Origin: Polaribacter gangjinensis
GTDB taxonomy: Bacteria; Bacteroidota; Bacteroidia; Flavobacteriales; Flavobacteriaceae
Assembly (NCBI RefSeq): GCF_038024125.1
Contig: NZ_CP150662.1
Span: 1,133,501 to 1,197,500 of the forward strand
Reading direction: 5' to 3'
DNA length: 64,000 nucleotides
Both the position numbers and the translations under genes were made by a program. Below the pieces are notes generated by a model. That model saw only the letters and a program-made list of their open reading frames with translations. It did not search any database and was not told the DNA's origin. This document shows positions 1 through 64,000 of the stretch, one piece after another. How positions within the stretch are numbered: the stretch's first letter is position 1; each line of letters begins with the position of its first letter.

Positions 1-1788
1 GCTTTTATTGGAAATAGAATCGGAATTTTCGGAATCATGAGTTTGTTTCACGTTGTAAAAGAAATGGATTTAACGATTGAAGAAGTAGATAAATTGACAG
101 GTCCAGTAATAGGTCGTCCAAAATCAGCAACTTTCAGAACGATTGATGTAGTTGGTTTAGATACGTTAGTTCACACAGCAAATGGCGTAAAAGACAATTG
201 TCCAAATGATGAAATGAGAGACCAATTTGTGATTCCTGATTTTGTAAATAAAATGATGGAAAACAAATGGTTGGGAAGCAAAACCAAACAAGGTTTTTAC
301 AAAATGACCAAAGATGCTCAAGGAAATAGAGATATTTTGTCATTGGATTTAAATACCTTAGAATATCGCACAAAAAAATCAGCAAAATTTGCCACTTTAG
401 AGCTCACGAAATCGATTGATAATGTCTCTGACAGATTCAAAGTTTTGGTTGGAGGAAAAGACAAAGCTGGTGAATTTTATAGAAAATCATTTGCAGCCAT
501 GTTTGCATATGTTCAAAATAGAATTCCAGAAATTTCTGATGAACTGTATAGAATTGATGATGGTTTAAGAGCCGGATTTGGTTGGGAGCATGGACCATTT
601 CAAATTTGGGATGCTATTGGAGTTGCCAAAGGAATTGAAATTATGAAAGCTGAAGGTCATCAACCTGCAACTTGGGTTACTGAAATGATGGCAAATGGCG
701 AAACTTCTTTTTACACCGTTAAAAATGGAGCAACGTATTATTATGATATTCCCTCAAAATCTCAAGTTAAAAAACCAGGACAAGATTCGTTCATTATTTT
801 AGACAATATCAGAAAATCAAACGAGGTTTGGAAAAATTCAGGTGCTGTAATTGAAGATTTAGGAGATGGAATTTTAAACATTGAATTCCGATCAAAAATG
901 AACACGATTGGTGGAGATGTTTTGGCTGCTATCAACAAAGGAATTGATTTAGCAGAAAAAGATTTCCAAGGTTTGGTTGTTGGAAATCAAGCCGCTAATT
1001 TTTCAGTTGGTGCCAATATCGGAATGATTTTTATGATGGCTGCAGAGCAAGAATATGAAGAATTGAACATGGCTATCAAATATTTTCAAGATACTATGAT
1101 GCGTATGCGTTATTCATCAATCCCAACAATTGCTGCTCCACATGGAATGACTTTAGGTGGTGGTTGTGAAATTTCGTTACATGCTGACAAAGTTGTTGCT
1201 GCTGCTGAAACGTATATTGGTTTAGTTGAATTTGGAGTTGGCGTAATTCCTGGTGGTGGAGGATCTAAAGAAATGGCTCTGAGAGCACAAGACTTGTTTC
1301 ACAAAGGTGATGTTCAACTCAATGTTTTACAAGAACATTTTTTAACCATTGGAATGGCAAAAGTAGCAACATCTGCATATGAAGCTTTTGATTTAGGATT
1401 GCTACAAAAAGGAAAAGATGTGGTGGTTGTAAATAAAGACAGACAAATTGCGGAAGCTAAAAAACACGCTGTTTTGATGGCAGAAGCAGGCTATACACAA
1501 CCTGTAAAACGTAAAGATATTCTCGTTTTAGGAAAACAAGCCTTAGGAATGTTTTTAGTTGGTACTGATTCTATGGAAGCTAGCAACTACATTTCAGCTC
1601 ACGATCAAAAAATCGCAAACAAATTGGCGTATGTAATGGCAGGAGGAGATTTATCAGAACCAACCAGAGTTTCTGAACAATATTTATTAGACATTGAACG
1701 TGAAGCCTTTTTGAGTTTGTGCACAGAACGCAAAACTTTAGAACGAATTCAACACATGTTAAAAACCGGGAAACCATTGCGTAATTAA
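1..1788 (+). CDS. fadN: 3-hydroxyacyl-CoA dehydrogenase / enoyl-CoA hydratase, 5' end missing
   Basis: The reading frame is open from base 1, so the N-terminal NAD-binding part lies outside the window; the first visible residues (FIGNRIGIFG) match the end of the Rossmann domain of 3-hydroxyacyl-CoA dehydrogenases. The dehydrogenase C-terminal domain follows (roughly 60-250), then an enoyl-CoA hydratase/crotonase domain (roughly 280-450) with the oxyanion-hole segments NFSVGANIG and GMTLGGGCE. The order dehydrogenase-then-hydratase is that of Bacillus FadN, the reverse of E. coli FadB/FadJ. It performs the hydration and second oxidation steps of beta-oxidation in the cytosol. The thiolase and acyl-CoA dehydrogenase genes follow on the same strand. 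A MITE-like element starts two bases after the stop codon. Confidence 0.93.
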   Translation, partial: AFIGNRIGIFGIMSLFHVVKEMDLTIEEVDKLTGPVIGRPKSATFRTIDVVGLDTLVHTANGVKDNCPNDEMRDQFVIPDFVNKMMENKWLGSKTKQGFYKMTKDAQGNRDILSLDLNTLEYRTKKSAKFATLELTKSIDNVSDRFKVLVGGKDKAGEFYRKSFAAMFAYVQNRIPEISDELYRIDDGLRAGFGWEHGPFQIWDAIGVAKGIEIMKAEGHQPATWVTEMMANGETSFYTVKNGATYYYDIPSKSQVKKPGQDSFIILDNIRKSNEVWKNSGAVIEDLGDGILNIEFRSKMNTIGGDVLAAINKGIDLAEKDFQGLVVGNQAANFSVGANIGMIFMMAAEQEYEELNMAIKYFQDTMMRMRYSSIPTIAAPHGMTLGGGCEISLHADKVVAAAETYIGLVEFGVGVIPGGGGSKEMALRAQDLFHKGDVQLNVLQEHFLTIGMAKVATSAYEAFDLGLLQKGKDVVVVNKDRQIAEAKKHAVLMAEAGYTQPVKRKDILVLGKQALGMFLVGTDSMEASNYISAHDQKIANKLAYVMAGGDLSEPTRVSEQYLLDIEREAFLSLCTERKTLERIQHMLKTGKPLRN

Positions 1789-1790
1789 AT

Positions 1791-1907
1791 CCCATCTAAA
1801 TCTTCCCAAAAGGAAGACTTAAAAGTGTAAAACTAAAATGAAGTTTAAAATTTAAAAAAAATAGCCCGAACAAATTCCCTTTCCTTTGGAAAGGGTTAGG
1901 GATAGGA
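1791..1907. repeat. MITE-like palindromic intergenic element, copy 1
   Basis: The spacer between the first two beta-oxidation genes begins CCCATCTAAATCTTCCC and ends GGAAAGGGTTAGGGATAGG, which are imperfect inverted repeats; each arm also contains a small palindrome (TTCCCAAAAGGAA and TTTCCTTTGGAAA). Related elements occupy 51113-51254 and 52039-52143. The element runs from the stop codon of one gene to within 3 bases of the next start codon, so its G-rich end lies where a ribosome-binding site would be. No protein-coding content was seen. This is an observation from comparison inside the window only. Confidence 0.7.
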
Positions 1908-1909
1908 TT

Positions 1910-3100
1910 ATGAAACAAGCATATATCGTAAAAGCATACAGAACAGCCGTTGGAAAAGCTCCTAAAGGATTGTTCCGTTTTAAAAGAGCTGATGAATTAG
2001 CCGCAGAAACCATTCAATTTATGATGAATGAACTGCCTGATTTTGATAAAAAAAGAATTGACGACGTTATTGTTGGAAATGCCATGCCAGAAGGAGCTCA
2101 AGGATTAAATATGGCACGTTTAATCTCGTTGATGGGATTAAAAATTGAAGATGTTCCTGGAGTTACTGTAAACCGTTTTTGTTCCTCTGGATTAGAAACA
2201 ATTGCAATGGCTGCTGCAAAAATTCAATCAGGAATGGCAGATTGTATCATTGCTGGTGGTGCAGAGAGCATGAGTTCAGTGCCAATGACAGGTTTTAAAC
2301 CTGAACTAAATTACGACACCATTGCTGCTGGTCATGAAGAATATTATTGGGGAATGGGAAATACTGCAGAAGCTGTTGCCAACGAATTCAAAATTTCAAG
2401 AGCTGATCAAGATGAATTTGCATTACAATCGCATTTAAAAGCGTTGAAAGCTCAAAGTGAAAATCGATTTGAAAAACAAATTGTTCCGATTGAAGTTTCT
2501 CAAACTTATATTGATGAAAACGGAAAAAAAGAAACTAAAAAATATACTGTTTCTAAAGACGAAGGTCCAAGAAAAGATACTTCTCTAGCTGGATTATCAA
2601 GTTTACGTCCTGTTTTTGCTGCCAATGGAAGTGTAACTGCAGGAAATTCATCACAAATGAGTGATGGAGCTGCTTTCGTTTTAATAATGAGTGAAGACAT
2701 GGTAAAAGAGTTAAACTTGACTCCAATTGCAAGGTTGGTAAGTTATGCTGCAGCTGGTGTACCACCAAGAATTATGGGAATTGGACCTATTGCTGCAATT
2801 CCAAAGGCTTTAAAACAAGCAGGATTGCAACAAAAAGACATCAATTTAATTGAATTGAATGAAGCTTTTGCTTCTCAATCTTTAGCGGTAATTCGCGAAT
2901 TAGGTTTAGACCCAACTATCATCAATGTAAATGGTGGAGCTATTGCTTTAGGACATCCTTTAGGCTGTACAGGAGCAAAATTGTCTGTGCAATTATTTGA
3001 TGAAATGCGTCAAAGAAACATGAAAAACAACTATGGAATGGTAACCATGTGTGTTGGAACAGGACAAGGTGCTGCAGGAATTTTTGAATTTTTAAACTAA
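1910..3100 (+). CDS. fadA: Acetyl-CoA C-acyltransferase (3-ketoacyl-CoA thiolase)
   Basis: Thiolase of 396 residues, the normal family length. It cleaves 3-ketoacyl-CoA with CoA, the last step of beta-oxidation. The nucleophile is Cys91 in NRFCSSG; further family motifs are GGAESMS, NEAFASQ, GGAIALGHPLGCTGA and the C-terminal CVGTGQGAAG, which supply the catalytic His and second Cys. I chose ATG 1910 because the protein then begins MKQAYIVKAYRT as thiolases do. The in-frame extension to 1886 is translated from the upstream palindromic repeat and is not homologous. It lies 21 bp before the acyl-CoA dehydrogenase gene, in one operon with the preceding gene. Confidence 0.95.
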   Translation: MKQAYIVKAYRTAVGKAPKGLFRFKRADELAAETIQFMMNELPDFDKKRIDDVIVGNAMPEGAQGLNMARLISLMGLKIEDVPGVTVNRFCSSGLETIAMAAAKIQSGMADCIIAGGAESMSSVPMTGFKPELNYDTIAAGHEEYYWGMGNTAEAVANEFKISRADQDEFALQSHLKALKAQSENRFEKQIVPIEVSQTYIDENGKKETKKYTVSKDEGPRKDTSLAGLSSLRPVFAANGSVTAGNSSQMSDGAAFVLIMSEDMVKELNLTPIARLVSYAAAGVPPRIMGIGPIAAIPKALKQAGLQQKDINLIELNEAFASQSLAVIRELGLDPTIINVNGGAIALGHPLGCTGAKLSVQLFDEMRQRNMKNNYGMVTMCVGTGQGAAGIFEFLN

Positions 3101-3120
3101 TTAGTAAACAATATAAAATC

Positions 3121-4929
3121 ATGGAAACATTAGAAAAAAACGTATTAAGAGGTGGTCAATTCTTGGTGAAAGAATCAAACTGCGAAGATATTTTTACACC
3201 TGAAGATTTTTCAGAAGAACAAATCATGATGCGTGAAGCTGTAAAAGAATTTAACGAACGTGAAATCATTGCACACAAAGCTCGTTTTGAAGCCAAAGAT
3301 TACAAACTTACAGAAGATGTAATGAAAAAAGCGGGTGAGCTAGGCTTTCTAGGAGTTGCTGTTCCTGAAGAATATGGAGGAATGGGAATGGGATTTGTTT
3401 CTACCATGCTTACTTGCGATTATATTTCCAGTGGAACTGGCTCTTTCAGTACTGCATTTGGTGCGCATACAGGAATTGGAACCATGCCAATTACTTTATA
3501 CGGTACAGAAGAGCAAAAGAAAAAATATGTTCCAAAATTAGCTTCTGGTGAATGGATGGGATCTTATTGTTTAACAGAACCTGGAGCTGGTTCAGATGCA
3601 AATTCTGGAAAAACCACTGCTGAAATTTCTGCTGACGGAAAATCATACAAAATCAATGGCCAAAAAATGTGGATTTCAAATGCAGGTTTTTGCAATTTGA
3701 TGATTGTGTTTGCACGTATTGAAAATGATAAAAATATTACTGGTTTTATCGTTGAATATGATAAAGAAAATCCAAATGGAATTACATTAGGCGAAGAAGA
3801 ACACAAACTCGGAATTCGTGCTTCATCAACAAGACAAGTATTTTTTAATGATACCATTGTTCCTGCAGAAAATATGTTATCAGAAAGAGGTGGTGGATTT
3901 AAAATTGCTGTAAACGCACTAAACGTTGGAAGAATTAAATTAGCGGCTGCTTGTTTAGATTCTCAAAGAAGAATTACTGATTATGCACTAAAATACGCTT
4001 TAGAACGCAAACAATTTAAAACTCCAATTGCCGATTTTGGCGCTATAAAAGCAAAATTGGCAGAAATGGCAACCAATACGTATGCGGGTGAATCTGCAAG
4101 TTACAGAGCTGCAAAAGACATTGAAGATAGAATTGCAATGCGAATTGCAGCTGGAAATTCACATCAAGAAGCTGAATTAAAAGGTGTTGAAGAATATGCT
4201 ATTGAATGTTCTATATTAAAAGTTACGGTTTCTGAGGATGTGCAAAATTGTGCTGATGAAGGAATTCAAATTTTTGGAGGAATGGGTTTTTCTGAAGAAA
4301 CACCTATGGAAGCTGCTTGGAGAGATGCACGAATTGCTCGAATTTATGAAGGAACCAATGAAATCAACAGAATGTTATCTGTAGGAATGTTAATCAAAAA
4401 AGCAATGAAAGGTCATGTTGATTTATTAGGTCCTGCAACTGCTGTTGGTGAAGAATTGATGGGAATTCCTTCATTTGAAACTCCAGATTATTCTGAATTG
4501 TTTGCCGAAGAAAAAGAAATGATTGCTAAATTGAAAAAAGTATTTTTGATGGTAGCTGGATCTGCAATTCAAAAATATGGGCCTGATTTAGAACAACACC
4601 AACAATTACTTTTAGCAGCTGCAAATATTTTGAATGAAATTTATATGGCAGAATCTACTTTATTAAGAGCTGAAAAAAATGCAAAACGCTTTGGTGAAAA
4701 AGAGCAGGAAGCTCAAATTGCAATGGCAAAATTATATTTGTACAATGCTGTTGAAATTATCGCTAAAAACGGAAAAGAAGGAATCATTTCATTTGCTGAA
4801 GGTGATGAACAACGCATGTTATTAATGGGATTAAAGCGATTTACTAAATATCAAAACTATCCAAACGTAATTGCCTTAAGAGATGTAATTGCTGAAAAAT
4901 TAAAATCAGAAGGTAAATATTGCTTTTAA
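3121..4929 (+). CDS. fadE: Acyl-CoA dehydrogenase (FadE-type, 602 aa)
   Basis: FAD-dependent acyl-CoA dehydrogenase for the first oxidation of beta-oxidation. The N-terminal helical domain (about 30-150), the beta domain with the signature YCLTEPGAGSDA (about 150-270) and the C-terminal helical domain with the typical IARIYEGTNEINRM motif (about 415-430, catalytic Glu) are all present. An additional C-terminal domain of about 150 residues makes it longer than the 380-residue short-chain enzymes, as in Bacillus FadE and the very-long-chain class. It completes a fadN-fadA-fadE operon and is followed by a strong hairpin terminator. Confidence 0.94.
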   Translation: METLEKNVLRGGQFLVKESNCEDIFTPEDFSEEQIMMREAVKEFNEREIIAHKARFEAKDYKLTEDVMKKAGELGFLGVAVPEEYGGMGMGFVSTMLTCDYISSGTGSFSTAFGAHTGIGTMPITLYGTEEQKKKYVPKLASGEWMGSYCLTEPGAGSDANSGKTTAEISADGKSYKINGQKMWISNAGFCNLMIVFARIENDKNITGFIVEYDKENPNGITLGEEEHKLGIRASSTRQVFFNDTIVPAENMLSERGGGFKIAVNALNVGRIKLAAACLDSQRRITDYALKYALERKQFKTPIADFGAIKAKLAEMATNTYAGESASYRAAKDIEDRIAMRIAAGNSHQEAELKGVEEYAIECSILKVTVSEDVQNCADEGIQIFGGMGFSEETPMEAAWRDARIARIYEGTNEINRMLSVGMLIKKAMKGHVDLLGPATAVGEELMGIPSFETPDYSELFAEEKEMIAKLKKVFLMVAGSAIQKYGPDLEQHQQLLLAAANILNEIYMAESTLLRAEKNAKRFGEKEQEAQIAMAKLYLYNAVEIIAKNGKEGIISFAEGDEQRMLLMGLKRFTKYQNYPNVIALRDVIAEKLKSEGKYCF

Positions 4930-4980
4930 AATTTAGTTAGCATTTCAAAATCAAAAATTTTGAAATTTAGTTGTTAATTT

Positions 4981-5012
4981 GAAAAGACCATTTTTCGTAA
5001 ATGGTCTTTTTT
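4981..5012 (+). terminator. Rho-independent terminator after fadE
   Basis: AAAAGACCATTT and AAATGGTCTTTT pair around a short loop and are followed by a T run. It closes the beta-oxidation operon. Confidence 0.85.
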
Positions 5013-5014
5013 CT

Positions 5015-5022
5015 TATATTTG
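5015..5022 (+). promoter_or_regulatory. Bacteroidota -7 element TATATTTG before the M28 peptidase gene
   Basis: Matches TAnnTTTG exactly and lies directly behind the T run of the preceding terminator. It predicts a leader of about 40 nt before ATG 5066. No clear TTG at -33 because the hairpin occupies that place. Confidence 0.55.
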
Positions 5023-5065
5023 TAATAGTTTTCCCCCCATTTTTGTTGGTCATAAATAAAAAGCG

Positions 5066-6043
5066 ATGAAAAAAAATCTATTTTCAATAATTATTTTATT
5101 GACATTACTTTGGGGCTGTTCAAAACCACCCAAACCAATTTCAATTGATAATAAAAGATTGCTTGAAAATATAAAAATTTTAGCAAGCGATTCAATGGAA
5201 GGAAGAGCTTTCTCTTCCCTAGGAAACATAAAAGCTCAAAAATTTATTCAGAAAAGATTTTCTGAAATTGGATTAGAAAAATATAAAAATGGAAGCTATA
5301 TAGAAGCTTTTGATTACACTTTTAAAGGTAAAAAAAGACAAGAAGCTTTTCCTATTGAAAATCCAGGAATCAATTTTTCAAATGTTAAAGATACTACTGC
5401 CTCTGGATCAAATGTTATTGGAAAATTAAGAGGAAGTTCTAACAAAACAATTGTCATTACTGCACATTATGATCACTTAGGTATTCGTGATAAATTGATT
5501 TTTAATGGTGCTGATGATAATGCATCTGGAGTTGCAGCATTGTTTACTATTGCCGAATATTTTAAGAATAATCCAATAAAACATACTTTGATTTTTGCAG
5601 CTGTTGATGGTGAAGAAATTGGCTCAGTAGGAGCAGAAATTTTCTTAAAAAATTATTCTGATAAAAATAATATCGCACTAAACATTAATATGGATATGAT
5701 TGCACATAGTGATTATTATCCCGAATTATACATTTGCGGTACGTACCATCATCCAAACTTAAAAAAGACTTTAGAAAGAGTAAAATCAGATGAAGTAACC
5801 ATTTTATTTGGTCATGATGATCCTGAAAAAATTGAACAATCTGATTGGACACTTTCTTCTGATCACAAAGTTTTTTATAAAGAAAAAATTCCGTTTTTAT
5901 ATTTTGGAGTTGAAGATCATAAAGATTACCACAGACCAACTGATAAATTTGCTACTATAAATCAAAAATTTTACACAGAGTCTGTAAAAGTAATTATTAG
6001 ATCAATTGAAGCTTTAGATGCATATCTGATAGAAAAAAAGTAA
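5066..6043 (+). CDS. M28 family zinc aminopeptidase, predicted lipoprotein
   Basis: 325 residues. The first 19 residues form a lipoprotein signal with lipobox LLWGC, so the mature protein starts at Cys18 or close to it and should be anchored in the cell envelope. The M28 metal ligands are visible in order: His in TAHYDHLG, Asp in NGADDNASG, Glu pair in VDGEEIGS, Asp in INMDMIAHS, and His near the end in EDHKDYHRPTD. It should remove N-terminal amino acids from peptides outside the cytoplasm. The gene is monocistronic, between terminators, convergent with trxB. Substrate preference cannot be told from sequence. Confidence 0.9.
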   Translation: MKKNLFSIIILLTLLWGCSKPPKPISIDNKRLLENIKILASDSMEGRAFSSLGNIKAQKFIQKRFSEIGLEKYKNGSYIEAFDYTFKGKKRQEAFPIENPGINFSNVKDTTASGSNVIGKLRGSSNKTIVITAHYDHLGIRDKLIFNGADDNASGVAALFTIAEYFKNNPIKHTLIFAAVDGEEIGSVGAEIFLKNYSDKNNIALNINMDMIAHSDYYPELYICGTYHHPNLKKTLERVKSDEVTILFGHDDPEKIEQSDWTLSSDHKVFYKEKIPFLYFGVEDHKDYHRPTDKFATINQKFYTESVKVIIRSIEALDAYLIEKK

Positions 6044-6059
6044 TATTTTAATGCAAAAT

Positions 6060-6097
6060 AAAAAAGAGCATACATAAATATTGAATGCTCTTTTTTA
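6060..6097. terminator. Bidirectional terminator between M28 peptidase and trxB
   Basis: AAAAAGAGCAT pairs with ATGCTCTTTTTT; A run on one side and T run on the other serve the two convergent genes. Confidence 0.85.
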
Positions 6098-6113
6098 TTG
6101 ATAAATTTTTAAT

Positions 6114-7061
6114 TTATTCTAAAGATCCTAAATAACGCTCGGCATCTAATGCAGCCATACAACCAGTCCCTGCAGCAGTAACAGCTTGTCTATAATCCTT
6201 ATCTTGAACGTCTCCTGCAGCAAAAACCCCTGGTAAATTTGTCTTTGTCGATTTTCCTTTAGTGATTAAATATCCTGTTTCATCCATATCTAAAACACCT
6301 TTAAATAAATCAGTATTTGGAGTATGACCAATTGCAATGAAAACACCTGTAACAGGAATTATTGAAGTTTCTTTTGTTTTATTATTGATAATTCGTACGC
6401 CTTCAACTACGTTTTTACCTAAAACTTCTTCAATTTCAGTATTATATAAAACCTCAATATTTTTAGTTTTACTTACTCTGTGTTGCATCGCTTTTGAAGC
6501 TCTCATAAAATCTTTACGAACCAACATGGTAACTTTGCTACAAATATTTGAAAGATAAGTAGCTTCTTCAGCAGCTGTATCTCCTGCTCCAACTACAACA
6601 ACATCTTGTCCTTTATAAAAAAATCCATCGCAAGTTGCACATGCCGAGACTCCTCCTCCAATCAATCTTTGCTCACTTTCAATACCTAAATATTTGGCGG
6701 TTGCTCCAGTTGAAATAATAATAGTTTGCGCTTCAATTTCTTTCGACTCATCAACTGTTATTTTATGAACTCCTCCAATTTCTTTGCTCAATTCAACTTT
6801 AGTAACCAACCCAAAACGAACATCTGTTCCAAAACGCTCAGCTTGTTTTTTTAAATCTTCCATCATCATGGTTCCATCTGTTCCATTTGGATATCCAGGA
6901 AAATTATCAACCTCAGTTGTGGTTGTCAACTGACCTCCCATTTGCATTCCTGTGTACATGATTGGTTTCATATCTGCTCTTGCAGCATAAATTGCTGCTG
7001 TGTAACCTGCAGGTCCTGAACCAATTATTAGACATTTTATTTTTTCAATTGAATTTGACAT
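6114..7061 (-). CDS. trxB: Thioredoxin-disulfide reductase
   Basis: 315-residue low-molecular-weight thioredoxin reductase, which passes electrons from NADPH through FAD to thioredoxin. Visible are the FAD-binding GSGPAGYTAAIYAARA near the start, the redox-active CATCDG (about 138-141), the NADPH Rossmann motif VVGAGDTAAEEATYL, and the C-terminal FAD motif GVFAAGDVQDKDYRQ. Length and motif order are standard. It stands alone, transcribed towards the M28 gene, and diverges from tRNA-Pro. Confidence 0.97.
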   Translation of the reverse strand: MSNSIEKIKCLIIGSGPAGYTAAIYAARADMKPIMYTGMQMGGQLTTTTEVDNFPGYPNGTDGTMMMEDLKKQAERFGTDVRFGLVTKVELSKEIGGVHKITVDESKEIEAQTIIISTGATAKYLGIESEQRLIGGGVSACATCDGFFYKGQDVVVVGAGDTAAEEATYLSNICSKVTMLVRKDFMRASKAMQHRVSKTKNIEVLYNTEIEEVLGKNVVEGVRIINNKTKETSIIPVTGVFIAIGHTPNTDLFKGVLDMDETGYLITKGKSTKTNLPGVFAAGDVQDKDYRQAVTAAGTGCMAALDAERYLGSLE

Positions 7062-7191
7062 ACTGCTAACTAATTTAAGTTGTAAAAATAGAATTTTTTA
7101 ATTCTTATCAATATGAATGTTTATAAGTTTTTACAATCAAAACATAAGAAGTGCTAATTTAAAAATACTTTAAATATAATTTTTCGATTTC

Positions 7192-7221
7192 TTTGTAATC
7201 TGTGAAAAGAATGTATATTTG
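7192..7221 (+). promoter_or_regulatory. Promoter of tRNA-Pro(TGG)
   Basis: TTTG at 7192-7195 and TATATTTG at 7214-7221 with an 18-bp spacer, an excellent match to the Bacteroidota -33/-7 consensus, about 20 bp before the tRNA. Confidence 0.75.
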
Positions 7222-7242
7222 CAATCCCAATGAAAATACATT

Positions 7243-7317
7243 CGGGGTGTAGCGTAGCCCGGTTATCGCGCCTGCTTTGGGAGCAGGAGGTCGCAGGTTC
7301 GAATCCTGCCACCCCGA
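7243..7317 (+). tRNA. tRNA-Pro (anticodon TGG)
   Basis: The acceptor arms CGGGGTG and CACCCCG pair fully, with A73 after them. The anticodon loop CTTTGGGA sits between CTGC and GCAG arms, giving anticodon TGG. The T arm is GCAGG-TTCGAAT-CCTGC. CCA is not encoded. It is followed by a hairpin terminator and then by a degenerate copy of its own 3' end. Confidence 0.95.
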
Positions 7318-7323
7318 CTTTTT

Positions 7324-7352
7324 AACCTCGTAAGAAATTACGAGGTTTTTTT
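7324..7352 (+). terminator. Terminator after tRNA-Pro(TGG)
   Basis: AACCTCGTAA and TTACGAGGTT form a perfect stem followed by a T run. Confidence 0.85.
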
Positions 7353-7390
7353 ATAACTTCTTTTTAAAATATTCTTATTTATAAATTACA

Positions 7391-7430
7391 GTCGCAGGTT
7401 CATCCAAAATTTCGGAGCTGCCACCCCGAC
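7391..7430 (+). pseudogene. Degenerate copy of the tRNA-Pro 3' end
   Basis: GTCGCAGGTTC and CTGCCACCCCGAC repeat the T-arm and acceptor end of tRNA-Pro(TGG), 101-112 bp downstream of the original. The T loop is replaced by a 14-16-nt stretch containing the imperfect palindrome TCCAAAATTTCGGA. No 5' half, D arm or anticodon arm is present, so it cannot be a functional tRNA. The terminator behind it is duplicated as well. Confidence 0.8.
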
Positions 7431-7433
7431 TTT

Positions 7434-7464
7434 TAACCTCGTAAGAAATTACGAGGTTTTTTTT
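7434..7464 (+). terminator. Second copy of the tRNA-Pro terminator
   Basis: The same AACCTCGTAA...TTACGAGGTT stem and T run as at 7324-7352, behind the degenerate tRNA end. Stem and loop are identical in both copies. Confidence 0.8.
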
Positions 7465-7522
7465 CGACCAAATTTTAACGTAATTTTTGTTTAACAAAAA
7501 TAGTTGTTGATTAAACAATTTG

Positions 7523-7530
7523 TACCTTTG
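7523..7530 (+). promoter_or_regulatory. -7 element TACCTTTG before the flavin reductase gene
   Basis: Exact TAnnTTTG match with a TTG at 7504-7506 (16-bp spacer). It lies inside a TTG-initiated extension of the reading frame and therefore supports ATG 7549 as the real start. Confidence 0.6.
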
Positions 7531-7548
7531 TGTTATAAAATTGAATCA

Positions 7549-8175
7549 ATGAAATTTTTTGACGCAAATGATATAAGTGAACTTCATAAAATTTATAAAA
7601 TAAATCTCATCAACAGTTGTTCTGGATTTAAATCAGCAAATTTATTAGGAACAGTTTCTAATGAAGGAATTACTAATGTTGCAATCTTTAGTTCAGTGAC
7701 TCATTTAGGATCAAATCCACCAACTTTAGGATTTATTTTAAGGCCAACAACAGTTCCTAGAGATACTTATAAGAACATCAAAGAAACTGGATTTTTTACT
7801 ATCAATCATATTTGGGAGGAAATTATAGATGATGCGCATCATACTTCTGCAAAATATGATGAGAAGATTTCTGAGTTTGATATGACAAATTTAGAACCTG
7901 AATTTAAAGGAAATTTCAAAGCTCCTTTTGTAAAAAATTCACCAGTGCAAATGAGCATGAAATTTATAGAAGAAATTTATGTTCCTTCTAATGATGTAAT
8001 TTTGATTGTTGCGCAAATTCAGGAATTGTATGTAAAAGATGAATTGTTACAAGAGGATGGTCTCATCAATTTATCGTTAGGAAAAGTGGTTGCTATCAAC
8101 GGTTTGGATACGTATGCTACTCCAAATTTTAAGAAACAACTTTCTTATCAAAGACCCAAAAAAATCACAGAATAA
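7549..8175 (+). CDS. Flavin reductase-like (FMN-binding split barrel) protein
   Basis: 208 residues with the FMN-binding split-barrel pattern: an N-terminal NSCSGFKSANLLGTVS segment, then a SSVTHLGSNPPTLGFILRP core and an NHIWEE helix. Proteins of this COG1853 group bind FMN and act as flavin reductases or partners of oxygenases. I chose ATG 7549 because a promoter element occupies 7523-7530. It is the first gene of the photoprotection island and ends one base before the ATG of the next gene, so the two are co-transcribed. A flavin role fits the run of flavoprotein photolyases downstream, but that link is inference. Confidence 0.8.
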   Translation: MKFFDANDISELHKIYKINLINSCSGFKSANLLGTVSNEGITNVAIFSSVTHLGSNPPTLGFILRPTTVPRDTYKNIKETGFFTINHIWEEIIDDAHHTSAKYDEKISEFDMTNLEPEFKGNFKAPFVKNSPVQMSMKFIEEIYVPSNDVILIVAQIQELYVKDELLQEDGLINLSLGKVVAINGLDTYATPNFKKQLSYQRPKKITE

Positions 8176-8176
8176 G

Positions 8177-9598
8177 ATGAAAATTCTAGTTACAGGTGCA
8201 ACAGGCTATATTGGAAAACGCCTGATTCCATTATTATTAAATGATGGTCACACCATCATTTGCCCTGTAAGAGATTTAAAAAGAGCTGAAAATTACTTTA
8301 AAAACAGAGATCAAATCATTTTAGTTGAAGCTGATTTTTTAGATTCAAAAAGTATTGAAAAAATTCCCACAGATATTGATTTTGCATATTACTTGATTCA
8401 TTCTATGACGAATTCTGCCAGAGAATTTCATATTTTGGAGGAAAAATGTGCGTTGAATTTTAAACGTTTTGCTGAAAAATCGAGCATACAACAAGTAATA
8501 TATTTAAGCGGAATTACCAATGATACCAAGCTTTCTAAACATTTATTATCCAGAAAAAATGTTGAAAACACATTATCCTCTGAAAAATATGCACTAACAA
8601 CTTTTAAAGCTGGGATTATTGTTGGATCAGGAAGTTCGTCTTTTGAAATCATTAGAGATTTGGTTGAGAAATTACCGGCTATGATTGCTCCAAAATGGTT
8701 GAATACAAAAACGCAGCCTTTGGCAATCAGAGATGTTTTGAGCTTTCTGCAAAATTCACTAAATAAAAAGGAAGTTTTCAATAAATCGTTTGACATTTTT
8801 GGACCTGAAATATTGACTTACAAAGAAATGTTATTACAATTTGCTGAAGTTAGAAAACTAAAAAGATGGATTTTAACGGTTCCAGTAATGACCCCAAAAT
8901 TATCCTCTTACTGGTTGTATTTTGTAACATCAACTTCTTATAAATTAGCGAGTTCACTTGTAAATTCAATGGGTGTTGAAGTAATTGGGAATAAAAGTGA
9001 TATCAATAAAATTTTGAATGTCAATCCAATGACTTACAAAGAAGCTGTAGCATTGGCTTTCAAAAAAATAGAACAAAATAGCATCATTTCAAGTTGGAAA
9101 GATTCCTACATCAGTAGTGGAAAATTAAAAAATTACGTTCACGAATTTATAAATGTTCCTGAGTATGGATGTTTTAAGGATTATAAAAAACGAAAACTAA
9201 AAGATAGAGAAAAAGCATTGAATAAAATTTGGGCAATTGGAGGTGAAACGGGTTGGTATTATGGTACTTTTTTGTGGAAAATCAGAGGTTTTTTAGATCA
9301 ATTTTTTGGTGGAGCTGGTTTAAGAAGAGGCAGAAGGCATCCAACAGAATTGAATGCTGGTGATGCATTGGATTTTTGGCGCGTAATTTATGCTGATAAA
9401 GAAAAAGGGAAATTGCTATTATATGCAGAAATGATTTTACCTGGAGAAGCTTGGTTAGAGTTTAAAATAGAAGGAAATTATCTGTTTCAAACTGCCACTT
9501 TTAGACCTACAGGAATTGCTGGCAGATTGTATTGGTATGCTGTAATGCCTTTTCATTGGTTTGTTTTTAATGGAATGATCAATAACATCAATAAGTAA
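8177..9598 (+). CDS. NAD(P)-binding SDR-like protein with C-terminal DUF2867
   Basis: 473 residues. The N-terminal 290 residues are an atypical (NmrA/YbjT-like) Rossmann domain: it starts MKILVTGATGYIGKRL and has the VEADFLD and YYLIHSM segments of that group. The C-terminal 150 or so residues, rich in Trp and Tyr, match the DUF2867 type (FLWKIRGFLDQFFGG, AEMILPGEAWLEF). The ATG at 8177 follows the previous stop by one base; the longer frame from 8090 would overlap that gene. The family commonly sits beside photolyase genes in flavobacteria. The substrate is unknown. Confidence 0.85.
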   Translation: MKILVTGATGYIGKRLIPLLLNDGHTIICPVRDLKRAENYFKNRDQIILVEADFLDSKSIEKIPTDIDFAYYLIHSMTNSAREFHILEEKCALNFKRFAEKSSIQQVIYLSGITNDTKLSKHLLSRKNVENTLSSEKYALTTFKAGIIVGSGSSSFEIIRDLVEKLPAMIAPKWLNTKTQPLAIRDVLSFLQNSLNKKEVFNKSFDIFGPEILTYKEMLLQFAEVRKLKRWILTVPVMTPKLSSYWLYFVTSTSYKLASSLVNSMGVEVIGNKSDINKILNVNPMTYKEAVALAFKKIEQNSIISSWKDSYISSGKLKNYVHEFINVPEYGCFKDYKKRKLKDREKALNKIWAIGGETGWYYGTFLWKIRGFLDQFFGGAGLRRGRRHPTELNAGDALDFWRVIYADKEKGKLLLYAEMILPGEAWLEFKIEGNYLFQTATFRPTGIAGRLYWYAVMPFHWFVFNGMINNINK

Positions 9599-9601
9599 AA
9601 A

Positions 9602-9742
9602 GTGAAAAAAGTACATCTTCCTCAAAAAATTTGTTTGGTTTGCAAAAAACCTTACAGTTGGAGAAAAAAATGGGAGAAAAATTGGGAAAACGTAAAATAT
9701 TGTAGTGAAAAATGCAGCAGAAACAAGAAAAAACAAGCATAA
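9602..9742 (+). CDS. DUF2256 zinc-ribbon-like small protein, GTG start
   Basis: A 46-residue basic protein read from GTG 9602: it has paired cysteines CLVC near residues 11-14 and C..KC near 34-38, with WRKKWEKNW between, the pattern of DUF2256. It is known as a small companion of photolyase/cryptochrome genes. The GTG lies three bases after the SDR stop, and the 3' end overlaps the start of the cryptochrome gene by 31 bp in another frame, so translation is probably coupled. Biochemical role is not established; a Zn-binding function is inferred from the cysteines. Confidence 0.85.
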
Positions 9743-11019
9743 TTTGGTTTCGAAATAATTTAAGAATTCATGACAATGTCTCTCTTTTTAAAGCAATTCA
9801 CCATCATGAAAAAGTAATTGCAGTGTATTTTTTTGATCCTAAGTATTTTGAAAAAGATACTTTCGGATTTAAAAAAACAGAAAAATTCCGAGCTCAATTT
9901 TTAATTGAAACTGTAACTGAATTAAAACAGAATTTAGCGAATCTTAACATTACACTCCTCACCTATTTTTCCAATCCTGAGGAAATTTTATCCAAAATTT
10001 GTGCTGATTTTTCTGTACAATCAATTTACACGCAAAAAGAATGGACTAGAGACGAAGTTGAAACGAACAAAGCAATTAAAAAAAAGGTACCAACTGTTCA
10101 GTTAATAGAAGATTTTAATCAATTTTTATATCATCCAAATGCGGTTTCAACTGATTTTTCAAACATTCCGAATGTATTTACTGAATTCAGAAAAGGAGTT
10201 GAAAAAAAAGTAAAAATTGATGCTGAAATTCCGATTTCAAAATTGAATGAATCAAATTTGATTGAAAATTTTACAAAAATTCCGAGTTTAGAAGAGTTGG
10301 GTTTTGAAACTTTTGACACGCATAGAAATTCAGCTTTTCCTTTTAAAGGCGGAGAAAATGAAGCTTTAAAAAGATTGAATTACTACCTTTTTGAATCTAA
10401 AAAAGTAGCGGTTTATAAAAATACTAGAAATGGTTTGGTGGGCGTTGATTATAGCACCAAATTTTCTCCTTGGTTGGCAAATGGTAGCATTTCTCCCAAA
10501 ACAATTTATTGGGAACTTAAAAAATTCGAAAAAGAATTCACTGCAAACGACTCAACATATTGGGTGATTTTCGAATTGATTTGGCGTGATTATTTCAAAT
10601 ATATTTCATTAAAATATGGCAATAAAATCTTTTCAATTGGAGGAATTTTAGACAGAAATTATTATTGGAATTCTAATCTAAAAAACATCAATAATTGGAT
10701 TGAAGGAAATACAAAAGACGATTTTGTAAATGCAAATATGATTGAACTTAAAGAAACTGGTTGGATGAGTAATAGAGGAAGACAAAATGTAGCTTCTTAT
10801 TTTGCCAAAGAATTATTGTTGGATTGGAGAATTGGAGCTGCTTATTTTGAATCGATGTTGATGGATTATGATGTGCATAGCAATTACGGAAATTGGTTGT
10901 ATGTTTCAGGAGTTGGCAATGATCCTAGAGATCGAAAATTCAATACGAAGTTGCAAGCACAAAATTATGATGGAAACTATAAATTCAGAAATCTTTGGTT
11001 AGAAAAAACCTTGTTTTAA
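9712..11019 (+). CDS. cry: DASH-type cryptochrome / photolyase
   Basis: 435 residues. The N-terminal photolyase alpha/beta domain begins [14 protein letters not shown]; the C-terminal FAD domain holds [19 protein letters not shown] and the long [17 protein letters not shown]...[16 protein letters not shown] block diagnostic of CRY-DASH. These FAD- and folate-binding proteins repair cyclobutane dimers in single-stranded DNA and may signal. The ATG at 9712 overlaps the DUF2256 gene; no later ATG preserves the first beta strand. The next photolyase starts one base after the stop, so this is part of a translationally coupled run. Confidence 0.93.
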
Positions 11020-11020
11020 A

Positions 11021-12553
11021 ATGAAAATACTACGCTTACTTCTTGGTGATCAGTTAAATAGCAATCATTCTTGGTTTACCAAAGTGGATGAAAATGTAAT
11101 GTATTGCATGTTTGAAATGCGTCAAGAAACTGATTATGTAACGCATCATATTCAAAAAGTGATCGGATTTTTTGCTGCTATGAGAACTTTTGCAAAGGAA
11201 CTTGAAAAAGCAAATCACAAGGTTATTTATTTAAAAATTAACGACCCAAAAAATAGTCAACATCTAACTCAAAATTTACAAAACATTTTTGATGAATTTC
11301 AGATCGAAAATTTTGAATATCAAGAACCGGATGAATTTCGATTAGACAAACAATTGTCAGATTTCTGCAAAGAAATCAATATAAAATCAAAAGTATTTTC
11401 AACAGAACATTTTTACACAGAAAAGCAAGATTTAGCGACATTTTTTTCAGGAAAAAAGCAATTTTTGATGGAAAATTTTTATCGAGAAATGCGTAAAAAA
11501 CACCAGATTTTAATGGTGAATAATCAACCTGAAGGTGGCATCTGGAACTATGATAAATCCAACAGAAAAAAATGGAATCAAGAAGTATTGATTCCGCCTG
11601 CAAAAAATTTTGACAATGATGTATCAACAATTGTTCAAGAAATCAAAATTGCAAACATCAAAACCATTGGAAATATCAATGAAAGGTATTTTGAATATCC
11701 CATAAATAGATCACAATCATTAGAACAATTAAATTATTTCTGCGAGCATTTATTAATTCATTTCGGTGATTATCAAGATGCTATGCATACAGATACCGTT
11801 TTTCTTTTTCATTCAAAATTGTCTTTTGCAATGAATACCAAAATGATTTCTCCCAAAGAAATTATCGAAAAAGTGTTGCAAACCTATCGTGAAAATTCAG
11901 CTGAAATTGACATTTCGCAAGTGGAAGGTTTTATCCGTCAAATTATTGGTTGGCGCGAATATATGAGAGGCATGTATTGGATGTTGATGCCAAGTTACAA
12001 AACTGAAAATTTTCTGGATAATAAAACCAAACTTCCAGATTTTTTCTGGACTGGAAATACAAAAATGAATTGTGTAAAAAATGCCGTTAAAAATTCATTA
12101 GAAAATGGCTATGCACATCACATTCAACGTTTGATGATTACTGGGAATTTTGCTTTGCTCACACAAATTCATCCTGATGAAATTGACGCTTGGTATTTGG
12201 GAATTTATGTTGATGCGATTGAATGGGTACAATTGCCCAATACAAGAGGCATGAGTCAGTTTGCTGATGGTGGAAAAATTGCCACAAAACCTTATATTTC
12301 CTCAGGAAGTTATATTCAAAAAATGAGCAATTATTGCAATTCTTGCAGCTATAATTACAAGGAAAAAACGACCAAAAATGCTTGTCCTTTCAATAGTTTA
12401 TATTGGAATTTTTTAGATGAAAAAAAAGCACAATTATCCTCCAATTTTAGGATGAAAATGATGTATAGTTTACTCAACAAAATGACTGCATCAGAAATAG
12501 CTGCAATTCAAGAAAAAGCGCATCACATTATCAATAATTTGGATGAATATTAA
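11021..12553 (+). CDS. FeS-BCP-type (6-4) photolyase / bacterial cryptochrome
   Basis: 510 residues of the iron-sulfur bacterial cryptochrome and photolyase class (PhrB of Agrobacterium). It begins with the class-typical LRLLLGDQLN. Four cysteines at about 351, 439, 442 and 455 (in MNCVKNA, YCNSCSY and ACPFN) correspond to the four 4Fe-4S ligands of the characterised enzyme. Family members repair (6-4) photoproducts using FAD and a ribolumazine antenna. The gene overlaps the next photolyase by 11 bp. It gives the island a repair activity not supplied by the other three paralogues. Confidence 0.93.
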   Translation: MKILRLLLGDQLNSNHSWFTKVDENVMYCMFEMRQETDYVTHHIQKVIGFFAAMRTFAKELEKANHKVIYLKINDPKNSQHLTQNLQNIFDEFQIENFEYQEPDEFRLDKQLSDFCKEINIKSKVFSTEHFYTEKQDLATFFSGKKQFLMENFYREMRKKHQILMVNNQPEGGIWNYDKSNRKKWNQEVLIPPAKNFDNDVSTIVQEIKIANIKTIGNINERYFEYPINRSQSLEQLNYFCEHLLIHFGDYQDAMHTDTVFLFHSKLSFAMNTKMISPKEIIEKVLQTYRENSAEIDISQVEGFIRQIIGWREYMRGMYWMLMPSYKTENFLDNKTKLPDFFWTGNTKMNCVKNAVKNSLENGYAHHIQRLMITGNFALLTQIHPDEIDAWYLGIYVDAIEWVQLPNTRGMSQFADGGKIATKPYISSGSYIQKMSNYCNSCSYNYKEKTTKNACPFNSLYWNFLDEKKAQLSSNFRMKMMYSLLNKMTASEIAAIQEKAHHIINNLDEY

Positions 12554-14030
12554 AGAAGAAATATCAATTGTTTGGTTAAAACGTGACTTGCGTTTGCAAG
12601 ATAATGAGGCCATTTTCAATGCTTTATCATCCAACAAACGAGTACTATTCTTGTATGTTTTCGAAAAATCTTTGTTAGAAGATCCTCATTATCATGAACG
12701 TCATTGGAATTTCATCAAACAATCTTTGGTGGATTTGAATCAAGATTTGGCAATTTACAACTCGAAAGTTTTGTGCGTAACTACTGAAGTTGTAACTGCT
12801 TTCAATCAAATTTTAAATTATTATTCCATCCAAAGTGTCTTTTCGCATCAAGAAACAGGTTTACTCATCACTTTTAATCGAGATAAAGAATTTAAAAGAT
12901 TTTGCAGAAACTATAGTATTGAATGGATTGAAAACATCAATAATGGTGTTTTAAGAGGTTTGCTTGATAGAGAAGATTGGTTCGCAAAGTGGGAAGATTA
13001 CATGAATGAACCTCAAATTTTCAATGAATTTCAATCAGAAAAATTACTAAGTATTGACGAAATAAATCAGTTAGAAAAATCATTTTTAGTAACGGATCTA
13101 TCAACTCCTGACCATAAAAAATTTCAAAAAGGGGGAACAAAAATAGGGTGGAAATATGCAAATTCATTTTTTGAAGATCGCCACAAAGATTACATGTTTC
13201 ATATTTCAAAACCGGCTTTATCAAGAAAAAGTAGTAGCAGACTATCGCCTTATATTGCTTGGGGAAATTTGTCTATCAGACAAGTTTTTCAAAAAGCACA
13301 AACTGTAAAAACCGACCAAAACAAACGTCATTTAGGTGCATTTATTTCCAGATTGCGTTGGCAAGCACACTTCATCCAAAAGTTTGAAATGGAGCATACT
13401 ATGGAAAATGCAAGTATCAATAAAGGCTATCACAAACTAAAAAAAAGTATTTCTATAGAATATAAAACAGCTTGGATTGAAGGAAAAACTGGATTTCCTT
13501 TAGTTGATGCAAGCATGCGCTGTTTGAATGAAACTGGTTATTTAAATTTTAGAATGCGTTCATTATTAGTATCGTTTTTTACACATATTTTGTGGCAACC
13601 TTGGCAAGAAGCAACGCATCATTTATCACAAATGTTTTTAGATTTTGAACCGGGAATTCATTTCCCTCAATTGCAAATGCAAGCTGCAGAAACTGGCATC
13701 AATAACATCCGAATTTACAATCCTGTAAAAAATAGTTTAGATCATGACGAAGATGCTACTTTCATCAAAGAATGGATTCCTGAATTGAGAAATTTACCTT
13801 TGGCATTTATTCATGAGCCCTATTTAATGACACCTTTAGACCAACAATTTAACAATTTTGAATTGGGTGTTGATTATCCTTATCCTATTATAAATGCAAA
13901 ATCTGCTAGAAAAAAAGCTAGTGAAATTTTGTGGAATTTAAGAAATGATCCTGAAGTTATTCACGAAAGCACCAAAATCTTACTAAAGCATACCCTTAAA
14001 GATCGAACAAGAATGCTTAGAAATGAGTAA
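12543..14030 (+). CDS. Cryptochrome/deoxyribodipyrimidine photolyase family protein
   Basis: 495 residues with the N-terminal photolyase domain (ISIVWLKRDLRLQDNEAIF) and a FAD-binding domain containing SSRLSPYIAWGNLS, GFPLVDASMRCLNETGYLNFRMRS and the region leading to NNIRIYNPVK. The segment after the Arg-rich helix (HILWQPWQEATHHLSQMF) differs from class I CPD photolyase, where WRWGE...ASNVGNWQW is expected, so this is a separate branch of the family whose lesion specificity I cannot assign. It starts inside the 3' end of the FeS-type gene. No terminator is seen before the next promoter at 14104. Confidence 0.88.
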   Translation: MNIKEEISIVWLKRDLRLQDNEAIFNALSSNKRVLFLYVFEKSLLEDPHYHERHWNFIKQSLVDLNQDLAIYNSKVLCVTTEVVTAFNQILNYYSIQSVFSHQETGLLITFNRDKEFKRFCRNYSIEWIENINNGVLRGLLDREDWFAKWEDYMNEPQIFNEFQSEKLLSIDEINQLEKSFLVTDLSTPDHKKFQKGGTKIGWKYANSFFEDRHKDYMFHISKPALSRKSSSRLSPYIAWGNLSIRQVFQKAQTVKTDQNKRHLGAFISRLRWQAHFIQKFEMEHTMENASINKGYHKLKKSISIEYKTAWIEGKTGFPLVDASMRCLNETGYLNFRMRSLLVSFFTHILWQPWQEATHHLSQMFLDFEPGIHFPQLQMQAAETGINNIRIYNPVKNSLDHDEDATFIKEWIPELRNLPLAFIHEPYLMTPLDQQFNNFELGVDYPYPIINAKSARKKASEILWNLRNDPEVIHESTKILLKHTLKDRTRMLRNE

Positions 14031-14103
14031 AAAAGTTGGTTTTTTAAAAGATAATTTTTTGTTAATTTCTGTTTAACGTTATTAAATATTAATTAAACAT
14101 AAC

Positions 14104-14111
14104 TATCTTTG
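14104..14111 (+). promoter_or_regulatory. -7 element TATCTTTG immediately before a start codon
   Basis: Exact TAnnTTTG match ending 8 bp before ATG 14120, so the mRNA would have a leader of only a few bases. Confidence 0.55.
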
Positions 14112-14119
14112 ACATAGTT

Positions 14120-14542
14120 ATGATTTACGACACAACACATACCAACATAGAAGCCAAAGAAGTATTTGAGGACTTATTAGGAAAACCTTACTCATTTTTG
14201 AAGGCATTAAAATTGGGTGGAGTTGGTTCAAAAAGGATGATGATTGAAAAAGTAAGTCCTAAATTTTCATCAATGATGAACAATGTTTCTGATATCAATT
14301 ATGGAAATATTGAACTGAGAGAAAAAGGGATACTAGTTCACATCAACAAAGGTTTAAAAAACTACAGTTGGGCAATTCCTTTTTATCAATTGCACATTTA
14401 TAACACACAAACTTTTAGTATTCATGCTCAAGGAAATTTCGTTCAATTTAAAAAGAATAATTTGTTGAAAGAAAATAAAAGTTTTCTCGACAAACTAGTT
14501 GATTTAAAAATTGAAAACAGAAAATTGTACGAATTATATTAA
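14120..14542 (+). CDS. Conserved hypothetical protein, 140 aa
   Basis: I do not recognise a named domain. The protein is soluble, with no signal peptide or membrane segment, mixed alpha/beta with a Lys-rich C-terminal helix (about 115-140). The second half (YGNIELREKGILVHINKGLKNYSWAIPFYQLHIY when read through about 55-90) resembles a small beta-rich PH-like fold, which is only an impression. It stops one base before the DUF2805 gene, so it belongs to the folE transcription unit. The start is fixed by the promoter at 14104-14111; no other Met lies in the first 35 residues. Confidence 0.7.
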   Translation: MIYDTTHTNIEAKEVFEDLLGKPYSFLKALKLGGVGSKRMMIEKVSPKFSSMMNNVSDINYGNIELREKGILVHINKGLKNYSWAIPFYQLHIYNTQTFSIHAQGNFVQFKKNNLLKENKSFLDKLVDLKIENRKLYELY

Positions 14543-14818
14543 ATGGAAAATTTAGACACAATAGCAATAGATAGAATCATTGAAATGGCTTGGGAAGATA
14601 GAACGTCTTTTGAAGCAATTCAGTTTCAATTTGGCCTAAAAGAACAAGAAGTCATTGAATTGATGCGCAAAGAGATGAAACCAAAAAGTTTCAAAATGTG
14701 GAAAGAACGTGTTCAAGGACGAAAAACAAAACATGAAAAATTACGAACTTTTGAGCAAGGACGCTTCAAATGTTCAAGACAAAAATCAATATCAAATAAC
14801 TCTATATCAAAAAGATAA
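14543..14818 (+). CDS. DUF2805 / TIGR03643 family protein
   Basis: 91 residues. The first 50 form a helix-turn-helix-like unit (RIIEMAWEDRTSFEAIQFQFG), followed by the conserved KEMKPKSFKMWKERVQGRKTKH block and a basic tail ending KCSRQKSISNN. This is the TIGR03643 pattern, a short family found next to photolyases in marine bacteria and cyanobacteria. Its fold suggests nucleic-acid binding; function is unproven. It begins directly after the preceding stop codon and lies 63 bp before folE. Confidence 0.85.
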   Translation: MENLDTIAIDRIIEMAWEDRTSFEAIQFQFGLKEQEVIELMRKEMKPKSFKMWKERVQGRKTKHEKLRTFEQGRFKCSRQKSISNNSISKR

Positions 14819-14881
14819 ACCTCGTGCTTTGCTTTTAAGCTTGGAGTACTTAAAGACAGCACATTAAAAAGAAACAAAAAG

Positions 14882-15580
14882 ATGATTACAGAAGTCGTAT
14901 TAAAAGAAAAAGAAACAGAGCAAAAGTTCAATGGATTTTCATTCGAAGAAATTGGAGATGACCATTTGTACACAGGAATTGAAACTCCTATGAAACCAAA
15001 TGCTTTTGACATTTCTGATGAAGAAAAAAAGAAAAAAATTACATCATTATTTGCAGAAATTATGGATGTAATGGGCTTAGATTTAACTGACGATTCATTG
15101 AGAGGAACTCCAAACAGAGTTGCTAAAATGTACATTGACGAAATTTTCTCTGGATTAAATCCTGCTAACAAACCAAAAATTGCTTTGTTTGACAATAAAT
15201 ATCAATACAACCAAATGTTGGTTGAAAAAAATATCACTTTCTACTCTAATTGCGAGCACCACTTTGTGCCAATTATTGGAAAAGCGCATGTTGCTTACAT
15301 TTCATCAGGAAAAGTAATTGGGCTATCAAAATTGAATAGAATTGTTCAATATTTCGCAAAAAGACCACAAGTACAAGAACGTTTAACCAATCAAATTGCA
15401 GAAGAATTGAAAGCTGTTTTACAAACTGAAAATGTAGCTGTAATTATTGATGCAAAACATTTATGTGTTTCATCAAGAGGTATTAAAGATGATACCTCTG
15501 CTACAGTAACCTCATATTTTGGGGGTGCTTTCAATACTCCTGAAAAAATCGCTGAACTACAAAATACTTTAAATTACTAA
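14882..15580 (+). CDS. folE: GTP cyclohydrolase I
   Basis: 232 residues, the usual length. It opens GTP to 7,8-dihydroneopterin triphosphate, the entry to folate and pterins. The zinc ligands are in NCEHHFVP (Cys and His) and AKHLCVSSRG (Cys), and the QERLTNQI helix is typical. Its place among photolyases suggests it may raise supply of the folate antenna (methenyl-THF) used by several of them; that is inference. It is four bases upstream of a small hypothetical gene. Confidence 0.96.
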   Translation: MITEVVLKEKETEQKFNGFSFEEIGDDHLYTGIETPMKPNAFDISDEEKKKKITSLFAEIMDVMGLDLTDDSLRGTPNRVAKMYIDEIFSGLNPANKPKIALFDNKYQYNQMLVEKNITFYSNCEHHFVPIIGKAHVAYISSGKVIGLSKLNRIVQYFAKRPQVQERLTNQIAEELKAVLQTENVAVIIDAKHLCVSSRGIKDDTSATVTSYFGGAFNTPEKIAELQNTLNY

Positions 15581-15583
15581 GAC

Positions 15584-15811
15584 ATGGAAATCATTAATAA
15601 AGCGCTTGAATTCGAGCAAAGACCAATGAAATTCGTAACTACAAGTGATAGAATTTTAGCTTCAAGAGAAGTAAAATCGTTGATTTTAAGCTTGAATGAA
15701 ATTTATAAACAAACAAAAGATCAACAAATCATGGAAATTATGAAGCGTTTAACTGCTATCAAACAAAAAATAGAAAAACGTTTGAAAGGTTTTAAAGTTC
15801 CTGCTGCATAA
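15584..15811 (+). CDS. Small conserved hypothetical protein, 75 aa
   Basis: Not recognised. The protein is mostly helical and strongly basic toward the C terminus (KRLTAIKQKIEKRLKGFKVP), soluble and without cysteines. It starts four bases after the folE stop, which places it in that operon, and is followed by a terminator. A chorismate mutase-like or coiled-coil helix pair is possible but cannot be supported. Confidence 0.7.
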   Translation: MEIINKALEFEQRPMKFVTTSDRILASREVKSLILSLNEIYKQTKDQQIMEIMKRLTAIKQKIEKRLKGFKVPAA

Positions 15812-15873
15812 TTTAAAATTTCTTTGGATTCACTTTTAAGTATCAAAAGAAAATTCCTTTTATTTTACTGATA

Positions 15874-15917
15874 TAAAAACAGGTTTTTCTATTAACATGA
15901 AGAACCTGTTTTTTAAA
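15874..15917 (+). terminator. Terminator of the folE unit
   Basis: AAAAACAGGTT pairs with AACCTGTTTTTT across a loop of about 20 nt; a T run follows. Confidence 0.7.
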
Positions 15918-15954
15918 TAAAATATAAATTAACATTTGTGTAATAAAATTGAAT

Positions 15955-15962
15955 TACATTTA
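15955..15962 (+). promoter_or_regulatory. Probable promoter before the SDR gene
   Basis: TTTG at 15935-15938 and TACATTTA at 15955-15962 (16-bp spacer), one mismatch to TAnnTTTG, 21 bp before ATG 15984. Confidence 0.45.
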
Positions 15963-15983
15963 ACCTAAAGATTTTCAAAAAAA

Positions 15984-16667
15984 ATGAAAAAAATAGTTGT
16001 AATTGGCGGAAGTAGAGGAATTGGAAATGCTATTGTAAACGCCTTGGTTTCTGAAAATCAAATCATCAACATCAGTAGAAATCATCCTGAACAAACACAT
16101 CAAAACTTAGTACATTACTCTTGTGATATTTTAACAGACGAATTACCAACAATTGATGCCATAGATAGTCTAATTTATTGTCCTGGAAGCATTAATTTGA
16201 AACCAATATCAAGATTAAAATTGGAAGAATTCAGAGAAGATTTTGAAATCAATGTGATTGGTGCTGTAAAAGCTATTCAGCATTTTTTACCTGTTTTAAA
16301 GAATGGAAAAAATCCTTCAATTGTGTTATTTAGTACTGTTGCAGCAAAATTAGGCATGCCTTTTCACGCAAGTGTTGCTACTGCAAAATCAGCTGTTGAG
16401 GGTTTAACAAAATCATTGGGTGCTGAGTTAGCACCAACAATTCGCGTTAACGCTATTGCTCCAACAGTTACCAATACTGATTTAGCTTCGAAGTTATTGC
16501 GCAACGAAAAAATGATTGAAAACATCACTGAACGTCATCCATTGAAAAAGTTTTTAAATCCTAAAGAAGTTGCAGCCATGGCAAGTTTTTTAATTTCTGA
16601 AAAAGCATTGTCAATTTCTGGTCAAATTTTTGAATTGGATTGTGGCATTGTAAGTTTTAAAATCTAA
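15984..16667 (+). CDS. Short-chain dehydrogenase/reductase (classical SDR)
   Basis: 227 residues, close to the classical SDR length. The cofactor motif is GGSRGIG at the N terminus, the NN motif is replaced by YCPGSIN, and the active site has the catalytic Ser in LFSTVAAK. The usual Tyr of YxxxK is replaced in the segment HASVATAKSAVEG, where Val or Ala occupies the Tyr position. The enzyme may therefore use another base or be non-catalytic. It is the first gene of a second photoprotection operon with glutathione peroxidase and TspO. Substrate unknown. Confidence 0.88.
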   Translation: MKKIVVIGGSRGIGNAIVNALVSENQIINISRNHPEQTHQNLVHYSCDILTDELPTIDAIDSLIYCPGSINLKPISRLKLEEFREDFEINVIGAVKAIQHFLPVLKNGKNPSIVLFSTVAAKLGMPFHASVATAKSAVEGLTKSLGAELAPTIRVNAIAPTVTNTDLASKLLRNEKMIENITERHPLKKFLNPKEVAAMASFLISEKALSISGQIFELDCGIVSFKI

Positions 16668-16671
16668 AAAA

Positions 16672-17142
16672 ATGAGTTTATACGATATCAAAATCAATAG
16701 TTTACAAGGAAAACAAGTTAATCTTTCTGATTTTAAAAGTAAATACTTGCTATTTGTAAATGTTGCCTCTAAATGTGGCTTTACACCACAATATGAAGAT
16801 TTGGAAAAACTACATCAAATGTATAAAGATACATTGGTTGTGATTGGAGTTCCTTGCAATCAATTTGGAAAACAAGAACCTGGAAATGCAACTGAAATTC
16901 AAGAATTTTGCGAGGTAAATTATGGAGTTTCTTTTTTGATGTTAGAAAAAATTGATGTAAAAGGCGAGAATCAACATCCTTTATACACTTGGTTAACATC
17001 AAAAAGTTTGAATGGAAAGAAAAGTTCTTCTGTAAAATGGAACTTTCAAAAATATTTAGTTGATAAAAATGGCGAATTGATTGATTATTACTTTTCCATC
17101 ACAAAACCAACAAGTTCAAAAATTACAAATCACTTAAAATAA
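16672..17142 (+). CDS. Glutathione peroxidase family protein (thiol peroxidase)
   Basis: 156 residues of the GPx family, reducing peroxides with thiols, probably thioredoxin in this lineage. The catalytic tetrad is visible: Cys in NVASKCGFTPQY (about residue 35), Gln in PCNQFG (about 70), and Trp-Asn in VKWNFQKY. No signal peptide is seen, so it acts in the cytosol. It starts four bases after the SDR stop and fits protection against light-driven oxidative damage. Confidence 0.95.
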   Translation: MSLYDIKINSLQGKQVNLSDFKSKYLLFVNVASKCGFTPQYEDLEKLHQMYKDTLVVIGVPCNQFGKQEPGNATEIQEFCEVNYGVSFLMLEKIDVKGENQHPLYTWLTSKSLNGKKSSSVKWNFQKYLVDKNGELIDYYFSITKPTSSKITNHLK

Positions 17143-17146
17143 ACCA

Positions 17147-17320
17147 ATGTTTGGATTGTTTAAAAAAAAGTCTGAAGTAGAAAAACTTCATGAAAAATAT
17201 AAAAAACTTATGCAAGAAGCGTATCAATTACAATCCGTAAATAGAAGTGAAAGTGATCAAAAATATGTAGAAGCTGATGAAATTTTAAAGAAAATAACGC
17301 TTTTAGAACAAAAAAAATGA
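17147..17320 (+). CDS. Lacal_2735-type small protein, 57 aa
   Basis: Read from ATG 17147, four bases after the peroxidase stop: begins MFGLFKKKSEVEKL and is a single charged helix ending LLEQKK. This matches the small flavobacterial family named after Lacal_2735. It has no cysteines or membrane segment. Its TGA overlaps the ATG of the TspO gene (ATGA), indicating coupling. Function unknown. Confidence 0.85.
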   Translation: MFGLFKKKSEVEKLHEKYKKLMQEAYQLQSVNRSESDQKYVEADEILKKITLLEQKK

Positions 17321-17781
17321 AGCCAATTACCTATTTTTTTATATTCTTTGTACTCAATTTTGGAGGCTTAGCTTTTGGAAGTTGGTTAATGAATAACGGT
17401 CCAACTTCTGATTGGTATTTGAATTTAAATAAAGCTCCTTGGACGCCTCCAGGCTGGGTTTTTGGAGTTGCCTGGACAACTATTATGATTTGTTTTTCAT
17501 TTTATTTGACAAAACTTTTCACTACCGAAAATGACAAAAAAATTATTTCTATCACATTTTTAATTCAGTTTGTATTAAATGTGAGTTGGAACTACTTATT
17601 TTTCAATAAACATTGGGTATTTATTGCTTTAATAGGCATCATTTTACTTACATTCGTAGTGTTTTATTTTTACTTTAGCCTTAGTAAAAACGCTCAAAAA
17701 TATAAATTTCTATTGTTACCATATATGATTTGGTTGTGCATTGCAACTTCATTAAATTTATATGTATTAGTTAATAATTAA
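17317..17781 (+). CDS. tspO: TspO/MBR family membrane protein
   Basis: 154 residues with five predicted transmembrane helices. The signature Trp/Pro-rich loop WYLNLNKAPWTPPGWVFGVAW between helices 1 and 2 is characteristic of the TspO/peripheral benzodiazepine receptor family, which binds porphyrins and, in bacteria, controls photosynthesis or oxidative-stress genes. Location in the photoprotection island suggests handling of photosensitising tetrapyrroles or carotenoid-linked regulation; the latter is inference. The start overlaps the previous stop, and the next gene begins after one base. Confidence 0.93.
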   Translation: MKPITYFFIFFVLNFGGLAFGSWLMNNGPTSDWYLNLNKAPWTPPGWVFGVAWTTIMICFSFYLTKLFTTENDKKIISITFLIQFVLNVSWNYLFFNKHWVFIALIGIILLTFVVFYFYFSLSKNAQKYKFLLLPYMIWLCIATSLNLYVLVNN

Positions 17782-17782
17782 A

Positions 17783-18244
17783 ATGAAAATTTATACAGTT
17801 CACAAAAAGCAACAACTTCCAATAGCTGTTGATGAAGCTTGGATTTTTTTGTCAAATCCCAGAAATTTAAAAATCATCACTCCTGCTTACATGAGTTTTG
17901 ATATTATTTCTGGAGCCGAAAAACCCATGTTTGCTGGTCAAATTATCCAGTATTTAGTAACGCCCATTTTAGGAATTAAAACCAAATGGGTTTCAGAAAT
18001 CACACACTTTGAAGAAAAAAAATATTTTGTTGATGTTCAATTATATGGTCCTTATGCTTTGTGGCATCACAAACATTTTATCCATGAAATTGATGGTGGC
18101 GTTGAATTAGAAGATATCATTGATTACAAAGTTCCATTAGGAATTTTAGGACAAATGGTACATCCATTTTTGGTAAAACCTAAATTGGAAGAAATTTTTC
18201 AATACAGACAACAAAAGATGAGCGAATTATTCGGAAAAATGTAA
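17783..18244 (+). CDS. SRPBCC (START-like) ligand-binding protein
   Basis: 153 residues with the helix-grip pattern of the SRPBCC superfamily: it begins with a beta strand ending AVDEAWIFLSNPRNLKIITP, then has the HFEEKKYFVDVQLYGPYALWHHKHFIHE strand-strand region and a long C-terminal helix (about 120-150). The group (COG4276) binds hydrophobic ligands, none known here. It lies between tspO and a photolyase with gaps of one and four bases, so it is surely co-expressed with them. Confidence 0.85.
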   Translation: MKIYTVHKKQQLPIAVDEAWIFLSNPRNLKIITPAYMSFDIISGAEKPMFAGQIIQYLVTPILGIKTKWVSEITHFEEKKYFVDVQLYGPYALWHHKHFIHEIDGGVELEDIIDYKVPLGILGQMVHPFLVKPKLEEIFQYRQQKMSELFGKM

Positions 18245-18248
18245 ATAA

Positions 18249-19553
18249 ATGAAAGAGAAAATAAACATATATTGGTTTAGAAGAGATTTGCGTTTGGATG
18301 ATAATTGTGGATTTTTCAATGCCTTGCAATCAAAAAATAAGGTACTTCCTATATTTATTTTTGACACTGAAATTCTTTATAAATTACCAAAAAATGACGC
18401 AAGAGTAACTTTTATCCATGAAACGTTACAACAAATGCGTTTAGAATTACAGGAAAAAAACTTAGGAGATATTGCAATTTTCAACGGAAAACCAATAGAA
18501 ATTTTCAATCAAATTAGTGAAAAACTAGAAATCGAGTGCGTTTTTACGAATCATGATTATGAACCTTATGCTACAAAACGCGATCAAGTAATAGCAAATT
18601 TTTTAAATGAAAAAAATATTCAATTTCATACTTTTAAAGACCAAGTAATTTTTGAAAAAAATGAAATTGTAAAAAAGGATGGAAATCCGTATGTAGTTTA
18701 CACGCCATTTATGCGAGCTTGGAAAGAGAAGTTCAAAGCAGAAAAACTAATACATTTCGATTCAGAAAATCATCTCAACAATCTTTTAAAAGAGTTTGAT
18801 TTTCAAAACTTATCACTTACTGATATTGGATTCGAAACATCCAATCAAAAAATTGTTCCTTACACAGTTTCTTCAAAATTGATCCAAGAATATGAAGAAA
18901 CTCGAAATTTTCCTGCAAAAGATGCTACATCAAAATTAGGACCCCATTTGCGTTTTGGAACCGTAAGTATTCGTAAAATGGTTGCGAAAGCAATCGCAGA
19001 GAAAAATGAAATCTTTTGGCAAGAATTGATTTGGAGAGAATTTTTCATGCAAATTTTATGGCATTTTCCGCACACAGTTTCAGATAGTTTTAAACCAAAA
19101 TACGATCGAATTGAATGGCGAAATAATGAAACTGACTTCAAAACTTGGTGCGAAGGAAAAACAGGTTATCCATTAGTGGATGCAGGAATGCGTCAACTGA
19201 ACGAAACAGGTTTTATGCACAACAGAGTTAGAATGTTGGTTGGTAGTTTTTTATGCAAACATTTGTTGATTGATTGGAGATGGGGAGAAGCCTATTTTGC
19301 AGAAAAATTACACGATTACGAAATGGCAAGTAATGTTGGTAACTGGCAATGGGTTGCTGGCTCTGGAGTAGATGCAGCGCCTTATTTTCGAATTTTCAAT
19401 CCAACATCACAAATTGAAAAATTCGATAAAAATTTAACATATATCAAAAAATGGGTTCCTGATTTTCAAGAATTTACTTATCCAAAACCTATTGTAGAAC
19501 ATTCTTTTGCGAGAGATCGCTGTTTGAAAACTTATAAAGAAGCCTTAGGCTAA
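18249..19553 (+). CDS. phrB: Class I deoxyribodipyrimidine (CPD) photolyase
   Basis: 434 residues. The N-terminal antenna domain starts INIYWFRRDLRLDDN. The FAD domain has RFGTVSIRKM, WQELIWREFFMQ, GYPLVDAGMRQLNETGFMHNR and WRWGEAYFAE...ASNVGNWQWVAGSG, which is the class I CPD photolyase core including the Trp electron chain. It repairs cyclobutane pyrimidine dimers with blue light. It closes the operon that starts with the SDR at 15984 and is the fourth photolyase-family gene within 10 kb. Confidence 0.95.
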   Translation: MKEKINIYWFRRDLRLDDNCGFFNALQSKNKVLPIFIFDTEILYKLPKNDARVTFIHETLQQMRLELQEKNLGDIAIFNGKPIEIFNQISEKLEIECVFTNHDYEPYATKRDQVIANFLNEKNIQFHTFKDQVIFEKNEIVKKDGNPYVVYTPFMRAWKEKFKAEKLIHFDSENHLNNLLKEFDFQNLSLTDIGFETSNQKIVPYTVSSKLIQEYEETRNFPAKDATSKLGPHLRFGTVSIRKMVAKAIAEKNEIFWQELIWREFFMQILWHFPHTVSDSFKPKYDRIEWRNNETDFKTWCEGKTGYPLVDAGMRQLNETGFMHNRVRMLVGSFLCKHLLIDWRWGEAYFAEKLHDYEMASNVGNWQWVAGSGVDAAPYFRIFNPTSQIEKFDKNLTYIKKWVPDFQEFTYPKPIVEHSFARDRCLKTYKEALG

Positions 19554-19641
19554 TAATAATAAAAAACATAAAAAAATATTGAATACAACTATTTTTTTCT
19601 TGTACATCTACTTTTTTTATCATTAATTTGCGGCATCAAAA

Positions 19642-19715
19642 GCCGATGTAGCTCAGCTGGCTAGAGCAGCTGATTTGTAATCAGCAGGTCGTGGGTTCGA
19701 GTCCCTCTATCGGCT
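19642..19715 (+). tRNA. tRNA-Thr (anticodon TGT)
   Basis: Acceptor arms GCCGATG and TATCGGC pair (one G-T). The anticodon loop in CTGATTTGTAATCAG gives TGT. The T arm is GTGGG-TTCGAGT-CCCTC. CCA is not encoded. Confidence 0.96.
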
Positions 19716-19721
19716 CAATTA

Positions 19722-19758
19722 AAAAGTCTCAAAATGAGTTTTGAGACTTTTCTTTTTT
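19722..19758 (+). terminator. Hairpin with T run between the two tRNAs
   Basis: AAAAGTCTCAAAA and TTTTGAGACTTTTC pair. The second tRNA starts only 11 bp after it without a clear promoter, so it may be a processing or partial termination site. Confidence 0.65.
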
Positions 19759-19768
19759 AATTAATTTT

Positions 19769-19842
19769 CGGGATGTAGCGCAGTCTGGTAGCGTACACGG
19801 CTGGGGGTCGTGTGGTCGCAGGTTCAAATCCTGTCATCCCGA
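19769..19842 (+). tRNA. tRNA-Pro (anticodon GGG)
   Basis: Acceptor arms CGGGATG and CATCCCG pair fully. The loop CTGGGGG between CACGG and TCGTG gives anticodon GGG. The T arm is GCAGG-TTCAAAT-CCTGT. With tRNA-Pro(TGG) at 7243 it brackets the photoprotection island. Confidence 0.93.
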
Positions 19843-20047
19843 CAATTTTAATGTTTCCTTTTCAAGCAATTACAGCTTTATTACAAGACACATTTTGGCT
19901 AAAATAGATAGTTATTTTTTGATATTTTTTAGATAATATTATTAAATAATTTTAACTAATTTTTTACTACATTTACTCATATTGCTAATACTAACAAACT
20001 TATAATCGAAAGATTTACATAAAAGTTTATTAATCTTTGAATTTGAA

Positions 20048-23000
20048 ATGAGTAAAATAGATATTAATTGTACTGATTTTTTCAATTTAAATCCTCTTCC
20101 CTCTTGGATTTATGAAATTGCAACATTTCAAATTTTGGAAGTAAATGCGGCTGCAATTGAACTTTATGGGTACTCTAGAAAAGAGTTTCTTTCTCTTACT
20201 TTAAAAGATTTACAACCAAAAGAAACTTTTTTAAAATTAGATGGTTCTTTAAAAAACATTGATACCACTGAAGGAAAAATTCACTTCGGAATTTTATCTC
20301 ATCAAAAAAAGAATGGCAACCTTATTCAAATAGACATGGTGGGTCATAAAGTAAACTTTAATAATAAAAAATCTATTTTAACTATTTCTCAAGATGTTAC
20401 TGAAAAACAGGTTCAACTAGCAAAACTTAAAAAAACAGAAGAACAATTTAAAGAAGCTGCAAATATTGCTAAATTAGGTTATTGGAGACTTGAACTCGCT
20501 ACAAATACAATTACATGGACAGAAGAAGTTAGTCAAATTTGGGGTGGAAAAAATGAAAAAAAACAATTAACCCTTCAAGGTGTCCTTGATACCATTTATC
20601 CAAATGATTTAGAAAATCTTTTAGAACGTTATGAAAAGTCCATCAGAGAAGAAGGTTTTCATGATGCTATCCATAGAATTGTTTTACCAGATTCAACAAT
20701 AAAATGGGTTCATGAAATAGGTAGTTTAAAAAAAGATGAAAACGGAAATCCAATAAGTTTAGAAGGAACTGTACAAGATATCACAGAACGAAAAGAGGAA
20801 GAAGACCGATTAAAATTACTTGAAAGCGTTATAACAAATATTAATGATGCTATTTTAATCACAGAAGCAGAACCTATTGAAAATACCGGTCCTAAAATTA
20901 TTTATGCAAATAAGGCTTTTACAGAAATGACTGGTTATACAGTAGAAGAAATTATAGGAAAAACTCCTCGTATTTTACAAGGACCTAATTCTGATAGAAG
21001 CGAGCTAAATAAACTTAAAAATGCCCTTAAAAACTGGCAACCTTGCGAAATAACTACAATCAATAATAAAAAAAATGGAGAAGAATTTTGGGTAAATCTT
21101 TCAATTACTCCAATTGCAAATGAAATTGGCACTTTTACAAATTGGATATCAATACAAAGAGATGTTACAGAAGAAAAACAAAATCAACTTAAAAAAGATT
21201 TATTAGCTAAAATCAGTGCTAATTTTAAAAATGAAGACTCATTAGTTTCTTCGACAAACAAAGTTTGTCAAACAATTTGTGACTATGGAAATTTTGATTT
21301 TGTAGAAATTTGGCTCCCAAATCTTGATAAAACAAAAATAAATCTTATCACAAAAAATAGCAATTCGAAAATTGCTGAAAAATTTTATAAATCATCTTTT
21401 GATATAACTTCTTTACACCCACAAGAAGGAATTCCAGGAGTAGTTTGGCAAAAAAAATCATCAGTAATATGGGGTGATCTTGGTAAAAACTTAGATTTTG
21501 TAAGGAAAGATGCTGCTGAAAATTCAGGTATTAATACAGCACTTGGTATTCCACTTTTATTTAATAATGAAGTAATTGGTGTGATGATGATTGGAACAAA
21601 AAACAAATCTACTTGTTTAAAACACCATCAAAAAACTCTTGAAGATTTAAAAGAATTTATTGGCTCTGAAATCAATCGTAAAAAACTAGAAAATGATTTA
21701 AACCATTTATATGATGCTGTTCCTGATTTAATTTGTGTAACTGATTTGAATGGAAAATTTCTAAAGATAAACAGAGCAGGCTGTGAAATGATTGGATATA
21801 ATGAAGATGAAATATTGCATTACAATTTTGAAAAATTTATTCATCCTGAAGATAAAAATATCTCTAATTCAGATTTAGAAATTCTTAATAGTGGTAAAAG
21901 CATTATAAATTTTCAGAACAGATACATTAAAAAGAATGGTGAAATTGTTTGGTTAAGCTGGACAAGTAATGCTAATTTAGTGGAAGGATTAATTTATGCG
22001 TCTGCAAAAAATATTACTCAAGAAATTAAACTTTTAGACTTAACAACACAAACATCAAAATTAGCAAGAATTGGAAGTTGGGAAGTTGATACTATTAATA
22101 ACAAAATTTATTGGTCAGATATGGTTCATGAACTTCATGAAACTGACCCTCAAAAATTTATTCCAGAAATTGAATCAAGTATAAATTTTTATAGAGAAGA
22201 TTTTAAAAATTTAGTTACAAAAAAAGTAAATGACTGTGTTGAATTTGGAATACCTTTTAACTTTGAAGCTGTTTTAGTTACCGCAAAAAATAATGAATTA
22301 TGGATAAAAAGCATTGGAAATGCTGAATTTGTCAATGGAAAATGTCATAGAATTTTTGGTAGTTTTCAAGATATTAACGACCGCAAACAAACTGAATTAC
22401 GTTATCAATCCTTAGCAGATAATTTACCTGGTGTTGCATATCAATATCTAATACATCCTGATGGTACTGATTCTATTCGATATGTCACGAAAGGTTCATA
22501 TGAACTTTGGGGATATAGTCCTGAGGAGGTAATTGCTAATATAAATTTACTTTGGAAACAAATTGAACTTGGAGGAAGTTTAGAACGAGTAAAACAAGCC
22601 GTTTTAGATTCTATCACATCAAAATCAAAATGGACTGCAACTTGGCGAAATGTAAAACCAAATGGCGAAGTTAAAACCTATTTAGGATTAGGAACTCCTA
22701 GTTATTTAATTGATGGTACCATACTTTTTAACTCAGTTGTTTTAGATGTTACCTATGAAGAAAAAAACAAGGAATTATTAGAGCAAACATCAAAATTAGC
22801 CAGAATTGGAAGTTGGGAGGTTGATTTGATCAATAACCAATTATTTTGGTCTGATATTGTTTATGAAATTCATGAAACTTCAATAACTGATTTTAATCCA
22901 AATATTGATACAGCAATTAATTTTTATCGAAAAGATTTTCGAGATTTGATTGCATGCAGAGTTCAGGATTGTATTAAAAACGGAAAACCATATAATTTTG

Positions 23001-25000
23001 AAGCAGTTTTGGTTACCGCAAAAAATAATGAAATTTGGATACGAACCCATGGAAATGCTGAAATAATCAATGGAAAAGTCATAAGAATTTATGGAAGTAT
23101 TCAAGATATTAATCAACAAAAACTCAATGAAATTGCTCTGAAAGCAAGTTTAAAAAATATAGAAGATTATAAGTTTGCTCTTGACGAATCTGCAAGTATT
23201 ACAATTACCGATTCAAATGGAATTATAAAATATGTAAATGATAGTTTTTGTAATCTTTCTAAATATTCAAGAGAAGAATTAGTTGGAAAAACGCACCAAA
23301 TTATCAATTCAAAATACCATTCAAAAGCCTTTTTTAAAGAACTTTGGGACACCATAACAGCAGGAAAAGTTTGGAGAGGAGAAGTAAAAAACAAAGCAAA
23401 AGACGGTTCTTTTTATTGGGCATTAAGTACTGTAATCCCATTTTTAGACTCAAATAACAAGCCATTTCAATTTATGGCCATAAGAATTGATATCACAGAG
23501 AAAAAAATGGCTGATGAAAAAGCGATTTCAATTTTAAATGAAAAAAACAAAATATTAGAAAGTATTGGTGATGCCTTTTTTGCAGTTGATAAAAAATGGA
23601 TTGTAACCTATTGGAATAGAGAAGCTGAAAATTTAATTGGAAAAAAACGATCCGAAATTTTAGGAGAAAATTTTTGGGAAATTTTCAAAGAAGGTATAAA
23701 TCTTGGCATCTATAAAAACCTTAAAAAATCTCTAGAAACAAAACAAAATCTGAATATTGAAATTTACTCAGTAATCTTAAAAAAATGGTTAGAAATTAAT
23801 GCTTATCCTTCAAATGGTGGCTTATCTGTATATTTTAAAGATATTACTTTAAGAAAAAAAGCCGATTTAAAACTACTTGAAGCCAATGAACGATTTGAAA
23901 ATGTATCAGTAGCAACAAGTGATGCCATTTATGAATGGGGAATTATTGATGACACGCATTATTGGGGTGCAGGTTTTGAAACAATCTTGGGCTATGATTT
24001 AAAAACTGAAAAACCATCGTCAAAATTATGGTTAGATCAGATTCATCCTGATGATGTAGAACGTGTTCGAAAAAGTGTATTTGATGCTATTGAAAATCCA
24101 AACATCATGAAATGGGCTGAAGAATATCGTTTTATCAAAAAAAATGGAGAACAACTATTTGTAATAGATAGAGGTCTTTTCTTAAGAAATAACAATCAAA
24201 AAGCTGAAAAAATGTTCGGTTCAATTTCAGATTTAACCAAACAAAAAAATCAAGAACAAGAGCTAATAACTTTAAATAATTCTTTAAAAAAATATACCAA
24301 AGATTTAGAATTAACAAACCAACAATTAGAACAATTTGCTTTTATTGCTTCACATGATTTGCAAGAGCCTTTAAGAATGATTACTAGTTTCATGGAGTTG
24401 TTGAAAAGAAGGTACGAAACTTTATTAGATGAAAAAGGTAATCAATACATCAATTTTGCAAATGATGGCGCTAAAAGAATGCGACAAATAATTTTAGACT
24501 TATTAGATTTTTCAAGGGCTGGAAAAATAAATGAAAAACGAGAAACATTTGCTATAACTGATATAATTAAAGAATATCAATTTTTAAGAAATCAAATAAT
24601 TAAAGAAAAAAATGCAGAAATTATTTTCTCAGAATTACCTGTAATTCAATGTTATAAATCCCCCTTCATTCAAACATTACATGGATTGATAGATAATGCC
24701 ATTAAATATTCTTCAAAAGATATACCCCCAAAAATTACCATTTTTGCTGAAGAAAAAGATGATCATTATAAAATATCCATTCAAGATAATGGCATAGGTA
24801 TTGACCCAAAATTCCATGAAAAAATATTTGTTATATTTCAAAGACTTCACAATAAAGATACTTATGAGGGAACTGGAATTGGTTTGGCAATTGCTAAAAA
24901 GCAAGTAGAATCTTGGGGTGGAGAAATTGGGGTTATTTCAGAAATTGGAAAAGGTGCTACATTTTTCTTTACAATTCCCAAAATGATAATAGCTTCTTAA
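20048..25000 (+). CDS. Multi-PAS/GAF sensor histidine kinase, 1650 aa
   Basis: A soluble hybrid-free kinase without membrane segments. Order as I read it: about ten PAS domains (starting near 10, 130, 255, 550, 675, 795, 918, 1035, 1160 and 1280) with one GAF domain (about 380-545) after the third, then HisKA with phosphoacceptor His1436 in ASHDLQEPLR, then HATPase_c with NAIKYSS, DNGIGID and GTGIGLAI boxes. The PAS at about 675-785 and 918-1028 are near duplicates. The third PAS resembles LOV domains but has TPRILQG where the photoactive Cys should be. A single-domain receiver follows 73 bp downstream and is the likely partner. Ligands are unknown. Confidence 0.93.
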   Translation: MSKIDINCTDFFNLNPLPSWIYEIATFQILEVNAAAIELYGYSRKEFLSLTLKDLQPKETFLKLDGSLKNIDTTEGKIHFGILSHQKKNGNLIQIDMVGHKVNFNNKKSILTISQDVTEKQVQLAKLKKTEEQFKEAANIAKLGYWRLELATNTITWTEEVSQIWGGKNEKKQLTLQGVLDTIYPNDLENLLERYEKSIREEGFHDAIHRIVLPDSTIKWVHEIGSLKKDENGNPISLEGTVQDITERKEEEDRLKLLESVITNINDAILITEAEPIENTGPKIIYANKAFTEMTGYTVEEIIGKTPRILQGPNSDRSELNKLKNALKNWQPCEITTINNKKNGEEFWVNLSITPIANEIGTFTNWISIQRDVTEEKQNQLKKDLLAKISANFKNEDSLVSSTNKVCQTICDYGNFDFVEIWLPNLDKTKINLITKNSNSKIAEKFYKSSFDITSLHPQEGIPGVVWQKKSSVIWGDLGKNLDFVRKDAAENSGINTALGIPLLFNNEVIGVMMIGTKNKSTCLKHHQKTLEDLKEFIGSEINRKKLENDLNHLYDAVPDLICVTDLNGKFLKINRAGCEMIGYNEDEILHYNFEKFIHPEDKNISNSDLEILNSGKSIINFQNRYIKKNGEIVWLSWTSNANLVEGLIYASAKNITQEIKLLDLTTQTSKLARIGSWEVDTINNKIYWSDMVHELHETDPQKFIPEIESSINFYREDFKNLVTKKVNDCVEFGIPFNFEAVLVTAKNNELWIKSIGNAEFVNGKCHRIFGSFQDINDRKQTELRYQSLADNLPGVAYQYLIHPDGTDSIRYVTKGSYELWGYSPEEVIANINLLWKQIELGGSLERVKQAVLDSITSKSKWTATWRNVKPNGEVKTYLGLGTPSYLIDGTILFNSVVLDVTYEEKNKELLEQTSKLARIGSWEVDLINNQLFWSDIVYEIHETSITDFNPNIDTAINFYRKDFRDLIACRVQDCIKNGKPYNFEAVLVTAKNNEIWIRTHGNAEIINGKVIRIYGSIQDINQQKLNEIALKASLKNIEDYKFALDESASITITDSNGIIKYVNDSFCNLSKYSREELVGKTHQIINSKYHSKAFFKELWDTITAGKVWRGEVKNKAKDGSFYWALSTVIPFLDSNNKPFQFMAIRIDITEKKMADEKAISILNEKNKILESIGDAFFAVDKKWIVTYWNREAENLIGKKRSEILGENFWEIFKEGINLGIYKNLKKSLETKQNLNIEIYSVILKKWLEINAYPSNGGLSVYFKDITLRKKADLKLLEANERFENVSVATSDAIYEWGIIDDTHYWGAGFETILGYDLKTEKPSSKLWLDQIHPDDVERVRKSVFDAIENPNIMKWAEEYRFIKKNGEQLFVIDRGLFLRNNNQKAEKMFGSISDLTKQKNQEQELITLNNSLKKYTKDLELTNQQLEQFAFIASHDLQEPLRMITSFMELLKRRYETLLDEKGNQYINFANDGAKRMRQIILDLLDFSRAGKINEKRETFAITDIIKEYQFLRNQIIKEKNAEIIFSELPVIQCYKSPFIQTLHGLIDNAIKYSSKDIPPKITIFAEEKDDHYKISIQDNGIGIDPKFHEKIFVIFQRLHNKDTYEGTGIGLAIAKKQVESWGGEIGVISEIGKGATFFFTIPKMIIAS

Positions 25001-25043
25001 CATATCATTTTTAAAAAAATTATTAAAATCGATTTCGTTTTAT

Positions 25044-25051
25044 TATATTTG
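25044..25051 (+). promoter_or_regulatory. -7 element TATATTTG before the receiver gene
   Basis: Exact TAnnTTTG match 22 bp before ATG 25074, indicating that the receiver pair has its own promoter in addition to any read-through from the kinase. Confidence 0.55.
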
Positions 25052-25073
25052 TGTATCCTCCAAAATTAATAAT

Positions 25074-25505
25074 ATGAATTTTAGTCAAGCACACATTCTT
25101 CTTGTTGAAGATAATGAGGGAGATATTCTCTTAACAACTGAAGCTTTTGAGGAGAGTAACATCAATCCGAAAATAAGCGTCGCAAGAAATGGACAGGAAG
25201 CATTAGACTTTTTGTACAAGACAGGAGATTTTATTAATGCTGAAAAACCAGATTTAATTCTTTTAGACATCAACATGCCAATATTAAATGGTCATGAAGT
25301 ACTTGAAAAAATTAAAAATGATTCTCATTTAAAAAAAATACCTGTAATTATGCTAACAACCTCTTCAAATCAGCAAGATATTGATAGGGCTTATAAAAAT
25401 CATGCAAATAGTTACATTACGAAACCAATTGAAATTCAAGATTTCCTAGAAACAATTCAAAAAATCGAAGAATTTTGGTTTAAAATATCAAATTTAGCAG
25501 AGTAA
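25074..25505 (+). CDS. Single-domain response regulator (Rcp1-like)
   Basis: 143 residues: only a CheY-like receiver. The acidic pocket is in LLVEDNEGD, the phosphoacceptor is Asp65 in LILLDINMP, the Thr/Ser switch is in MLTTSS, and Lys is in YITKPI. The EDNEGD motif and extended loops resemble Rcp1, the partner of multi-PAS/phytochrome kinases. There is no output domain, so it works through protein contact or a phosphorelay. It follows the PAS kinase and is three bases upstream of another receiver. Confidence 0.92.
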   Translation: MNFSQAHILLVEDNEGDILLTTEAFEESNINPKISVARNGQEALDFLYKTGDFINAEKPDLILLDINMPILNGHEVLEKIKNDSHLKKIPVIMLTTSSNQQDIDRAYKNHANSYITKPIEIQDFLETIQKIEEFWFKISNLAE

Positions 25506-25508
25506 TTA

Positions 25509-25916
25509 ATGAATCAAATTATTAGTGAATTATCTTTAATAAATATTTTGGTAATTGAAGATAACCCTGGAGATTTTTTCTTAATAGAAGAATACTTGAG
25601 TGAAGCTTCACCAAACATAGTGGCAAATCATTGCTCAAATCTAGAAAATGCAGTATCATTTTTAGAAAAAAATTCATCAATTTCAGTGATTTTTTCTGAC
25701 CTAAACTTACCTGATGCAAATGATTTAGAATTAGTAAACAATCTTTTAGAAAATGCTAATTCAATTCCTGTTATACTAATGTCAGGACACAAAAATGAAA
25801 ATATTATAGAGAAAACTAAGAAAATGGGAGCTTTTAAATTTTTACTGAAAGATGATTTAAATCCTACGTTATTGAAAGAAACCATTGAAACTGCAATACA
25901 AAAAATAGCCAGTTAA
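25509..25916 (+). CDS. Single-domain response regulator
   Basis: 135 residues, receiver only. Acidic residues are in LVIEDNPGD, the phosphoacceptor is Asp64 in IFSDLNLPD, the Ser switch is in LMSGHK, and the Lys is in FLLKDD. It is co-transcribed with the preceding receiver and ends one base before the oppositely oriented receiver gene, so the two units converge with no space for a terminator. Confidence 0.9.
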   Translation: MNQIISELSLINILVIEDNPGDFFLIEEYLSEASPNIVANHCSNLENAVSFLEKNSSISVIFSDLNLPDANDLELVNNLLENANSIPVILMSGHKNENIIEKTKKMGAFKFLLKDDLNPTLLKETIETAIQKIAS

Positions 25917-25917
25917 A

Positions 25918-26307
25918 TTATAACGATAATAAAAACTCAGGTGTTATCGGTTTTGTAGTATATTTAAATACATTGGCATTCAATTTTGTTCTCAAAATAT
26001 CATTGTCATTAATACTGCTTGATACTACACAAATTTTGCATTTTTTCCCACATTTAATATCTAATTCATCTAGTTTATCTATAAATTCAATACCATTCAT
26101 TCTTGGCATATAAATATCTAATAAAATAATTTCTGGTAAATTATCATGGTTATTTTTATTATTGTGTAAATACTCAATTGCTTTTTCACCATTATCAAAC
26201 TCTAAAATAGTTTCTGCGATGTTATTTGTTTTTATAAGAACATTCACTAAATAATTATCAATAGCATCATCATCGACAATCATTATTGTTTTGTATTTGA
26301 AACTCAT
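25918..26307 (-). CDS. Single-domain response regulator
   Basis: 129 residues, receiver only, on the minus strand. Acidic pocket MIVDDDAID, phosphoacceptor Asp64 in ILLDIYMP, Ser in VVSSSI, Lys in YTTKPI: all active-site residues are kept. It lies 20 bp downstream of the LytTR gene, from which it is probably co-transcribed, and may be the phosphate-accepting partner that the degenerate LytTR receiver lacks; that pairing is inference. Confidence 0.9.
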   Translation of the reverse strand: MSFKYKTIMIVDDDAIDNYLVNVLIKTNNIAETILEFDNGEKAIEYLHNNKNNHDNLPEIILLDIYMPRMNGIEFIDKLDELDIKCGKKCKICVVSSSINDNDILRTKLNANVFKYTTKPITPEFLLSL

Positions 26308-26327
26308 GGTAATTAATTTTTAAAAGG

Positions 26328-27080
26328 TTATTGATGGTTGATAAATTTCATAAATTCTTCTTGCCTTCTTTTTGCAACTGGCAAAATGTGACCATTTTTT
26401 AATTCGCAAAAAAGGCCATTATTTTTAATAATTTTCACTAAATATTTAATATTCACAACATATGAATGATGTATTCTAAAAAAATTATTGTTAAAAGAAA
26501 GCGCATACTCTCCAAGATTTTTACTAGAAATTATTACTGAAGCATTAATTGTATTGAATTCAGTGTATTTCCCATCAGCTTTACAGAAAATAATATCATC
26601 CATTTTAAGCAGCTCTATTTTATCAACAGATGAAATAGAAACATATTCGAAATTTTGAGGCAACGCATTGATAGTTTTGATTTTACCTAAAACATCATCC
26701 TGAAAAACAGTTTCCATCTCTAAATATTTGATGGTTTTATAAATAGAAATTATTAGCGAATTGGTGGTTAAAGGTTTTAATAAAAAATCAATTGCATTAA
26801 AACCAAATGCCTCAAAAGCCTGGCATTTATCTTTGGATGCAAATAAGAGTTTTGGTTTTCTTACAGTTAAATCATTTAATATTTTAGGATCAAAAACATG
26901 CTCATCTCGACTGATAAAAAGAACATCTGGCTTTTTTTCATTTATAAGTTTTGTGATGTTTTTACAATCTTCAACAATATCTAAAATTGAAAATAAAACA
27001 GAATTTTCAATCTCAAATTGTTGTAGCAATTTAATTACTTCAATGTCATTTTCAATAACTATTGCTTGTAAAACTTTCAT
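26328..27080 (-). CDS. LytTR-family regulator with degenerate receiver
   Basis: 250 residues. The N-terminal 115 residues have a receiver fold, but the phosphoacceptor site reads DVLFISRDE with Ser57 where Asp is expected, and the acidic pocket is reduced to IENDIE; the conserved Lys is kept in FLLKPLT. The C-terminal part (about 145-250) is a LytTR DNA-binding domain with the typical DIIFCKADGKYTEF, FFRIHHSYVVNI and GHILPVAKRR segments. LytTR proteins bind pairs of 9-bp direct repeats about two helical turns apart. Such pairs occur 1.3 kb away at 28412-29316, so this is the natural candidate regulator for them. It diverges from the GAF kinase gene. Confidence 0.92.
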   Translation of the reverse strand: MKVLQAIVIENDIEVIKLLQQFEIENSVLFSILDIVEDCKNITKLINEKKPDVLFISRDEHVFDPKILNDLTVRKPKLLFASKDKCQAFEAFGFNAIDFLLKPLTTNSLIISIYKTIKYLEMETVFQDDVLGKIKTINALPQNFEYVSISSVDKIELLKMDDIIFCKADGKYTEFNTINASVIISSKNLGEYALSFNNNFFRIHHSYVVNIKYLVKIIKNNGLFCELKNGHILPVAKRRQEEFMKFINHQ

Positions 27081-27159
27081 TTTAGTTTGATAGGATATGA
27101 GCTGTTATTTTTCAAAAATACAAATAATTTAGTATATTTATTGCAAAATCCCTACCACA

Positions 27160-28347
27160 ATGAAAATATATGATATTCAAAGACATAAAGTGCTAGTTGA
27201 ATTGAGTCTATTAGATACGCAGTCTGAAAAAATGTTTGACGATATCACAAAATTAGCCTCAAAAATATGCGAAACACCAGTCGCTTTATTCACTGTTTTA
27301 GATATCCATAAACAGCTTTTTAAATCAAGATTTGGCTTGTCAATTTCAGAAACTCCTATTGAACAAGCCTTTTGTAAAATAGCTATCGAGAAACCTGATG
27401 AAATACTCAGCGTTAAAGATGCTCGAATTGACAGTCGTTTTTCAAACAATCCCTTAGTTTATGACGATCCAAAAATTGTTTCTTATCATGGAGTTCCTTT
27501 AAAATCAACTTCAGGTATACCTTTAGGGACTTTGTGCGTAATTGATTACAAAGAAAAAATACTTTCAGATGAACAAAAAGAGATGTTAATCATTTTATCA
27601 AAACACGTAGAATACTTGATTGAGTTGCGCTCAAAAACAAAATTGATAAACGAATACCAACAAAAAATTGAGAAAGCTGCTAAAGAGATGGAAGATTTTG
27701 TGAATATAGCTGTTCATGATTTAAAAGCTCCTGTAAGGTCTATTGATTCGTTCATGAAACTTTTAGACAAAAAACATCAAGCAAATTGGGATGATAAAGA
27801 CCAAAAGTATATTGAATTCATTTTGCAAAGCACTGTTAAAATGACCAATTTAATTACTGATTTGTTAGAATATGCAAAAAGCACAAAATCAGATGAAAAT
27901 TTTGAAACCTTTGATGTTAAAGAATTAGTAATAGAACTTTTCAAAAATCTAATTTTCAATTTGAATGAAAAACCTACATTGATATGTGGTGATATGCCAA
28001 AAATTTACTCATCAAAAATTGCGTTTACGGTTCTGTTTACCAACTTTTTATCAAATGCTATCAAGTATAAAAAAGATGAAGAACCTTTAATTATTGAAAT
28101 CAATTGTTTACAGGATGATGAATTCTTGATTTTTTCAATAAAAGACAATGGAATTGGCATTGAGTCAAAGTTTTTCGATTATATTTTTAAACCATTCAAA
28201 CGCTTACATCCGAACTCAAAATACGAAGGCTCTGGTTTAGGATTGGCTATTTGCAAAAAAATTGCTGACAATTTAAACGCTGAAATAACTTTAGCATCTG
28301 ATTTAGATAAAGGCTCTACTTTTATTTTAAAAGTGCCAAATATCTAA
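27160..28347 (+). CDS. GAF-domain sensor histidine kinase
   Basis: 395 residues, soluble. The GAF domain spans about 18-165 (FTVLDIHKQLFKSRFGL, VSYHGVPLKS, GTLCVIDY), HisKA contains His186 in VHDLKAPVRS, and HATPase_c follows with NAIKYKK, DNGIGIE and GSGLGLAI boxes. It senses an unknown small molecule or redox state. It is divergent from the LytTR gene, with 79 bp between them, and is the last protein gene before the small-RNA array. Confidence 0.92.
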   Translation: MKIYDIQRHKVLVELSLLDTQSEKMFDDITKLASKICETPVALFTVLDIHKQLFKSRFGLSISETPIEQAFCKIAIEKPDEILSVKDARIDSRFSNNPLVYDDPKIVSYHGVPLKSTSGIPLGTLCVIDYKEKILSDEQKEMLIILSKHVEYLIELRSKTKLINEYQQKIEKAAKEMEDFVNIAVHDLKAPVRSIDSFMKLLDKKHQANWDDKDQKYIEFILQSTVKMTNLITDLLEYAKSTKSDENFETFDVKELVIELFKNLIFNLNEKPTLICGDMPKIYSSKIAFTVLFTNFLSNAIKYKKDEEPLIIEINCLQDDEFLIFSIKDNGIGIESKFFDYIFKPFKRLHPNSKYEGSGLGLAICKKIADNLNAEITLASDLDKGSTFILKVPNI

Positions 28348-28411
28348 GATTTTAATCTCGTTTTATAATAAAATACTTAGCACAAACATTTCAAATATTT
28401 GGAATAAATAT

Positions 28412-28511
28412 CCATTTATTCCAAAAAAAAAATACAGTTATACTTAAATAAGCACAACTAATAACTGAAATTGATTTTAATTTATAGAGATATAAATTTC
28501 ATATAATTTTG
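28412..28511 (+). promoter_or_regulatory. LytTR-type promoter module 0 (drives sRNA unit 0)
   Basis: Direct repeats CCATTTATT (28412-28420) and ACAGTTATA (28434-28442); their TTAT cores are 22 bp apart, separated partly by a 10-A tract that may have slipped. The -7 element TAATTTTG at 28504-28511 starts 66 bp after the second core, as in the three sister modules. No TTG is seen at -33, which fits activator dependence. Confidence 0.65.
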
Positions 28512-28515
28512 TTTT

Positions 28516-28617
28516 GTTAATAATAATGTTTCATAGTGTAATTTTAGTTTTAACTAACATGCAAATTGTTAGAAATTCACTCCTAGAATATTCCCCCGAA
28601 TTCTAGGAGTTTTATTT
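28516..28617 (+). ncRNA. Candidate small RNA, unit 0
   Basis: About 100 nt from the predicted start after TAATTTTG to a terminator hairpin with arms ACTCCTAGAAT (28579-28589) and ATTCTAGGAGT (28600-28610), a loop containing CCCCC, and a T-rich tail. It is the most diverged of the three units; the 5' part does not share the block found in units A and B. A 15-codon frame at 28559-28606 runs into the hairpin but is not present in the other units. Confidence 0.6.
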
Positions 28618-28700
28618 TAAACAAAAAATACAGTTCCAAAATAAATGAAATTATAACATTAAAAATAAACGAAATATCATACTGAAATCACTGTATTCAA

Positions 28701-28799
28701 CCACTTATTCCTTATAAAAGTACACTTATATGTTTAAAGGTTCGTGAACTTACCAAACACCTTTTTACTTTCTAAAACGCTTTTTAAAATGTAACTTTA
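28701..28799 (+). promoter_or_regulatory. LytTR-type promoter module A (drives sRNA unit A)
   Basis: Direct repeats CCACTTATT (28701-28709) and ACACTTATA (28722-28730), cores 21 bp apart. GTTC lies at 28740-28743, 14 bp after the second core, followed by ACTTACC at 28748. The -7 element TAACTTTA (28792-28799) starts 66 bp after the second core. No -33 TTG. Confidence 0.75.
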
Positions 28800-28803
28800 C
28801 CAT

Positions 28804-28915
28804 GTAAAAAAGATCAAATAAAGTTCATAAAAATAAATCCCCATTTTCCCTAAAACCCCTAAATCTTCAAAAATCTTCTAGAATTCACCCCATCAATTCT
28901 AGAAGATTTTTTTTT
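28804..28915 (+). ncRNA. Candidate small RNA, unit A
   Basis: About 110 nt. It begins at a 23-nt block (28803-28825) that is identical in unit B. The middle is unstructured and carries CCCC at 28839, CCC at 28848 and CCCC at 28856. The terminator is a perfect 15-bp stem (28871-28885 with 28895-28909) with loop CACCCCATC and nine or more T after it. No start codon with a useful frame is present. Confidence 0.8.
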
Positions 28916-28948
28916 GAATTAATTTTCATTCATAATTCAATTTCAAAA

Positions 28949-29047
28949 ACAGTTATTCCAATAAAACAAACAGTTATTTTCTAAAAAGTTCGAATACTTA
29001 CCCAATTAGATTTTAGGCATTTTACCCCTTTTAAATTTGTACCTTTA
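28949..29047 (+). promoter_or_regulatory. LytTR-type promoter module B (drives sRNA unit B)
   Basis: Two identical repeats ACAGTTATT (28949-28957 and 28970-28978), cores 21 bp apart, the same 9-mer and 12-bp spacing known for AgrA sites. GTTC at 28988 is 14 bp after the second core, ACTTACC at 28996 is 22 bp after it, and the -7 element TACCTTTA (29040-29047) starts 66 bp after it. Confidence 0.78.
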
Positions 29048-29051
29048 TAGT

Positions 29052-29162
29052 GTAAAAAAGATCAAATAAAGTTACTAAAAATAAACCCCTCAACAAAACC
29101 CCTGATTCCCCTAAATCTGAAAAATCTTCTAGAATTTCCCCTTAATTCTAGAAGTTTTTTTT
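29052..29162 (+). ncRNA. Candidate small RNA, unit B
   Basis: About 110 nt. It starts with the same 23-nt block as unit A (29051-29073), then has CCCC at 29086, 29099 and 29108, then an 11-bp terminator stem (29126-29136 with 29144-29154), loop TCCCCTT and a run of T. It is noncoding and clearly a paralogue of unit A. Confidence 0.8.
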
Positions 29163-29285
29163 ATGATATATATTTTGATTAAAGTTGTTAGTAATGAATC
29201 AAAATTAAAGCACAACAATTTTATAAAACATTAAAATTAATTACAGTTTCGTCAAAAATTCATCATTATAGCTTATTGTAAAAAT

Positions 29286-29384
29286 CCACTTATTCCTTAA
29301 AACACTCCACTTATTATACCTAATGTTCAAGTAATACCCTTTTACAATTTCTCATTAAGAAACTATAATTATAGAATAACTTTG
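29286..29384 (+). promoter_or_regulatory. LytTR-type promoter module C (drives the alpha/beta-hydrolase pair)
   Basis: Repeats CCACTTATT at 29286-29294 and 29307-29315, cores 21 bp apart; GTTC at 29325 (14 bp after the second core); -7 element TAACTTTG (29377-29384) 66 bp after the second core. The predicted leader to ATG 29434 is about 45 nt. This ties the two protein genes to the same control as the small RNAs. Confidence 0.75.
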
Positions 29385-29433
29385 TGATGTCTTTTTATTA
29401 AAAAAAGAATTTTAATCCTCTAAAATTAAACAC

Positions 29434-30348
29434 ATGACTGCTCAAGATTGGAAAGATTCAGGAAAATTTATAGATATCAACGAAAATAAACTTTTTGTAA
29501 TTGATACAGATCCAGCAACATCCGATAAAGAAACCATCGTAATTATTAGTGGCTACCCTTTAAACTCTTTTGATTACCATCAAATAATTGACATGTTAAA
29601 AGATTATTATAGAGTAATCATTCATGATCATGCTGGATTTGGATTTTCTGACGAACCAAAAGATTTCAACTACTCTATTCTTGATCATGCCAATGATTGT
29701 GTGAAATTGTATAGCAAATTAAAGTTAAAAGACTTCACCATTTTAGCATCACAATATGGAGCAATGATTGCAAAAGAAATATTGCATAAAAAAAATTACA
29801 ACTTAATTCCTTTCAACATCAAAGACGTTGTTATCACAAAAAACAATAGTGATCAGTTATACTCAAGCATCAATGCTATTTACTATTTAAATAGCAACAA
29901 ACATATCCCAAAATATAAAGAAGTATTGGCAAATCATGATGATAAAGCACTTTTCAACACTCATGATAATGGTGTATTTGATGAAAAATATAAAGACGAA
30001 GAAAAAGTTCGTGTAATTTGGGAAAACTTTCAAACCAAAGAAAGACAGAAAGAGGTATTGATTTTAAGCAACTACAATGAAGAAATATTTTTGTACTGGC
30101 ACAGGTGGATCAATGCAATGAAAGAGTCAAATGTACGAATTCACTATTTCTGGAGAAAAGATGATTTTACCAATATTCAAGATGCATTATTGTTATCATC
30201 TACTTACAAAAAAGAAAATTTTGTGATGGTAGAAAATAAAAATTGCTACACTATAGAAAACGAGCCTAAAAGTTGGTTATTAATGATTTTAGAAGAAATA
30301 AATAAGTCAACTTACCATATTTTAAAAAGAGAAACATTTGTAAGTTAA
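29434..30348 (+). CDS. Degenerate alpha/beta-hydrolase-fold protein, copy 1
   Basis: 304 residues with the alpha/beta-hydrolase topology and similarity to the MEST/haloalkane-dehalogenase-like branch (VIISGYPLNSFDYHQII, VIIHDHAGFGFSDEP). The nucleophile elbow reads ASQYG, with Gln107 in place of Ser or Asp. The catalytic His region reads NCYTIENEP, with no His. It is therefore unlikely to hydrolyse anything and may bind a ligand or partner. No signal peptide is seen. It is transcribed from a LytTR-type promoter and followed after 15 bp by a paralogue. Confidence 0.8.
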   Translation: MTAQDWKDSGKFIDINENKLFVIDTDPATSDKETIVIISGYPLNSFDYHQIIDMLKDYYRVIIHDHAGFGFSDEPKDFNYSILDHANDCVKLYSKLKLKDFTILASQYGAMIAKEILHKKNYNLIPFNIKDVVITKNNSDQLYSSINAIYYLNSNKHIPKYKEVLANHDDKALFNTHDNGVFDEKYKDEEKVRVIWENFQTKERQKEVLILSNYNEEIFLYWHRWINAMKESNVRIHYFWRKDDFTNIQDALLLSSTYKKENFVMVENKNCYTIENEPKSWLLMILEEINKSTYHILKRETFVS

Positions 30349-30363
30349 TCTAAAAAAAATGAT

Positions 30364-31227
30364 ATGGAATGGAAAAAGCATCATAAAACAATCCGTTTAC
30401 ACGAACAAAATATTTCGTATATAGATTCTGAGCAAGGAGACGAAACTTTGTTAATTCTTCATGGTTTTGCAACAAGCTCTTATGATTATCATAAAATCGT
30501 TGATGAATTAAAAAAATCATACAGAGTTATTATTCCTGATTTGATTGGCTTTGGATATTCATCAAAACCCAAACATTATTTTTACACAGCAAAAGACCAA
30601 GCAAGTCTTTTAACAGTCTTTTTAAGAGAACTAAAAATCGAAAATCTTTCCATCATGGCACAAGGTTTTGGAGTTTGTATTTTAGACGAAATTGAAAGTA
30701 TTCTTGATCTTGGTTTTGTAGATATAGCTATAAAAAATGTTTTCTTTTTAAACTCAAGAATTCAGATGGCACTAACTAAAGATGATAAAGACCTTGAAAA
30801 TCAAAGAAAAAAAATTACTTCATCTTTATTAAAACTGTCACTTTCTTACGAAATGTTTCAAAAATACATGAAAGTATCTTTTTACAAAAAAGAGGCCGTT
30901 AGTGAAGAGGAGCTCCAAAATCATTGGCAATTACTTACGTATAACAACGGTATCAAAACAATGAATTATATTGATAATTATGTGTTAGAAACCACAAAAT
31001 TTGGAAAAAGAAGACTCAGAAATCTAAAAAAATCAACATTCAACAAGTTTGTAATTTGGGGCAAAAATGATGAGAATGATTCAGTTGAAACCTTCGAAAA
31101 AATAAAAGATTTGCTCGAATTGAATCCAAAAAACATGGCATTGATTGAGGATTGTGGACATTTTCCTATGTTAGAAAAACCAGAAGAATTTGTAAAAATT
31201 GTAAAAGGATTTAAAGAATCCGCTTAA
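30364..31227 (+). CDS. Degenerate alpha/beta-hydrolase-fold protein, copy 2
   Basis: 287 residues, related to the preceding gene (TLLILHGFATSSYDYHKIVDEL, VIIPDLIGFGYSSKP). The nucleophile elbow reads AQGFG, so position 101 is Gly instead of Ser or Asp. Unlike copy 1 it keeps the C-terminal CGHFPMLEKPEEF with the catalytic His and an acidic GKNDEND turn. It is in an operon with copy 1. The loss of the same residue in both, by different substitutions, suggests a non-hydrolytic role. It ends before a terminator. Confidence 0.8.
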   Translation: MEWKKHHKTIRLHEQNISYIDSEQGDETLLILHGFATSSYDYHKIVDELKKSYRVIIPDLIGFGYSSKPKHYFYTAKDQASLLTVFLRELKIENLSIMAQGFGVCILDEIESILDLGFVDIAIKNVFFLNSRIQMALTKDDKDLENQRKKITSSLLKLSLSYEMFQKYMKVSFYKKEAVSEEELQNHWQLLTYNNGIKTMNYIDNYVLETTKFGKRRLRNLKKSTFNKFVIWGKNDENDSVETFEKIKDLLELNPKNMALIEDCGHFPMLEKPEEFVKIVKGFKESA

Positions 31228-31273
31228 AAATCAAAAAAAATCCCTCAAATATCAAATCAAAATCATAAAATTT

Positions 31274-31299
31274 AAAATCCCATTTTTGGGATTTTTTTA
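31274..31299 (+). terminator. Terminator after the alpha/beta-hydrolase pair
   Basis: AAAATCCCA pairs with TGGGATTTT across TTTT, followed by T residues. It separates the pair from the neutral-lipid operon. Confidence 0.75.
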
Positions 31300-31485
31300 T
31301 TGATTTCTTCTAAAAAACTACATTCAACTTTATTTAAGTGCTATTGATTTTATTAAAATTGCACATCCTAATTTATTAGAAAATCTTCTGAAAATTCTTT
31401 ATCTTGCAGAGTTGCTAAAATGTAAAGCAAAAAACTAGTTTTACTTTATTTTTAAGTGCAAAAAATTAAATAACGGTAAAATTTT

Positions 31486-33315
31486 ATGGCAAAAAAGCTA
31501 ATAAAAAATCTATTAGAAGAAGTTAAAAGCAATTCTTTTGAACAAATCTCTGGACAAGATGCCACTTTTTTATATGCAGAATCGCCCACAAGTCCTATGC
31601 ATGTCGCAACTTTGGTAATTGTAGAAGGTTCGTTAAAATTTGAGGACTTCAAAGCAATTGTTGCTTCGAAATTGCATTTAATTCCAAAGTTTCGAAAAAG
31701 ATTGCTAAACCTTCCTATGAATTTAGATTATCCTTATTGGGTAGATGATCCAAATTTTGATATTGATTTGCACATCAACAGAATCAGACTTCCTGAACCT
31801 GCAAACTGGAAAACTTTGCGCGAATTGACATCCTCTATTTTTAGCAATCCATTAGATTTAAGAAGACCTTTGTGGTCAATTGATTTTATTGAAGGATTAG
31901 ACGAAGTTTCGCAAGTACCAAAAGGCTCAGTTGCCATTGTTTCAAAAGTACATCATGTGATGATTGATGGTGCATCAGGAGTCGGAATTATGGGTATTTT
32001 GTTCGATAAAACTGCGGATGAAAAAGACAAAGAAATTCCAAAACCAATTCCTTTTGATCCTGAACCTTTACCAGATGAAATCTCATTATTGATTAAAAGT
32101 TCTCAAGATTTTTTTAAAAGTCCTTTTAAAATTCCAAAATTAGCCAGTGAAACAGCCTTGTATTTTTTACAAGGAAAAATTAGCAAACAGCTGAGTCCAA
32201 AAAAAACCGTTTTCAAAAATTTTGCTACTCCAAATACTATTTTCAATAAAAATGTTTCTCCAAAAAGAACTTGGGGAACTGCCATTTTATCTTTTGAAAG
32301 AATCAATACACTTCGCAAAATAATGGGTGTAACTGTCAATGATTTGATTTTAACTATTTGTGCAGGCGGAATTAGAAGATATTTAGAAGAAAGAGAAAAA
32401 CTTCCTTCACAGCCTTTGGTAGCCAATGTTCCTATTTCTATTCGCGGAAATGAAGAAAACCAAGCAATGAACAATCAAATTTCGAATATGTTGGTTAAAA
32501 TTGCCACTCATATCAAAGATCCCATTGAGCGTTTAGAATATATTTACAAGCAAACAAGTTTAGGCAAAAAAAAACACAAAACAGTAGGAGCAAAATCGTT
32601 GGCACAAATGGCTGAAGCTGTTCCTTTTGGATTGGCAAATTTGGCAGCTGGCCTGTATAGCAAATACAATATCAAAGAGTTTATCAAACCACCATTTAAC
32701 GTAACAATAACCAACGTTCCTGGCCCTCAAAGCCCTCTGTATTTAAGAGGTCAAAAAATACTTTCTATTTTTGGATTGACCCCTGTTTTGGATGGATTTG
32801 GATTGATTATTGCTGCTTTCAGTTACAATGGATTAGTTTCTATAACTACAACATCTGACGCTAAAACAATGCCTGATGCTGATAAGTTTTCAAGATATAT
32901 TAGAGAAGCTGCCAATGAATTGGAAGCTGTTATTTTAGAGAGAGGAAAACGTCATCCAAAACCTCAAAACGAAACCTTGAAAAGCTATTCATTTTTTATA
33001 AAATTCAAGAAATATTTAACTGAAACTATTGATTTTAAAAGTGATTTTGAAGGCATAATTGATTTTCAAATCACTGCCGAAAAAACTGTTTTTCCTACTC
33101 AAATAGTGGTTTCAGAAAAAGGTGTTACAGTGAAAAAAGAAGCTTCAGAAAATGCCTTAATAACCTTAGAAATTGATGATTTGGTGTTGTATCATTTATC
33201 CCGAAAAAAATTACTTTTAAAAGAAGTGATAATTCAAGAGCGAATTAAAATTGCTGGAAATTCAAAAAATAAAGCGTTGTTTTTAAAAACATTAACTGCT
33301 TTTTTCAATCAATAA
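31486..33315 (+). CDS. Wax ester synthase / diacylglycerol acyltransferase (WS/DGAT) with C-terminal SCP2-like domain
   Basis: 609 residues. The WS/DGAT family motif HHVMIDG with catalytic His156-His157 and Asp161 is intact, and the later NVPISIRG and TNVPGPQSPLYLRG segments match the family. It esterifies acyl-CoA with diacylglycerol or fatty alcohol to make storage lipid, probably at the inner membrane. The family is usually 450-500 long; here about 110 further residues (about 500-609) look like an SCP2-type lipid-carrier domain. It is the first gene of a seven-gene operon with gaps of 3-12 bp. No exact TAnnTTTG is seen just upstream. Confidence 0.9.
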   Translation: MAKKLIKNLLEEVKSNSFEQISGQDATFLYAESPTSPMHVATLVIVEGSLKFEDFKAIVASKLHLIPKFRKRLLNLPMNLDYPYWVDDPNFDIDLHINRIRLPEPANWKTLRELTSSIFSNPLDLRRPLWSIDFIEGLDEVSQVPKGSVAIVSKVHHVMIDGASGVGIMGILFDKTADEKDKEIPKPIPFDPEPLPDEISLLIKSSQDFFKSPFKIPKLASETALYFLQGKISKQLSPKKTVFKNFATPNTIFNKNVSPKRTWGTAILSFERINTLRKIMGVTVNDLILTICAGGIRRYLEEREKLPSQPLVANVPISIRGNEENQAMNNQISNMLVKIATHIKDPIERLEYIYKQTSLGKKKHKTVGAKSLAQMAEAVPFGLANLAAGLYSKYNIKEFIKPPFNVTITNVPGPQSPLYLRGQKILSIFGLTPVLDGFGLIIAAFSYNGLVSITTTSDAKTMPDADKFSRYIREAANELEAVILERGKRHPKPQNETLKSYSFFIKFKKYLTETIDFKSDFEGIIDFQITAEKTVFPTQIVVSEKGVTVKKEASENALITLEIDDLVLYHLSRKKLLLKEVIIQERIKIAGNSKNKALFLKTLTAFFNQ

Positions 33316-33318
33316 TCC

Positions 33319-34260
33319 ATGAATTTTACAACAGATACTTTTAAAACTCCTGAAAATCAAATCATTTTTTATTACAAATGGTTTGCTGCTGAAAACAAAC
33401 CTTTTAAAGGAGTTGTTCAAATAGCTCACGGAATTGGAGAACATGCAGGAAGGTATCATTCTATTGCTGAAAAACTTCAAAACGAAGGATTTGAAGTATA
33501 TGCAAACGATCATAGAAATCACGGAAATTCAATAAAAAATGAAGATTATTTGGGCTACTATGATGGTGAAGATTATTTTGAAGACGCGCTAAATGATATG
33601 CGTCAATTATCTCAAATAATTCAAAAAGAGCATCCAAAAAATAAAATCATTTTATTTGGCCACAGCATGGGCTCCTTTTTAAGCAGGGCTTATGTGATCA
33701 AATTTGGTAAAGATGTAAAAATTTTAATCTTATCAGGAACTGGAAGTTTTATGAAAGGTTTGGGCGCTTTCGGAATTTTAAGTGCTAAGTTTTTCACTAA
33801 AATGAATGGCAAACATAAAAGTAATGAATTGCTTAAAAATTTATTTTTTACACAATTCAACAAAGCTTTTAAACCCAACAGAACAGCAGTTGATTGGATT
33901 AGTAGTGATGAAAAACAAGTGGATTTATTTGAGGCTGATCCATTAAGAATAGAAGATTTTTCGCTGAGTATTTTCTTAGATATTTTACAAGCAACAAAAA
34001 AAATAAACGAATTTGATGCTTTTTTAGAAACTCCAAAAAACATCCCTATGTACTTATTTTCAGGGGACCAAGATCCTGTTGGAGAAATGGGAAAAGGGGT
34101 TGTAAAAGTTGCAGAAAATTATAAAAAAGCAGGCATAAAAGACCTTACCCTGAAACTTTACAAAAACGGAAGACACGAAATGCTGAACGAAATTAATAAA
34201 ATCGAGGTTGAAACAGACCTTTTAAACTGGCTAAACCAAAAAGTAACAGCCAACAAATAA
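33319..34260 (+). CDS. Alpha/beta hydrolase, monoacylglycerol-lipase-like
   Basis: 313 residues. The lipase group pattern is clear: VVQIAHGIGEHAGRY, then NDHRNHGNS, the nucleophile elbow GHSMGS (Ser near 115), the acid in FSGDQDPVG and the catalytic His in NGRHEMLNE. It resembles monoacylglycerol lipase / lysophospholipase of COG2267. No signal peptide. It starts four bases after the WS/DGAT stop, consistent with turnover of the lipids made there. Confidence 0.9.
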   Translation: MNFTTDTFKTPENQIIFYYKWFAAENKPFKGVVQIAHGIGEHAGRYHSIAEKLQNEGFEVYANDHRNHGNSIKNEDYLGYYDGEDYFEDALNDMRQLSQIIQKEHPKNKIILFGHSMGSFLSRAYVIKFGKDVKILILSGTGSFMKGLGAFGILSAKFFTKMNGKHKSNELLKNLFFTQFNKAFKPNRTAVDWISSDEKQVDLFEADPLRIEDFSLSIFLDILQATKKINEFDAFLETPKNIPMYLFSGDQDPVGEMGKGVVKVAENYKKAGIKDLTLKLYKNGRHEMLNEINKIEVETDLLNWLNQKVTANK

Positions 34261-34263
34261 CTT

Positions 34264-35424
34264 ATGGAAAGTATCAAAATTGTATATACCTCTTTTATAA
34301 AATTTGCAATTGCAATCGCTGTTTCTCAAGGCGAAACTTTAGCAGAAGCTAAGAATCGTATTCGTAAAGAATTTGAAAATCATCCAAATAAAAAGCAGTT
34401 GAATGAAATCATCAAAAAAACAACTTTAGGAAAAGAGAATCTCACTATTTTAAGTCAAAATTGCATTACAATTTGTGAAGATTTTGGACCTGACAGAGAT
34501 TATATCACCTTGATTTTATTGCTCGAAAATATCTACAAAAAAGAAGTTGTAGAAAAAATCGAAAAAGATACCATTGCAAATATCATCCAAAAGTTTAGAA
34601 AAGAAATTGAACGAATCAATGCTAAAATCCCTCCTCCTCCTTTGTACAATGTGTTGCTAGAAAGTAGATCTTTAGTAGAATGGACCACTATGATTGGTTT
34701 GTATCATTTGATTCCAAGATATAAAAGTGCGCATGAAAAACCTGTATTGCTGATGCCTCCTTACTTAGGAAATGACTATTCCACCACTTTTGTAAGGAAA
34801 TATCTAAAATCAGCCGGATTTAAAACTTATAAATGGGATTTAGGTATCAACATGATCAATTCTAAATCCTTGCCAAAACTGATTGAAAAACTCGATGAAA
34901 TTTATGAAAAACATCAAGAAAAAGTAAGTTTAGTTGGCTGGAGTGGAGGTGGCATTTTTGCGAAAATAATTGCCAACAGACATCCTGAAAAAGTAGCTCA
35001 ACTCATTACAATTGGATCTCCAGTTTGGGGAATAAAACACATGCAAACACCTGTAATCAGATCTTTAGAGTTTTTAAGAGGCAGAAAATTGCGCGAGAGA
35101 AATGAAAAACTCATCAAAGAATTAGAACAAATTCCTAAAATTCCAATTACATGTATTTATACAAAAACAGACGGATTAGTTCCTTGGAAACATTGTTTAG
35201 AGGCAGAAACGTTTAGAGATGATATCAAAAATATTGAGGTTTTTGGGAGTCATTCAGGCATGGGCGCAAATGCAACTGTGCTTTTAACTGTTGCTAAAAC
35301 CTTGCATGAAAATATCGAAAACTCGCATCAAAAAGGAATTATTTCTAAAGCAGAAAAACTTTTTTATCCTCATTTTTGGAAACAAAAAGGCATCTCAAAA
35401 TTTACAAATCTTTTTTTTAGTTAA
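34264..35424 (+). CDS. Alpha/beta-hydrolase / PHA-synthase-like esterase
   Basis: 386 residues. The first 130 are helical and of unknown type; the rest is an alpha/beta-hydrolase with LLMPPYLGNDYST, the nucleophile elbow GWSGGG (Ser227), IGSPVWG and an acid in TKTDGLVPW followed by His in GSHSGMGAN. The elbow with Trp-Ser and the placement resemble esterases found beside WS/DGAT genes. It may act on acylglycerols or long-chain acyl esters; substrate is inferred from context only. It is spaced 3 bp from both neighbours. Confidence 0.82.
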   Translation: MESIKIVYTSFIKFAIAIAVSQGETLAEAKNRIRKEFENHPNKKQLNEIIKKTTLGKENLTILSQNCITICEDFGPDRDYITLILLLENIYKKEVVEKIEKDTIANIIQKFRKEIERINAKIPPPPLYNVLLESRSLVEWTTMIGLYHLIPRYKSAHEKPVLLMPPYLGNDYSTTFVRKYLKSAGFKTYKWDLGINMINSKSLPKLIEKLDEIYEKHQEKVSLVGWSGGGIFAKIIANRHPEKVAQLITIGSPVWGIKHMQTPVIRSLEFLRGRKLRERNEKLIKELEQIPKIPITCIYTKTDGLVPWKHCLEAETFRDDIKNIEVFGSHSGMGANATVLLTVAKTLHENIENSHQKGIISKAEKLFYPHFWKQKGISKFTNLFFS

Positions 35425-35427
35425 GCT

Positions 35428-38400
35428 ATGAATCATACTCTAGAAAACTGTATCAAACATCCAAAATTTCAAGAAGAGCTTGCCAAAATAGCTCAAGAAC
35501 TTGAAATGGATTTGACTGAAGTTCAAAAAAAAGGTACTATTTGCATGGAAGAACTTTTTTCTGAACAGCATCCTATTGCAAACATGCTTTCGATCAAAGG
35601 ATTCCAGTTGATGATGAAAAAAGCTTATAACAACAAAATTGATGTTAATACGCAAGAAATCAAAAATTTGATGAAACTCATGCGTCAAAATTCAGTAGCA
35701 TTTATTTTGACTCACAAAACATATTTAGACACAGTTGTACTTGTTTCAACACTAGCAAGTTACGGAATGCCAATTCCATATTCGTTTGGCGGAATCAATT
35801 TAGCATTTCCAGGTTTTAAACAATTGGCGAAAAAATCGGGTATTATTTTTATCAGAAGAAGTTTTAAAGATGATCAAATTTATAAAGCCTCTTTAAAACA
35901 TTATATTTCATGTTTGATTGAAAATGGCGATCATTTAACTTGGAATATTGAAGGCACTCGCTCTAGAACTGGAAAAATTGTATATCCTCAAATGGGGATT
36001 TTAAAATACATCATGGAAGGTGAAAAAGCTAGCAGCAGAAACATCAAATATGTTCCTGTTTCTATTGTGTACGACTTGATTCCTGATGTAAAAGAAATGA
36101 CGGAAGAAGGAAAAGGCAAAGAAAAAAAATCCGAAGATATTGGTGTTTTTGTGAATTATATCAAAAAATTAGGCAATGAGTTTGGAAAAGCAGCCATACG
36201 TTTTGGAGATCCTGTTGATGCTTCTGAACATCAAAATGCACTAATTCCAGATATTGATGAAGACAATTATGCGCATCAAAATACCTTACCAAGATTTGCT
36301 TTTGAACTGATTCATAAAGCAAATATGATAACTCCTGTAACCACAGTTTCACTGGTTTGTACGATTTTATTGAACAATTTTGCATTGACAAAAAAGGAAA
36401 TAGAATTCAATGTCATTAAATTGATGAATTATATTGAGCAGCGCAAAAAAAATGTATTGATTGAACGTGGAAAAAGTATTGGTGCAGCTGTTCAAAAAGC
36501 ATTGAATTTATTGAAAAGTGCAGGTATCATTCAAAAAAACAAAGCAGGCTACAAAACACAATACAATATAGATGCGTCAGAATTTTTATCAGCCACCTAT
36601 TATGCAAACATGGCTGCTGCGCATTTGTACCACAGAGCTTTTATAGAAATGGCTTTGGTAAAAATTCGAGAAGTTGAAGCTTCTGAACGAATTGTTGCTT
36701 TTTGGGAAGAAATTATGAACCTCAGAAATCTCTTTAAATTTGAGTTTTTCTACACAAATAAGCCCCAATTTAGTTCAGAAATTGAAGCAGAAATGAAATT
36801 GTTTGATAAAAATTGGCGAACTATTTTATCAAATCCTGAGGCTACAATTGAAGAATTACTTTCAAAACAAGAATTGTTTGTTTCAAAAGCATTGTTATTA
36901 ACTTACTTAGAAGCCAACAAAGTTGTTTGTTACACACTAGAAACGTGGGATTTAGAGGATGAATTTAATGAAGAAACTTTCGTAGAATTGTGTCTTTTCA
37001 AAGGAAAAGAATTGCATTGGCAAAATAGGATTAGCAGATTAGAGAGCGCAACTAAACCGTTTTTAATCAGTGCTTTGCGATTGGCAAAAAACAGCAAATT
37101 AACACCCTCAAACAATAAAATTAATTCTAAATTATTAGCTGATTGGATGATTTTATTAGAAAATTTGACGGATCGTTTGCAATTTTTACAAAAATTAGAA
37201 TTGGTCAATTCTAAAAAAATAAAAGAAGATTTTACAGAAAAGCTTGTTCCTGGAATTGATACAAACCAAGTTGTTTTAGATGATGAAGAAGGAAGTCATA
37301 TTGCTGCTTTTTTTGATTTAGATAGAACATTAATCAATGATTTTTCAGCGAAACAATTTTTAAAATCAAGATTGTTAAGTGGACAATCAACCACCAAAGA
37401 AATTTTATCTCAATTTGCTTCCATATTAGTGTATGCAGCAGGAAATCGTGATTTTGAAACGCTTACTAAAATTGCTGCTTTAGGAATCAAAGGCGTCAAA
37501 GAAAATGAATTTATTAAATTGGGTGAAGAAGTATATCAAGATTATTTAATGAATACGATTTATCCAGAGGCTAAAATTTTGATTGATTCTCATCTTAAAA
37601 AAGGACATAGAGTTGTAATTATTTCTGCAGCAACAAGTTATCAAATTGAACCAATTGCAAAAGAGTTAGGAATAAAAGACATCTTCGGAACAGAATTGGA
37701 AGTAAAAAGAGGAAAATTCACAGGAGAAATCAATGAGATTTGTTGGGCTGAAGGAAAAGCAAAAGCTGCCAAAAAATTCGCTAAAAAAAACACCATTGAC
37801 TTATCAAAAAGCTTTTTTTACACAGACAGTTTTGATGATTTCCCTCTATTAGAATTGGTTGGAAAACCCATTGCTACAAATCCAGATTCAAGACTTTCGC
37901 AAGTGGCTTTTGAAAATAATTGGCCCATTTTACGATTCAAAGAAAACAGTAAAAAACCACTTGTCAATGGTTTACGAACAGGTTTAGCAGCTGCCAGTAT
38001 TTATCCATCAGCATTGAAAGGATTGCTAAAAGGAAGTTTATTGTTAGATGTCAAAGAGGGTAGAAACACTACTTTGGCAAGTATTGGCGATTTAGGAACC
38101 AAATTTGCAGGTTTGGAAATTGCCATCAAAGGAAAACACATTTTAGAAGAAAATAGACCCGCTGTTTTTTGTTTCAATCACCAAAGTTCTGCTGATTTTT
38201 TCATCTTATTAAAAATCTTGCGAAAAGATATTGCAGGAGTTGCAAAAAAGGAACTTGAAATGACACCTTTAGGACCTGTTTTTAAAGCTTTAGGAGCTAT
38301 TTTTATTGATAGAGCTGATAAGAAAAAAGCCATTGAAGCAATGAAACCAGCTGTTGAAGCACTGAAAAATGGCACATCAATCGTAATTGCTCCAGAAGGA

Positions 38401-38658
38401 ACCAGAAGTGGCAGCAAAAAATTAGGAGTTTTCAAAAAAGGAGCTTTTCACTTGGCAATGAAAGGTGGTGTTCCTATTGTACCTATTGTCATTAAAAATG
38501 CATATTTGGCTATGCCAAAAGGAAGCAATATTTTCAATCCTACTGCAATTGAAGTGGTAATTTTAGATCCTGTTGACACGTCTGAATGGAAACCTAAAAA
38601 CATAGATTTGTATGTGGAGGAAGTTAGAAATATGTTCATAAAAGAGTTAGAAAATTAA
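35428..38658 (+). CDS. Triple fusion: PlsB-like acyltransferase - HAD phosphatase - PlsC acyltransferase
   Basis: 1076 residues. The N-terminal part is a glycerol-3-phosphate acyltransferase-like domain with HKTYLD (His96-Asp101) and EGTRSRTGK. The middle is a HAD-IB phosphatase (about 620-830) starting AFFDLDRTL with Asp630 and Asp632, and with the YTDSFDDFPLL loop. The C-terminal part is a PlsC domain (about 890-1070) with NHQSSAD (His918-Asp923) and PEGTRSGSK. In one chain it could acylate both positions of glycerol-3-phosphate and remove the phosphate, giving diacylglycerol for the WS/DGAT. That combined activity is inference from the domains and from the gpsA gene that follows. Confidence 0.92.
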   Translation: MNHTLENCIKHPKFQEELAKIAQELEMDLTEVQKKGTICMEELFSEQHPIANMLSIKGFQLMMKKAYNNKIDVNTQEIKNLMKLMRQNSVAFILTHKTYLDTVVLVSTLASYGMPIPYSFGGINLAFPGFKQLAKKSGIIFIRRSFKDDQIYKASLKHYISCLIENGDHLTWNIEGTRSRTGKIVYPQMGILKYIMEGEKASSRNIKYVPVSIVYDLIPDVKEMTEEGKGKEKKSEDIGVFVNYIKKLGNEFGKAAIRFGDPVDASEHQNALIPDIDEDNYAHQNTLPRFAFELIHKANMITPVTTVSLVCTILLNNFALTKKEIEFNVIKLMNYIEQRKKNVLIERGKSIGAAVQKALNLLKSAGIIQKNKAGYKTQYNIDASEFLSATYYANMAAAHLYHRAFIEMALVKIREVEASERIVAFWEEIMNLRNLFKFEFFYTNKPQFSSEIEAEMKLFDKNWRTILSNPEATIEELLSKQELFVSKALLLTYLEANKVVCYTLETWDLEDEFNEETFVELCLFKGKELHWQNRISRLESATKPFLISALRLAKNSKLTPSNNKINSKLLADWMILLENLTDRLQFLQKLELVNSKKIKEDFTEKLVPGIDTNQVVLDDEEGSHIAAFFDLDRTLINDFSAKQFLKSRLLSGQSTTKEILSQFASILVYAAGNRDFETLTKIAALGIKGVKENEFIKLGEEVYQDYLMNTIYPEAKILIDSHLKKGHRVVIISAATSYQIEPIAKELGIKDIFGTELEVKRGKFTGEINEICWAEGKAKAAKKFAKKNTIDLSKSFFYTDSFDDFPLLELVGKPIATNPDSRLSQVAFENNWPILRFKENSKKPLVNGLRTGLAAASIYPSALKGLLKGSLLLDVKEGRNTTLASIGDLGTKFAGLEIAIKGKHILEENRPAVFCFNHQSSADFFILLKILRKDIAGVAKKELEMTPLGPVFKALGAIFIDRADKKKAIEAMKPAVEALKNGTSIVIAPEGTRSGSKKLGVFKKGAFHLAMKGGVPIVPIVIKNAYLAMPKGSNIFNPTAIEVVILDPVDTSEWKPKNIDLYVEEVRNMFIKELEN

Positions 38659-38669
38659 AATCAATACTT

Positions 38670-39671
38670 ATGAAACTAAAAGTTGGATTGTTGGGAGGAG
38701 GTTCTTGGGGAACAACAGTTGCCTCATTAACTGCAAAAAATAGCCCAACCATAATTTGGGCAAGAGATGAAGAAATTGTTAATGAAATCAATGAATTTCA
38801 TACAAACGAAAAATATTTACCTCATGCTAAACTAACACCTTCATTAAGAGCTTCAACCTCCATCAAAGAAACTGTTGAAGATGCTGATGTCATAGTTATG
38901 GGAGTTCCTTCTCAAAGTTTGCGCAAAGTATTAGAAGAGGCAAAACCATACATAAGACCTTGGGTTCCTGTAATTAATTTGGCAAAAGGATTAGAATTGA
39001 ACACCAAAAAACGAATGACAGAAATTATCGAAGAAATTTTACCCGAAAATCCTGCAGGAGTATTAACAGGTCCGAATTTGGCGAAAGAAATTCATTTTGG
39101 AAAAGCAGCTGCAGCTGTAATTGCTATGGTTGATCACAACATAGCCTCAAGATTACAAACTGTTTTTAGCTCAGGTTTATTTCGAGTTTACACAAATGAT
39201 GATGTAATTGGTTGTGAATTAGGTGGAGCTTTAAAAAATATTATTGCCATTGCAACTGGAATGGGTGATGGCGCAAATGCTGGTGATAACACACGTGCAG
39301 CCATTATTACAAGAGGATTGTCTGAATTGACACGTTTGGGAGTTGCTATGGGTGGTAAAAAAAGTACATTTGCTGGTTTGGCTGGAATGGGAGATTTGGT
39401 TGCCACATGTTCAAGTTCAAAAAGTAGAAATCATCACGTTGGATTTCAATTGGGAAGAGGCAAAAAATTGGAAGAAATCATCAGTGAAATGAATGAAGTT
39501 GCTGAAGGTGTAAAAACCGCAAAAGTCGTGATGGAATTAGCGAAAGAATATCAAGTTGATATGCCAATTTCTAGAGAAATTTACAAAGTTTTATACGAAG
39601 GAAATACCGTAAATGACGCCTTTAAAGGATTGATTAAATATGAAGTTGGTTCAGAAAAAGAACCAGGTTAA
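38670..39671 (+). CDS. gpsA: NAD(P)-dependent glycerol-3-phosphate dehydrogenase
   Basis: 333 residues, normal GpsA length. It reduces dihydroxyacetone phosphate to glycerol-3-phosphate, the backbone for acylglycerols. Visible are the N-terminal Rossmann motif GLLGGGSWGTTVA, GPNLAKEI with the catalytic Lys region, ELGGALKNIIAIATGMGDG and the GLAGMGDLVATC segment. It sits 11 bp after the acyltransferase fusion, supplying its substrate. In most bacteria gpsA is unlinked to storage-lipid genes, so the placement is informative. Confidence 0.97.
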   Translation: MKLKVGLLGGGSWGTTVASLTAKNSPTIIWARDEEIVNEINEFHTNEKYLPHAKLTPSLRASTSIKETVEDADVIVMGVPSQSLRKVLEEAKPYIRPWVPVINLAKGLELNTKKRMTEIIEEILPENPAGVLTGPNLAKEIHFGKAAAAVIAMVDHNIASRLQTVFSSGLFRVYTNDDVIGCELGGALKNIIAIATGMGDGANAGDNTRAAIITRGLSELTRLGVAMGGKKSTFAGLAGMGDLVATCSSSKSRNHHVGFQLGRGKKLEEIISEMNEVAEGVKTAKVVMELAKEYQVDMPISREIYKVLYEGNTVNDAFKGLIKYEVGSEKEPG

Positions 39672-39681
39672 ACATGCGATT

Positions 39682-40191
39682 ATGAACAAAAAACAAGAAC
39701 AAACTGCCTCTTTTATGGTTCGTTTTCAGCAAGAGATTTTTGAAGAAAATGGCGAATCAAAAGTACAATGGAAAGGGAAAATATCTCACATTCAAGATGG
39801 TGATGAAAAACGTTTTGCTGATTTCAAGGATGCACTTCAATTCATGCAAAAAAAATTAAATGCCCTAACTGAAGAAGCTACCAAAAATCAACCTCAAGAG
39901 GAGCAAGAAAACATCTTACAAAAAAGTCTTTCTATGTGGAAAACCATTAAAGATGTAGGTCCAAAAGTACTGAAAGAAACTTTAAAAGATCCTAAAAAAC
40001 AATTACATAATTTACAAGATCAATTGCAAGACCAAATCACTACAATTGGTGAAGAAATCAGTGAAAAAGTACAAATTGATCAATGGAAAAATGCCTCAAA
40101 ATCTGATTTTCACAAAGTGCAACAACAAATTGAAGATTTGACTGCTGAAATCAAAAAATTGTCAAAAAAAATAGACAATCAAAAGAAATAA
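39682..40191 (+). CDS. Coiled-coil protein of the lipid operon, 169 aa
   Basis: The start at ATG 39682 is preferred because the longer frame (39640) overlaps gpsA. Residues 8-60 are a compact domain (SFMVRFQQEIFEENGESKVQW, then KISHIQDGDEKRFADF) of a type seen near phasins and polyester granule genes in other bacteria. The remainder is amphipathic helix and a coiled coil (about 130-165) rich in Lys and Gln. It could coat lipid inclusions, like a phasin; this is inferred from context. No membrane segment. Confidence 0.7.
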   Translation: MNKKQEQTASFMVRFQQEIFEENGESKVQWKGKISHIQDGDEKRFADFKDALQFMQKKLNALTEEATKNQPQEEQENILQKSLSMWKTIKDVGPKVLKETLKDPKKQLHNLQDQLQDQITTIGEEISEKVQIDQWKNASKSDFHKVQQQIEDLTAEIKKLSKKIDNQKK

Positions 40192-40201
40192 TTCTTGTTA
40201 A

Positions 40202-41005
40202 ATGTCTGATTTACTCCAACAAATAAAACAATTAAAATCCTTTGAAGAACAAGCTGAAATTAAAATTCAGACACTTGGGAATTTTGTATTGTGGAGAAAT
40301 CAAGAAAAAATTAACGACAAAGAATGGAGTCGTGATAAATCCATGCAACTATTTCAATACTTTATTTCCAACAGAAAAAAAAATGCGCTTCACAAAGAAA
40401 AAATCATGGATCATTTGTGGGAAGATTGGGATGATCGCGATTTTAAAGTCGCACTTCATGGCATTCAAAAAGTATTAGAACCCAATAGAATCAATAGAAC
40501 TGAACCCAATTTTATCATCAGACAAGGAGTAAGTTATCAAATTGATTTAGAAAAAGTTTGGATTGATGTAGAAGCTTTAGAAAAATACGTAATTATTGGT
40601 AATGAAGCTTTTACCATTGACAAATCAATCGCAAAAATTGCTTACAAAAACGCTATTGAATTATATAAAGGCTCCTTTTTACCATCAAGAATTTATGAAG
40701 ATTGGACATCAGAAGAACGCGAAAAAAATCAGTTATTGATTTTAGGAACCTACATTACTTTAGCCGAATTAATGTTGGATGAAAACCCACTAGAAAGCAT
40801 TCGTTTGGCGCAAAATGCACTAGAAATTGATGCTACTTGGGAAGACGCTTATCGTATTCAAATGCAAGGTTACCTTATAAAAGGAAATAGACCACAAGCA
40901 TTAAAAACCTATCTAAAATGTGAAGTTATTTTAGAGGAAGAATATGGAATTGCACCTTTGCCTGAAACGAAAAAATTACTACAACTCATAGAAGAAATAC
41001 ATTAA
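40202..41005 (+). CDS. SARP-type transcriptional activator (winged HTH + BTAD)
   Basis: 267 residues. The N-terminal 100 form an OmpR-type winged helix (KIQTLGNFVLW, WSRDKSMQLFQYF, MDHLWEDWDDRDFKVALHGI). The rest is a bacterial transcriptional activator domain of TPR-like helices (NAIELYKGSFLP, ALEIDATWEDAYRIQMQGYLIKG, EEYGIAPLPETKKL). This is the domain arrangement of Streptomyces antibiotic regulatory proteins. SARPs bind 7-bp direct repeats with 11-bp period, 8 bp before the -10 box; two such arrays lie immediately downstream. It is the last gene of the lipid operon. Confidence 0.9.
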   Translation: MSDLLQQIKQLKSFEEQAEIKIQTLGNFVLWRNQEKINDKEWSRDKSMQLFQYFISNRKKNALHKEKIMDHLWEDWDDRDFKVALHGIQKVLEPNRINRTEPNFIIRQGVSYQIDLEKVWIDVEALEKYVIIGNEAFTIDKSIAKIAYKNAIELYKGSFLPSRIYEDWTSEEREKNQLLILGTYITLAELMLDENPLESIRLAQNALEIDATWEDAYRIQMQGYLIKGNRPQALKTYLKCEVILEEEYGIAPLPETKKLLQLIEEIH

Positions 41006-41026
41006 TTATCAATAAGTTATATTTTT

Positions 41027-41060
41027 GTAACTCATTTGCAACTCCTGTATTTTACATTTG
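41027..41060 (+). promoter_or_regulatory. SARP-type promoter 1 before the phasin-like genes
   Basis: Heptamers GTAACTC (41027-41033) and GCAACTC (41038-41044) with an 11-bp period, then exactly 8 bp, then the -7 element TACATTTG (41053-41060). The heptamers take the place of a -33 box. Confidence 0.8.
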
Positions 41061-41110
41061 TATAAAAATTTAGGAAACTGAGTTTTAGAAAAATTAGTCA
41101 ACTTGTAAAT

Positions 41111-41144
41111 GTAACTCAGTTGTAACTCATCAAACGTACATTTG
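41111..41144 (+). promoter_or_regulatory. SARP-type promoter 2 before the phasin-like genes
   Basis: Heptamers GTAACTC (41111-41117) and GTAACTC (41122-41128) with an 11-bp period, exactly 8 bp, then TACATTTG (41137-41144). Same geometry as promoter 1, 84 bp downstream of it and 38 bp before ATG 41183. Confidence 0.82.
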
Positions 41145-41182
41145 TATTATCAAATTTAAAAAAATATAAAAAACAATATATC

Positions 41183-41989
41183 ATGGCAACAAAAAAGTCA
41201 AAAAAAGAAAACATAGGAAAAGCAAAAGCAATCGTAAAAAAAATCAATAATGATTTGATTGATGCTTCTTTCAATGCTATTGAAACTACCGTAAAAACTG
41301 GAGAAAAATGGCAAAAATTAACGGCTAAATTGCTTAAAAAAGCAGAACCATTAACAAAGCAACAAATCAATATGATGGTTGAAACTGCTGAATCAATCAA
41401 AAGTCAATTAGAAAATGGTACTGAACGATTGAAAACTTTGGTTGGTTATGACCACAAAATGGTAGAAAATGCAAAGAAAAAAATTACTGAAAATCCTTTA
41501 GTTGAAAAAGCTGAAGAGGTAAAAAACAAAATTGAAAAAGAAGTTGCAAACAATAAATTTGTAAAAAAAGCTGAAAAAATTGCTGATAAAATCAAGAAAA
41601 ACATCACTGAAACTATTGAAGAAGTGAAAGAAAAAGTTGAGAACTATACAGAAGATATTTTAACAGAAGAACCAAAAAAAGCAGCTCCAAAAGCTAAAAA
41701 AAATACTCCTGTAAAAAAAACGACTGAAAAAGTTGTTGTAGAAAAAACAGATGTTGTGGATGATTTAAAAGCAATCAAAGGAATTGGTCCTGTTTTAGAA
41801 AAATCATTGAATGAATTGAACATCACTTCGTATGCACAAATTGCAAATATGACAATCAAAGATTTGACAAATTTGTTGAATGATGCTGGTGTAAATGCAA
41901 AAATTTACGATTTATCAGGTTGGAAAGCTCAGGCTAAATTAGCGATGAAAGGCGATTTAGAAGCCGTAAAAAATTGGTCAAAAAAATAA
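41183..41989 (+). CDS. Phasin-like protein with C-terminal helix-hairpin-helix domain
   Basis: 268 residues. Residues about 10-125 are amphipathic helices of phasin type (DASFNAIETTVKTGEKWQKLTAKLLKKAEPL, read in parts), residues 125-195 are a highly charged Lys/Glu/Ala-rich linker, and residues about 195-268 contain a helix-hairpin-helix unit (LKAIKGIGPVLEKSLNEL) like that of DUF4332-type proteins. Phasins coat storage granules; the HhH domain usually contacts nucleic acid or proteins. A granule protein that also binds DNA would parallel PhaF/PhaM of polyester-forming bacteria. Two SARP-type promoters precede the gene. Confidence 0.75.
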   Translation: MATKKSKKENIGKAKAIVKKINNDLIDASFNAIETTVKTGEKWQKLTAKLLKKAEPLTKQQINMMVETAESIKSQLENGTERLKTLVGYDHKMVENAKKKITENPLVEKAEEVKNKIEKEVANNKFVKKAEKIADKIKKNITETIEEVKEKVENYTEDILTEEPKKAAPKAKKNTPVKKTTEKVVVEKTDVVDDLKAIKGIGPVLEKSLNELNITSYAQIANMTIKDLTNLLNDAGVNAKIYDLSGWKAQAKLAMKGDLEAVKNWSKK

Positions 41990-42014
41990 TTTAATCTTTT
42001 AAAATTCAGAAATT

Positions 42015-42302
42015 ATGAATACTAAAATTAAAAAAGTAAACATCGCTGAAACAGTAACAAAAGCGATAGAAACAGCAAAAGTAAACGCAAAAAAAGCAAA
42101 TGAATTTGCGTTAAACAAAACAGAAGAAGTAGTTACAGAGGGAATTTCTGTAGCCACTCAATGGCAACAAGTAACTGACAAAGCGTTGAAATCAGGTATT
42201 AAATTGATGGAAAATCAACAAAATATTGTGTTTGATGCTTTAGAAACTTACAAAAATCATTTAGTAAAAGGAAAAAAAAGATTCAGCAAATTATTCGCTT
42301 AA
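42015..42302 (+). CDS. Small phasin-like protein, 95 aa
   Basis: A Lys-rich, all-helical protein with no cysteines: VTKAIETAKVNAKKANEFALNKTE, then ISVATQWQQVTDKALKSGIKLMENQQNIVFDALETYK (in parts). It resembles the N-terminal half of the preceding protein in composition and motif (ATQWQQVTDKALK against GEKWQKLTAKLLK). It probably coats lipid inclusions or self-associates. It follows after 25 bp and ends before a terminator, so both genes use the SARP-type promoters. Confidence 0.72.
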   Translation: MNTKIKKVNIAETVTKAIETAKVNAKKANEFALNKTEEVVTEGISVATQWQQVTDKALKSGIKLMENQQNIVFDALETYKNHLVKGKKRFSKLFA

Positions 42303-42322
42303 AATTTTCCACTTCAATTTTA

Positions 42323-42354
42323 AAAAACCAAGTTAATTTTAACTTGGTTTTTTG
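42323..42354 (+). terminator. Terminator after the phasin-like genes
   Basis: AAAAAACCAAGTTA pairs with TAACTTGGTTTTTT; T run follows. Confidence 0.85.
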
Positions 42355-42375
42355 TTTTATATGCGTCAGATTTTC

Positions 42376-42404
42376 TTTGAACAGTAAAACGTTTCGTATT
42401 TTTG
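42376..42404 (+). promoter_or_regulatory. Promoter of the TetR-ABC1 unit
   Basis: TTTG at 42376-42379 and TATTTTTG at 42397-42404 with a 17-bp spacer, 16 bp before ATG 42421: a full Bacteroidota consensus. Confidence 0.65.
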
Positions 42405-42420
42405 CACAATAAATTTTTGT

Positions 42421-43083
42421 ATGGCTAAAAAGAAGAAAATTACGAGAGATGACATTTTTACCATTTACATGGATTATGTCATCAAAAATGAAGAGAAACC
42501 ATCTGATATTAATGACTTTTGCATAGAAACAAAAATCAAAGAAGATGATTTTTTAGCGCATTTTACTTCCTTAAAAAAAGTAGAAAAAGCAATCTACAAA
42601 GAACTCTTTTTAAATTCATTAGAAGTGCTTCATGAAAGTGAAGAATTTTCAACTTTTGATACAAAAAACAAATTAATCAGTCTGTATTTTACTTTTTTTG
42701 AAAATCTAACGCTTAATAGAGAATTTGTGTTAGTTTCATTGAAAGGCTGTAAAAATCAAGTGCAATCTTTCAGTATTTTATCAAGCTTACAAAAAAGTTT
42801 CATCCTTTTTATTGACGAATTACAAATTTCAGAAAGCATATTGCCTATTGAAGGTTTAGAAAAATTTCAACAAAAATTAATTAGTCAATCATTGTGGTTT
42901 CAACTGTTTTTTACCATAAAATTTTGGTTGGATGACACCTCAGAATCTTTTGAAAAAACAGACATTTTTATCGAAAAATCAATCAACACCAGCTTCGAAC
43001 TTTTGGAAAACAAATTTCTAAAAAATGCCTTTGACCTTGGGAAGTTTATTTATAAAGAATCTTTTCAAAAAAACGCCCAATAA
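42421..43083 (+). CDS. TetR-family transcriptional regulator
   Basis: 220 residues. The N-terminal 55 residues form a TetR helix-turn-helix that is rather divergent (DDIFTIYMDYVIKNEEKPSDINDFCIETKIKEDDFLAHFTS in parts), with the rest a helical ligand/dimer domain rich in Phe and Leu. Ligands may be acyl-CoA or lipids given the neighbours, but nothing in the sequence proves it. It is 3 bp upstream of the ABC1 kinase gene, which it is likely to control. Confidence 0.8.
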   Translation: MAKKKKITRDDIFTIYMDYVIKNEEKPSDINDFCIETKIKEDDFLAHFTSLKKVEKAIYKELFLNSLEVLHESEEFSTFDTKNKLISLYFTFFENLTLNREFVLVSLKGCKNQVQSFSILSSLQKSFILFIDELQISESILPIEGLEKFQQKLISQSLWFQLFFTIKFWLDDTSESFEKTDIFIEKSINTSFELLENKFLKNAFDLGKFIYKESFQKNAQ

Positions 43084-43086
43084 GAA

Positions 43087-44397
43087 ATGAAAAAAGCCAG
43101 TAGTATTCCAATTTCAAAAATCCAACGTGCATCAAAGTTGGTAAAAACAGGTGCAAAAGTTGGGGTAAATTACCTCAAATATTATGGAGAAAAAATGGTG
43201 AATTCTGAAGAAGATGCCCGTGAAAATCTCAATAAAAACAATGCTGAAGACATTTATGACAGCCTTAAAGACATGAAAGGTAGTCCACTAAAAGTGGCGC
43301 AAATGCTCAGCATGGAAAAAAGTATTTTACCAAGAGCGTATGTAGAAAAATTTTCATTAGCGCAGTTTTCTGTACCTCCACTTTCTGAAGCGTTGGTTTT
43401 AAAAACTTTCAAAAAAAGTTTCGGAAAATTTCCATCAGAAACTTTTGATAAATTTGATACAAAAGCCTACAATGCTGCAAGTATTGGTCAAGTTCACAAA
43501 GCCGAAAAAAATGGTAAAAAATTAGCTGTAAAAATTCAATATCCAGGCGTTTCTGAAAGTATAAAATCAGATTTGGCATTGCTAAAACCTTTTGTGATTA
43601 GAATGTTCAACATGAAAGGAAAAACTTCTGATGAATACTTTTTTGAAGTCCAAGATAAATTGTTGGAAGAAACAGATTATGTCTTAGAAGTTGCACAAGG
43701 AAAAGCTGTTGTTGAAGCTTGTAAAAACATTCCAAACCTTTTATTTCCAAATTATTACGAAGAATTATCATCCAAACAAATCATTACAATGGATTGGATG
43801 AATGGCATTCATTTGTCCGAATTTACAAACACAAATACCAATCAAGATGTTGCCAATAAATTAGGGCAAGCTTTGTGGGATTTTTATATGTTTCAAATAC
43901 ATAATCTAAAAAAAGTACATGCAGATCCTCATCCTGGAAACTTTTTAGTGTCTGAAAAAGGAGAATTAATTGCCTTAGATTTTGGTTGTATGAAAACCAT
44001 TCCTCTAGATTTTTACAATCCGTATTTTGAATTGGCAAAAGCAGAAACCCTTTTAGATAAGACACTTTTTGAAGAAAAAATGTTCGAATTAGAAATTCTG
44101 AGAAAAGATGATAGTAAAGAGGAATTAGAGTTTTTTAGCGAAATGTTTCATGAAATGTTAGGTATTTTTTCGAAACCATTTCACGTGGAAACATTTGATT
44201 TTTCGGATGAAACTTTCTTTGGAAAAATTGCTGAATTTGGCGAACGTTATTCAAAAAATACGGAATTGCGTTCCTACAATGCTAGTAGAGGTTCCAAACA
44301 TTTTATTTACATGAATCGCACGTTTTTTGGATTGTATAATTTAATGTTTGATTTAAAAGCAAAAGACATTCGCATCAATAATTTCATCAATTTGTAA
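43087..44397 (+). CDS. AarF/ABC1/UbiB family atypical kinase
   Basis: 436 residues of the ABC1 (UbiB/COQ8) atypical kinase family. Key segments: the N-terminal KxGQ-like region KGSPLKVAQMLSME, the A-rich loop YNAASIGQVHKA, the invariant Lys in LAVKIQYPGV, the acidic EETDY, and the catalytic/metal site HADPHPGNFL...ALDFGCMK. Members support isoprenoid lipid synthesis or storage-lipid homeostasis. No membrane segment is seen. Together with the upstream TetR gene it forms a two-gene unit that ends the lipid region. Confidence 0.92.
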   Translation: MKKASSIPISKIQRASKLVKTGAKVGVNYLKYYGEKMVNSEEDARENLNKNNAEDIYDSLKDMKGSPLKVAQMLSMEKSILPRAYVEKFSLAQFSVPPLSEALVLKTFKKSFGKFPSETFDKFDTKAYNAASIGQVHKAEKNGKKLAVKIQYPGVSESIKSDLALLKPFVIRMFNMKGKTSDEYFFEVQDKLLEETDYVLEVAQGKAVVEACKNIPNLLFPNYYEELSSKQIITMDWMNGIHLSEFTNTNTNQDVANKLGQALWDFYMFQIHNLKKVHADPHPGNFLVSEKGELIALDFGCMKTIPLDFYNPYFELAKAETLLDKTLFEEKMFELEILRKDDSKEELEFFSEMFHEMLGIFSKPFHVETFDFSDETFFGKIAEFGERYSKNTELRSYNASRGSKHFIYMNRTFFGLYNLMFDLKAKDIRINNFINL

Positions 44398-44443
44398 AAT
44401 CTCATTACTTTAGTACTTTATTTACAAAAAAAGGGAATCAATT

Positions 44444-45049
44444 ATGTTAGTTTTAGGAATTGCTGGAGGAACAGGAAGTGGAAAAACCACTGTTGTAAAT
44501 CAAATCATTAAACATTTTCCTTCGGATGAAGTTTGCGTAATTTCTCAAGATTCTTATTACAGAGCAACAGACAATTTGTCTTACGAAGAACGCACAAAAA
44601 TCAATTTTGATCATCCTAGAGCCATCGATTTTGAGTTGTTAGTGCAACATTTAAAAGAGTTGAAACAAGGAAAAATTATTGAACAACCTGTGTACTCTTT
44701 TGTAACGCATAACAGAACGATTGATACCATTCAAACACATCCAAGAAAAGTGGTCATTGTTGAAGGAATCTTGATTTTTAACAATGAAGAATTGCGGAAT
44801 TTATTTGACATCAAAATATTTGTACACGCAGATACAGATGAACGTTTAATTCGCAGAATTCGTAGAGATATTACAGAAAGAGGCAGAGATATTGACGAAG
44901 TCTTAAATCGTTATCAAGACACCTTAAAGCCTATGCATCAGCAGTTTATAGAGCCAACTAAGAATTTTGCAGACATCATTATTCCAAATGATAAATTCAA
45001 TACAGTAGCTGTAGATATTGTTCGAACTGTAATTAACGAGCGTTTGTAA
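44444..45049 (+). CDS. udk: Uridine kinase
   Basis: 201 residues. It phosphorylates uridine and cytidine for pyrimidine salvage. The P-loop is GIAGGTGSGKTT at the N terminus, followed by SQDSYYRA, the NFDHPRAIDF nucleoside-binding segment and the lid RRIRRDITERGRDIDEV. Length is normal. It starts a unit with the divIC-like gene, which follows after one base. Confidence 0.96.
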   Translation: MLVLGIAGGTGSGKTTVVNQIIKHFPSDEVCVISQDSYYRATDNLSYEERTKINFDHPRAIDFELLVQHLKELKQGKIIEQPVYSFVTHNRTIDTIQTHPRKVVIVEGILIFNNEELRNLFDIKIFVHADTDERLIRRIRRDITERGRDIDEVLNRYQDTLKPMHQQFIEPTKNFADIIIPNDKFNTVAVDIVRTVINERL

Positions 45050-45050
45050 A

Positions 45051-45374
45051 ATGGGTTTTTTAAACAACATAAAAGGCAATAGATTTTATAAATTCTTTAC
45101 AAATATTTTTGTAATGATTTTGATTCCTTTCATCATTTGGATGCTTTTCTTTGATGAAAATTCGTATTTAGTTCATAGGAAATTTGACAAAGAAATTGAA
45201 GAATTAGAGAGTTCTATTACGTTCTACAAAAACAAAATTGAAGAAGACAAAAGCACGATAAAAAAGTTGCAAGATTCACTAGAATTAGAACGATTTGCGA
45301 GAGAACAATATTTGATGAAAAAAGAAAATGAAGAAATTTATTTGATTGAATTTGATACCATTCCAAAAAAATGA
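45051..45374 (+). CDS. Septum-formation initiator (DivIC/FtsB-like)
   Basis: 107 residues: a short N-terminal basic segment, one transmembrane helix (about 18-37), then a coiled coil (about 45-80) and a C-terminal ERFAREQYLMKKENEEIYLIE motif typical of the FtsB/DivIC family. Such proteins link the early and late divisome at the inner membrane with the coiled coil outside. It lies between udk and the methylmalonyl-CoA mutase genes; its stop overlaps the ATG of mutA by four bases. This order is common in flavobacteria. Confidence 0.88.
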   Translation: MGFLNNIKGNRFYKFFTNIFVMILIPFIIWMLFFDENSYLVHRKFDKEIEELESSITFYKNKIEEDKSTIKKLQDSLELERFAREQYLMKKENEEIYLIEFDTIPKK

Positions 45375-46720
45375 GCACTTTTTTATTTAACGAATTTTCA
45401 CCTGTTTCAGCAGCAGCTTGGAAACAAAAAATTCAGGCGGATTTAAAAGGCGCTGATTATAACGAAACCTTACTTTGGAAAACTGACGAAGGCATTACAG
45501 TAAAACCCTTTTACACCAAAGAAGACAGAACAAACCTCAACATTCTACTTCCTAAAAAAGGATTTGAAATTTGCCAAAAAGTTTTTATCGACAGTGAAAA
45601 AACAGCCAATTTCTTAGCAAAAGATGCTTTGCAAAGAGGTGCTTCAGCCATTCATTTCAAAGCAACTAAAAAATTTGACTATCAAAAAGTATTGCAACAT
45701 ATTGATATAAAATCAGTAAACATCTATTTTCAGTTTTCATTTTTAGATGACGATTTTCAAATTGAACTCTACAATTTTTGTAATTCAAAAAACACTTTTT
45801 TTCAAAATGATATCATTGGGAATTTAGCTGAAACTGGCAATTGGTTTGTTAATTTAAAAGAGGATCACAAAAAACTCGAAAATATTGCAAACGATTGCAA
45901 AAATTCAATTTCAGTTTCCTTGGATTTGTATCAAAATGCTGGGGCAACTATTTCCCAACAATTGGGATATACCTTAGCACATACCAATGAATATCTAATT
46001 CATTTTGGAAAAGAAATTGCTGAAAATATCCATTTTTCGTTTGCAGTTGGAAGCAATTATTTCTTTGAAATTGCAAAAATCAGAGCTTTCCGAATTTTGT
46101 GGGAAACCTTATTAAATGAATACGAAATCACAAATTGTGAAGCGCATATTTTTACACAGCCAAGTTTGCGAAATAAAACTATTTACGATTATAATGTAAA
46201 TATGTTACGAACAACTTCTGAGAGTATGAGTGCAATTTTAGGAGGTTCAAACACCATTTCTAATGTTTCTTATGATGCTATTTTTCATAAATCAAATGAA
46301 TTTGGAGAACGAATTTCAAGAAATCAATTACTCATTTTACAGCAAGAAAGCTATTTAAAAGAAGCCCAAAATTTTGCTGACGGGAGTTATTATATTGAGT
46401 CCATAACAGCACAATTAGCTGAAAAAGCATTATTGATTTTCAAGCAAATTGAAAAAGGTGGTGGATTTTTACAACAGTTGAAAGAAGGCATCATTCAGAA
46501 AAAAATCAAAGAAAGCGCAAAGAAAGAAGAAGCCGAATTTTTAGCAAAAAAAGTTGTTTTAGTTGGAACCAATTTTCAGCAAAATAACAAGGATTTTATG
46601 AAAAATGACTTGGAAATTTATCCGTTTGCAAAACAACGAAATATCAAAACTTTGCTAACGCCAATCCAAAGAAAACGAATTTCAGAAACCATTGAAAAAG
46701 AAAGACTTGACAATGAGTAG
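45371..46720 (+). CDS. mutA: Methylmalonyl-CoA mutase small (beta) subunit
   Basis: 449 residues. It has the TIM-barrel mutase domain ([36 protein letters not shown]) but no B12-binding domain, which is how the small subunit differs from the large. It pairs with MutB to isomerise methylmalonyl-CoA and succinyl-CoA. The catalytic Tyr/His residues of the large subunit are not conserved, as expected. The family is typically 600 residues; this is one of the shorter Bacteroidota forms. The stop overlaps the start of the large subunit gene. Confidence 0.92.
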
Positions 46721-48794
46721 AAAAGACTTTTCAAATATTAAATTATTGAGTACTAACAAAAACTCCACTCCTTCAAGGATTTTGGGTGAAACTTATCTTC
46801 ATGAAGATTTTGCAGCCGGAATTGCGCCAAATTTAAGAGGTCCTTATCCAACAATGTATGTCCAAAAACCTTGGACAATCAGGCAATATGCAGGCTTTTC
46901 AACTGCCGAAGAAAGCAACGCTTTTTACAGAAGAAATTTAGCAGCAGGTCAAAAAGGTTTGTCAGTTGCTTTTGATTTAGCAACGCACAGAGGTTATGAT
47001 TCTGATCACGAACGTGTGCAAGGTGATGTAGGAAAAGCTGGTGTTGCCATTGATTCTGTTGAAGATATGAAAGTACTTTTTGATCAAATTCCATTGGATA
47101 AAATGTCGGTTTCAATGACCATGAATGGCGCAGTTTTACCCATTTTAGCATTTTATATTGTGGCTGCTGAAGAACAAGGAGTTACAATGAATCAACTTTC
47201 AGGAACGATTCAAAATGATATTTTGAAAGAGTTTATGGTACGAAATACGTACATCTATCCTCCTTCTCCATCTATGAAAATTATCTCGGATATTTTTGAA
47301 TTCACAAGTAAAAATATGCCAAAATTCAATTCGATTTCCATTTCTGGCTATCACATGCAAGAAGCAGGTGCAACTCCAGAAATTGAGTTGGCTTACACTT
47401 TGGCAGATGGTTTAGAATACATCAGAAAAGGAATTGAAGCAGGCATGGATATTGATACTTTTGCACCAAGATTGTCTTTTTTCTGGGGAATAGGCATGGA
47501 TCATTTCAAAGAAATTGCCAAATTAAGAGCGGCAAGAATGTTATGGGCGAAAATCGTAAAACAATTCCAACCAAAAGACGAAAAATCGTTGGCTTTGCGA
47601 ACTCATTCTCAAACAAGTGGCTGGAGTTTAACGGAACAAGATCCGTTTAACAATGTTGCTAGAACCACTGTTGAAGCCATGGCTGCTGTTTTTGGAGGAA
47701 CACAAAGTTTGCATACAAATGCTTTGGATGAAGCCATTGCTTTACCTACAGATTTCTCTGCAAGAATTGCTAGAAACACCCAAATTTATTTACAACAAGA
47801 AACCCAAATCACCAAAACTGTTGATCCTTGGGCTGGCAGTTATCATTTGGAAAAATTAACTGCTGAAATTGCCGAAAATGCCTGGAAACTTATCAATGAA
47901 GTTGAAAAATTAGGAGGCATGACCAAAGCCATTGAAAAAGGAATTCCGAAAATGCGCATTGAGGAAGCTGCTGCTATCAAACAAGCAAAAATTGATAGTG
48001 GCAATGAAGTCATTGTGGGTGTTAATAAATTCCGATTGAAAGAAGAAGATCCAATTCATACTTTAGAAGTGAATAATGAAGCCGTTCGCAAATCACAAAT
48101 TGAACGACTTCAAAAATTAAAATCCGAAAGAAATTCGGATGTAGTGCAAAAATCTTTAGTCGCTTTAACTAATGCTGCAAAAAATCAATCAGAAAATTTA
48201 CTAGCTTTGGCAGTAAAAGCAGCAAAAAACAGAGCCACTTTAGGCGAAATTTCTGATGCTTTAGAAGTTGTTTTTGGCAGACATAAAGCCGCTCATAAAA
48301 CCATATCTGGCGTGTATAGTAAAGAAATAAAAGACGATTCCTTATATAAAAAAGCAGCAACATTAGCAGATAAGTTTGCCGAATTAGAAGGAAGACGTCC
48401 ACGAATTATGATTGCAAAACTTGGGCAAGATGGCCATGACAGAGGTGCAAAAGTAGTTGCAACTGGCTATGCAGACTTGGGTTTTGATGTAGATATTGGT
48501 CCGCTTTTTCAAACGCCACAAGAAGCTACGAAACAAGCTGTAGAAAACGATGTACACATTTTAGGTATATCTTCTTTGGCTGCTGGTCATAAAACACTAG
48601 TACCACAGGTTATTGAGGAGCTAAAAAAATACGGTCGCGAAGACATCATGGTCATTGTTGGAGGCGTTATTCCTGCGCAAGATTATCAGTTTTTGTTTGA
48701 TGCAGGTGCTGTTGGTGTTTTTGGTCCTGGCACAAAAATCGCACAAGCTGCCATTGATTTATTGACTATTTTAATTGATAGTGTTTCAGAATAA
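46713..48794 (+). CDS. mutB: Methylmalonyl-CoA mutase large (alpha) subunit
   Basis: 693 residues from ATG 46713, which overlaps the mutA stop; an earlier ATG at 46692 would extend deeper into mutA. The barrel domain has the substrate-binding [28 protein letters not shown], and GYHMQEAGA; the C-terminal domain binds coenzyme B12 through DGHDRGAKV (the DxHxxG motif, His near 580). It interconverts methylmalonyl-CoA and succinyl-CoA in propionate and odd-chain fatty-acid catabolism, linking to the beta-oxidation operon at the start of the window. Confidence 0.96.
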
Positions 48795-48818
48795 AAAATC
48801 ATTTACAATTTATATTTA

Positions 48819-49247
48819 ATGAAAAAGATTTTCCTTTTTACCAGTTTTATAATTTTCAGTCTTCAAACCATAAAAGCTCAAGACGAAACTTTTACATTAA
48901 CTGTTGAAGTTTTCGGACTTAAAAAAAATACAGGAAAAGTTTTTTTAGCTGTTTTCGATAACGAAGGAACATTTTTAAAAACAGACAAAGAAGTAAAAGG
49001 AATGAGTGTTATTATTGTAAATAACAAAGCCATAGCACAATTCAAAGGATTAAAAAAAGGCGATTATGCCCTTTCATTGTTTCATGATAAAAATAACAAC
49101 AATAAGTTGGACACTAATTTTATAGGAATTCCGAAAGAACCCTATGCTTTTTCAAATAATGCCACTGGTTTTATGGGACCACCAAGTTTTAAAGATTCAA
49201 AAATTAGTTTGAACGCTGATAAAACTATTGCTATAAAACTTAATTAA
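48819..49247 (+). CDS. DUF2141 family exported protein
   Basis: 142 residues with a Sec signal peptide (KKIFLFTSFIIFSLQTIKAQ, cleavage near residue 20). The mature part is all-beta: LTVEVFGLKKNTGKVFLAVFD, IAQFKGLKKGDYALSLFHDKNNNNKLDTNFIGIPKEPYAF in parts, the DUF2141 pattern with an EF-hand-like DKNNNNKLD loop that could bind calcium. It should act in the periplasm or outer surface. Role unknown. It is 24 bp after mutB. Confidence 0.88.
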   Translation: MKKIFLFTSFIIFSLQTIKAQDETFTLTVEVFGLKKNTGKVFLAVFDNEGTFLKTDKEVKGMSVIIVNNKAIAQFKGLKKGDYALSLFHDKNNNNKLDTNFIGIPKEPYAFSNNATGFMGPPSFKDSKISLNADKTIAIKLN

Positions 49248-49302
49248 CATAAATTCGACTTTACTTTTTCTGTATCCTAGTGATCATTCTTTTTTAATTA
49301 TT

Positions 49303-49388
49303 CTTTGAGAAACTTTGTGCTTCCTTTGTGTGGCTTTGTGTTATGGCTATTACACAAAATTCACAAAGAAGACACAAAAAACACTAAG
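49303..49388. repeat. Long inverted repeat of CTTTGTG heptamers
   Basis: Four copies of CTTTGTG or CTTTGAG start at 49303, 49313, 49324 and 49334 (period 10-11 bp); four inverted copies (CACAAAA, CACAAAG, CACAAAA, CACTAAG) follow at 49353-49388 with a similar period. The two sets can form a long imperfect hairpin around TTATGGCTAT. It lies between convergent genes. No protein is encoded. Similar CTTTGTG arrays are, as far as I know, widespread intergenic repeats in several phyla. Confidence 0.7.
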
Positions 49389-49488
49389 TTGTCTAGAATA
49401 CAAATGTATTTTAATGATATTCAATGACTTATAAATCGAACTCTCATTAATTAATATTTTGAAAATCAAAAAGATAGCTGTATAGCTT

Positions 49489-50577
49489 TTAATTTTCACT
49501 CAAAATCTTTTGAATCAAGTTTTGTTTGGCTTCCTCATCATTTCCAAAAAGCCATTGCAATACATTGTCTTCCCAAATTTGCTCCTTCTCTACTTCAGTA
49601 ATAATATTTTTCTGAATGGCTAAATCTAAAATTTTTCCAGGATAAGAAGATTGTGCATCACTTTCCATTTCACCTAAAGGATATGGATCATCTAAACCCA
49701 TCAAAACTTGTTTGGTTCCTTGCCTTTTAAACATCAAATGCAATGAATCTGTATCGTGAACTAAGGTATCAAAGAAAATATTAGGATGGCCAACAGCTTT
49801 TCTTGGATGATGTTTACCAACAAATAAATCAGGTCTGCCATCAAAACCTTGAATGCGTCTTCCTAAGTTCATTTGCGCCAATTGTCCTCCATGAGCAAAG
49901 CAAGTTCGAATATTTGGATAGCGTTCTTGCATGCCATTTAAGGTGTAAAAATGATAGGCATCTCCACATTGTGCCAACATCCAAATGAGGTGAAAACGCC
50001 AATTGGAATTTTCTAATTTGATCATTTTATCTCCATCATAAGGATGGATTTCAATGGCTAATTTATAATGGTTAGCCAACTCAAAAATTCGGTCATTTTC
50101 TTCATCAAAAATACTCCTCCATTGACCAATTGAATCCATAAAATGTGTAGGTAAACATAAAACTTTCAATTGTAATTCTTCTACACAACGTTTCATTTCA
50201 TCTAAAGCTCCATATATAAATCCAGGATGTACTACAAAACCACACGTAAATTTATCAGGATGATTTTTTTGCACTTTCGCATTGAAATCATTTTGAAAAC
50301 GCAAGGCTTTTTTCATTTCTTCCAAACGCAAACCATTGCCATATAATTGAGATAAATTCAATACAACAGCGTGATCAATTTTATTGCGCTCCATCCATTT
50401 TAGTTTTTCATCTAAGAAAAAACTAGAATCTGTTACTGGACGTTTCCATCCTTTTTGAAACATGTGTTTGCGTTCATCATCTACCCAAAAAATTTCTTTT
50501 TCTTTCATAAACTGAGGTATTTCCTCAGGATAAGGCAATAAATGCGAATGACCGTTAATTCTTAATTTGCGAGACAT
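49489..50577 (-). CDS. Amidohydrolase, probable 2-amino-3-carboxymuconate-6-semialdehyde decarboxylase (ACMSD)
   Basis: 362 residues of the amidohydrolase-2 (TIM barrel) family. The N-terminal metal-binding HxH is in INGHSHLLP, further ligands are in AIEIHPYD and CFAHGG, and the final Asp is in GLDDPYPLG. ACMSD removes CO2 from the ring-opened product of 3-hydroxyanthranilate. It is the last gene of the kynurenine operon, 3 bp after the dioxygenase gene that makes its substrate, which supports the assignment. Confidence 0.9.
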   Translation of the reverse strand: MSRKLRINGHSHLLPYPEEIPQFMKEKEIFWVDDERKHMFQKGWKRPVTDSSFFLDEKLKWMERNKIDHAVVLNLSQLYGNGLRLEEMKKALRFQNDFNAKVQKNHPDKFTCGFVVHPGFIYGALDEMKRCVEELQLKVLCLPTHFMDSIGQWRSIFDEENDRIFELANHYKLAIEIHPYDGDKMIKLENSNWRFHLIWMLAQCGDAYHFYTLNGMQERYPNIRTCFAHGGQLAQMNLGRRIQGFDGRPDLFVGKHHPRKAVGHPNIFFDTLVHDTDSLHLMFKRQGTKQVLMGLDDPYPLGEMESDAQSSYPGKILDLAIQKNIITEVEKEQIWEDNVLQWLFGNDEEAKQNLIQKILSEN

Positions 50578-50580
50578 TTT

Positions 50581-51105
50581 TTAAGCTTTTTGAGGTGGTT
50601 GCATGATAGTTCCACATTTTGTACAAGTGCATTTTTGAACATCTGAATAATACTTATCAAATATTTTTGGCATATCAGTTTCTATATTTGCTAAGGCAAA
50701 AGATTCTCTGTACAGCTGATTACCACAGTTTTCACAATACCATTCCAAAGCATCTAACATTTCTTTTGTGCGAGGATATTCAATGACCAAACCAACAGTA
50801 TTTGCTTTTCTTTGAGGTGAATGTGGCACTTTTGCAGGCAATAAATAAATATCTCCTTCATTGATTTCAACATCAATCATTTTTCCAGATTCATCAATAA
50901 TTTTAAGAATCATATTCCCTTCTAATTGATAGAAAAACTCAGGAGTTTCATTATAATGATAATCTTTTCGATTATTTGGACCACCAACAACCATGACAAT
51001 ATATTCGCCATTTTCCCACACTTGTTTGTTTCCAACAGGAGGTTTTAACAAATGACGATGTTCATCAATCCATTTTTTAAAATTTAAAGGCTGTACTAAA
51101 TTCAT
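50581..51105 (-). CDS. nbaC: 3-hydroxyanthranilate 3,4-dioxygenase
   Basis: 174 residues from ATG 51105 (MNLVQPLNFKKW); the in-frame extension to 51132 is encoded by the adjacent palindromic repeat. This cupin opens the ring of 3-hydroxyanthranilate with O2. Iron ligands are His in DYHYNETPEFF, Glu next to it, and His in AKVPHSPQR. The C-terminal rubredoxin-like pairs CENCG and CTKCG bind a second iron, as in bacterial and unlike animal enzymes. The gene is 3 bp from the amidohydrolase. Confidence 0.95.
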   Translation of the reverse strand: MNLVQPLNFKKWIDEHRHLLKPPVGNKQVWENGEYIVMVVGGPNNRKDYHYNETPEFFYQLEGNMILKIIDESGKMIDVEINEGDIYLLPAKVPHSPQRKANTVGLVIEYPRTKEMLDALEWYCENCGNQLYRESFALANIETDMPKIFDKYYSDVQKCTCTKCGTIMQPPQKA

Positions 51106-51112
51106 ATCTAAA

Positions 51113-51254
51113 GCCCATCCTAGCCTTCCCAAAGGGAAGGAACTCCAAACTGGGTAAATTTGGAATTTTTGGTTTATACTAAATTTTATTTTTTTATAAT
51201 GTAACTATTATTCGCTATCAATTCCCTTCCCTTTGGGAAGGGTTAGGGATGGGC
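51113..51254. repeat. MITE-like palindromic element, copy 2
   Basis: 142 bp with perfect outer inverted ends GCCCATCC and GGATGGGC and inner palindromes CCTTCCCAAAGGGAAGG and CCTTCCCTTTGGGAAGG. It reaches from base 1 of the SDR stop codon to 8 bp before the dioxygenase ATG. The middle contains TATTATTCGCTATC, shared with copy 3. It is not coding. Confidence 0.85.
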
Positions 51255-52036
51255 TACAAACTTTTTGTTCTTCCTCCATCAACAGGAACATTAATTCCAT
51301 TGATATAACTTGATTTTTCACTTGCTAAAAAAACAATTGCATTAGCAGTTTCTTCTGGCTTCGCAAAACGTTTTGCTGGTGTATAATGTTTCATTATTTC
51401 AGCCATTTCATCAAAAGTTTTGTTTTCTTTGGTAGCTTTTACTTTGATAATTTCGTTCAAACGTTCTGTTTCTGTAAAACCAGGTAAAACATTATTTACG
51501 GTAATTCCGAATGCAGCAACTTCATCTGCCAAAGTTTTGCTCCAATTTCCAACTGCACCTCTAATGGTATTGCTCACTCCCAAACCAGGAATTGGTTCTT
51601 TTACTGAGGTAGAAATTACATTGACAATTCTACCAAAACATTGTGTTTTCATAAACGGAATTGTAGCTTGCGACAACACATGATTGCATTTTAAATGCAT
51701 GGTAAATGTGTCTTCAAATTGAGCTAAAGTTGCATCTAAAAGAGTACCACTTCTTGGGCCACCAGTATTGTTAATGACAATGTGAAACCCATGATTTTTA
51801 GCAATGAAATTTTGTACAAGTTCTTTTAATTCAGTAGGATTTGAAAAATCTGCTACCAAATAAGAATGTTTTTCAGGATTTGGCAAACTTGCCAAAACTG
51901 ACTTTAATTTTTCTTCATTTCTTGCCAACAGAGTAACGTTTACACCTTCTTCTGCTAAAAGAATTGCTGTTGCTTTTCCTATTCCAGCTGTACTTCCGCA
52001 AACGAGTGCGTTTTTATTTTGAATTCCTAAGTTCAT
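51254..52036 (-). CDS. SDR family oxidoreductase of the kynurenine operon
   Basis: 260 residues from ATG 52036 (MNLGIQNKNALVCG); an extension to 52060 comes from the palindromic repeat. It is a classical SDR: cofactor motif CGSTAGIG, VADFSNP, NNTGG (the NNAG motif), and a C-terminal INGINVPVDGG. The catalytic Ser lies in NVISTS and the Tyr/Lys motif is unusual (the expected YxxxK is replaced near SNTIRGAVGNWSK). Its step in tryptophan degradation is not known, as no oxidoreductase is required between the flanking enzymes. Confidence 0.9.
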   Translation of the reverse strand: MNLGIQNKNALVCGSTAGIGKATAILLAEEGVNVTLLARNEEKLKSVLASLPNPEKHSYLVADFSNPTELKELVQNFIAKNHGFHIVINNTGGPRSGTLLDATLAQFEDTFTMHLKCNHVLSQATIPFMKTQCFGRIVNVISTSVKEPIPGLGVSNTIRGAVGNWSKTLADEVAAFGITVNNVLPGFTETERLNEIIKVKATKENKTFDEMAEIMKHYTPAKRFAKPEETANAIVFLASEKSSYINGINVPVDGGRTKSL

Positions 52037-52038
52037 TT

Positions 52039-52143
52039 GCCCATCCCCAACCCTTCCCAAAGGGAAGGGAGTTTATTAAGTGTTAATAATTATTTTTATT
52101 ATTCGCTCCAATATTTCCCTACTTTGGAGGGATTAAAGGAGGC
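52039..52143. repeat. MITE-like palindromic element, copy 3
   Basis: About 105 bp. One end GCCCATCCCCAACCCTTCCC with palindrome CCCTTCCCAAAGGGAAGGG begins 3 bp before the SDR start; the other end, TTCCCTACTTTGGAGGGATTAAAGG, is diverged and covers the stop codon of the aldehyde dehydrogenase. It shares TTATTATTCGCT with copy 2. Confidence 0.75.
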
Positions 52144-53581
52144 TTTTTATGCAAACATTTTTTGCTTCCGTAAAAAAGCGTAATGCTTCAAAACCACCTT
52201 CACGTCCAATTCCAGAATCTTTGATTCCACCAAAAGGAGTTCTTAAATCACGTAACATCCATGTATTTACCCAAACAATTCCGGTTTGTAATTCTTGTGA
52301 AAAATGCATCGTTCTTTTTAAATTGTTTGTCCAAACTGTTGCAGATAAACCATATTTTGTTTCGTTGGCTAAAGATAATGCTTCTTCATCAGTTTTGAAA
52401 GATAGGATAGTAACAACAGGCCCAAAGATTTCTTCTTGATTCAACTTGCATTGATTATCCGTAATTTCTATGATAGTTGGTTGTAGAAAATAGCCATTTT
52501 CACAACCTTTAATGATTATATTTCTCCCACCAAACAAAATTTTTCCTGCTTCATTTTCTGCAATATCAATGTATTTTTTTACTTTTTCTAAATGTTCTTT
52601 AGAGACTAATGCGCCAATATCTGAAGTTTCATCAGCTGGATTTCCTATTTTTAGTTGAGAAACTTTTTCGATAAAATCAATTTTGAATTTTTCATAAATT
52701 GATTCTTCTACCAAAATGCGACTTCCACATAAACAAATCTGACCTTGATTTGAAAATGACGAACGCACAGTAGTTGCTAACATTTGGTCATAATCGCAAT
52801 CTGCAAAAATGATATTGGGATTTTTCCCTCCTAATTCTAAAGACAATTTTTTAAACATTGGTGCTGCAATTTTTGCAATTTGTGCACCTGTTTTTGTGCC
52901 TCCTGTGAAAGATATTGCTTTTATTTTTGGATGTTGCACAATTGCTTGACCTGTTGTATTTCCTAAACCATGAACGATATTCAAAACTCCTTTTGGCAAA
53001 CCTGCTTCATTGCAAATTTCACCTAACAAATAAGCTGTCATTGGCGTAATTTCACTTGGTTTAGCAATGACACAATTTCCTGCAGCAATTGCTGGAGCAA
53101 TTTTCCAAGTAAAAAGATACAAAGGTAAATTCCAAGGCGAAATGCAACCTACAATTCCTATTGGTTGTCTTAATGTAAAATTGATGGCATTTAATCCAAC
53201 AGATTCATGACTTTCTGATGAAAACTGCGTAATTGCATTTGCAAAAAACTGAAAGTTTGCTGCAGCTCTTGGAATATCAACTTGTTTAGCTAAACTTATT
53301 GGTTTGCCATTGTCTTTGCTTTCTGCTGCTGCTAAAAAGTCGATTTTTTCTACAATTAAATTGGCAATTTTTGATAAGATTTTACTGCGTTCATCCAACG
53401 TTGTTTTTGACCATTTTAGAAAAGCTAGTGTAGCAGATTCCACTGCTTTTTCTACATCATTTGCATCAGAATTTGGAATTTGTCCATAAATTTCACCAGT
53501 TGCAGGATTGTAATTATCCAACCAATTGTTAGCAATCGGATTTACAAATTCGCCATTGATGTAGTTTTGGATGGTCATCAT
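52133..53581 (-). CDS. Aldehyde dehydrogenase, probable 2-aminomuconate-6-semialdehyde dehydrogenase
   Basis: 482 residues from ATG 53581 (or 53578, as ATGATG is present); longer starts overlap the RidA gene. It is an ordinary ALDH: SPWNLPLYL, SFTGGTKTG, LELGGKNP and the catalytic Cys in NQGQICLCGSR. Its place between the ridA-like gene and the dioxygenase suggests oxidation of 2-aminomuconate semialdehyde to 2-aminomuconate. The last three residues and the stop codon appear to come from a palindromic repeat, so the natural C terminus was probably replaced. Confidence 0.92.
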   Translation of the reverse strand: MMTIQNYINGEFVNPIANNWLDNYNPATGEIYGQIPNSDANDVEKAVESATLAFLKWSKTTLDERSKILSKIANLIVEKIDFLAAAESKDNGKPISLAKQVDIPRAAANFQFFANAITQFSSESHESVGLNAINFTLRQPIGIVGCISPWNLPLYLFTWKIAPAIAAGNCVIAKPSEITPMTAYLLGEICNEAGLPKGVLNIVHGLGNTTGQAIVQHPKIKAISFTGGTKTGAQIAKIAAPMFKKLSLELGGKNPNIIFADCDYDQMLATTVRSSFSNQGQICLCGSRILVEESIYEKFKIDFIEKVSQLKIGNPADETSDIGALVSKEHLEKVKKYIDIAENEAGKILFGGRNIIIKGCENGYFLQPTIIEITDNQCKLNQEEIFGPVVTILSFKTDEEALSLANETKYGLSATVWTNNLKRTMHFSQELQTGIVWVNTWMLRDLRTPFGGIKDSGIGREGGFEALRFFTEAKNVCIKSLL

Positions 53582-53582
53582 T

Positions 53583-53999
53583 TTACTCTTTAGCTTCATT
53601 CTTTTTATAAGCAGTCACTTTAATTTCAACCACCAAATCAGGATGAGGTAATTGATGCACAGCAACAGTGGTTCTTGCAGGTCCAGTTTCTCTATTAAAA
53701 AACTCAACATACGCTTTGTTATAATCAGCAAAATCATTCATATTTACTAAGAATGATGTTACATCTACTGCATCTTTTAAGCTAGCTCCAATAGCTTTTA
53801 AATTATTGTCAATATTTTGTAAAACTTCTTTGGTTTGAATGTAAGCATCCAATTTTTTAGTGCCCATTTCATCGATAATATGAACTCCTGCAATCGAATT
53901 ATCCGATTTTCTTGAACTAGTTCCTGATACAAAAATAAAATCGCCAACAACTTTTACATGTGGATAAGCGCCTCTTGGTGTAACTTTTTTTTCTTCCAT
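53583..53999 (-). CDS. RidA family protein, probable 2-aminomuconate deaminase
   Basis: 138 residues of the YjgF/RidA family: [35 protein letters not shown] and the substrate-binding Arg in [12 protein letters not shown] followed by [10 protein letters not shown]. In kynurenine clusters a RidA homologue acts as 2-aminomuconate deaminase or removes reactive imines. It is 4 bp from the kmo gene and separated by two bases from the aldehyde dehydrogenase start. Confidence 0.9.
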
Positions 54000-54002
54000 T
54001 TT

Positions 54003-55418
54003 TTATATTTTTAATCCTGCAACAGAATCTTTTGCAAGAATTTCGTTTGTTTGATCAATAACAAGTTCTAAAATTGTTTTTAATTCTTCTTTTGTCATGT
54101 TTTCATGAGTTTGCACAGTATCATCAGCAATCAAATTTAGCAAGGCTTTGTCTTGAGCTCTGCCTTTTTTCATAGCTTCTTCATAACCAATATGTTCATT
54201 GAAAGTTACCAAAGAATATTTCGAAAAATACTGATTTGGAAAATGCTTTTCTAAGTCCATTTCTATTTTTCGTTTTTCTTTAAATAACGGATTTGCCACA
54301 TGATCACGCATTTCATAAAAGTTGTCAATCGCCAAATCTGCTATAGCATCTGTATCTTTTTTTCTTGCTTTTTGATAGGCTTTAAAAACCGAATTCCAAT
54401 CTTCAAAACCTTGATTCAAAATTTCATCCAATACGAAAACATCCTCAAAAGAAGCATTCATTCCTTGTCCATAAAACGGAACAATTGCATGCGCTGCATC
54501 ACCTAACAAAAGGGTATTTTTATAACACCAAGGTGCACATTTTACAGTTCCTAAAGGACCTGTTGGATTGTTCAAAAACTCCTCTTTGATATTGGGAATC
54601 AATGCCAAAGCATCAGGAAATTCTTGTTCAAAAAATTTTGTAATAGTTTCTTCGGATGTTAAATTATTGAAATTAAATTCACCCTCATCATAACTTAAAA
54701 AAAGTGTCACTGTAAAACTTCCATCCATATTTGGTAAGGCAATCAACATAAAATCGCCTCTTGGCCAAATGTGCAAATACTCTTTGCTTATTTGATGATT
54801 TCGGTTTTTATCTCCAGGAATTTCCAATTCTTTATATCCATGATTTAAGTAATTTTGCGAATAACTAAACAAAAATTTTCGTTCAGAAATATAACTTTTA
54901 CGCAACACTGAACCTGCTCCATCAGTTCCAAAAATCACATCAAAAGTAACTGAAAATTCTTCATTGGTTTCTTCATCAATAAAAAAAGCAATGTTATTTT
55001 CGATATCCACTTTTTTACATTTTTGATTGAAATGAATGGTAACATTTTTGTGCTTTTCAGCTTCGTTTAACAATAATGCATTCAAATCTCCTCTAGAAAT
55101 GGAGTTGATAAATTCACCTTCTCTGCCAGAATAATTGGATGCAAACGTATTTCCAAGTGCATCATGCATTAATCTTCCTTTCATGGGAATGCAAATTTTT
55201 CTTGCTTTTTCTTCTACTCCACATAAACGCAAGGCTTTCAAACCTCTGTCAGACAAAGCTAAATTGATGGAACGTCCTGCTGAAATAGCTACTTTTCGTA
55301 AATCGGGTCTGCTTTCATAAACTGCTACTTTATAGCCTCTTTGTGCGAGTCTTAAAGCCAGTAAACTTCCACATAAACCAGCACCAATAATCAATACACT
55401 TTCGTTTTTATTGTTCAT
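54003..55418 (-). CDS. kmo: Kynurenine 3-monooxygenase
   Basis: 471 residues. FAD-dependent hydroxylase converting kynurenine to 3-hydroxykynurenine with NADPH and O2. It has the dinucleotide motif LIIGAGLCGSLLALRLA, the family segment SAGRSINLALSDRGL, the DG motif FGTDGAGSVLRK and the second FAD motif LLGDAAHAIVPFYGQGMN. A C-terminal region that may touch the membrane is typical. It overlaps kynU by 11 bp, so the two are translationally coupled. Confidence 0.95.
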   Translation of the reverse strand: MNNKNESVLIIGAGLCGSLLALRLAQRGYKVAVYESRPDLRKVAISAGRSINLALSDRGLKALRLCGVEEKARKICIPMKGRLMHDALGNTFASNYSGREGEFINSISRGDLNALLLNEAEKHKNVTIHFNQKCKKVDIENNIAFFIDEETNEEFSVTFDVIFGTDGAGSVLRKSYISERKFLFSYSQNYLNHGYKELEIPGDKNRNHQISKEYLHIWPRGDFMLIALPNMDGSFTVTLFLSYDEGEFNFNNLTSEETITKFFEQEFPDALALIPNIKEEFLNNPTGPLGTVKCAPWCYKNTLLLGDAAHAIVPFYGQGMNASFEDVFVLDEILNQGFEDWNSVFKAYQKARKKDTDAIADLAIDNFYEMRDHVANPLFKEKRKIEMDLEKHFPNQYFSKYSLVTFNEHIGYEEAMKKGRAQDKALLNLIADDTVQTHENMTKEELKTILELVIDQTNEILAKDSVAGLKI

Positions 55419-56691
55419 TAATAAGATTTTTTAAAACTGAAACCATTTGAAATACATCCTCAAAACTATTGTACATTGGCACAGGCGCACAACGAATTAC
55501 ATCTGGTTCACGCCAATCTGTAATGATATTATTCGCTGATAATTTTTTGTGTAAACTTTTGTCTGCATTTTTGACTTGAATAGACAATTGACAACCCCTT
55601 TCTGATGGATTTTTTGGCGTAATAATTTTGATTTTATCAGAATCTAATTGATGAATTAAAAACTCGAAAAAACCTGTTAGTTTTTCTGATTTTGCTCTCA
55701 AAGCATCCATTCCTATTTTATCAAAAATATCCAAAGAAGCCTTGATGGCTGCCATTGATAAAATTGGCGGATTTGACAATTGCCAACCTTCTGCACCTTC
55801 CATTACATCAAAAGGCATTCGCATGTTGAAACGTGTTTTTTTATTGTGATTCCACCATCCTGCAAAACGTGGTAAATCGTTATTTTTTGCGTATTTTTCG
55901 TGGACAAAAATTCCACCCAAACTTCCTGGTCCTGAATTCAAATATTTATAAGTACACCAAGCTGCAAAATCGATATTAGAATCGTGTAAATTGGGTTGAA
56001 TATTTCCAGCTCCGTGCGCTAAATCAATGCCAACTTTGCAATTTTTTGAATGTCCAATTGCAGCAATTTTTTTCAAATCTAAGAATTGTCCTGTGTAATA
56101 ATTCAGGCCTCCAATCAACAACAGAGCAATTTCATCTCCTTGATTTTGAATGATTTGCTCTAAATCTTCCAAGTTCAACAAGGTTTCTCCTTTTCTAGAT
56201 TTCCATTCTACTAAACTTTCTTTTGGATCAAAACCATGAAATTTCAATTGCGATTCTACAGCATATCTATCAGATGGAAAAGCATCACTTTCTATCAGAA
56301 TTTTATATTTGTTTTTTGTGGGTTGGTAAAATGAAACCATCAGCAAGTGCAAATTCACAGTAAGTGTATTTGCAATGGTAACTTCAATGGGTTTTGCACC
56401 TACAATTTTTGCCATTTTTATCGACAAATCTTCATGATAATTCAGCCAAGGATTTTTTGCTTCAAAATGACCTTCTACTCCTAAATTTGCCCAATCATCC
56501 AATTCTTGTTGCAGATATTTTTGAGTCATTTTTGGCTGTAAACCCAATGAATTCCCAGTAAAATAAATCCATTCTTTTCCTCCCGAATTTTCGGGAGCAT
56601 CTCTAGGAATGTGGAATTCATCTCTCAAAAAAGCCAAAGAATCTTCTTGGTCTAACTGTTTGGCAAATGCCAAAGAATTTTGATATTGCAT
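55408..56691 (-). CDS. kynU: Kynureninase
   Basis: 427 residues. PLP enzyme cleaving 3-hydroxykynurenine to 3-hydroxyanthranilate and alanine. Visible are GNSLGLQPK, the GVEGHFEAKNPW region, DLAHGAGNIQPN and the PLP Lys in WCTYKYLNSGPGS. It is the first gene of the seven-gene kynurenine operon; a promoter lies just upstream at 56711-56741. No tryptophan 2,3-dioxygenase or formamidase is in the window, so the first steps are encoded elsewhere or kynurenine is imported. Confidence 0.96.
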   Translation of the reverse strand: MQYQNSLAFAKQLDQEDSLAFLRDEFHIPRDAPENSGGKEWIYFTGNSLGLQPKMTQKYLQQELDDWANLGVEGHFEAKNPWLNYHEDLSIKMAKIVGAKPIEVTIANTLTVNLHLLMVSFYQPTKNKYKILIESDAFPSDRYAVESQLKFHGFDPKESLVEWKSRKGETLLNLEDLEQIIQNQGDEIALLLIGGLNYYTGQFLDLKKIAAIGHSKNCKVGIDLAHGAGNIQPNLHDSNIDFAAWCTYKYLNSGPGSLGGIFVHEKYAKNNDLPRFAGWWNHNKKTRFNMRMPFDVMEGAEGWQLSNPPILSMAAIKASLDIFDKIGMDALRAKSEKLTGFFEFLIHQLDSDKIKIITPKNPSERGCQLSIQVKNADKSLHKKLSANNIITDWREPDVIRCAPVPMYNSFEDVFQMVSVLKNLINEQ

Positions 56692-56710
56692 GAAATTAAT
56701 TGATATTCAT

Positions 56711-56741
56711 CAAATATAAAACAATCCTTTTGAGATTTCAA
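56711..56741 (-). promoter_or_regulatory. Promoter of the kynurenine operon
   Basis: On the minus strand: TTG at 56741-56739 and TATATTTG at 56718-56711, spacer 20 bp, about 20 bp before the kynU start. Exact TAnnTTTG. Confidence 0.6.
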
Positions 56742-56787
56742 TTTTTTAAGGTTTGATTTTTTGTAAATTCGCTAAAAATTACTTCGG

Positions 56788-57981
56788 ATGAAATTTTTAA
56801 ATATTATAGCATTTTTTAGTGTTTTGATTCTTTTTTCATGTAAAAATGACACTGTAAATCTTTCAGAATTATCTGAAATTTCCAATGAAATCAAAAAAGA
56901 AATGGCTCCTGACAGCCGTGTTGAATTGTTTGATATTGCTTTTGAAAATAATGATAAAATGATTGTTTTATCAGGAAAAACAACATCGAAAATGGCATTG
57001 CAAATGCTATTAGACAGCCTTCAAAAACGAAATATTTCCATTGAAAATAAGGTGCGCGTTTTGCCTGATACTGCTGTTGGAAATCAACAATTTGCTGTAG
57101 CAAAAAACTCAGTCATCAATATTCGTTCAGAGGCAAAACATTCAGCTGAATTAGGAACACAAGCTTTGCTAGGAATGCCTTTAAAAGTATTGGATAGAGA
57201 GGGCGATTTTTATCAAATTCAAACTCCAGATAAGTATATTTCTTGGGTTGATAAAGGTGGAATTGTTCGAATGACAAAAACCGAATTTGACGCTTGGAAC
57301 GCCTCAAAAAAAGTGATTTTTACAGAAATTTTTGGATTTGTTTACAAAGAAAAATCAACTGAAAAAGGCATTGTCTCTGATATTTCTTTGGGCGGAATTT
57401 TACAATATTTGGATGAAGATACTAATTTTTATCAAGTAAAAATGCCTGATAATACTGTTGGATATTTGAAAAAAAGTGAAGCAAATTTGTATGAAAATTG
57501 GTTGCAATCCGTAATTCCTTCAGAAGAAAATATTGAGATTTTTGCAAAAAAAATGGAAGGTTTCCCATATTTGTGGGGAGGAACTTCTGCCAAAGGAATG
57601 GATTGCAGTGGTTTCACAAAAATGGTGTATTTGATGAACGGTTTTATCATTCCAAGAGATGCTTCACAACAAATCAATGCAGGAAAAATTGTTGATAAAA
57701 ATCTCAATTTTGCTGATTTACAAAAAGGCGATTTGCTCTTTTTTGGTAAAAAAGCTACTGAAAATTCCAAACAAAAAGTAACTCATGTTGGCATTTGGTT
57801 GGGAAATGATAAACAAGAATTTATTCATGCTTCTGGAAATGTACACATTAGTTCTATGGATTCAACTCAACCTCATTTTGATGAGCTAAATAAAAATAGA
57901 TATTTAGGTAGCAAACGTTATTTGGGCGAAAAAGATGCACAAATTGTTGATTTAAAGACCACAATTAACTTAAAAGAGTAA
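56788..57981 (+). CDS. NlpC/P60 (C40) peptidase lipoprotein with SH3-like domains
   Basis: 397 residues. A lipoprotein signal ends at LFSC (Cys18), so the enzyme is attached in the envelope. Two bacterial SH3-like domains (about 105-160 and 175-230) precede the NlpC/P60 domain (about 245-375) with catalytic Cys273 in GMDCSGF, His in VTHVGIWLG and the third residue in IHASGNVH. It should cleave peptide stems of peptidoglycan (D-Glu-diaminopimelate type). It is single, divergent from kynU. Confidence 0.92.
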   Translation: MKFLNIIAFFSVLILFSCKNDTVNLSELSEISNEIKKEMAPDSRVELFDIAFENNDKMIVLSGKTTSKMALQMLLDSLQKRNISIENKVRVLPDTAVGNQQFAVAKNSVINIRSEAKHSAELGTQALLGMPLKVLDREGDFYQIQTPDKYISWVDKGGIVRMTKTEFDAWNASKKVIFTEIFGFVYKEKSTEKGIVSDISLGGILQYLDEDTNFYQVKMPDNTVGYLKKSEANLYENWLQSVIPSEENIEIFAKKMEGFPYLWGGTSAKGMDCSGFTKMVYLMNGFIIPRDASQQINAGKIVDKNLNFADLQKGDLLFFGKKATENSKQKVTHVGIWLGNDKQEFIHASGNVHISSMDSTQPHFDELNKNRYLGSKRYLGEKDAQIVDLKTTINLKE

Positions 57982-58032
57982 AATTTCATCTTTAATTAAC
58001 ATCAAAAAAGATACCTATCCATTTATTATCCA

Positions 58033-58040
58033 TACTTTTG
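58033..58040 (+). promoter_or_regulatory. -7 element TACTTTTG before the J/KTSC gene
   Basis: Exact TAnnTTTG match 23 bp before ATG 58063. Confidence 0.5.
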
Positions 58041-58062
58041 CGCGCTATTTCAATAAAAATAC

Positions 58063-58509
58063 ATGAAGCGAATTAAAGAATACAAAAAATTATTCAACAT
58101 TGAAGGTCAAATTGATTTAAAAGAGTTGAAAACTACTTACAGAAATTTAGTAAAAGAATATCATCCAGATAAATTTTTGGACGAAACAGCGAAACAAGAA
58201 GCTGAAGAAATTAGTACAAAAATTATTGATGGATACCACTTTTTGGTGAGCATTGCACCTGAAACAAAAGTGGCAAATTTAGAGGAATACAAAATTACAA
58301 CTTCTGAATGTCAAGTGGTTGATTGGCGCCATAAAAGTATGTTGCTGGAAGTTACTTTTTCTGATGGAAATACTTATGAATATTTTGGTGTGAGTAAAAT
58401 TCTTTTTGGAAAATTTATCAATGCAAAATCGATGAACAACTTTGGAAGAAGAAATATTTTCAATTCGTTTTTATATAGAAAAATTAAAAAAGCAGCAGTA
58501 ACTGTATAA
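58063..58509 (+). CDS. J-domain protein fused to a KTSC domain
   Basis: 148 residues. Residues about 5-70 form a J domain with the HPD motif in VKEYHPDKF, which normally stimulates DnaK. Residues about 80-148 match a KTSC domain (VVDWRHKSMLLEVTFSDGNTYEYFGV), a short lysyl-tRNA synthetase C-terminal-like unit of unknown role. No Gly/Phe region or zinc finger, so it is a class C J protein. Monocistronic between promoter and terminator. Confidence 0.87.
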   Translation: MKRIKEYKKLFNIEGQIDLKELKTTYRNLVKEYHPDKFLDETAKQEAEEISTKIIDGYHFLVSIAPETKVANLEEYKITTSECQVVDWRHKSMLLEVTFSDGNTYEYFGVSKILFGKFINAKSMNNFGRRNIFNSFLYRKIKKAAVTV

Positions 58510-58520
58510 TAATATATCTC

Positions 58521-58557
58521 AAAAAAAATCCTTTGAAAATTTCAAAGGATTTTTTTA
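58521..58557. terminator. Bidirectional terminator between the J/KTSC gene and serA
   Basis: AAAAATCCTTTGAAA pairs with TTTCAAAGGATTTTT; A run and T run serve both convergent genes. Confidence 0.85.
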
Positions 58558-58563
58558 TTCATT

Positions 58564-60456
58564 TTAATACAACACTCTAAACTTAATTGTGCCCTCAACA
58601 TTTCGTAGTTTTTCAATTACTTCTTTGTTGTATTCTTTGTCTAAATCTGTAATTACATAACCCACTTTTGGATCTGTTGACAAATATTGACCATTAATAT
58701 TTAAGTCGTATTTTGCTAAAATCTTATTGATTTTTGCCATTACTCCAGGAACATTTTTGTGAATATGTAAAAAACGATGCACATTTACTTGTCTTGGCAA
58801 ACGAATATTGGGGAAATTTACAGCATCAACTGTATTCCCAGAATTGATGTAAGCCATAATTTTATTCGGAACAAAATCTGCGATATCTTTTTGCGCCTCT
58901 TCTGTACTTCCACCAACATGAGGTGTTAAAATCACATTGGGTAAACCTTGTAATTCTGTATAAAATTCACCATTCTTTGCAGGTTCTGATGGATACACAT
59001 CTACTGCAGCACCCGCTAATTTTCCACTTTTTAAAGCAGCAACCAACGCTTCAATATCCACCACAAATCCACGAGCTAAATTGATGAAATGAGCACCATC
59101 TTTCATTTGTGCAAATTCATTTTCACCAAAGAAATTTCTATTGGCAGGATTGTCATCAACATGCAAAGTAACTACATCTGAAACTGCTAACAATTCGTTT
59201 AAAGAATACATTTTGGTAGCATTTCCAAGAGATAATTTATCTTCAATGTCATAATAACAAACATCCATTCCAAGTGCTTCAGCCAAAATTGACAATTGCT
59301 TTCCTATGTTTCCATAACCAACAATTCCTAATTTTTTACCACGAACTTCTTTTGAGCCATCAGCAGTTTTGTTCCATTTTCCGTTATGAATTTCAGTACT
59401 TCTTTGAAAAGTAGAACGCATCAACATGATAATTTCACCAATTGCCAATTCAACCACAGAACGTGTGTTACTATAAGGCGCATTGAAAACCACTACTCCA
59501 TGTTCTTTACAAGCCTCTAAATCAATCTGTTTGGTACCAATGCAAAATGCACTTACTACCATTAATTTTTCAGCAGCTTCAATTACTTTACGAGTTACAT
59601 CTGTTTTAGAGCGAATTCCTAAAACGTGAACATCTTTGATTTTTTCAATCAATTCTTCTTCAGACAAACTTTTTGAGATTGATTCTACTGAAAATCCGTC
59701 TGTTGATAATTTTTTAAATGCATCAGGATGAACATTTTCTAATAGTAAAATTTTAATCCTGTTTTTTGGGTATGAAATATTTCTTGGCAACTTGTTGATG
59801 TATAAAAATTCGTCAAAATTCGGAGCAATATGATCTGCTTTCTCCGTTGTTTTTTTTCTAGAAACGTTTTCTGTGTAAGCAAAAAACTTGTCTGCAACTC
59901 CAGCTTCGCGCGTTACATAATCACTGTAACCATCACCTATCACTTGGATTTCGCCTTCTAAATGCATGTTTCGCAAACATTCAATTTTTCCATTATGATG
60001 CGAAAGTACGTTTTTTGCGTCAAAACCAATAATTTCTCCAGATTCACCAAATTCAAAAGTATTGGCAAAAACACGGTGAGAAGGAATGTTATATTCTGCA
60101 ACAATTGGATCAATAAACTCTTTAAATCCACAAGAAATTACATAAATATCATCTTTAAACTCTTGAAAAAATTCTTTGTTTCTTTCAATGGATGATGAAA
60201 CTTGTTTTCTGAGTTGTTTGATCAATTCGCTCAAATCAGCTTTATTGGCATTTAATAATGCAATTCTTCGTCTTAAAGATTCTGTGAAAGAGATTTCACC
60301 ATCTATACCAAGATTTGTGATATCAATGATTTGTTGAATTATTTCATCCTTCTTGGGATTATTTTTCAACGTAATTTCTGCTAAAACATCCAAAGCTTCT
60401 ACACGAGTTAACGTGCTGTCAAAGTCAAAAACGTAATTTCTTTTGGTGGTTATCAT
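58564..60456 (-). CDS. serA: Fused phosphoserine phosphatase (SerB) - 3-phosphoglycerate dehydrogenase (SerA)
   Basis: 630 residues. Residues 1-215 are a HAD phosphatase starting YVFDFDSTLTRVE (Asp11, Asp13), with VIGDGYSDYV, similar to SerB. Residues about 230-540 are the dehydrogenase, with the NAD motif GIVGYGNIGKQL, NLARGFVVD and the catalytic His in TPHVGGST. An ACT regulatory domain (about 555-630) completes it. Together the chain carries the first and last step of serine biosynthesis. Serine feedback through the ACT domain is known for SerA. Compare gcvP downstream, which also handles one-carbon and glycine flux. Confidence 0.93.
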   Translation of the reverse strand: MITTKRNYVFDFDSTLTRVEALDVLAEITLKNNPKKDEIIQQIIDITNLGIDGEISFTESLRRRIALLNANKADLSELIKQLRKQVSSSIERNKEFFQEFKDDIYVISCGFKEFIDPIVAEYNIPSHRVFANTFEFGESGEIIGFDAKNVLSHHNGKIECLRNMHLEGEIQVIGDGYSDYVTREAGVADKFFAYTENVSRKKTTEKADHIAPNFDEFLYINKLPRNISYPKNRIKILLLENVHPDAFKKLSTDGFSVESISKSLSEEELIEKIKDVHVLGIRSKTDVTRKVIEAAEKLMVVSAFCIGTKQIDLEACKEHGVVVFNAPYSNTRSVVELAIGEIIMLMRSTFQRSTEIHNGKWNKTADGSKEVRGKKLGIVGYGNIGKQLSILAEALGMDVCYYDIEDKLSLGNATKMYSLNELLAVSDVVTLHVDDNPANRNFFGENEFAQMKDGAHFINLARGFVVDIEALVAALKSGKLAGAAVDVYPSEPAKNGEFYTELQGLPNVILTPHVGGSTEEAQKDIADFVPNKIMAYINSGNTVDAVNFPNIRLPRQVNVHRFLHIHKNVPGVMAKINKILAKYDLNINGQYLSTDPKVGYVITDLDKEYNKEVIEKLRNVEGTIKFRVLY

Positions 60457-60593
60457 GCGTAAAAAAGCGCTTCAATTCAAGATGTAAATCTACAAATATC
60501 AATCAGATTGATAAAAGATTGATGCAGTTTTATCATATCAATTTTATTTGTGCTTTTATGCATAAAAGTTGATAAAAATAGAACTTTTAATCC

Positions 60594-61415
60594 CTAAAAA
60601 TTATGAAATCCTAAAAGAAGTAGCCACCAAAATATGGGTAAACTTTCCACCCAAAATGAACTATAATATGTTGATTGATTCACTTTGGCTCGCATCAAGA
60701 AAATTATAACTAAAAAAAAGAAAATCATAAAGGTATTTTTAGTCTCGAAATTGGTATTTAAAGCATAAGAAATCAATAAAGCAATGAGTATCAAAATTAA
60801 ACCCAATCTTTTGGTTTGAGGTATGCCAATTTTTCTAGGGATGGTTTGTAATGAAATCGCATCAAATTGTAAATCCCTGATTTCAAAAGGTAAAATCAGT
60901 ACAATTACAATTAAAAATCGTTGAATAAACAGTAAAAAAGCTTGATACGAAATAGCATTTGTTTTATGAAAATAAGGAACTAAAACTGTAAAACCTGCCC
61001 AAACCAAGGCAACAATAATGATTTTTAAATATCCAATATTTCGTAAGTTTTTTTCAAATCCACCAAAAAAAGGCACAGCATATAAAAATGTCAACATTGC
61101 AAATGGAAAACTGATATACAAAGTGTTTAATGGAAGTAAAAATGCATAGTAACACATTGCAACGAAACAAAAAAGGGAAAAAATTTGAATGATTTTTAAG
61201 TCACTTGTCAAACTTCTGTGATGCAATTTGGCAACTCCTGCATATTTCACAAAATTATAACCTGTGATGGTTCCAAAAAAAATAAAATAGTCAAGATTTT
61301 TTTGATACGAAAAATCAAAATAAAATTCCGTAATTCTCAAAAATGCATACACAGCAAAAGCTACATGAATGCTAGCATTGAGATAAAAATTAGTAATTTT
61401 TTTTAGTACATCCAT
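60594..61415 (-). CDS. UbiA-like polytopic membrane protein
   Basis: 273 residues with about eight predicted transmembrane helices. It resembles UbiA prenyltransferases: the loop EIRDLQFDAISLQTIPRKIGIPQT matches the second Asp-rich motif, but the first motif (expected NxxxDxxxD) reads NFVKYAGVAKLH, with no Asp. Catalytic activity on prenyl diphosphates is therefore uncertain. It diverges from gcvP; there is no linked quinone or carotenoid gene in view. Confidence 0.75.
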   Translation of the reverse strand: MDVLKKITNFYLNASIHVAFAVYAFLRITEFYFDFSYQKNLDYFIFFGTITGYNFVKYAGVAKLHHRSLTSDLKIIQIFSLFCFVAMCYYAFLLPLNTLYISFPFAMLTFLYAVPFFGGFEKNLRNIGYLKIIIVALVWAGFTVLVPYFHKTNAISYQAFLLFIQRFLIVIVLILPFEIRDLQFDAISLQTIPRKIGIPQTKRLGLILILIALLISYALNTNFETKNTFMIFFFLVIIFLMRAKVNQSTYYSSFWVESLPIFWWLLLLGFHNF

Positions 61416-61512
61416 TTCACAAAAATAGTGTTTCTGTTGATAACCTTAAAAAACGGTTGATAATAATTTAATTTTGGGTAAATTCTAACAAAAAATAACG
61501 TTATAAAATCCG

Positions 61513-61520
61513 TACTTTTG
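61513..61520 (+). promoter_or_regulatory. -7 element TACTTTTG of gcvP
   Basis: Exact TAnnTTTG match, giving an RNA leader of about 75 nt before ATG 61601. I saw no glycine-riboswitch fold in the leader. Confidence 0.5.
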
Positions 61521-61600
61521 TGTCGCAAAAATTAATAATATTTTTTGTGGATTTAGAACTTACTAAATCGTTTGAAATATAGACACTTTAACCTAAATTA

Positions 61601-64000
61601 ATGAATACAAATTCGTTTCAACTAAGACATATTGGTCCCAGTAAAAAGGAACAAGAAATCATGTTATCAGCTATTAAAGTTGATAGTTTAGAGCAGCTAA
61701 TCAATGAAACTGTTCCAGATAATATTCGTTTAAAAAATGATTTAGATTTAGATCCTGCCATGAGCGAGTATGAATATTTAGCTCATATCAAAGAACTTTC
61801 TGAAAAAAACAAAGTTTTTAAAAGTTACATTGGTTTAGGCTATCATGAAGCAATTGTGCCAAGTGTTATTCAAAGAAATATATTAGAAAACCCAGGATGG
61901 TATACTGCTTATACGCCTTATCAAGCAGAAATTGCACAAGGAAGATTGGAAGCTTTGTTGAATTATCAAACTATGATTTGTGATTTGACAGGTATGGAAT
62001 TGGCAAATGCTTCTTTGTTAGATGAAGGAACTGCAGCTGCTGAAGCAATGGCTTTGTTGTTTGATGTAAGAGAACGTGATAAAAAGAAAATTGAAGCATC
62101 AAAATTCTTTGTTTCTGAAGAAATTTTACCACAAACGTTGTCTGTTTTATTAACACGTTCAGCACCAATTGGCATTGAATTAGTAGTTGGAAATCATGAA
62201 AATTTTGATTTTTCTGATGATTTTTTTGGAGCTATTTTACAATATCCAGGAAAACATGGTCAAATTTTTGACTACACAGATTTTGTAGCAAAAGCAAATG
62301 CTAATAACATTAAAGTAGCAGTTGCTGCTGATATTTTATCGTTGGTAAAATTAAAAGCTCCTGCAGAATTTGGAGTTGATGTTGTTGTTGGAACTTCGCA
62401 AAGATTCGGAATTCCATTAGGTTATGGAGGACCACATGCAGCATTTTTTGCTACCAAAGAAGCTTATAAAAGAAGTATTCCAGGAAGAATTATTGGAGTT
62501 ACAAAAGATAGAGATGGAAATCGTGCGTTGAGAATGGCATTGCAAACGCGTGAGCAACACATTAAACGCGAAAAAGCAACTTCAAATATTTGTACAGCGC
62601 AAGTTTTATTGGCTGTAATGGCTGGAATGTATGCTGTTTTTCATGGAAAAGAAGGCATTCAATACATTGCTGATGCTGTTCATAATAAAACAAAATTACT
62701 TGCTGATTATTTAGAAAAATCAGGATTTAAACAATTAAACACTTCTTATTTTGATACTTTATTAGTAGAAATTGATTGTTTAAAAATAAGACCAATTGCA
62801 GAATCGCATAAAGTAAACTTCAATTACATTAATGAAAATTTACTGTCAATTTCTATTAATGAAGCAACTACTCAACAAGATTTAATGACCTTGTTTACCA
62901 TCTTTGGTCAATTAAAAAAACAACCTAATACTGCTGAAGCTGAAGGAAAAGGAGATTTTCATCAAATCTTAACGCAAGAATCTTTCTCTGCAAATTTTGA
63001 AGTTATTTCAGAAAATTTAAAAAGAAACACCCCATTTTTAGAAAATGCTGTTTTCAATACGTATCATTCAGAAACAGATATGATGCGTTATATCAAAAAA
63101 TTAGAACGTAAAGATTTAGCTTTGAATCATTCTATGATTTCATTAGGATCTTGTACTATGAAATTGAATGCAGCTTCAGAAATGTTGCCTTTAAGCAATC
63201 CACAATGGGGAAATATTCATCCATTTGTGCCATTAAATCAAGCGGAAGGATATCAAATTGTGTTGAAAAAATTAGAACATCAATTAAATATCATCACAGG
63301 TTTTGCAGGAACTTCTTTGCAGCCAAATTCAGGTGCACAAGGAGAATTTGCTGGTTTGATGACCATCAGAGCTTATCACCAAGCAAACGGAAATGAACAC
63401 AGAGATATTTGTATCATTCCTGCATCTGCTCATGGAACAAATCCTGCTTCAGCTGTTATGGCTGGAATGAAAGTTGTGGTTACAAAAACCGATGAAAAAG
63501 GAAATATTGATGTAGAAGATTTGCGTGCAAAAGCTATTGAACATTCTGCAAACTTAGCAGCTTTGATGGTTACATATCCATCAACACATGGAGTTTTCGA
63601 AAGTGCTATTCAAGAAATTACGCAAATTATTCATGATCATGGAGGACAAGTGTATATGGATGGTGCTAACATGAATGCGCAAGTTGGATTGACAAATCCG
63701 GCAACAATTGGTGCAGATGTGTGTCACTTAAATCTACATAAAACGTTTGCAATTCCACATGGAGGTGGAGGTCCAGGAGTAGGTCCAATTTGTGTTGCTC
63801 CTCAATTAGTACCATTTTTACCTACAAATCCGATGATTGCAACTGGAGGAGAACAAGCCATAACAGCAATTTCTGCTGCACCTTGGGGTTCTGCTTTGGT
63901 ATGTTTAATTTCTTACGGATATATTAAAATGCTTGGATTTAGCGGAATTACTAATGCTACAAAAAATGCCATTTTAAATGCAAATTACATCAAAGTTCGT
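61601..64000 (+). CDS. gcvP: Glycine dehydrogenase (decarboxylating), P protein of the glycine cleavage system; 3' end missing
   Basis: The frame is open from ATG 61601 to the window end (800 codons; the full protein is about 950). It begins MNTNSFQLRHIGPS. The P protein decarboxylates glycine and passes the aminomethyl group to GcvH. The single-chain form has two related halves: the first contains VVGTSQRFGIPLGYGGPHAA, the second contains the PLP Lys in NLHKTFAIPHGGGGPG. No stop or frameshift was found in the part visible. Upstream serA and this gene are divergent, separated by the UbiA-like gene. Confidence 0.96.
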   Translation, partial: MNTNSFQLRHIGPSKKEQEIMLSAIKVDSLEQLINETVPDNIRLKNDLDLDPAMSEYEYLAHIKELSEKNKVFKSYIGLGYHEAIVPSVIQRNILENPGWYTAYTPYQAEIAQGRLEALLNYQTMICDLTGMELANASLLDEGTAAAEAMALLFDVRERDKKKIEASKFFVSEEILPQTLSVLLTRSAPIGIELVVGNHENFDFSDDFFGAILQYPGKHGQIFDYTDFVAKANANNIKVAVAADILSLVKLKAPAEFGVDVVVGTSQRFGIPLGYGGPHAAFFATKEAYKRSIPGRIIGVTKDRDGNRALRMALQTREQHIKREKATSNICTAQVLLAVMAGMYAVFHGKEGIQYIADAVHNKTKLLADYLEKSGFKQLNTSYFDTLLVEIDCLKIRPIAESHKVNFNYINENLLSISINEATTQQDLMTLFTIFGQLKKQPNTAEAEGKGDFHQILTQESFSANFEVISENLKRNTPFLENAVFNTYHSETDMMRYIKKLERKDLALNHSMISLGSCTMKLNAASEMLPLSNPQWGNIHPFVPLNQAEGYQIVLKKLEHQLNIITGFAGTSLQPNSGAQGEFAGLMTIRAYHQANGNEHRDICIIPASAHGTNPASAVMAGMKVVVTKTDEKGNIDVEDLRAKAIEHSANLAALMVTYPSTHGVFESAIQEITQIIHDHGGQVYMDGANMNAQVGLTNPATIGADVCHLNLHKTFAIPHGGGGPGVGPICVAPQLVPFLPTNPMIATGGEQAITAISAAPWGSALVCLISYGYIKMLGFSGITNATKNAILNANYIKVR

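Follow-up and report, generated by a model that had tools for sequence, protein, structure and literature searches.

In the Csr/Rsm systems, activated sRNAs that carry many copies of a leader motif (GGA) titrate a translation regulator. The four sRNAs CcsR1-4 of Rhodobacter contain a C-rich motif. They lie in a row and play a role in stress defence; they are co-transcribed and processed, and they are linked to a small protein of 71 aa, and the system further features an RpoH promoter and a DUF1127 RNA-binding protein (PMC10253847). In Listeria monocytogenes, LhrC1-5 are several paralogous short sRNAs under the control of a two-component regulator, LisR, with UCCC motifs in a loop, in a single-stranded stretch and in the terminator loop (PMC4132741). 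Within the Bacteroidota, the FopS/RbpB system of Bacteroides comprises a multicopy family of 14 paralogous sRNAs with canonical promoters, one seed, a single-stranded 5′ part and a terminator hairpin, and has an RRM partner (PMC11697453). For the Flavobacterium sRNA Rfp18, the available part of the account mentions no C-run (PMC9723704). Operators of LytTR proteins have been described for BrsR and HdrR of Streptococcus, where they are located 4-11 bp before the -35 box; the BrsR operator reads ACCACTTAT-12 bp-ACCGCTTAT (PMC6193735).

Post-transcriptional control in the Bacteroidota is little explored beyond gut Bacteroides, and the phylum does not have the Shine–Dalgarno targets that C-rich sRNAs use elsewhere. 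The Polaribacter gangjinensis locus described here, located in a 64-kb window (the whole stretch of DNA that was analysed), is a compact case, as it combines an operator rule, predicted sRNAs and a candidate RNA element common to these sRNAs and to mRNA leaders (Table 1). Its repeats resemble ACCACTTAT of BrsR and have the same 12-bp gap, but they lie 66 bp before a -7 box and no -33 element was seen (compare PMC6193735). As in LhrC and the csRNAs, the C-rich motif is single-stranded and present in the terminator loop (in the loop only for sRNA A), and several paralogous sRNAs have their own promoter and terminator, although these are predicted in silico only. The locus differs from LhrC by having a LytTR protein as regulator and no Rfam match, by belonging to a phylum without Shine–Dalgarno regions, and by carrying the same C-run in the leaders of many regulon mRNAs. 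Compared to FopS, there are LytTR modules, C-runs and a genome in which the RRM_1 family has no match (the positive control, Bacteroides ihuae, was matched). Compared to CcsR1-4, the sRNAs have separate promoters and the small protein has two hydrophobic stretches. The logic proposed below is that of Csr/Rsm, with CCCC as the motif and not GGA. LytTR operators and multicopy C-rich sRNAs are known. Within the literature searched, what is new is that the two occur together, along with the 66-bp rule and the C-run of the leaders: no report was found of LytTR-driven sRNAs or such direct-repeat promoters in Bacteroidetes, of flavobacterial C-rich sRNAs or of Polaribacter small RNAs of this sort. 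If true, the reading would define a novel RNA signal close to start codons and offer a route to its binding factor, with the signal tied to a LytTR gene near photolyase genes in both this genome and that of Polaribacter sp. BAL334.

Table 1. Features of the locus, with positions counted from the first nucleotide of the window.
Feature	Position	Strand	Description
Module A	28412..28511	+	LytTR-type repeats CCATTTATT at 28412 and ACAGTTATA at 28434; third element; -7 box 28504-28511
Module B	28701..28799	+	Repeats CCACTTATT at 28701 and ACACTTATA at 28722; third element about 28743-28753; -7 box 28792-28799
Module C	28949..29047	+	Repeats ACAGTTATT at both 28949 and 28970; -7 box 29040-29047
Module D	29286..29384	+	Repeats CCACTTATT at both 29286 and 29307; -7 box 29377-29384; predicted promoter of the abhydrolase operon
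Predicted sRNA A	28512..28618	+	Terminator hairpin 28580-28609, loop ATTCCCCCGA, T-tract; ends predicted from sequence
Predicted sRNA B	28800..28911	+	Four runs of at least 3 C; terminator arms 28869-28885/28895-28911, CCCC in loop
Predicted sRNA C	29048..29162	+	Four CCCC runs; terminator stem 29126-29154, CCCC in loop
Leader of abhydrolase mRNA	29385..29433	+	TAATCCTC here; CCCC in three relatives
Alpha/beta-hydrolase gene behind module D	29434..30348	+	Pfam Abhydrolase_1, 3.3e-10
Second alpha/beta-hydrolase gene	30364..31227	+	Pfam Abhydrolase_1, 1.3e-18
Stand-alone response regulator	25918..26307	-	129 aa; Pfam Response_reg, 1.1e-16
LytTR regulator	26328..27080	-	250 aa; receiver-like domain without acceptor Asp, and LytTR domain; Pfam PF04397, 1.6e-14
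Histidine kinase	27160..28347	+	Divergent from the LytTR gene; Pfam HisKA and HATPase_c

The repeat pair occurs four times in the 64-kb window, all within one 1.1-kb stretch, and was found neither on the opposite strand of the window nor in any of 2000 dinucleotide shuffles of the stretch. The repeat pairs and -7 boxes lie where the preliminary description had placed them. Read directly, the TTAT cores are 22 bp apart in module A and 21 bp in B, C and D, leaving a gap of 12 bp between the 9-bp direct repeats (13 bp in A), and TAnnTTT begins exactly 66 bp past the second core in all four modules. In B, C and D, a GTTC located 14 bp past this core is a piece of a third conserved element, and by eye no TTG was seen at the -33 distance in the four modules. 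A looser pair, ATAAVTGN{14,15}ATAAVTG, is present six times in the whole 2.94-Mb genome, including the four of the array, against four matches of a backwards control. The two additional modules (C1:1865450 and C1:1866152) precede genes for proteins of about 72 aa with two hydrophobic stretches. TAnnTTT is found at +66 in six of six modules of this genome, compared to 6 of 600 other positions tested. With two mismatches the bare repeat pair became uninformative and was set aside, as it gave 532 matches in this genome and 619 in the backwards control.

A scan of the whole genome and its relatives, which had been proposed as a check, extends this rule. The set consisted of 166 genomes of the genus, in which P. 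gangjinensis (G000) is a single contig. Five Polaribacter genomes encode an orthologue of the LytTR protein: G000, Polaribacter sp. BAL334 (G126, L058), Polaribacter sp. MAG_07 (G152, L057), the MAG CG2_30_31_66 (G006, L059) and G081, which is probably P. litorisediminis. Eighteen modules were gathered in them by the repeats alone. TAnnTTT lies at 66 bp in 18 of 18, a C at +17 is invariant, and the modules also share a third element, approximately CNNNTRCTWAC, between +17 and +27, as well as a run of T at about +37 to +40. This count leaves out the group-2 genomes and three pairs: L045:6159 and L114:1917, which are off the 66-bp fit and each share a repeat with a counted module, and L054:15813, which stands alone without TAnnTTT at 66 bp. 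The G081 modules of the leader scoring and G152_S3 came from searches whose pattern included the -7 box, and give no independent support for the distance. Perfect copies of the whole-module pattern number five in G000, five in G126, four in G152, two in G006 and three in G081, which has five more with one mismatch. In G171, G013 and G020, which have no LytTR orthologue, there are none with 0-1 mismatch and three with two; the backwards control gave two matches in eight genomes at up to two mismatches. As an off-by-one control, a 67-bp variant has four matches in the 166 genomes, two in G081 and one each in G150 and G002, with none in G000, G126, G152 or G006. The two in G081 look genuine, one of them preceding a small-protein gene and the other, at L251 (G081:C1:3430057), an apparently decayed one.

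Behind modules A, B and C no conserved reading frame was seen; each is followed by a hairpin with a T-tract ahead of the next module. These three modules appear to drive tandem genes for predicted sRNAs that are about 105-115 nt long and each end in an intrinsic terminator. The earlier view of the four modules as promoters had missed that A-C would lead into sRNA-like transcripts. A 25-codon ORF inside sRNA A was rejected, as by eye its start codon is not kept in the counterpart of this sRNA in G126 (L053). In a simple terminator scan of both strands, only C was listed among the three hairpins. Across seven sRNAs of three genomes, 97.1% of the cells of the terminator stem are paired and three pairs are changed on both sides; pairing drops to about half or less when the stem is slid by one to three columns. 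Of 500 shuffled hairpins, 1 reached the observed value for cells paired, 1 for the covariation score, 15 for two-sided pair changes and 380 for further pair types, and the covariation term came out unfavourable in a full-length alignment that misaligns part of the stem.

With a cut-off of more than 45 bits, the terminator model has matches only in G000 (three), G006 (two) and G126 (three) of the 166 genomes. The third G126 site was outside the model-building set; it is located at the end of a contig, directly before module D, so that BAL334 would have the same order A-B-C-D if its two contigs join. At E<=0.001, matches extend to 81 of 166 genomes, and those outside the three genomes, the best of which scores 40.5 bits, were taken as generic terminators; the opposite strands of the P. 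gangjinensis hairpins themselves score 43.6 and 41.7 bits. No match was found in G152, of which the contigs end here, and no such sRNA was recognised in G081. In G006, one sRNA is located beside the kinase gene and one before module D elsewhere. An Rfam search of the window and the array yielded only tRNAs and chance microRNA models, with no sRNA match above the gathering score. As for module D, an orthologue of the first hydrolase gene follows its counterpart in G126, G152 and G006, and the order of the two hydrolase genes, which probably form one operon, is the same in G126 and G152.

The candidate RNA element is a run of C residues. Nine of the 22 plus-strand runs of at least 4 C in the window fall in 28500-29170. 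Predicted sRNAs B and C each have four runs of at least 3 C including the one in the terminator loop, often as CCCCTAA, whereas sRNA A has a single C-run, in its loop; the sRNAs repeat a CCCC(T)AA motif, and none contains a run of at least 3 G. Among the mRNAs driven by modules, 11 of 18 leaders also contain CCCC (9 of 10 outside G081, 2 of 8 in G081; the P. gangjinensis leader behind module D is without it), and CCC in 15 of the 17 of the first scored set. The small proteins of about 72 aa, encoded behind modules outside the array, belong to a family without Pfam entry that has 77 matches in 25 of 166 genomes, with tandem gene copies in G081 and G009. Leaders were read for 49 of these 77 matches. 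In 32 of 35 further small-protein leaders (28 of 31 and 4 of 4; two of the first 31 are flagged as lying behind a repeat pair), CCCC is found at most 30 nt from the start. As background, CCCC precedes 10 of 215 longer genes, or 7 of 212 without the three module D genes of relatives; the leaders in the CCCC counts are related and not independent, and kinship was left uncorrected.

From the modules, their conservation, the terminators and the C-runs, which are observed in silico, we infer steps of transcription, LytTR binding and titration. The LytTR protein encoded at 26328-27080 would bind the two, perhaps three, direct repeats and activate promoters that do without a -33 element and have their -7 box 66 bp past the second repeat core. 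Modules A-C would then drive the three tandem sRNAs, each ending at its intrinsic terminator, module D the alpha/beta-hydrolase operon, and the two distant modules the membrane proteins of about 72 aa. The sRNAs would share their C-run (CCCC, often CCCCTAA) with many regulon mRNAs, which have it just upstream of the start codon, and could act in trans, titrating away a factor that would bind to the C-run in the vicinity of start codons. Taken as a whole, i.e., the core of a LytTR regulon with C-run sRNAs that most likely act in trans through the leader C-runs, this reading is considered probable. An RNA element would mark the members of the regulon, and the sRNAs would serve as decoys or as base-pairing regulators. 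Since the motifs of sRNAs and leaders are identical and not complementary, a shared binding factor with decoy sRNAs is the simplest reading; the titration step on its own is put forward tentatively, base-pairing being nearly as likely. A broader circuit in Polaribacter, in which a factor recognises CCCC(C) by start codons and several LytTR systems release it via C-run sRNAs, is rather unlikely.

In the best surviving alternative, the sRNAs are repressors of which the C-runs and the terminator loop pair with G-runs of mRNAs, like LhrC and the csRNAs, and the leader C-runs serve otherwise. The combination of single-stranded C-runs, a C-run in the loop, several copies and two-component control is the layout of Listeria LhrC (PMC4132741), and the Bacteroides FopS sRNAs repress through pairing near start codons (PMC11697453). 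However, the usual G-rich target is missing in Bacteroidota, because their mRNAs are naturally without a Shine–Dalgarno region, as far as described in PMC6847099. Moreover, the regulon leaders carry the same C-run and not its complement, and GGGG precedes only 5 of 215 genes. Base-pairing is regarded as a real possibility, though not as the expected outcome.

The preferred reading places the modules under LytTR control, as the preliminary description did, and most simply under the protein at 26328-27080. This is well supported in silico. The repeat sequence and the 12-bp gap (13 bp in A) match published LytTR operators, as far as these are described in PMC6193735. The 66-bp module is present in all five Polaribacter genomes having the orthologue and, at 0-1 mismatch, absent from the three without it that were searched. 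Thirdly, such repeats are present upstream of the Flavobacterium orthologues (46-51% identity) in five of six full loci. There, some 8 kb ahead of the LytTR gene and on its strand, a repeat matrix scores more than 14 bits (L060:2449, L062:1597, L063:1592, L064:1603 and L065:1598, of which L063 and L065 are near copies; L061 is the exception). The reversed control of these loci gave no match, while at 14 bits there was one reversed-control match in the window, and two extra weak matches in L046. By eye, the 66-bp distance was not found at the Flavobacterium loci. In L060, the locus read for gene order, the repeats are followed by an adhesin-like gene, a PorP/SprF-like gene, the kinase, the response regulator and the LytTR gene (names by eye).

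Orthologues of the LytTR protein (67-90% identity) are encoded in four of the other genomes, i.e., five of 166 with its own, and all other matches listed have at most 35% identity. The response regulator adjoins the LytTR gene in G126, G152, G006 and G081; the divergent kinase is kept in G126, G152 (cut by the contig end) and G006, and G081 has another kinase at 0.9 kb. The protein has no Response_reg match in Pfam, and its predicted model shows a receiver fold and a LytTR domain (pLDDT 83, pTM 0.50), with ComE as best PDB match and the AgrA LytTR domain also matched. The acceptor Asp position is occupied by S, S, C, S and G in the five Polaribacter orthologues (Ser in P. gangjinensis) and by N, D, Q, D, D and D in those of Flavobacterium, i.e., Asp in none of five and in four of six, respectively. 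As the acceptor position is not Asp in Polaribacter, control of the protein may bypass its own phosphorylation, e.g., via the neighbouring stand-alone response regulator. The layout of a LytTR Regulatory System, with a membrane inhibitor gene in the operon, was not found, the neighbours being a kinase and a response regulator, and autoregulatory repeats before the LytTR gene are absent among the listed repeat matches of this genome.

At 9712-19553, next to the sensor kinase and LytTR genes, the window has a cluster of three genes of DNA photolyase type, one photolyase-related gene and the genes for GTP cyclohydrolase I and TspO; in G126 a photolyase gene is located 7 kb from the LytTR gene. 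In G081, the setting includes a kinase of phytochrome type together with a gene of the flavin amine-oxidoreductase family, which was interpreted as a carotenoid desaturase gene. From these neighbours, a role of the locus in light or oxidative stress can be guessed. The window also encodes, at 20048-25000, a histidine kinase of 1650 aa that contains a GAF domain besides many PAS domains and is kept beside the LytTR locus in G126.

It is improbable that the modules are regulated by another LytTR protein than the one at 26328-27080, although the genome encodes eight of them. The strict repeat pair has 54 matches in 27 of the 166 genomes, against 15 control matches with at most one per genome. At least three are found in G000, G126, G006, G152, G140, G166, G023 and G019, and none in G081. 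Near-identical CACTTATTCC repeats occur in G140, G166, G023 and G019, all lacking a close orthologue. The three orthologous loci measured there show another geometry, with three repeats and TAnnTTT 37 bp past the third core (another lies at 24). The presence of the 66-bp module in five of five genomes with the orthologue, and the same-strand repeats upstream of the Flavobacterium orthologues, further argue against another regulator. Among the loci listed for these four genomes (L099-L111), the CACTTATTCC-type repeats come in threes with a spacing of 21 bp and precede secreted-protein-like genes as well as a LytTR gene other than the one described here.

Rho prefers unstructured, C-rich and G-poor RNA, and a full Rho site is longer than a single C-run. 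The bodies of sRNAs B and C are indeed largely unstructured, C-rich and without G-runs, and could be decoys or loading sites for this termination factor. The position beside the start codon points to translation instead, and a single leader C-run would not make up a full Rho site; a Rho-based explanation is very improbable. Least credible of all is that the abhydrolase operon merely has A, B and C as additional promoters or as parts of its leader, without separate sRNAs, as might be thought from four modules sharing one direction ahead of it. Each unit shows a terminator-like hairpin of its own before the next module begins (only C was listed in the simple scan), and in G006 one sRNA is found behind the kinase gene, at a distance from the operon.

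Besides the array, other places with C-runs, G-runs or repeats were noted. A search for C-run clusters is blind to strand and also catches coding repeats and homopolymers; some of its places were read further. At L002 (C1 ~687364-690633 of P. gangjinensis), a second C-run sRNA-like transcript directly follows another LytTR gene (237 aa, ~688.9 kb), with a -7 box at L002:1313 on the minus strand and CATCGAAA-type repeats at -79, -57 and -36 from it; the same triple arrangement is present in G126 (L238, middle repeat CATCGATA) and G152 (L241). L232:1829 (C1:351328, P. gangjinensis) is an intergenic place with four C-runs, behind which a hairpin, seen by eye, carries a fifth one in the loop. Conserved CCCCTAAGTATCCCCCTAGTATCCCC-type repeats are found at L233:2060 (C1:1543559, P. 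gangjinensis), L234:511, L236:1790 and L239:1759, covering this genome, G006 and G126. L183 (G171:C1:254500-259500) contains four tandem units of ~198 bp, each with GGGG before a CTTCTAGAAT-type terminator; possibly these are G-run sRNAs, the complement of the C-run. Lastly, L187 (G009:C1:1021208-1024770) contains eight tandem small-protein genes with a CCCCC leader each, with ACCCCTAAA or ACCCCTGAA before a terminator-like hairpin between most copies and a near-palindrome, AAGGATATTGCTTATT, upstream.
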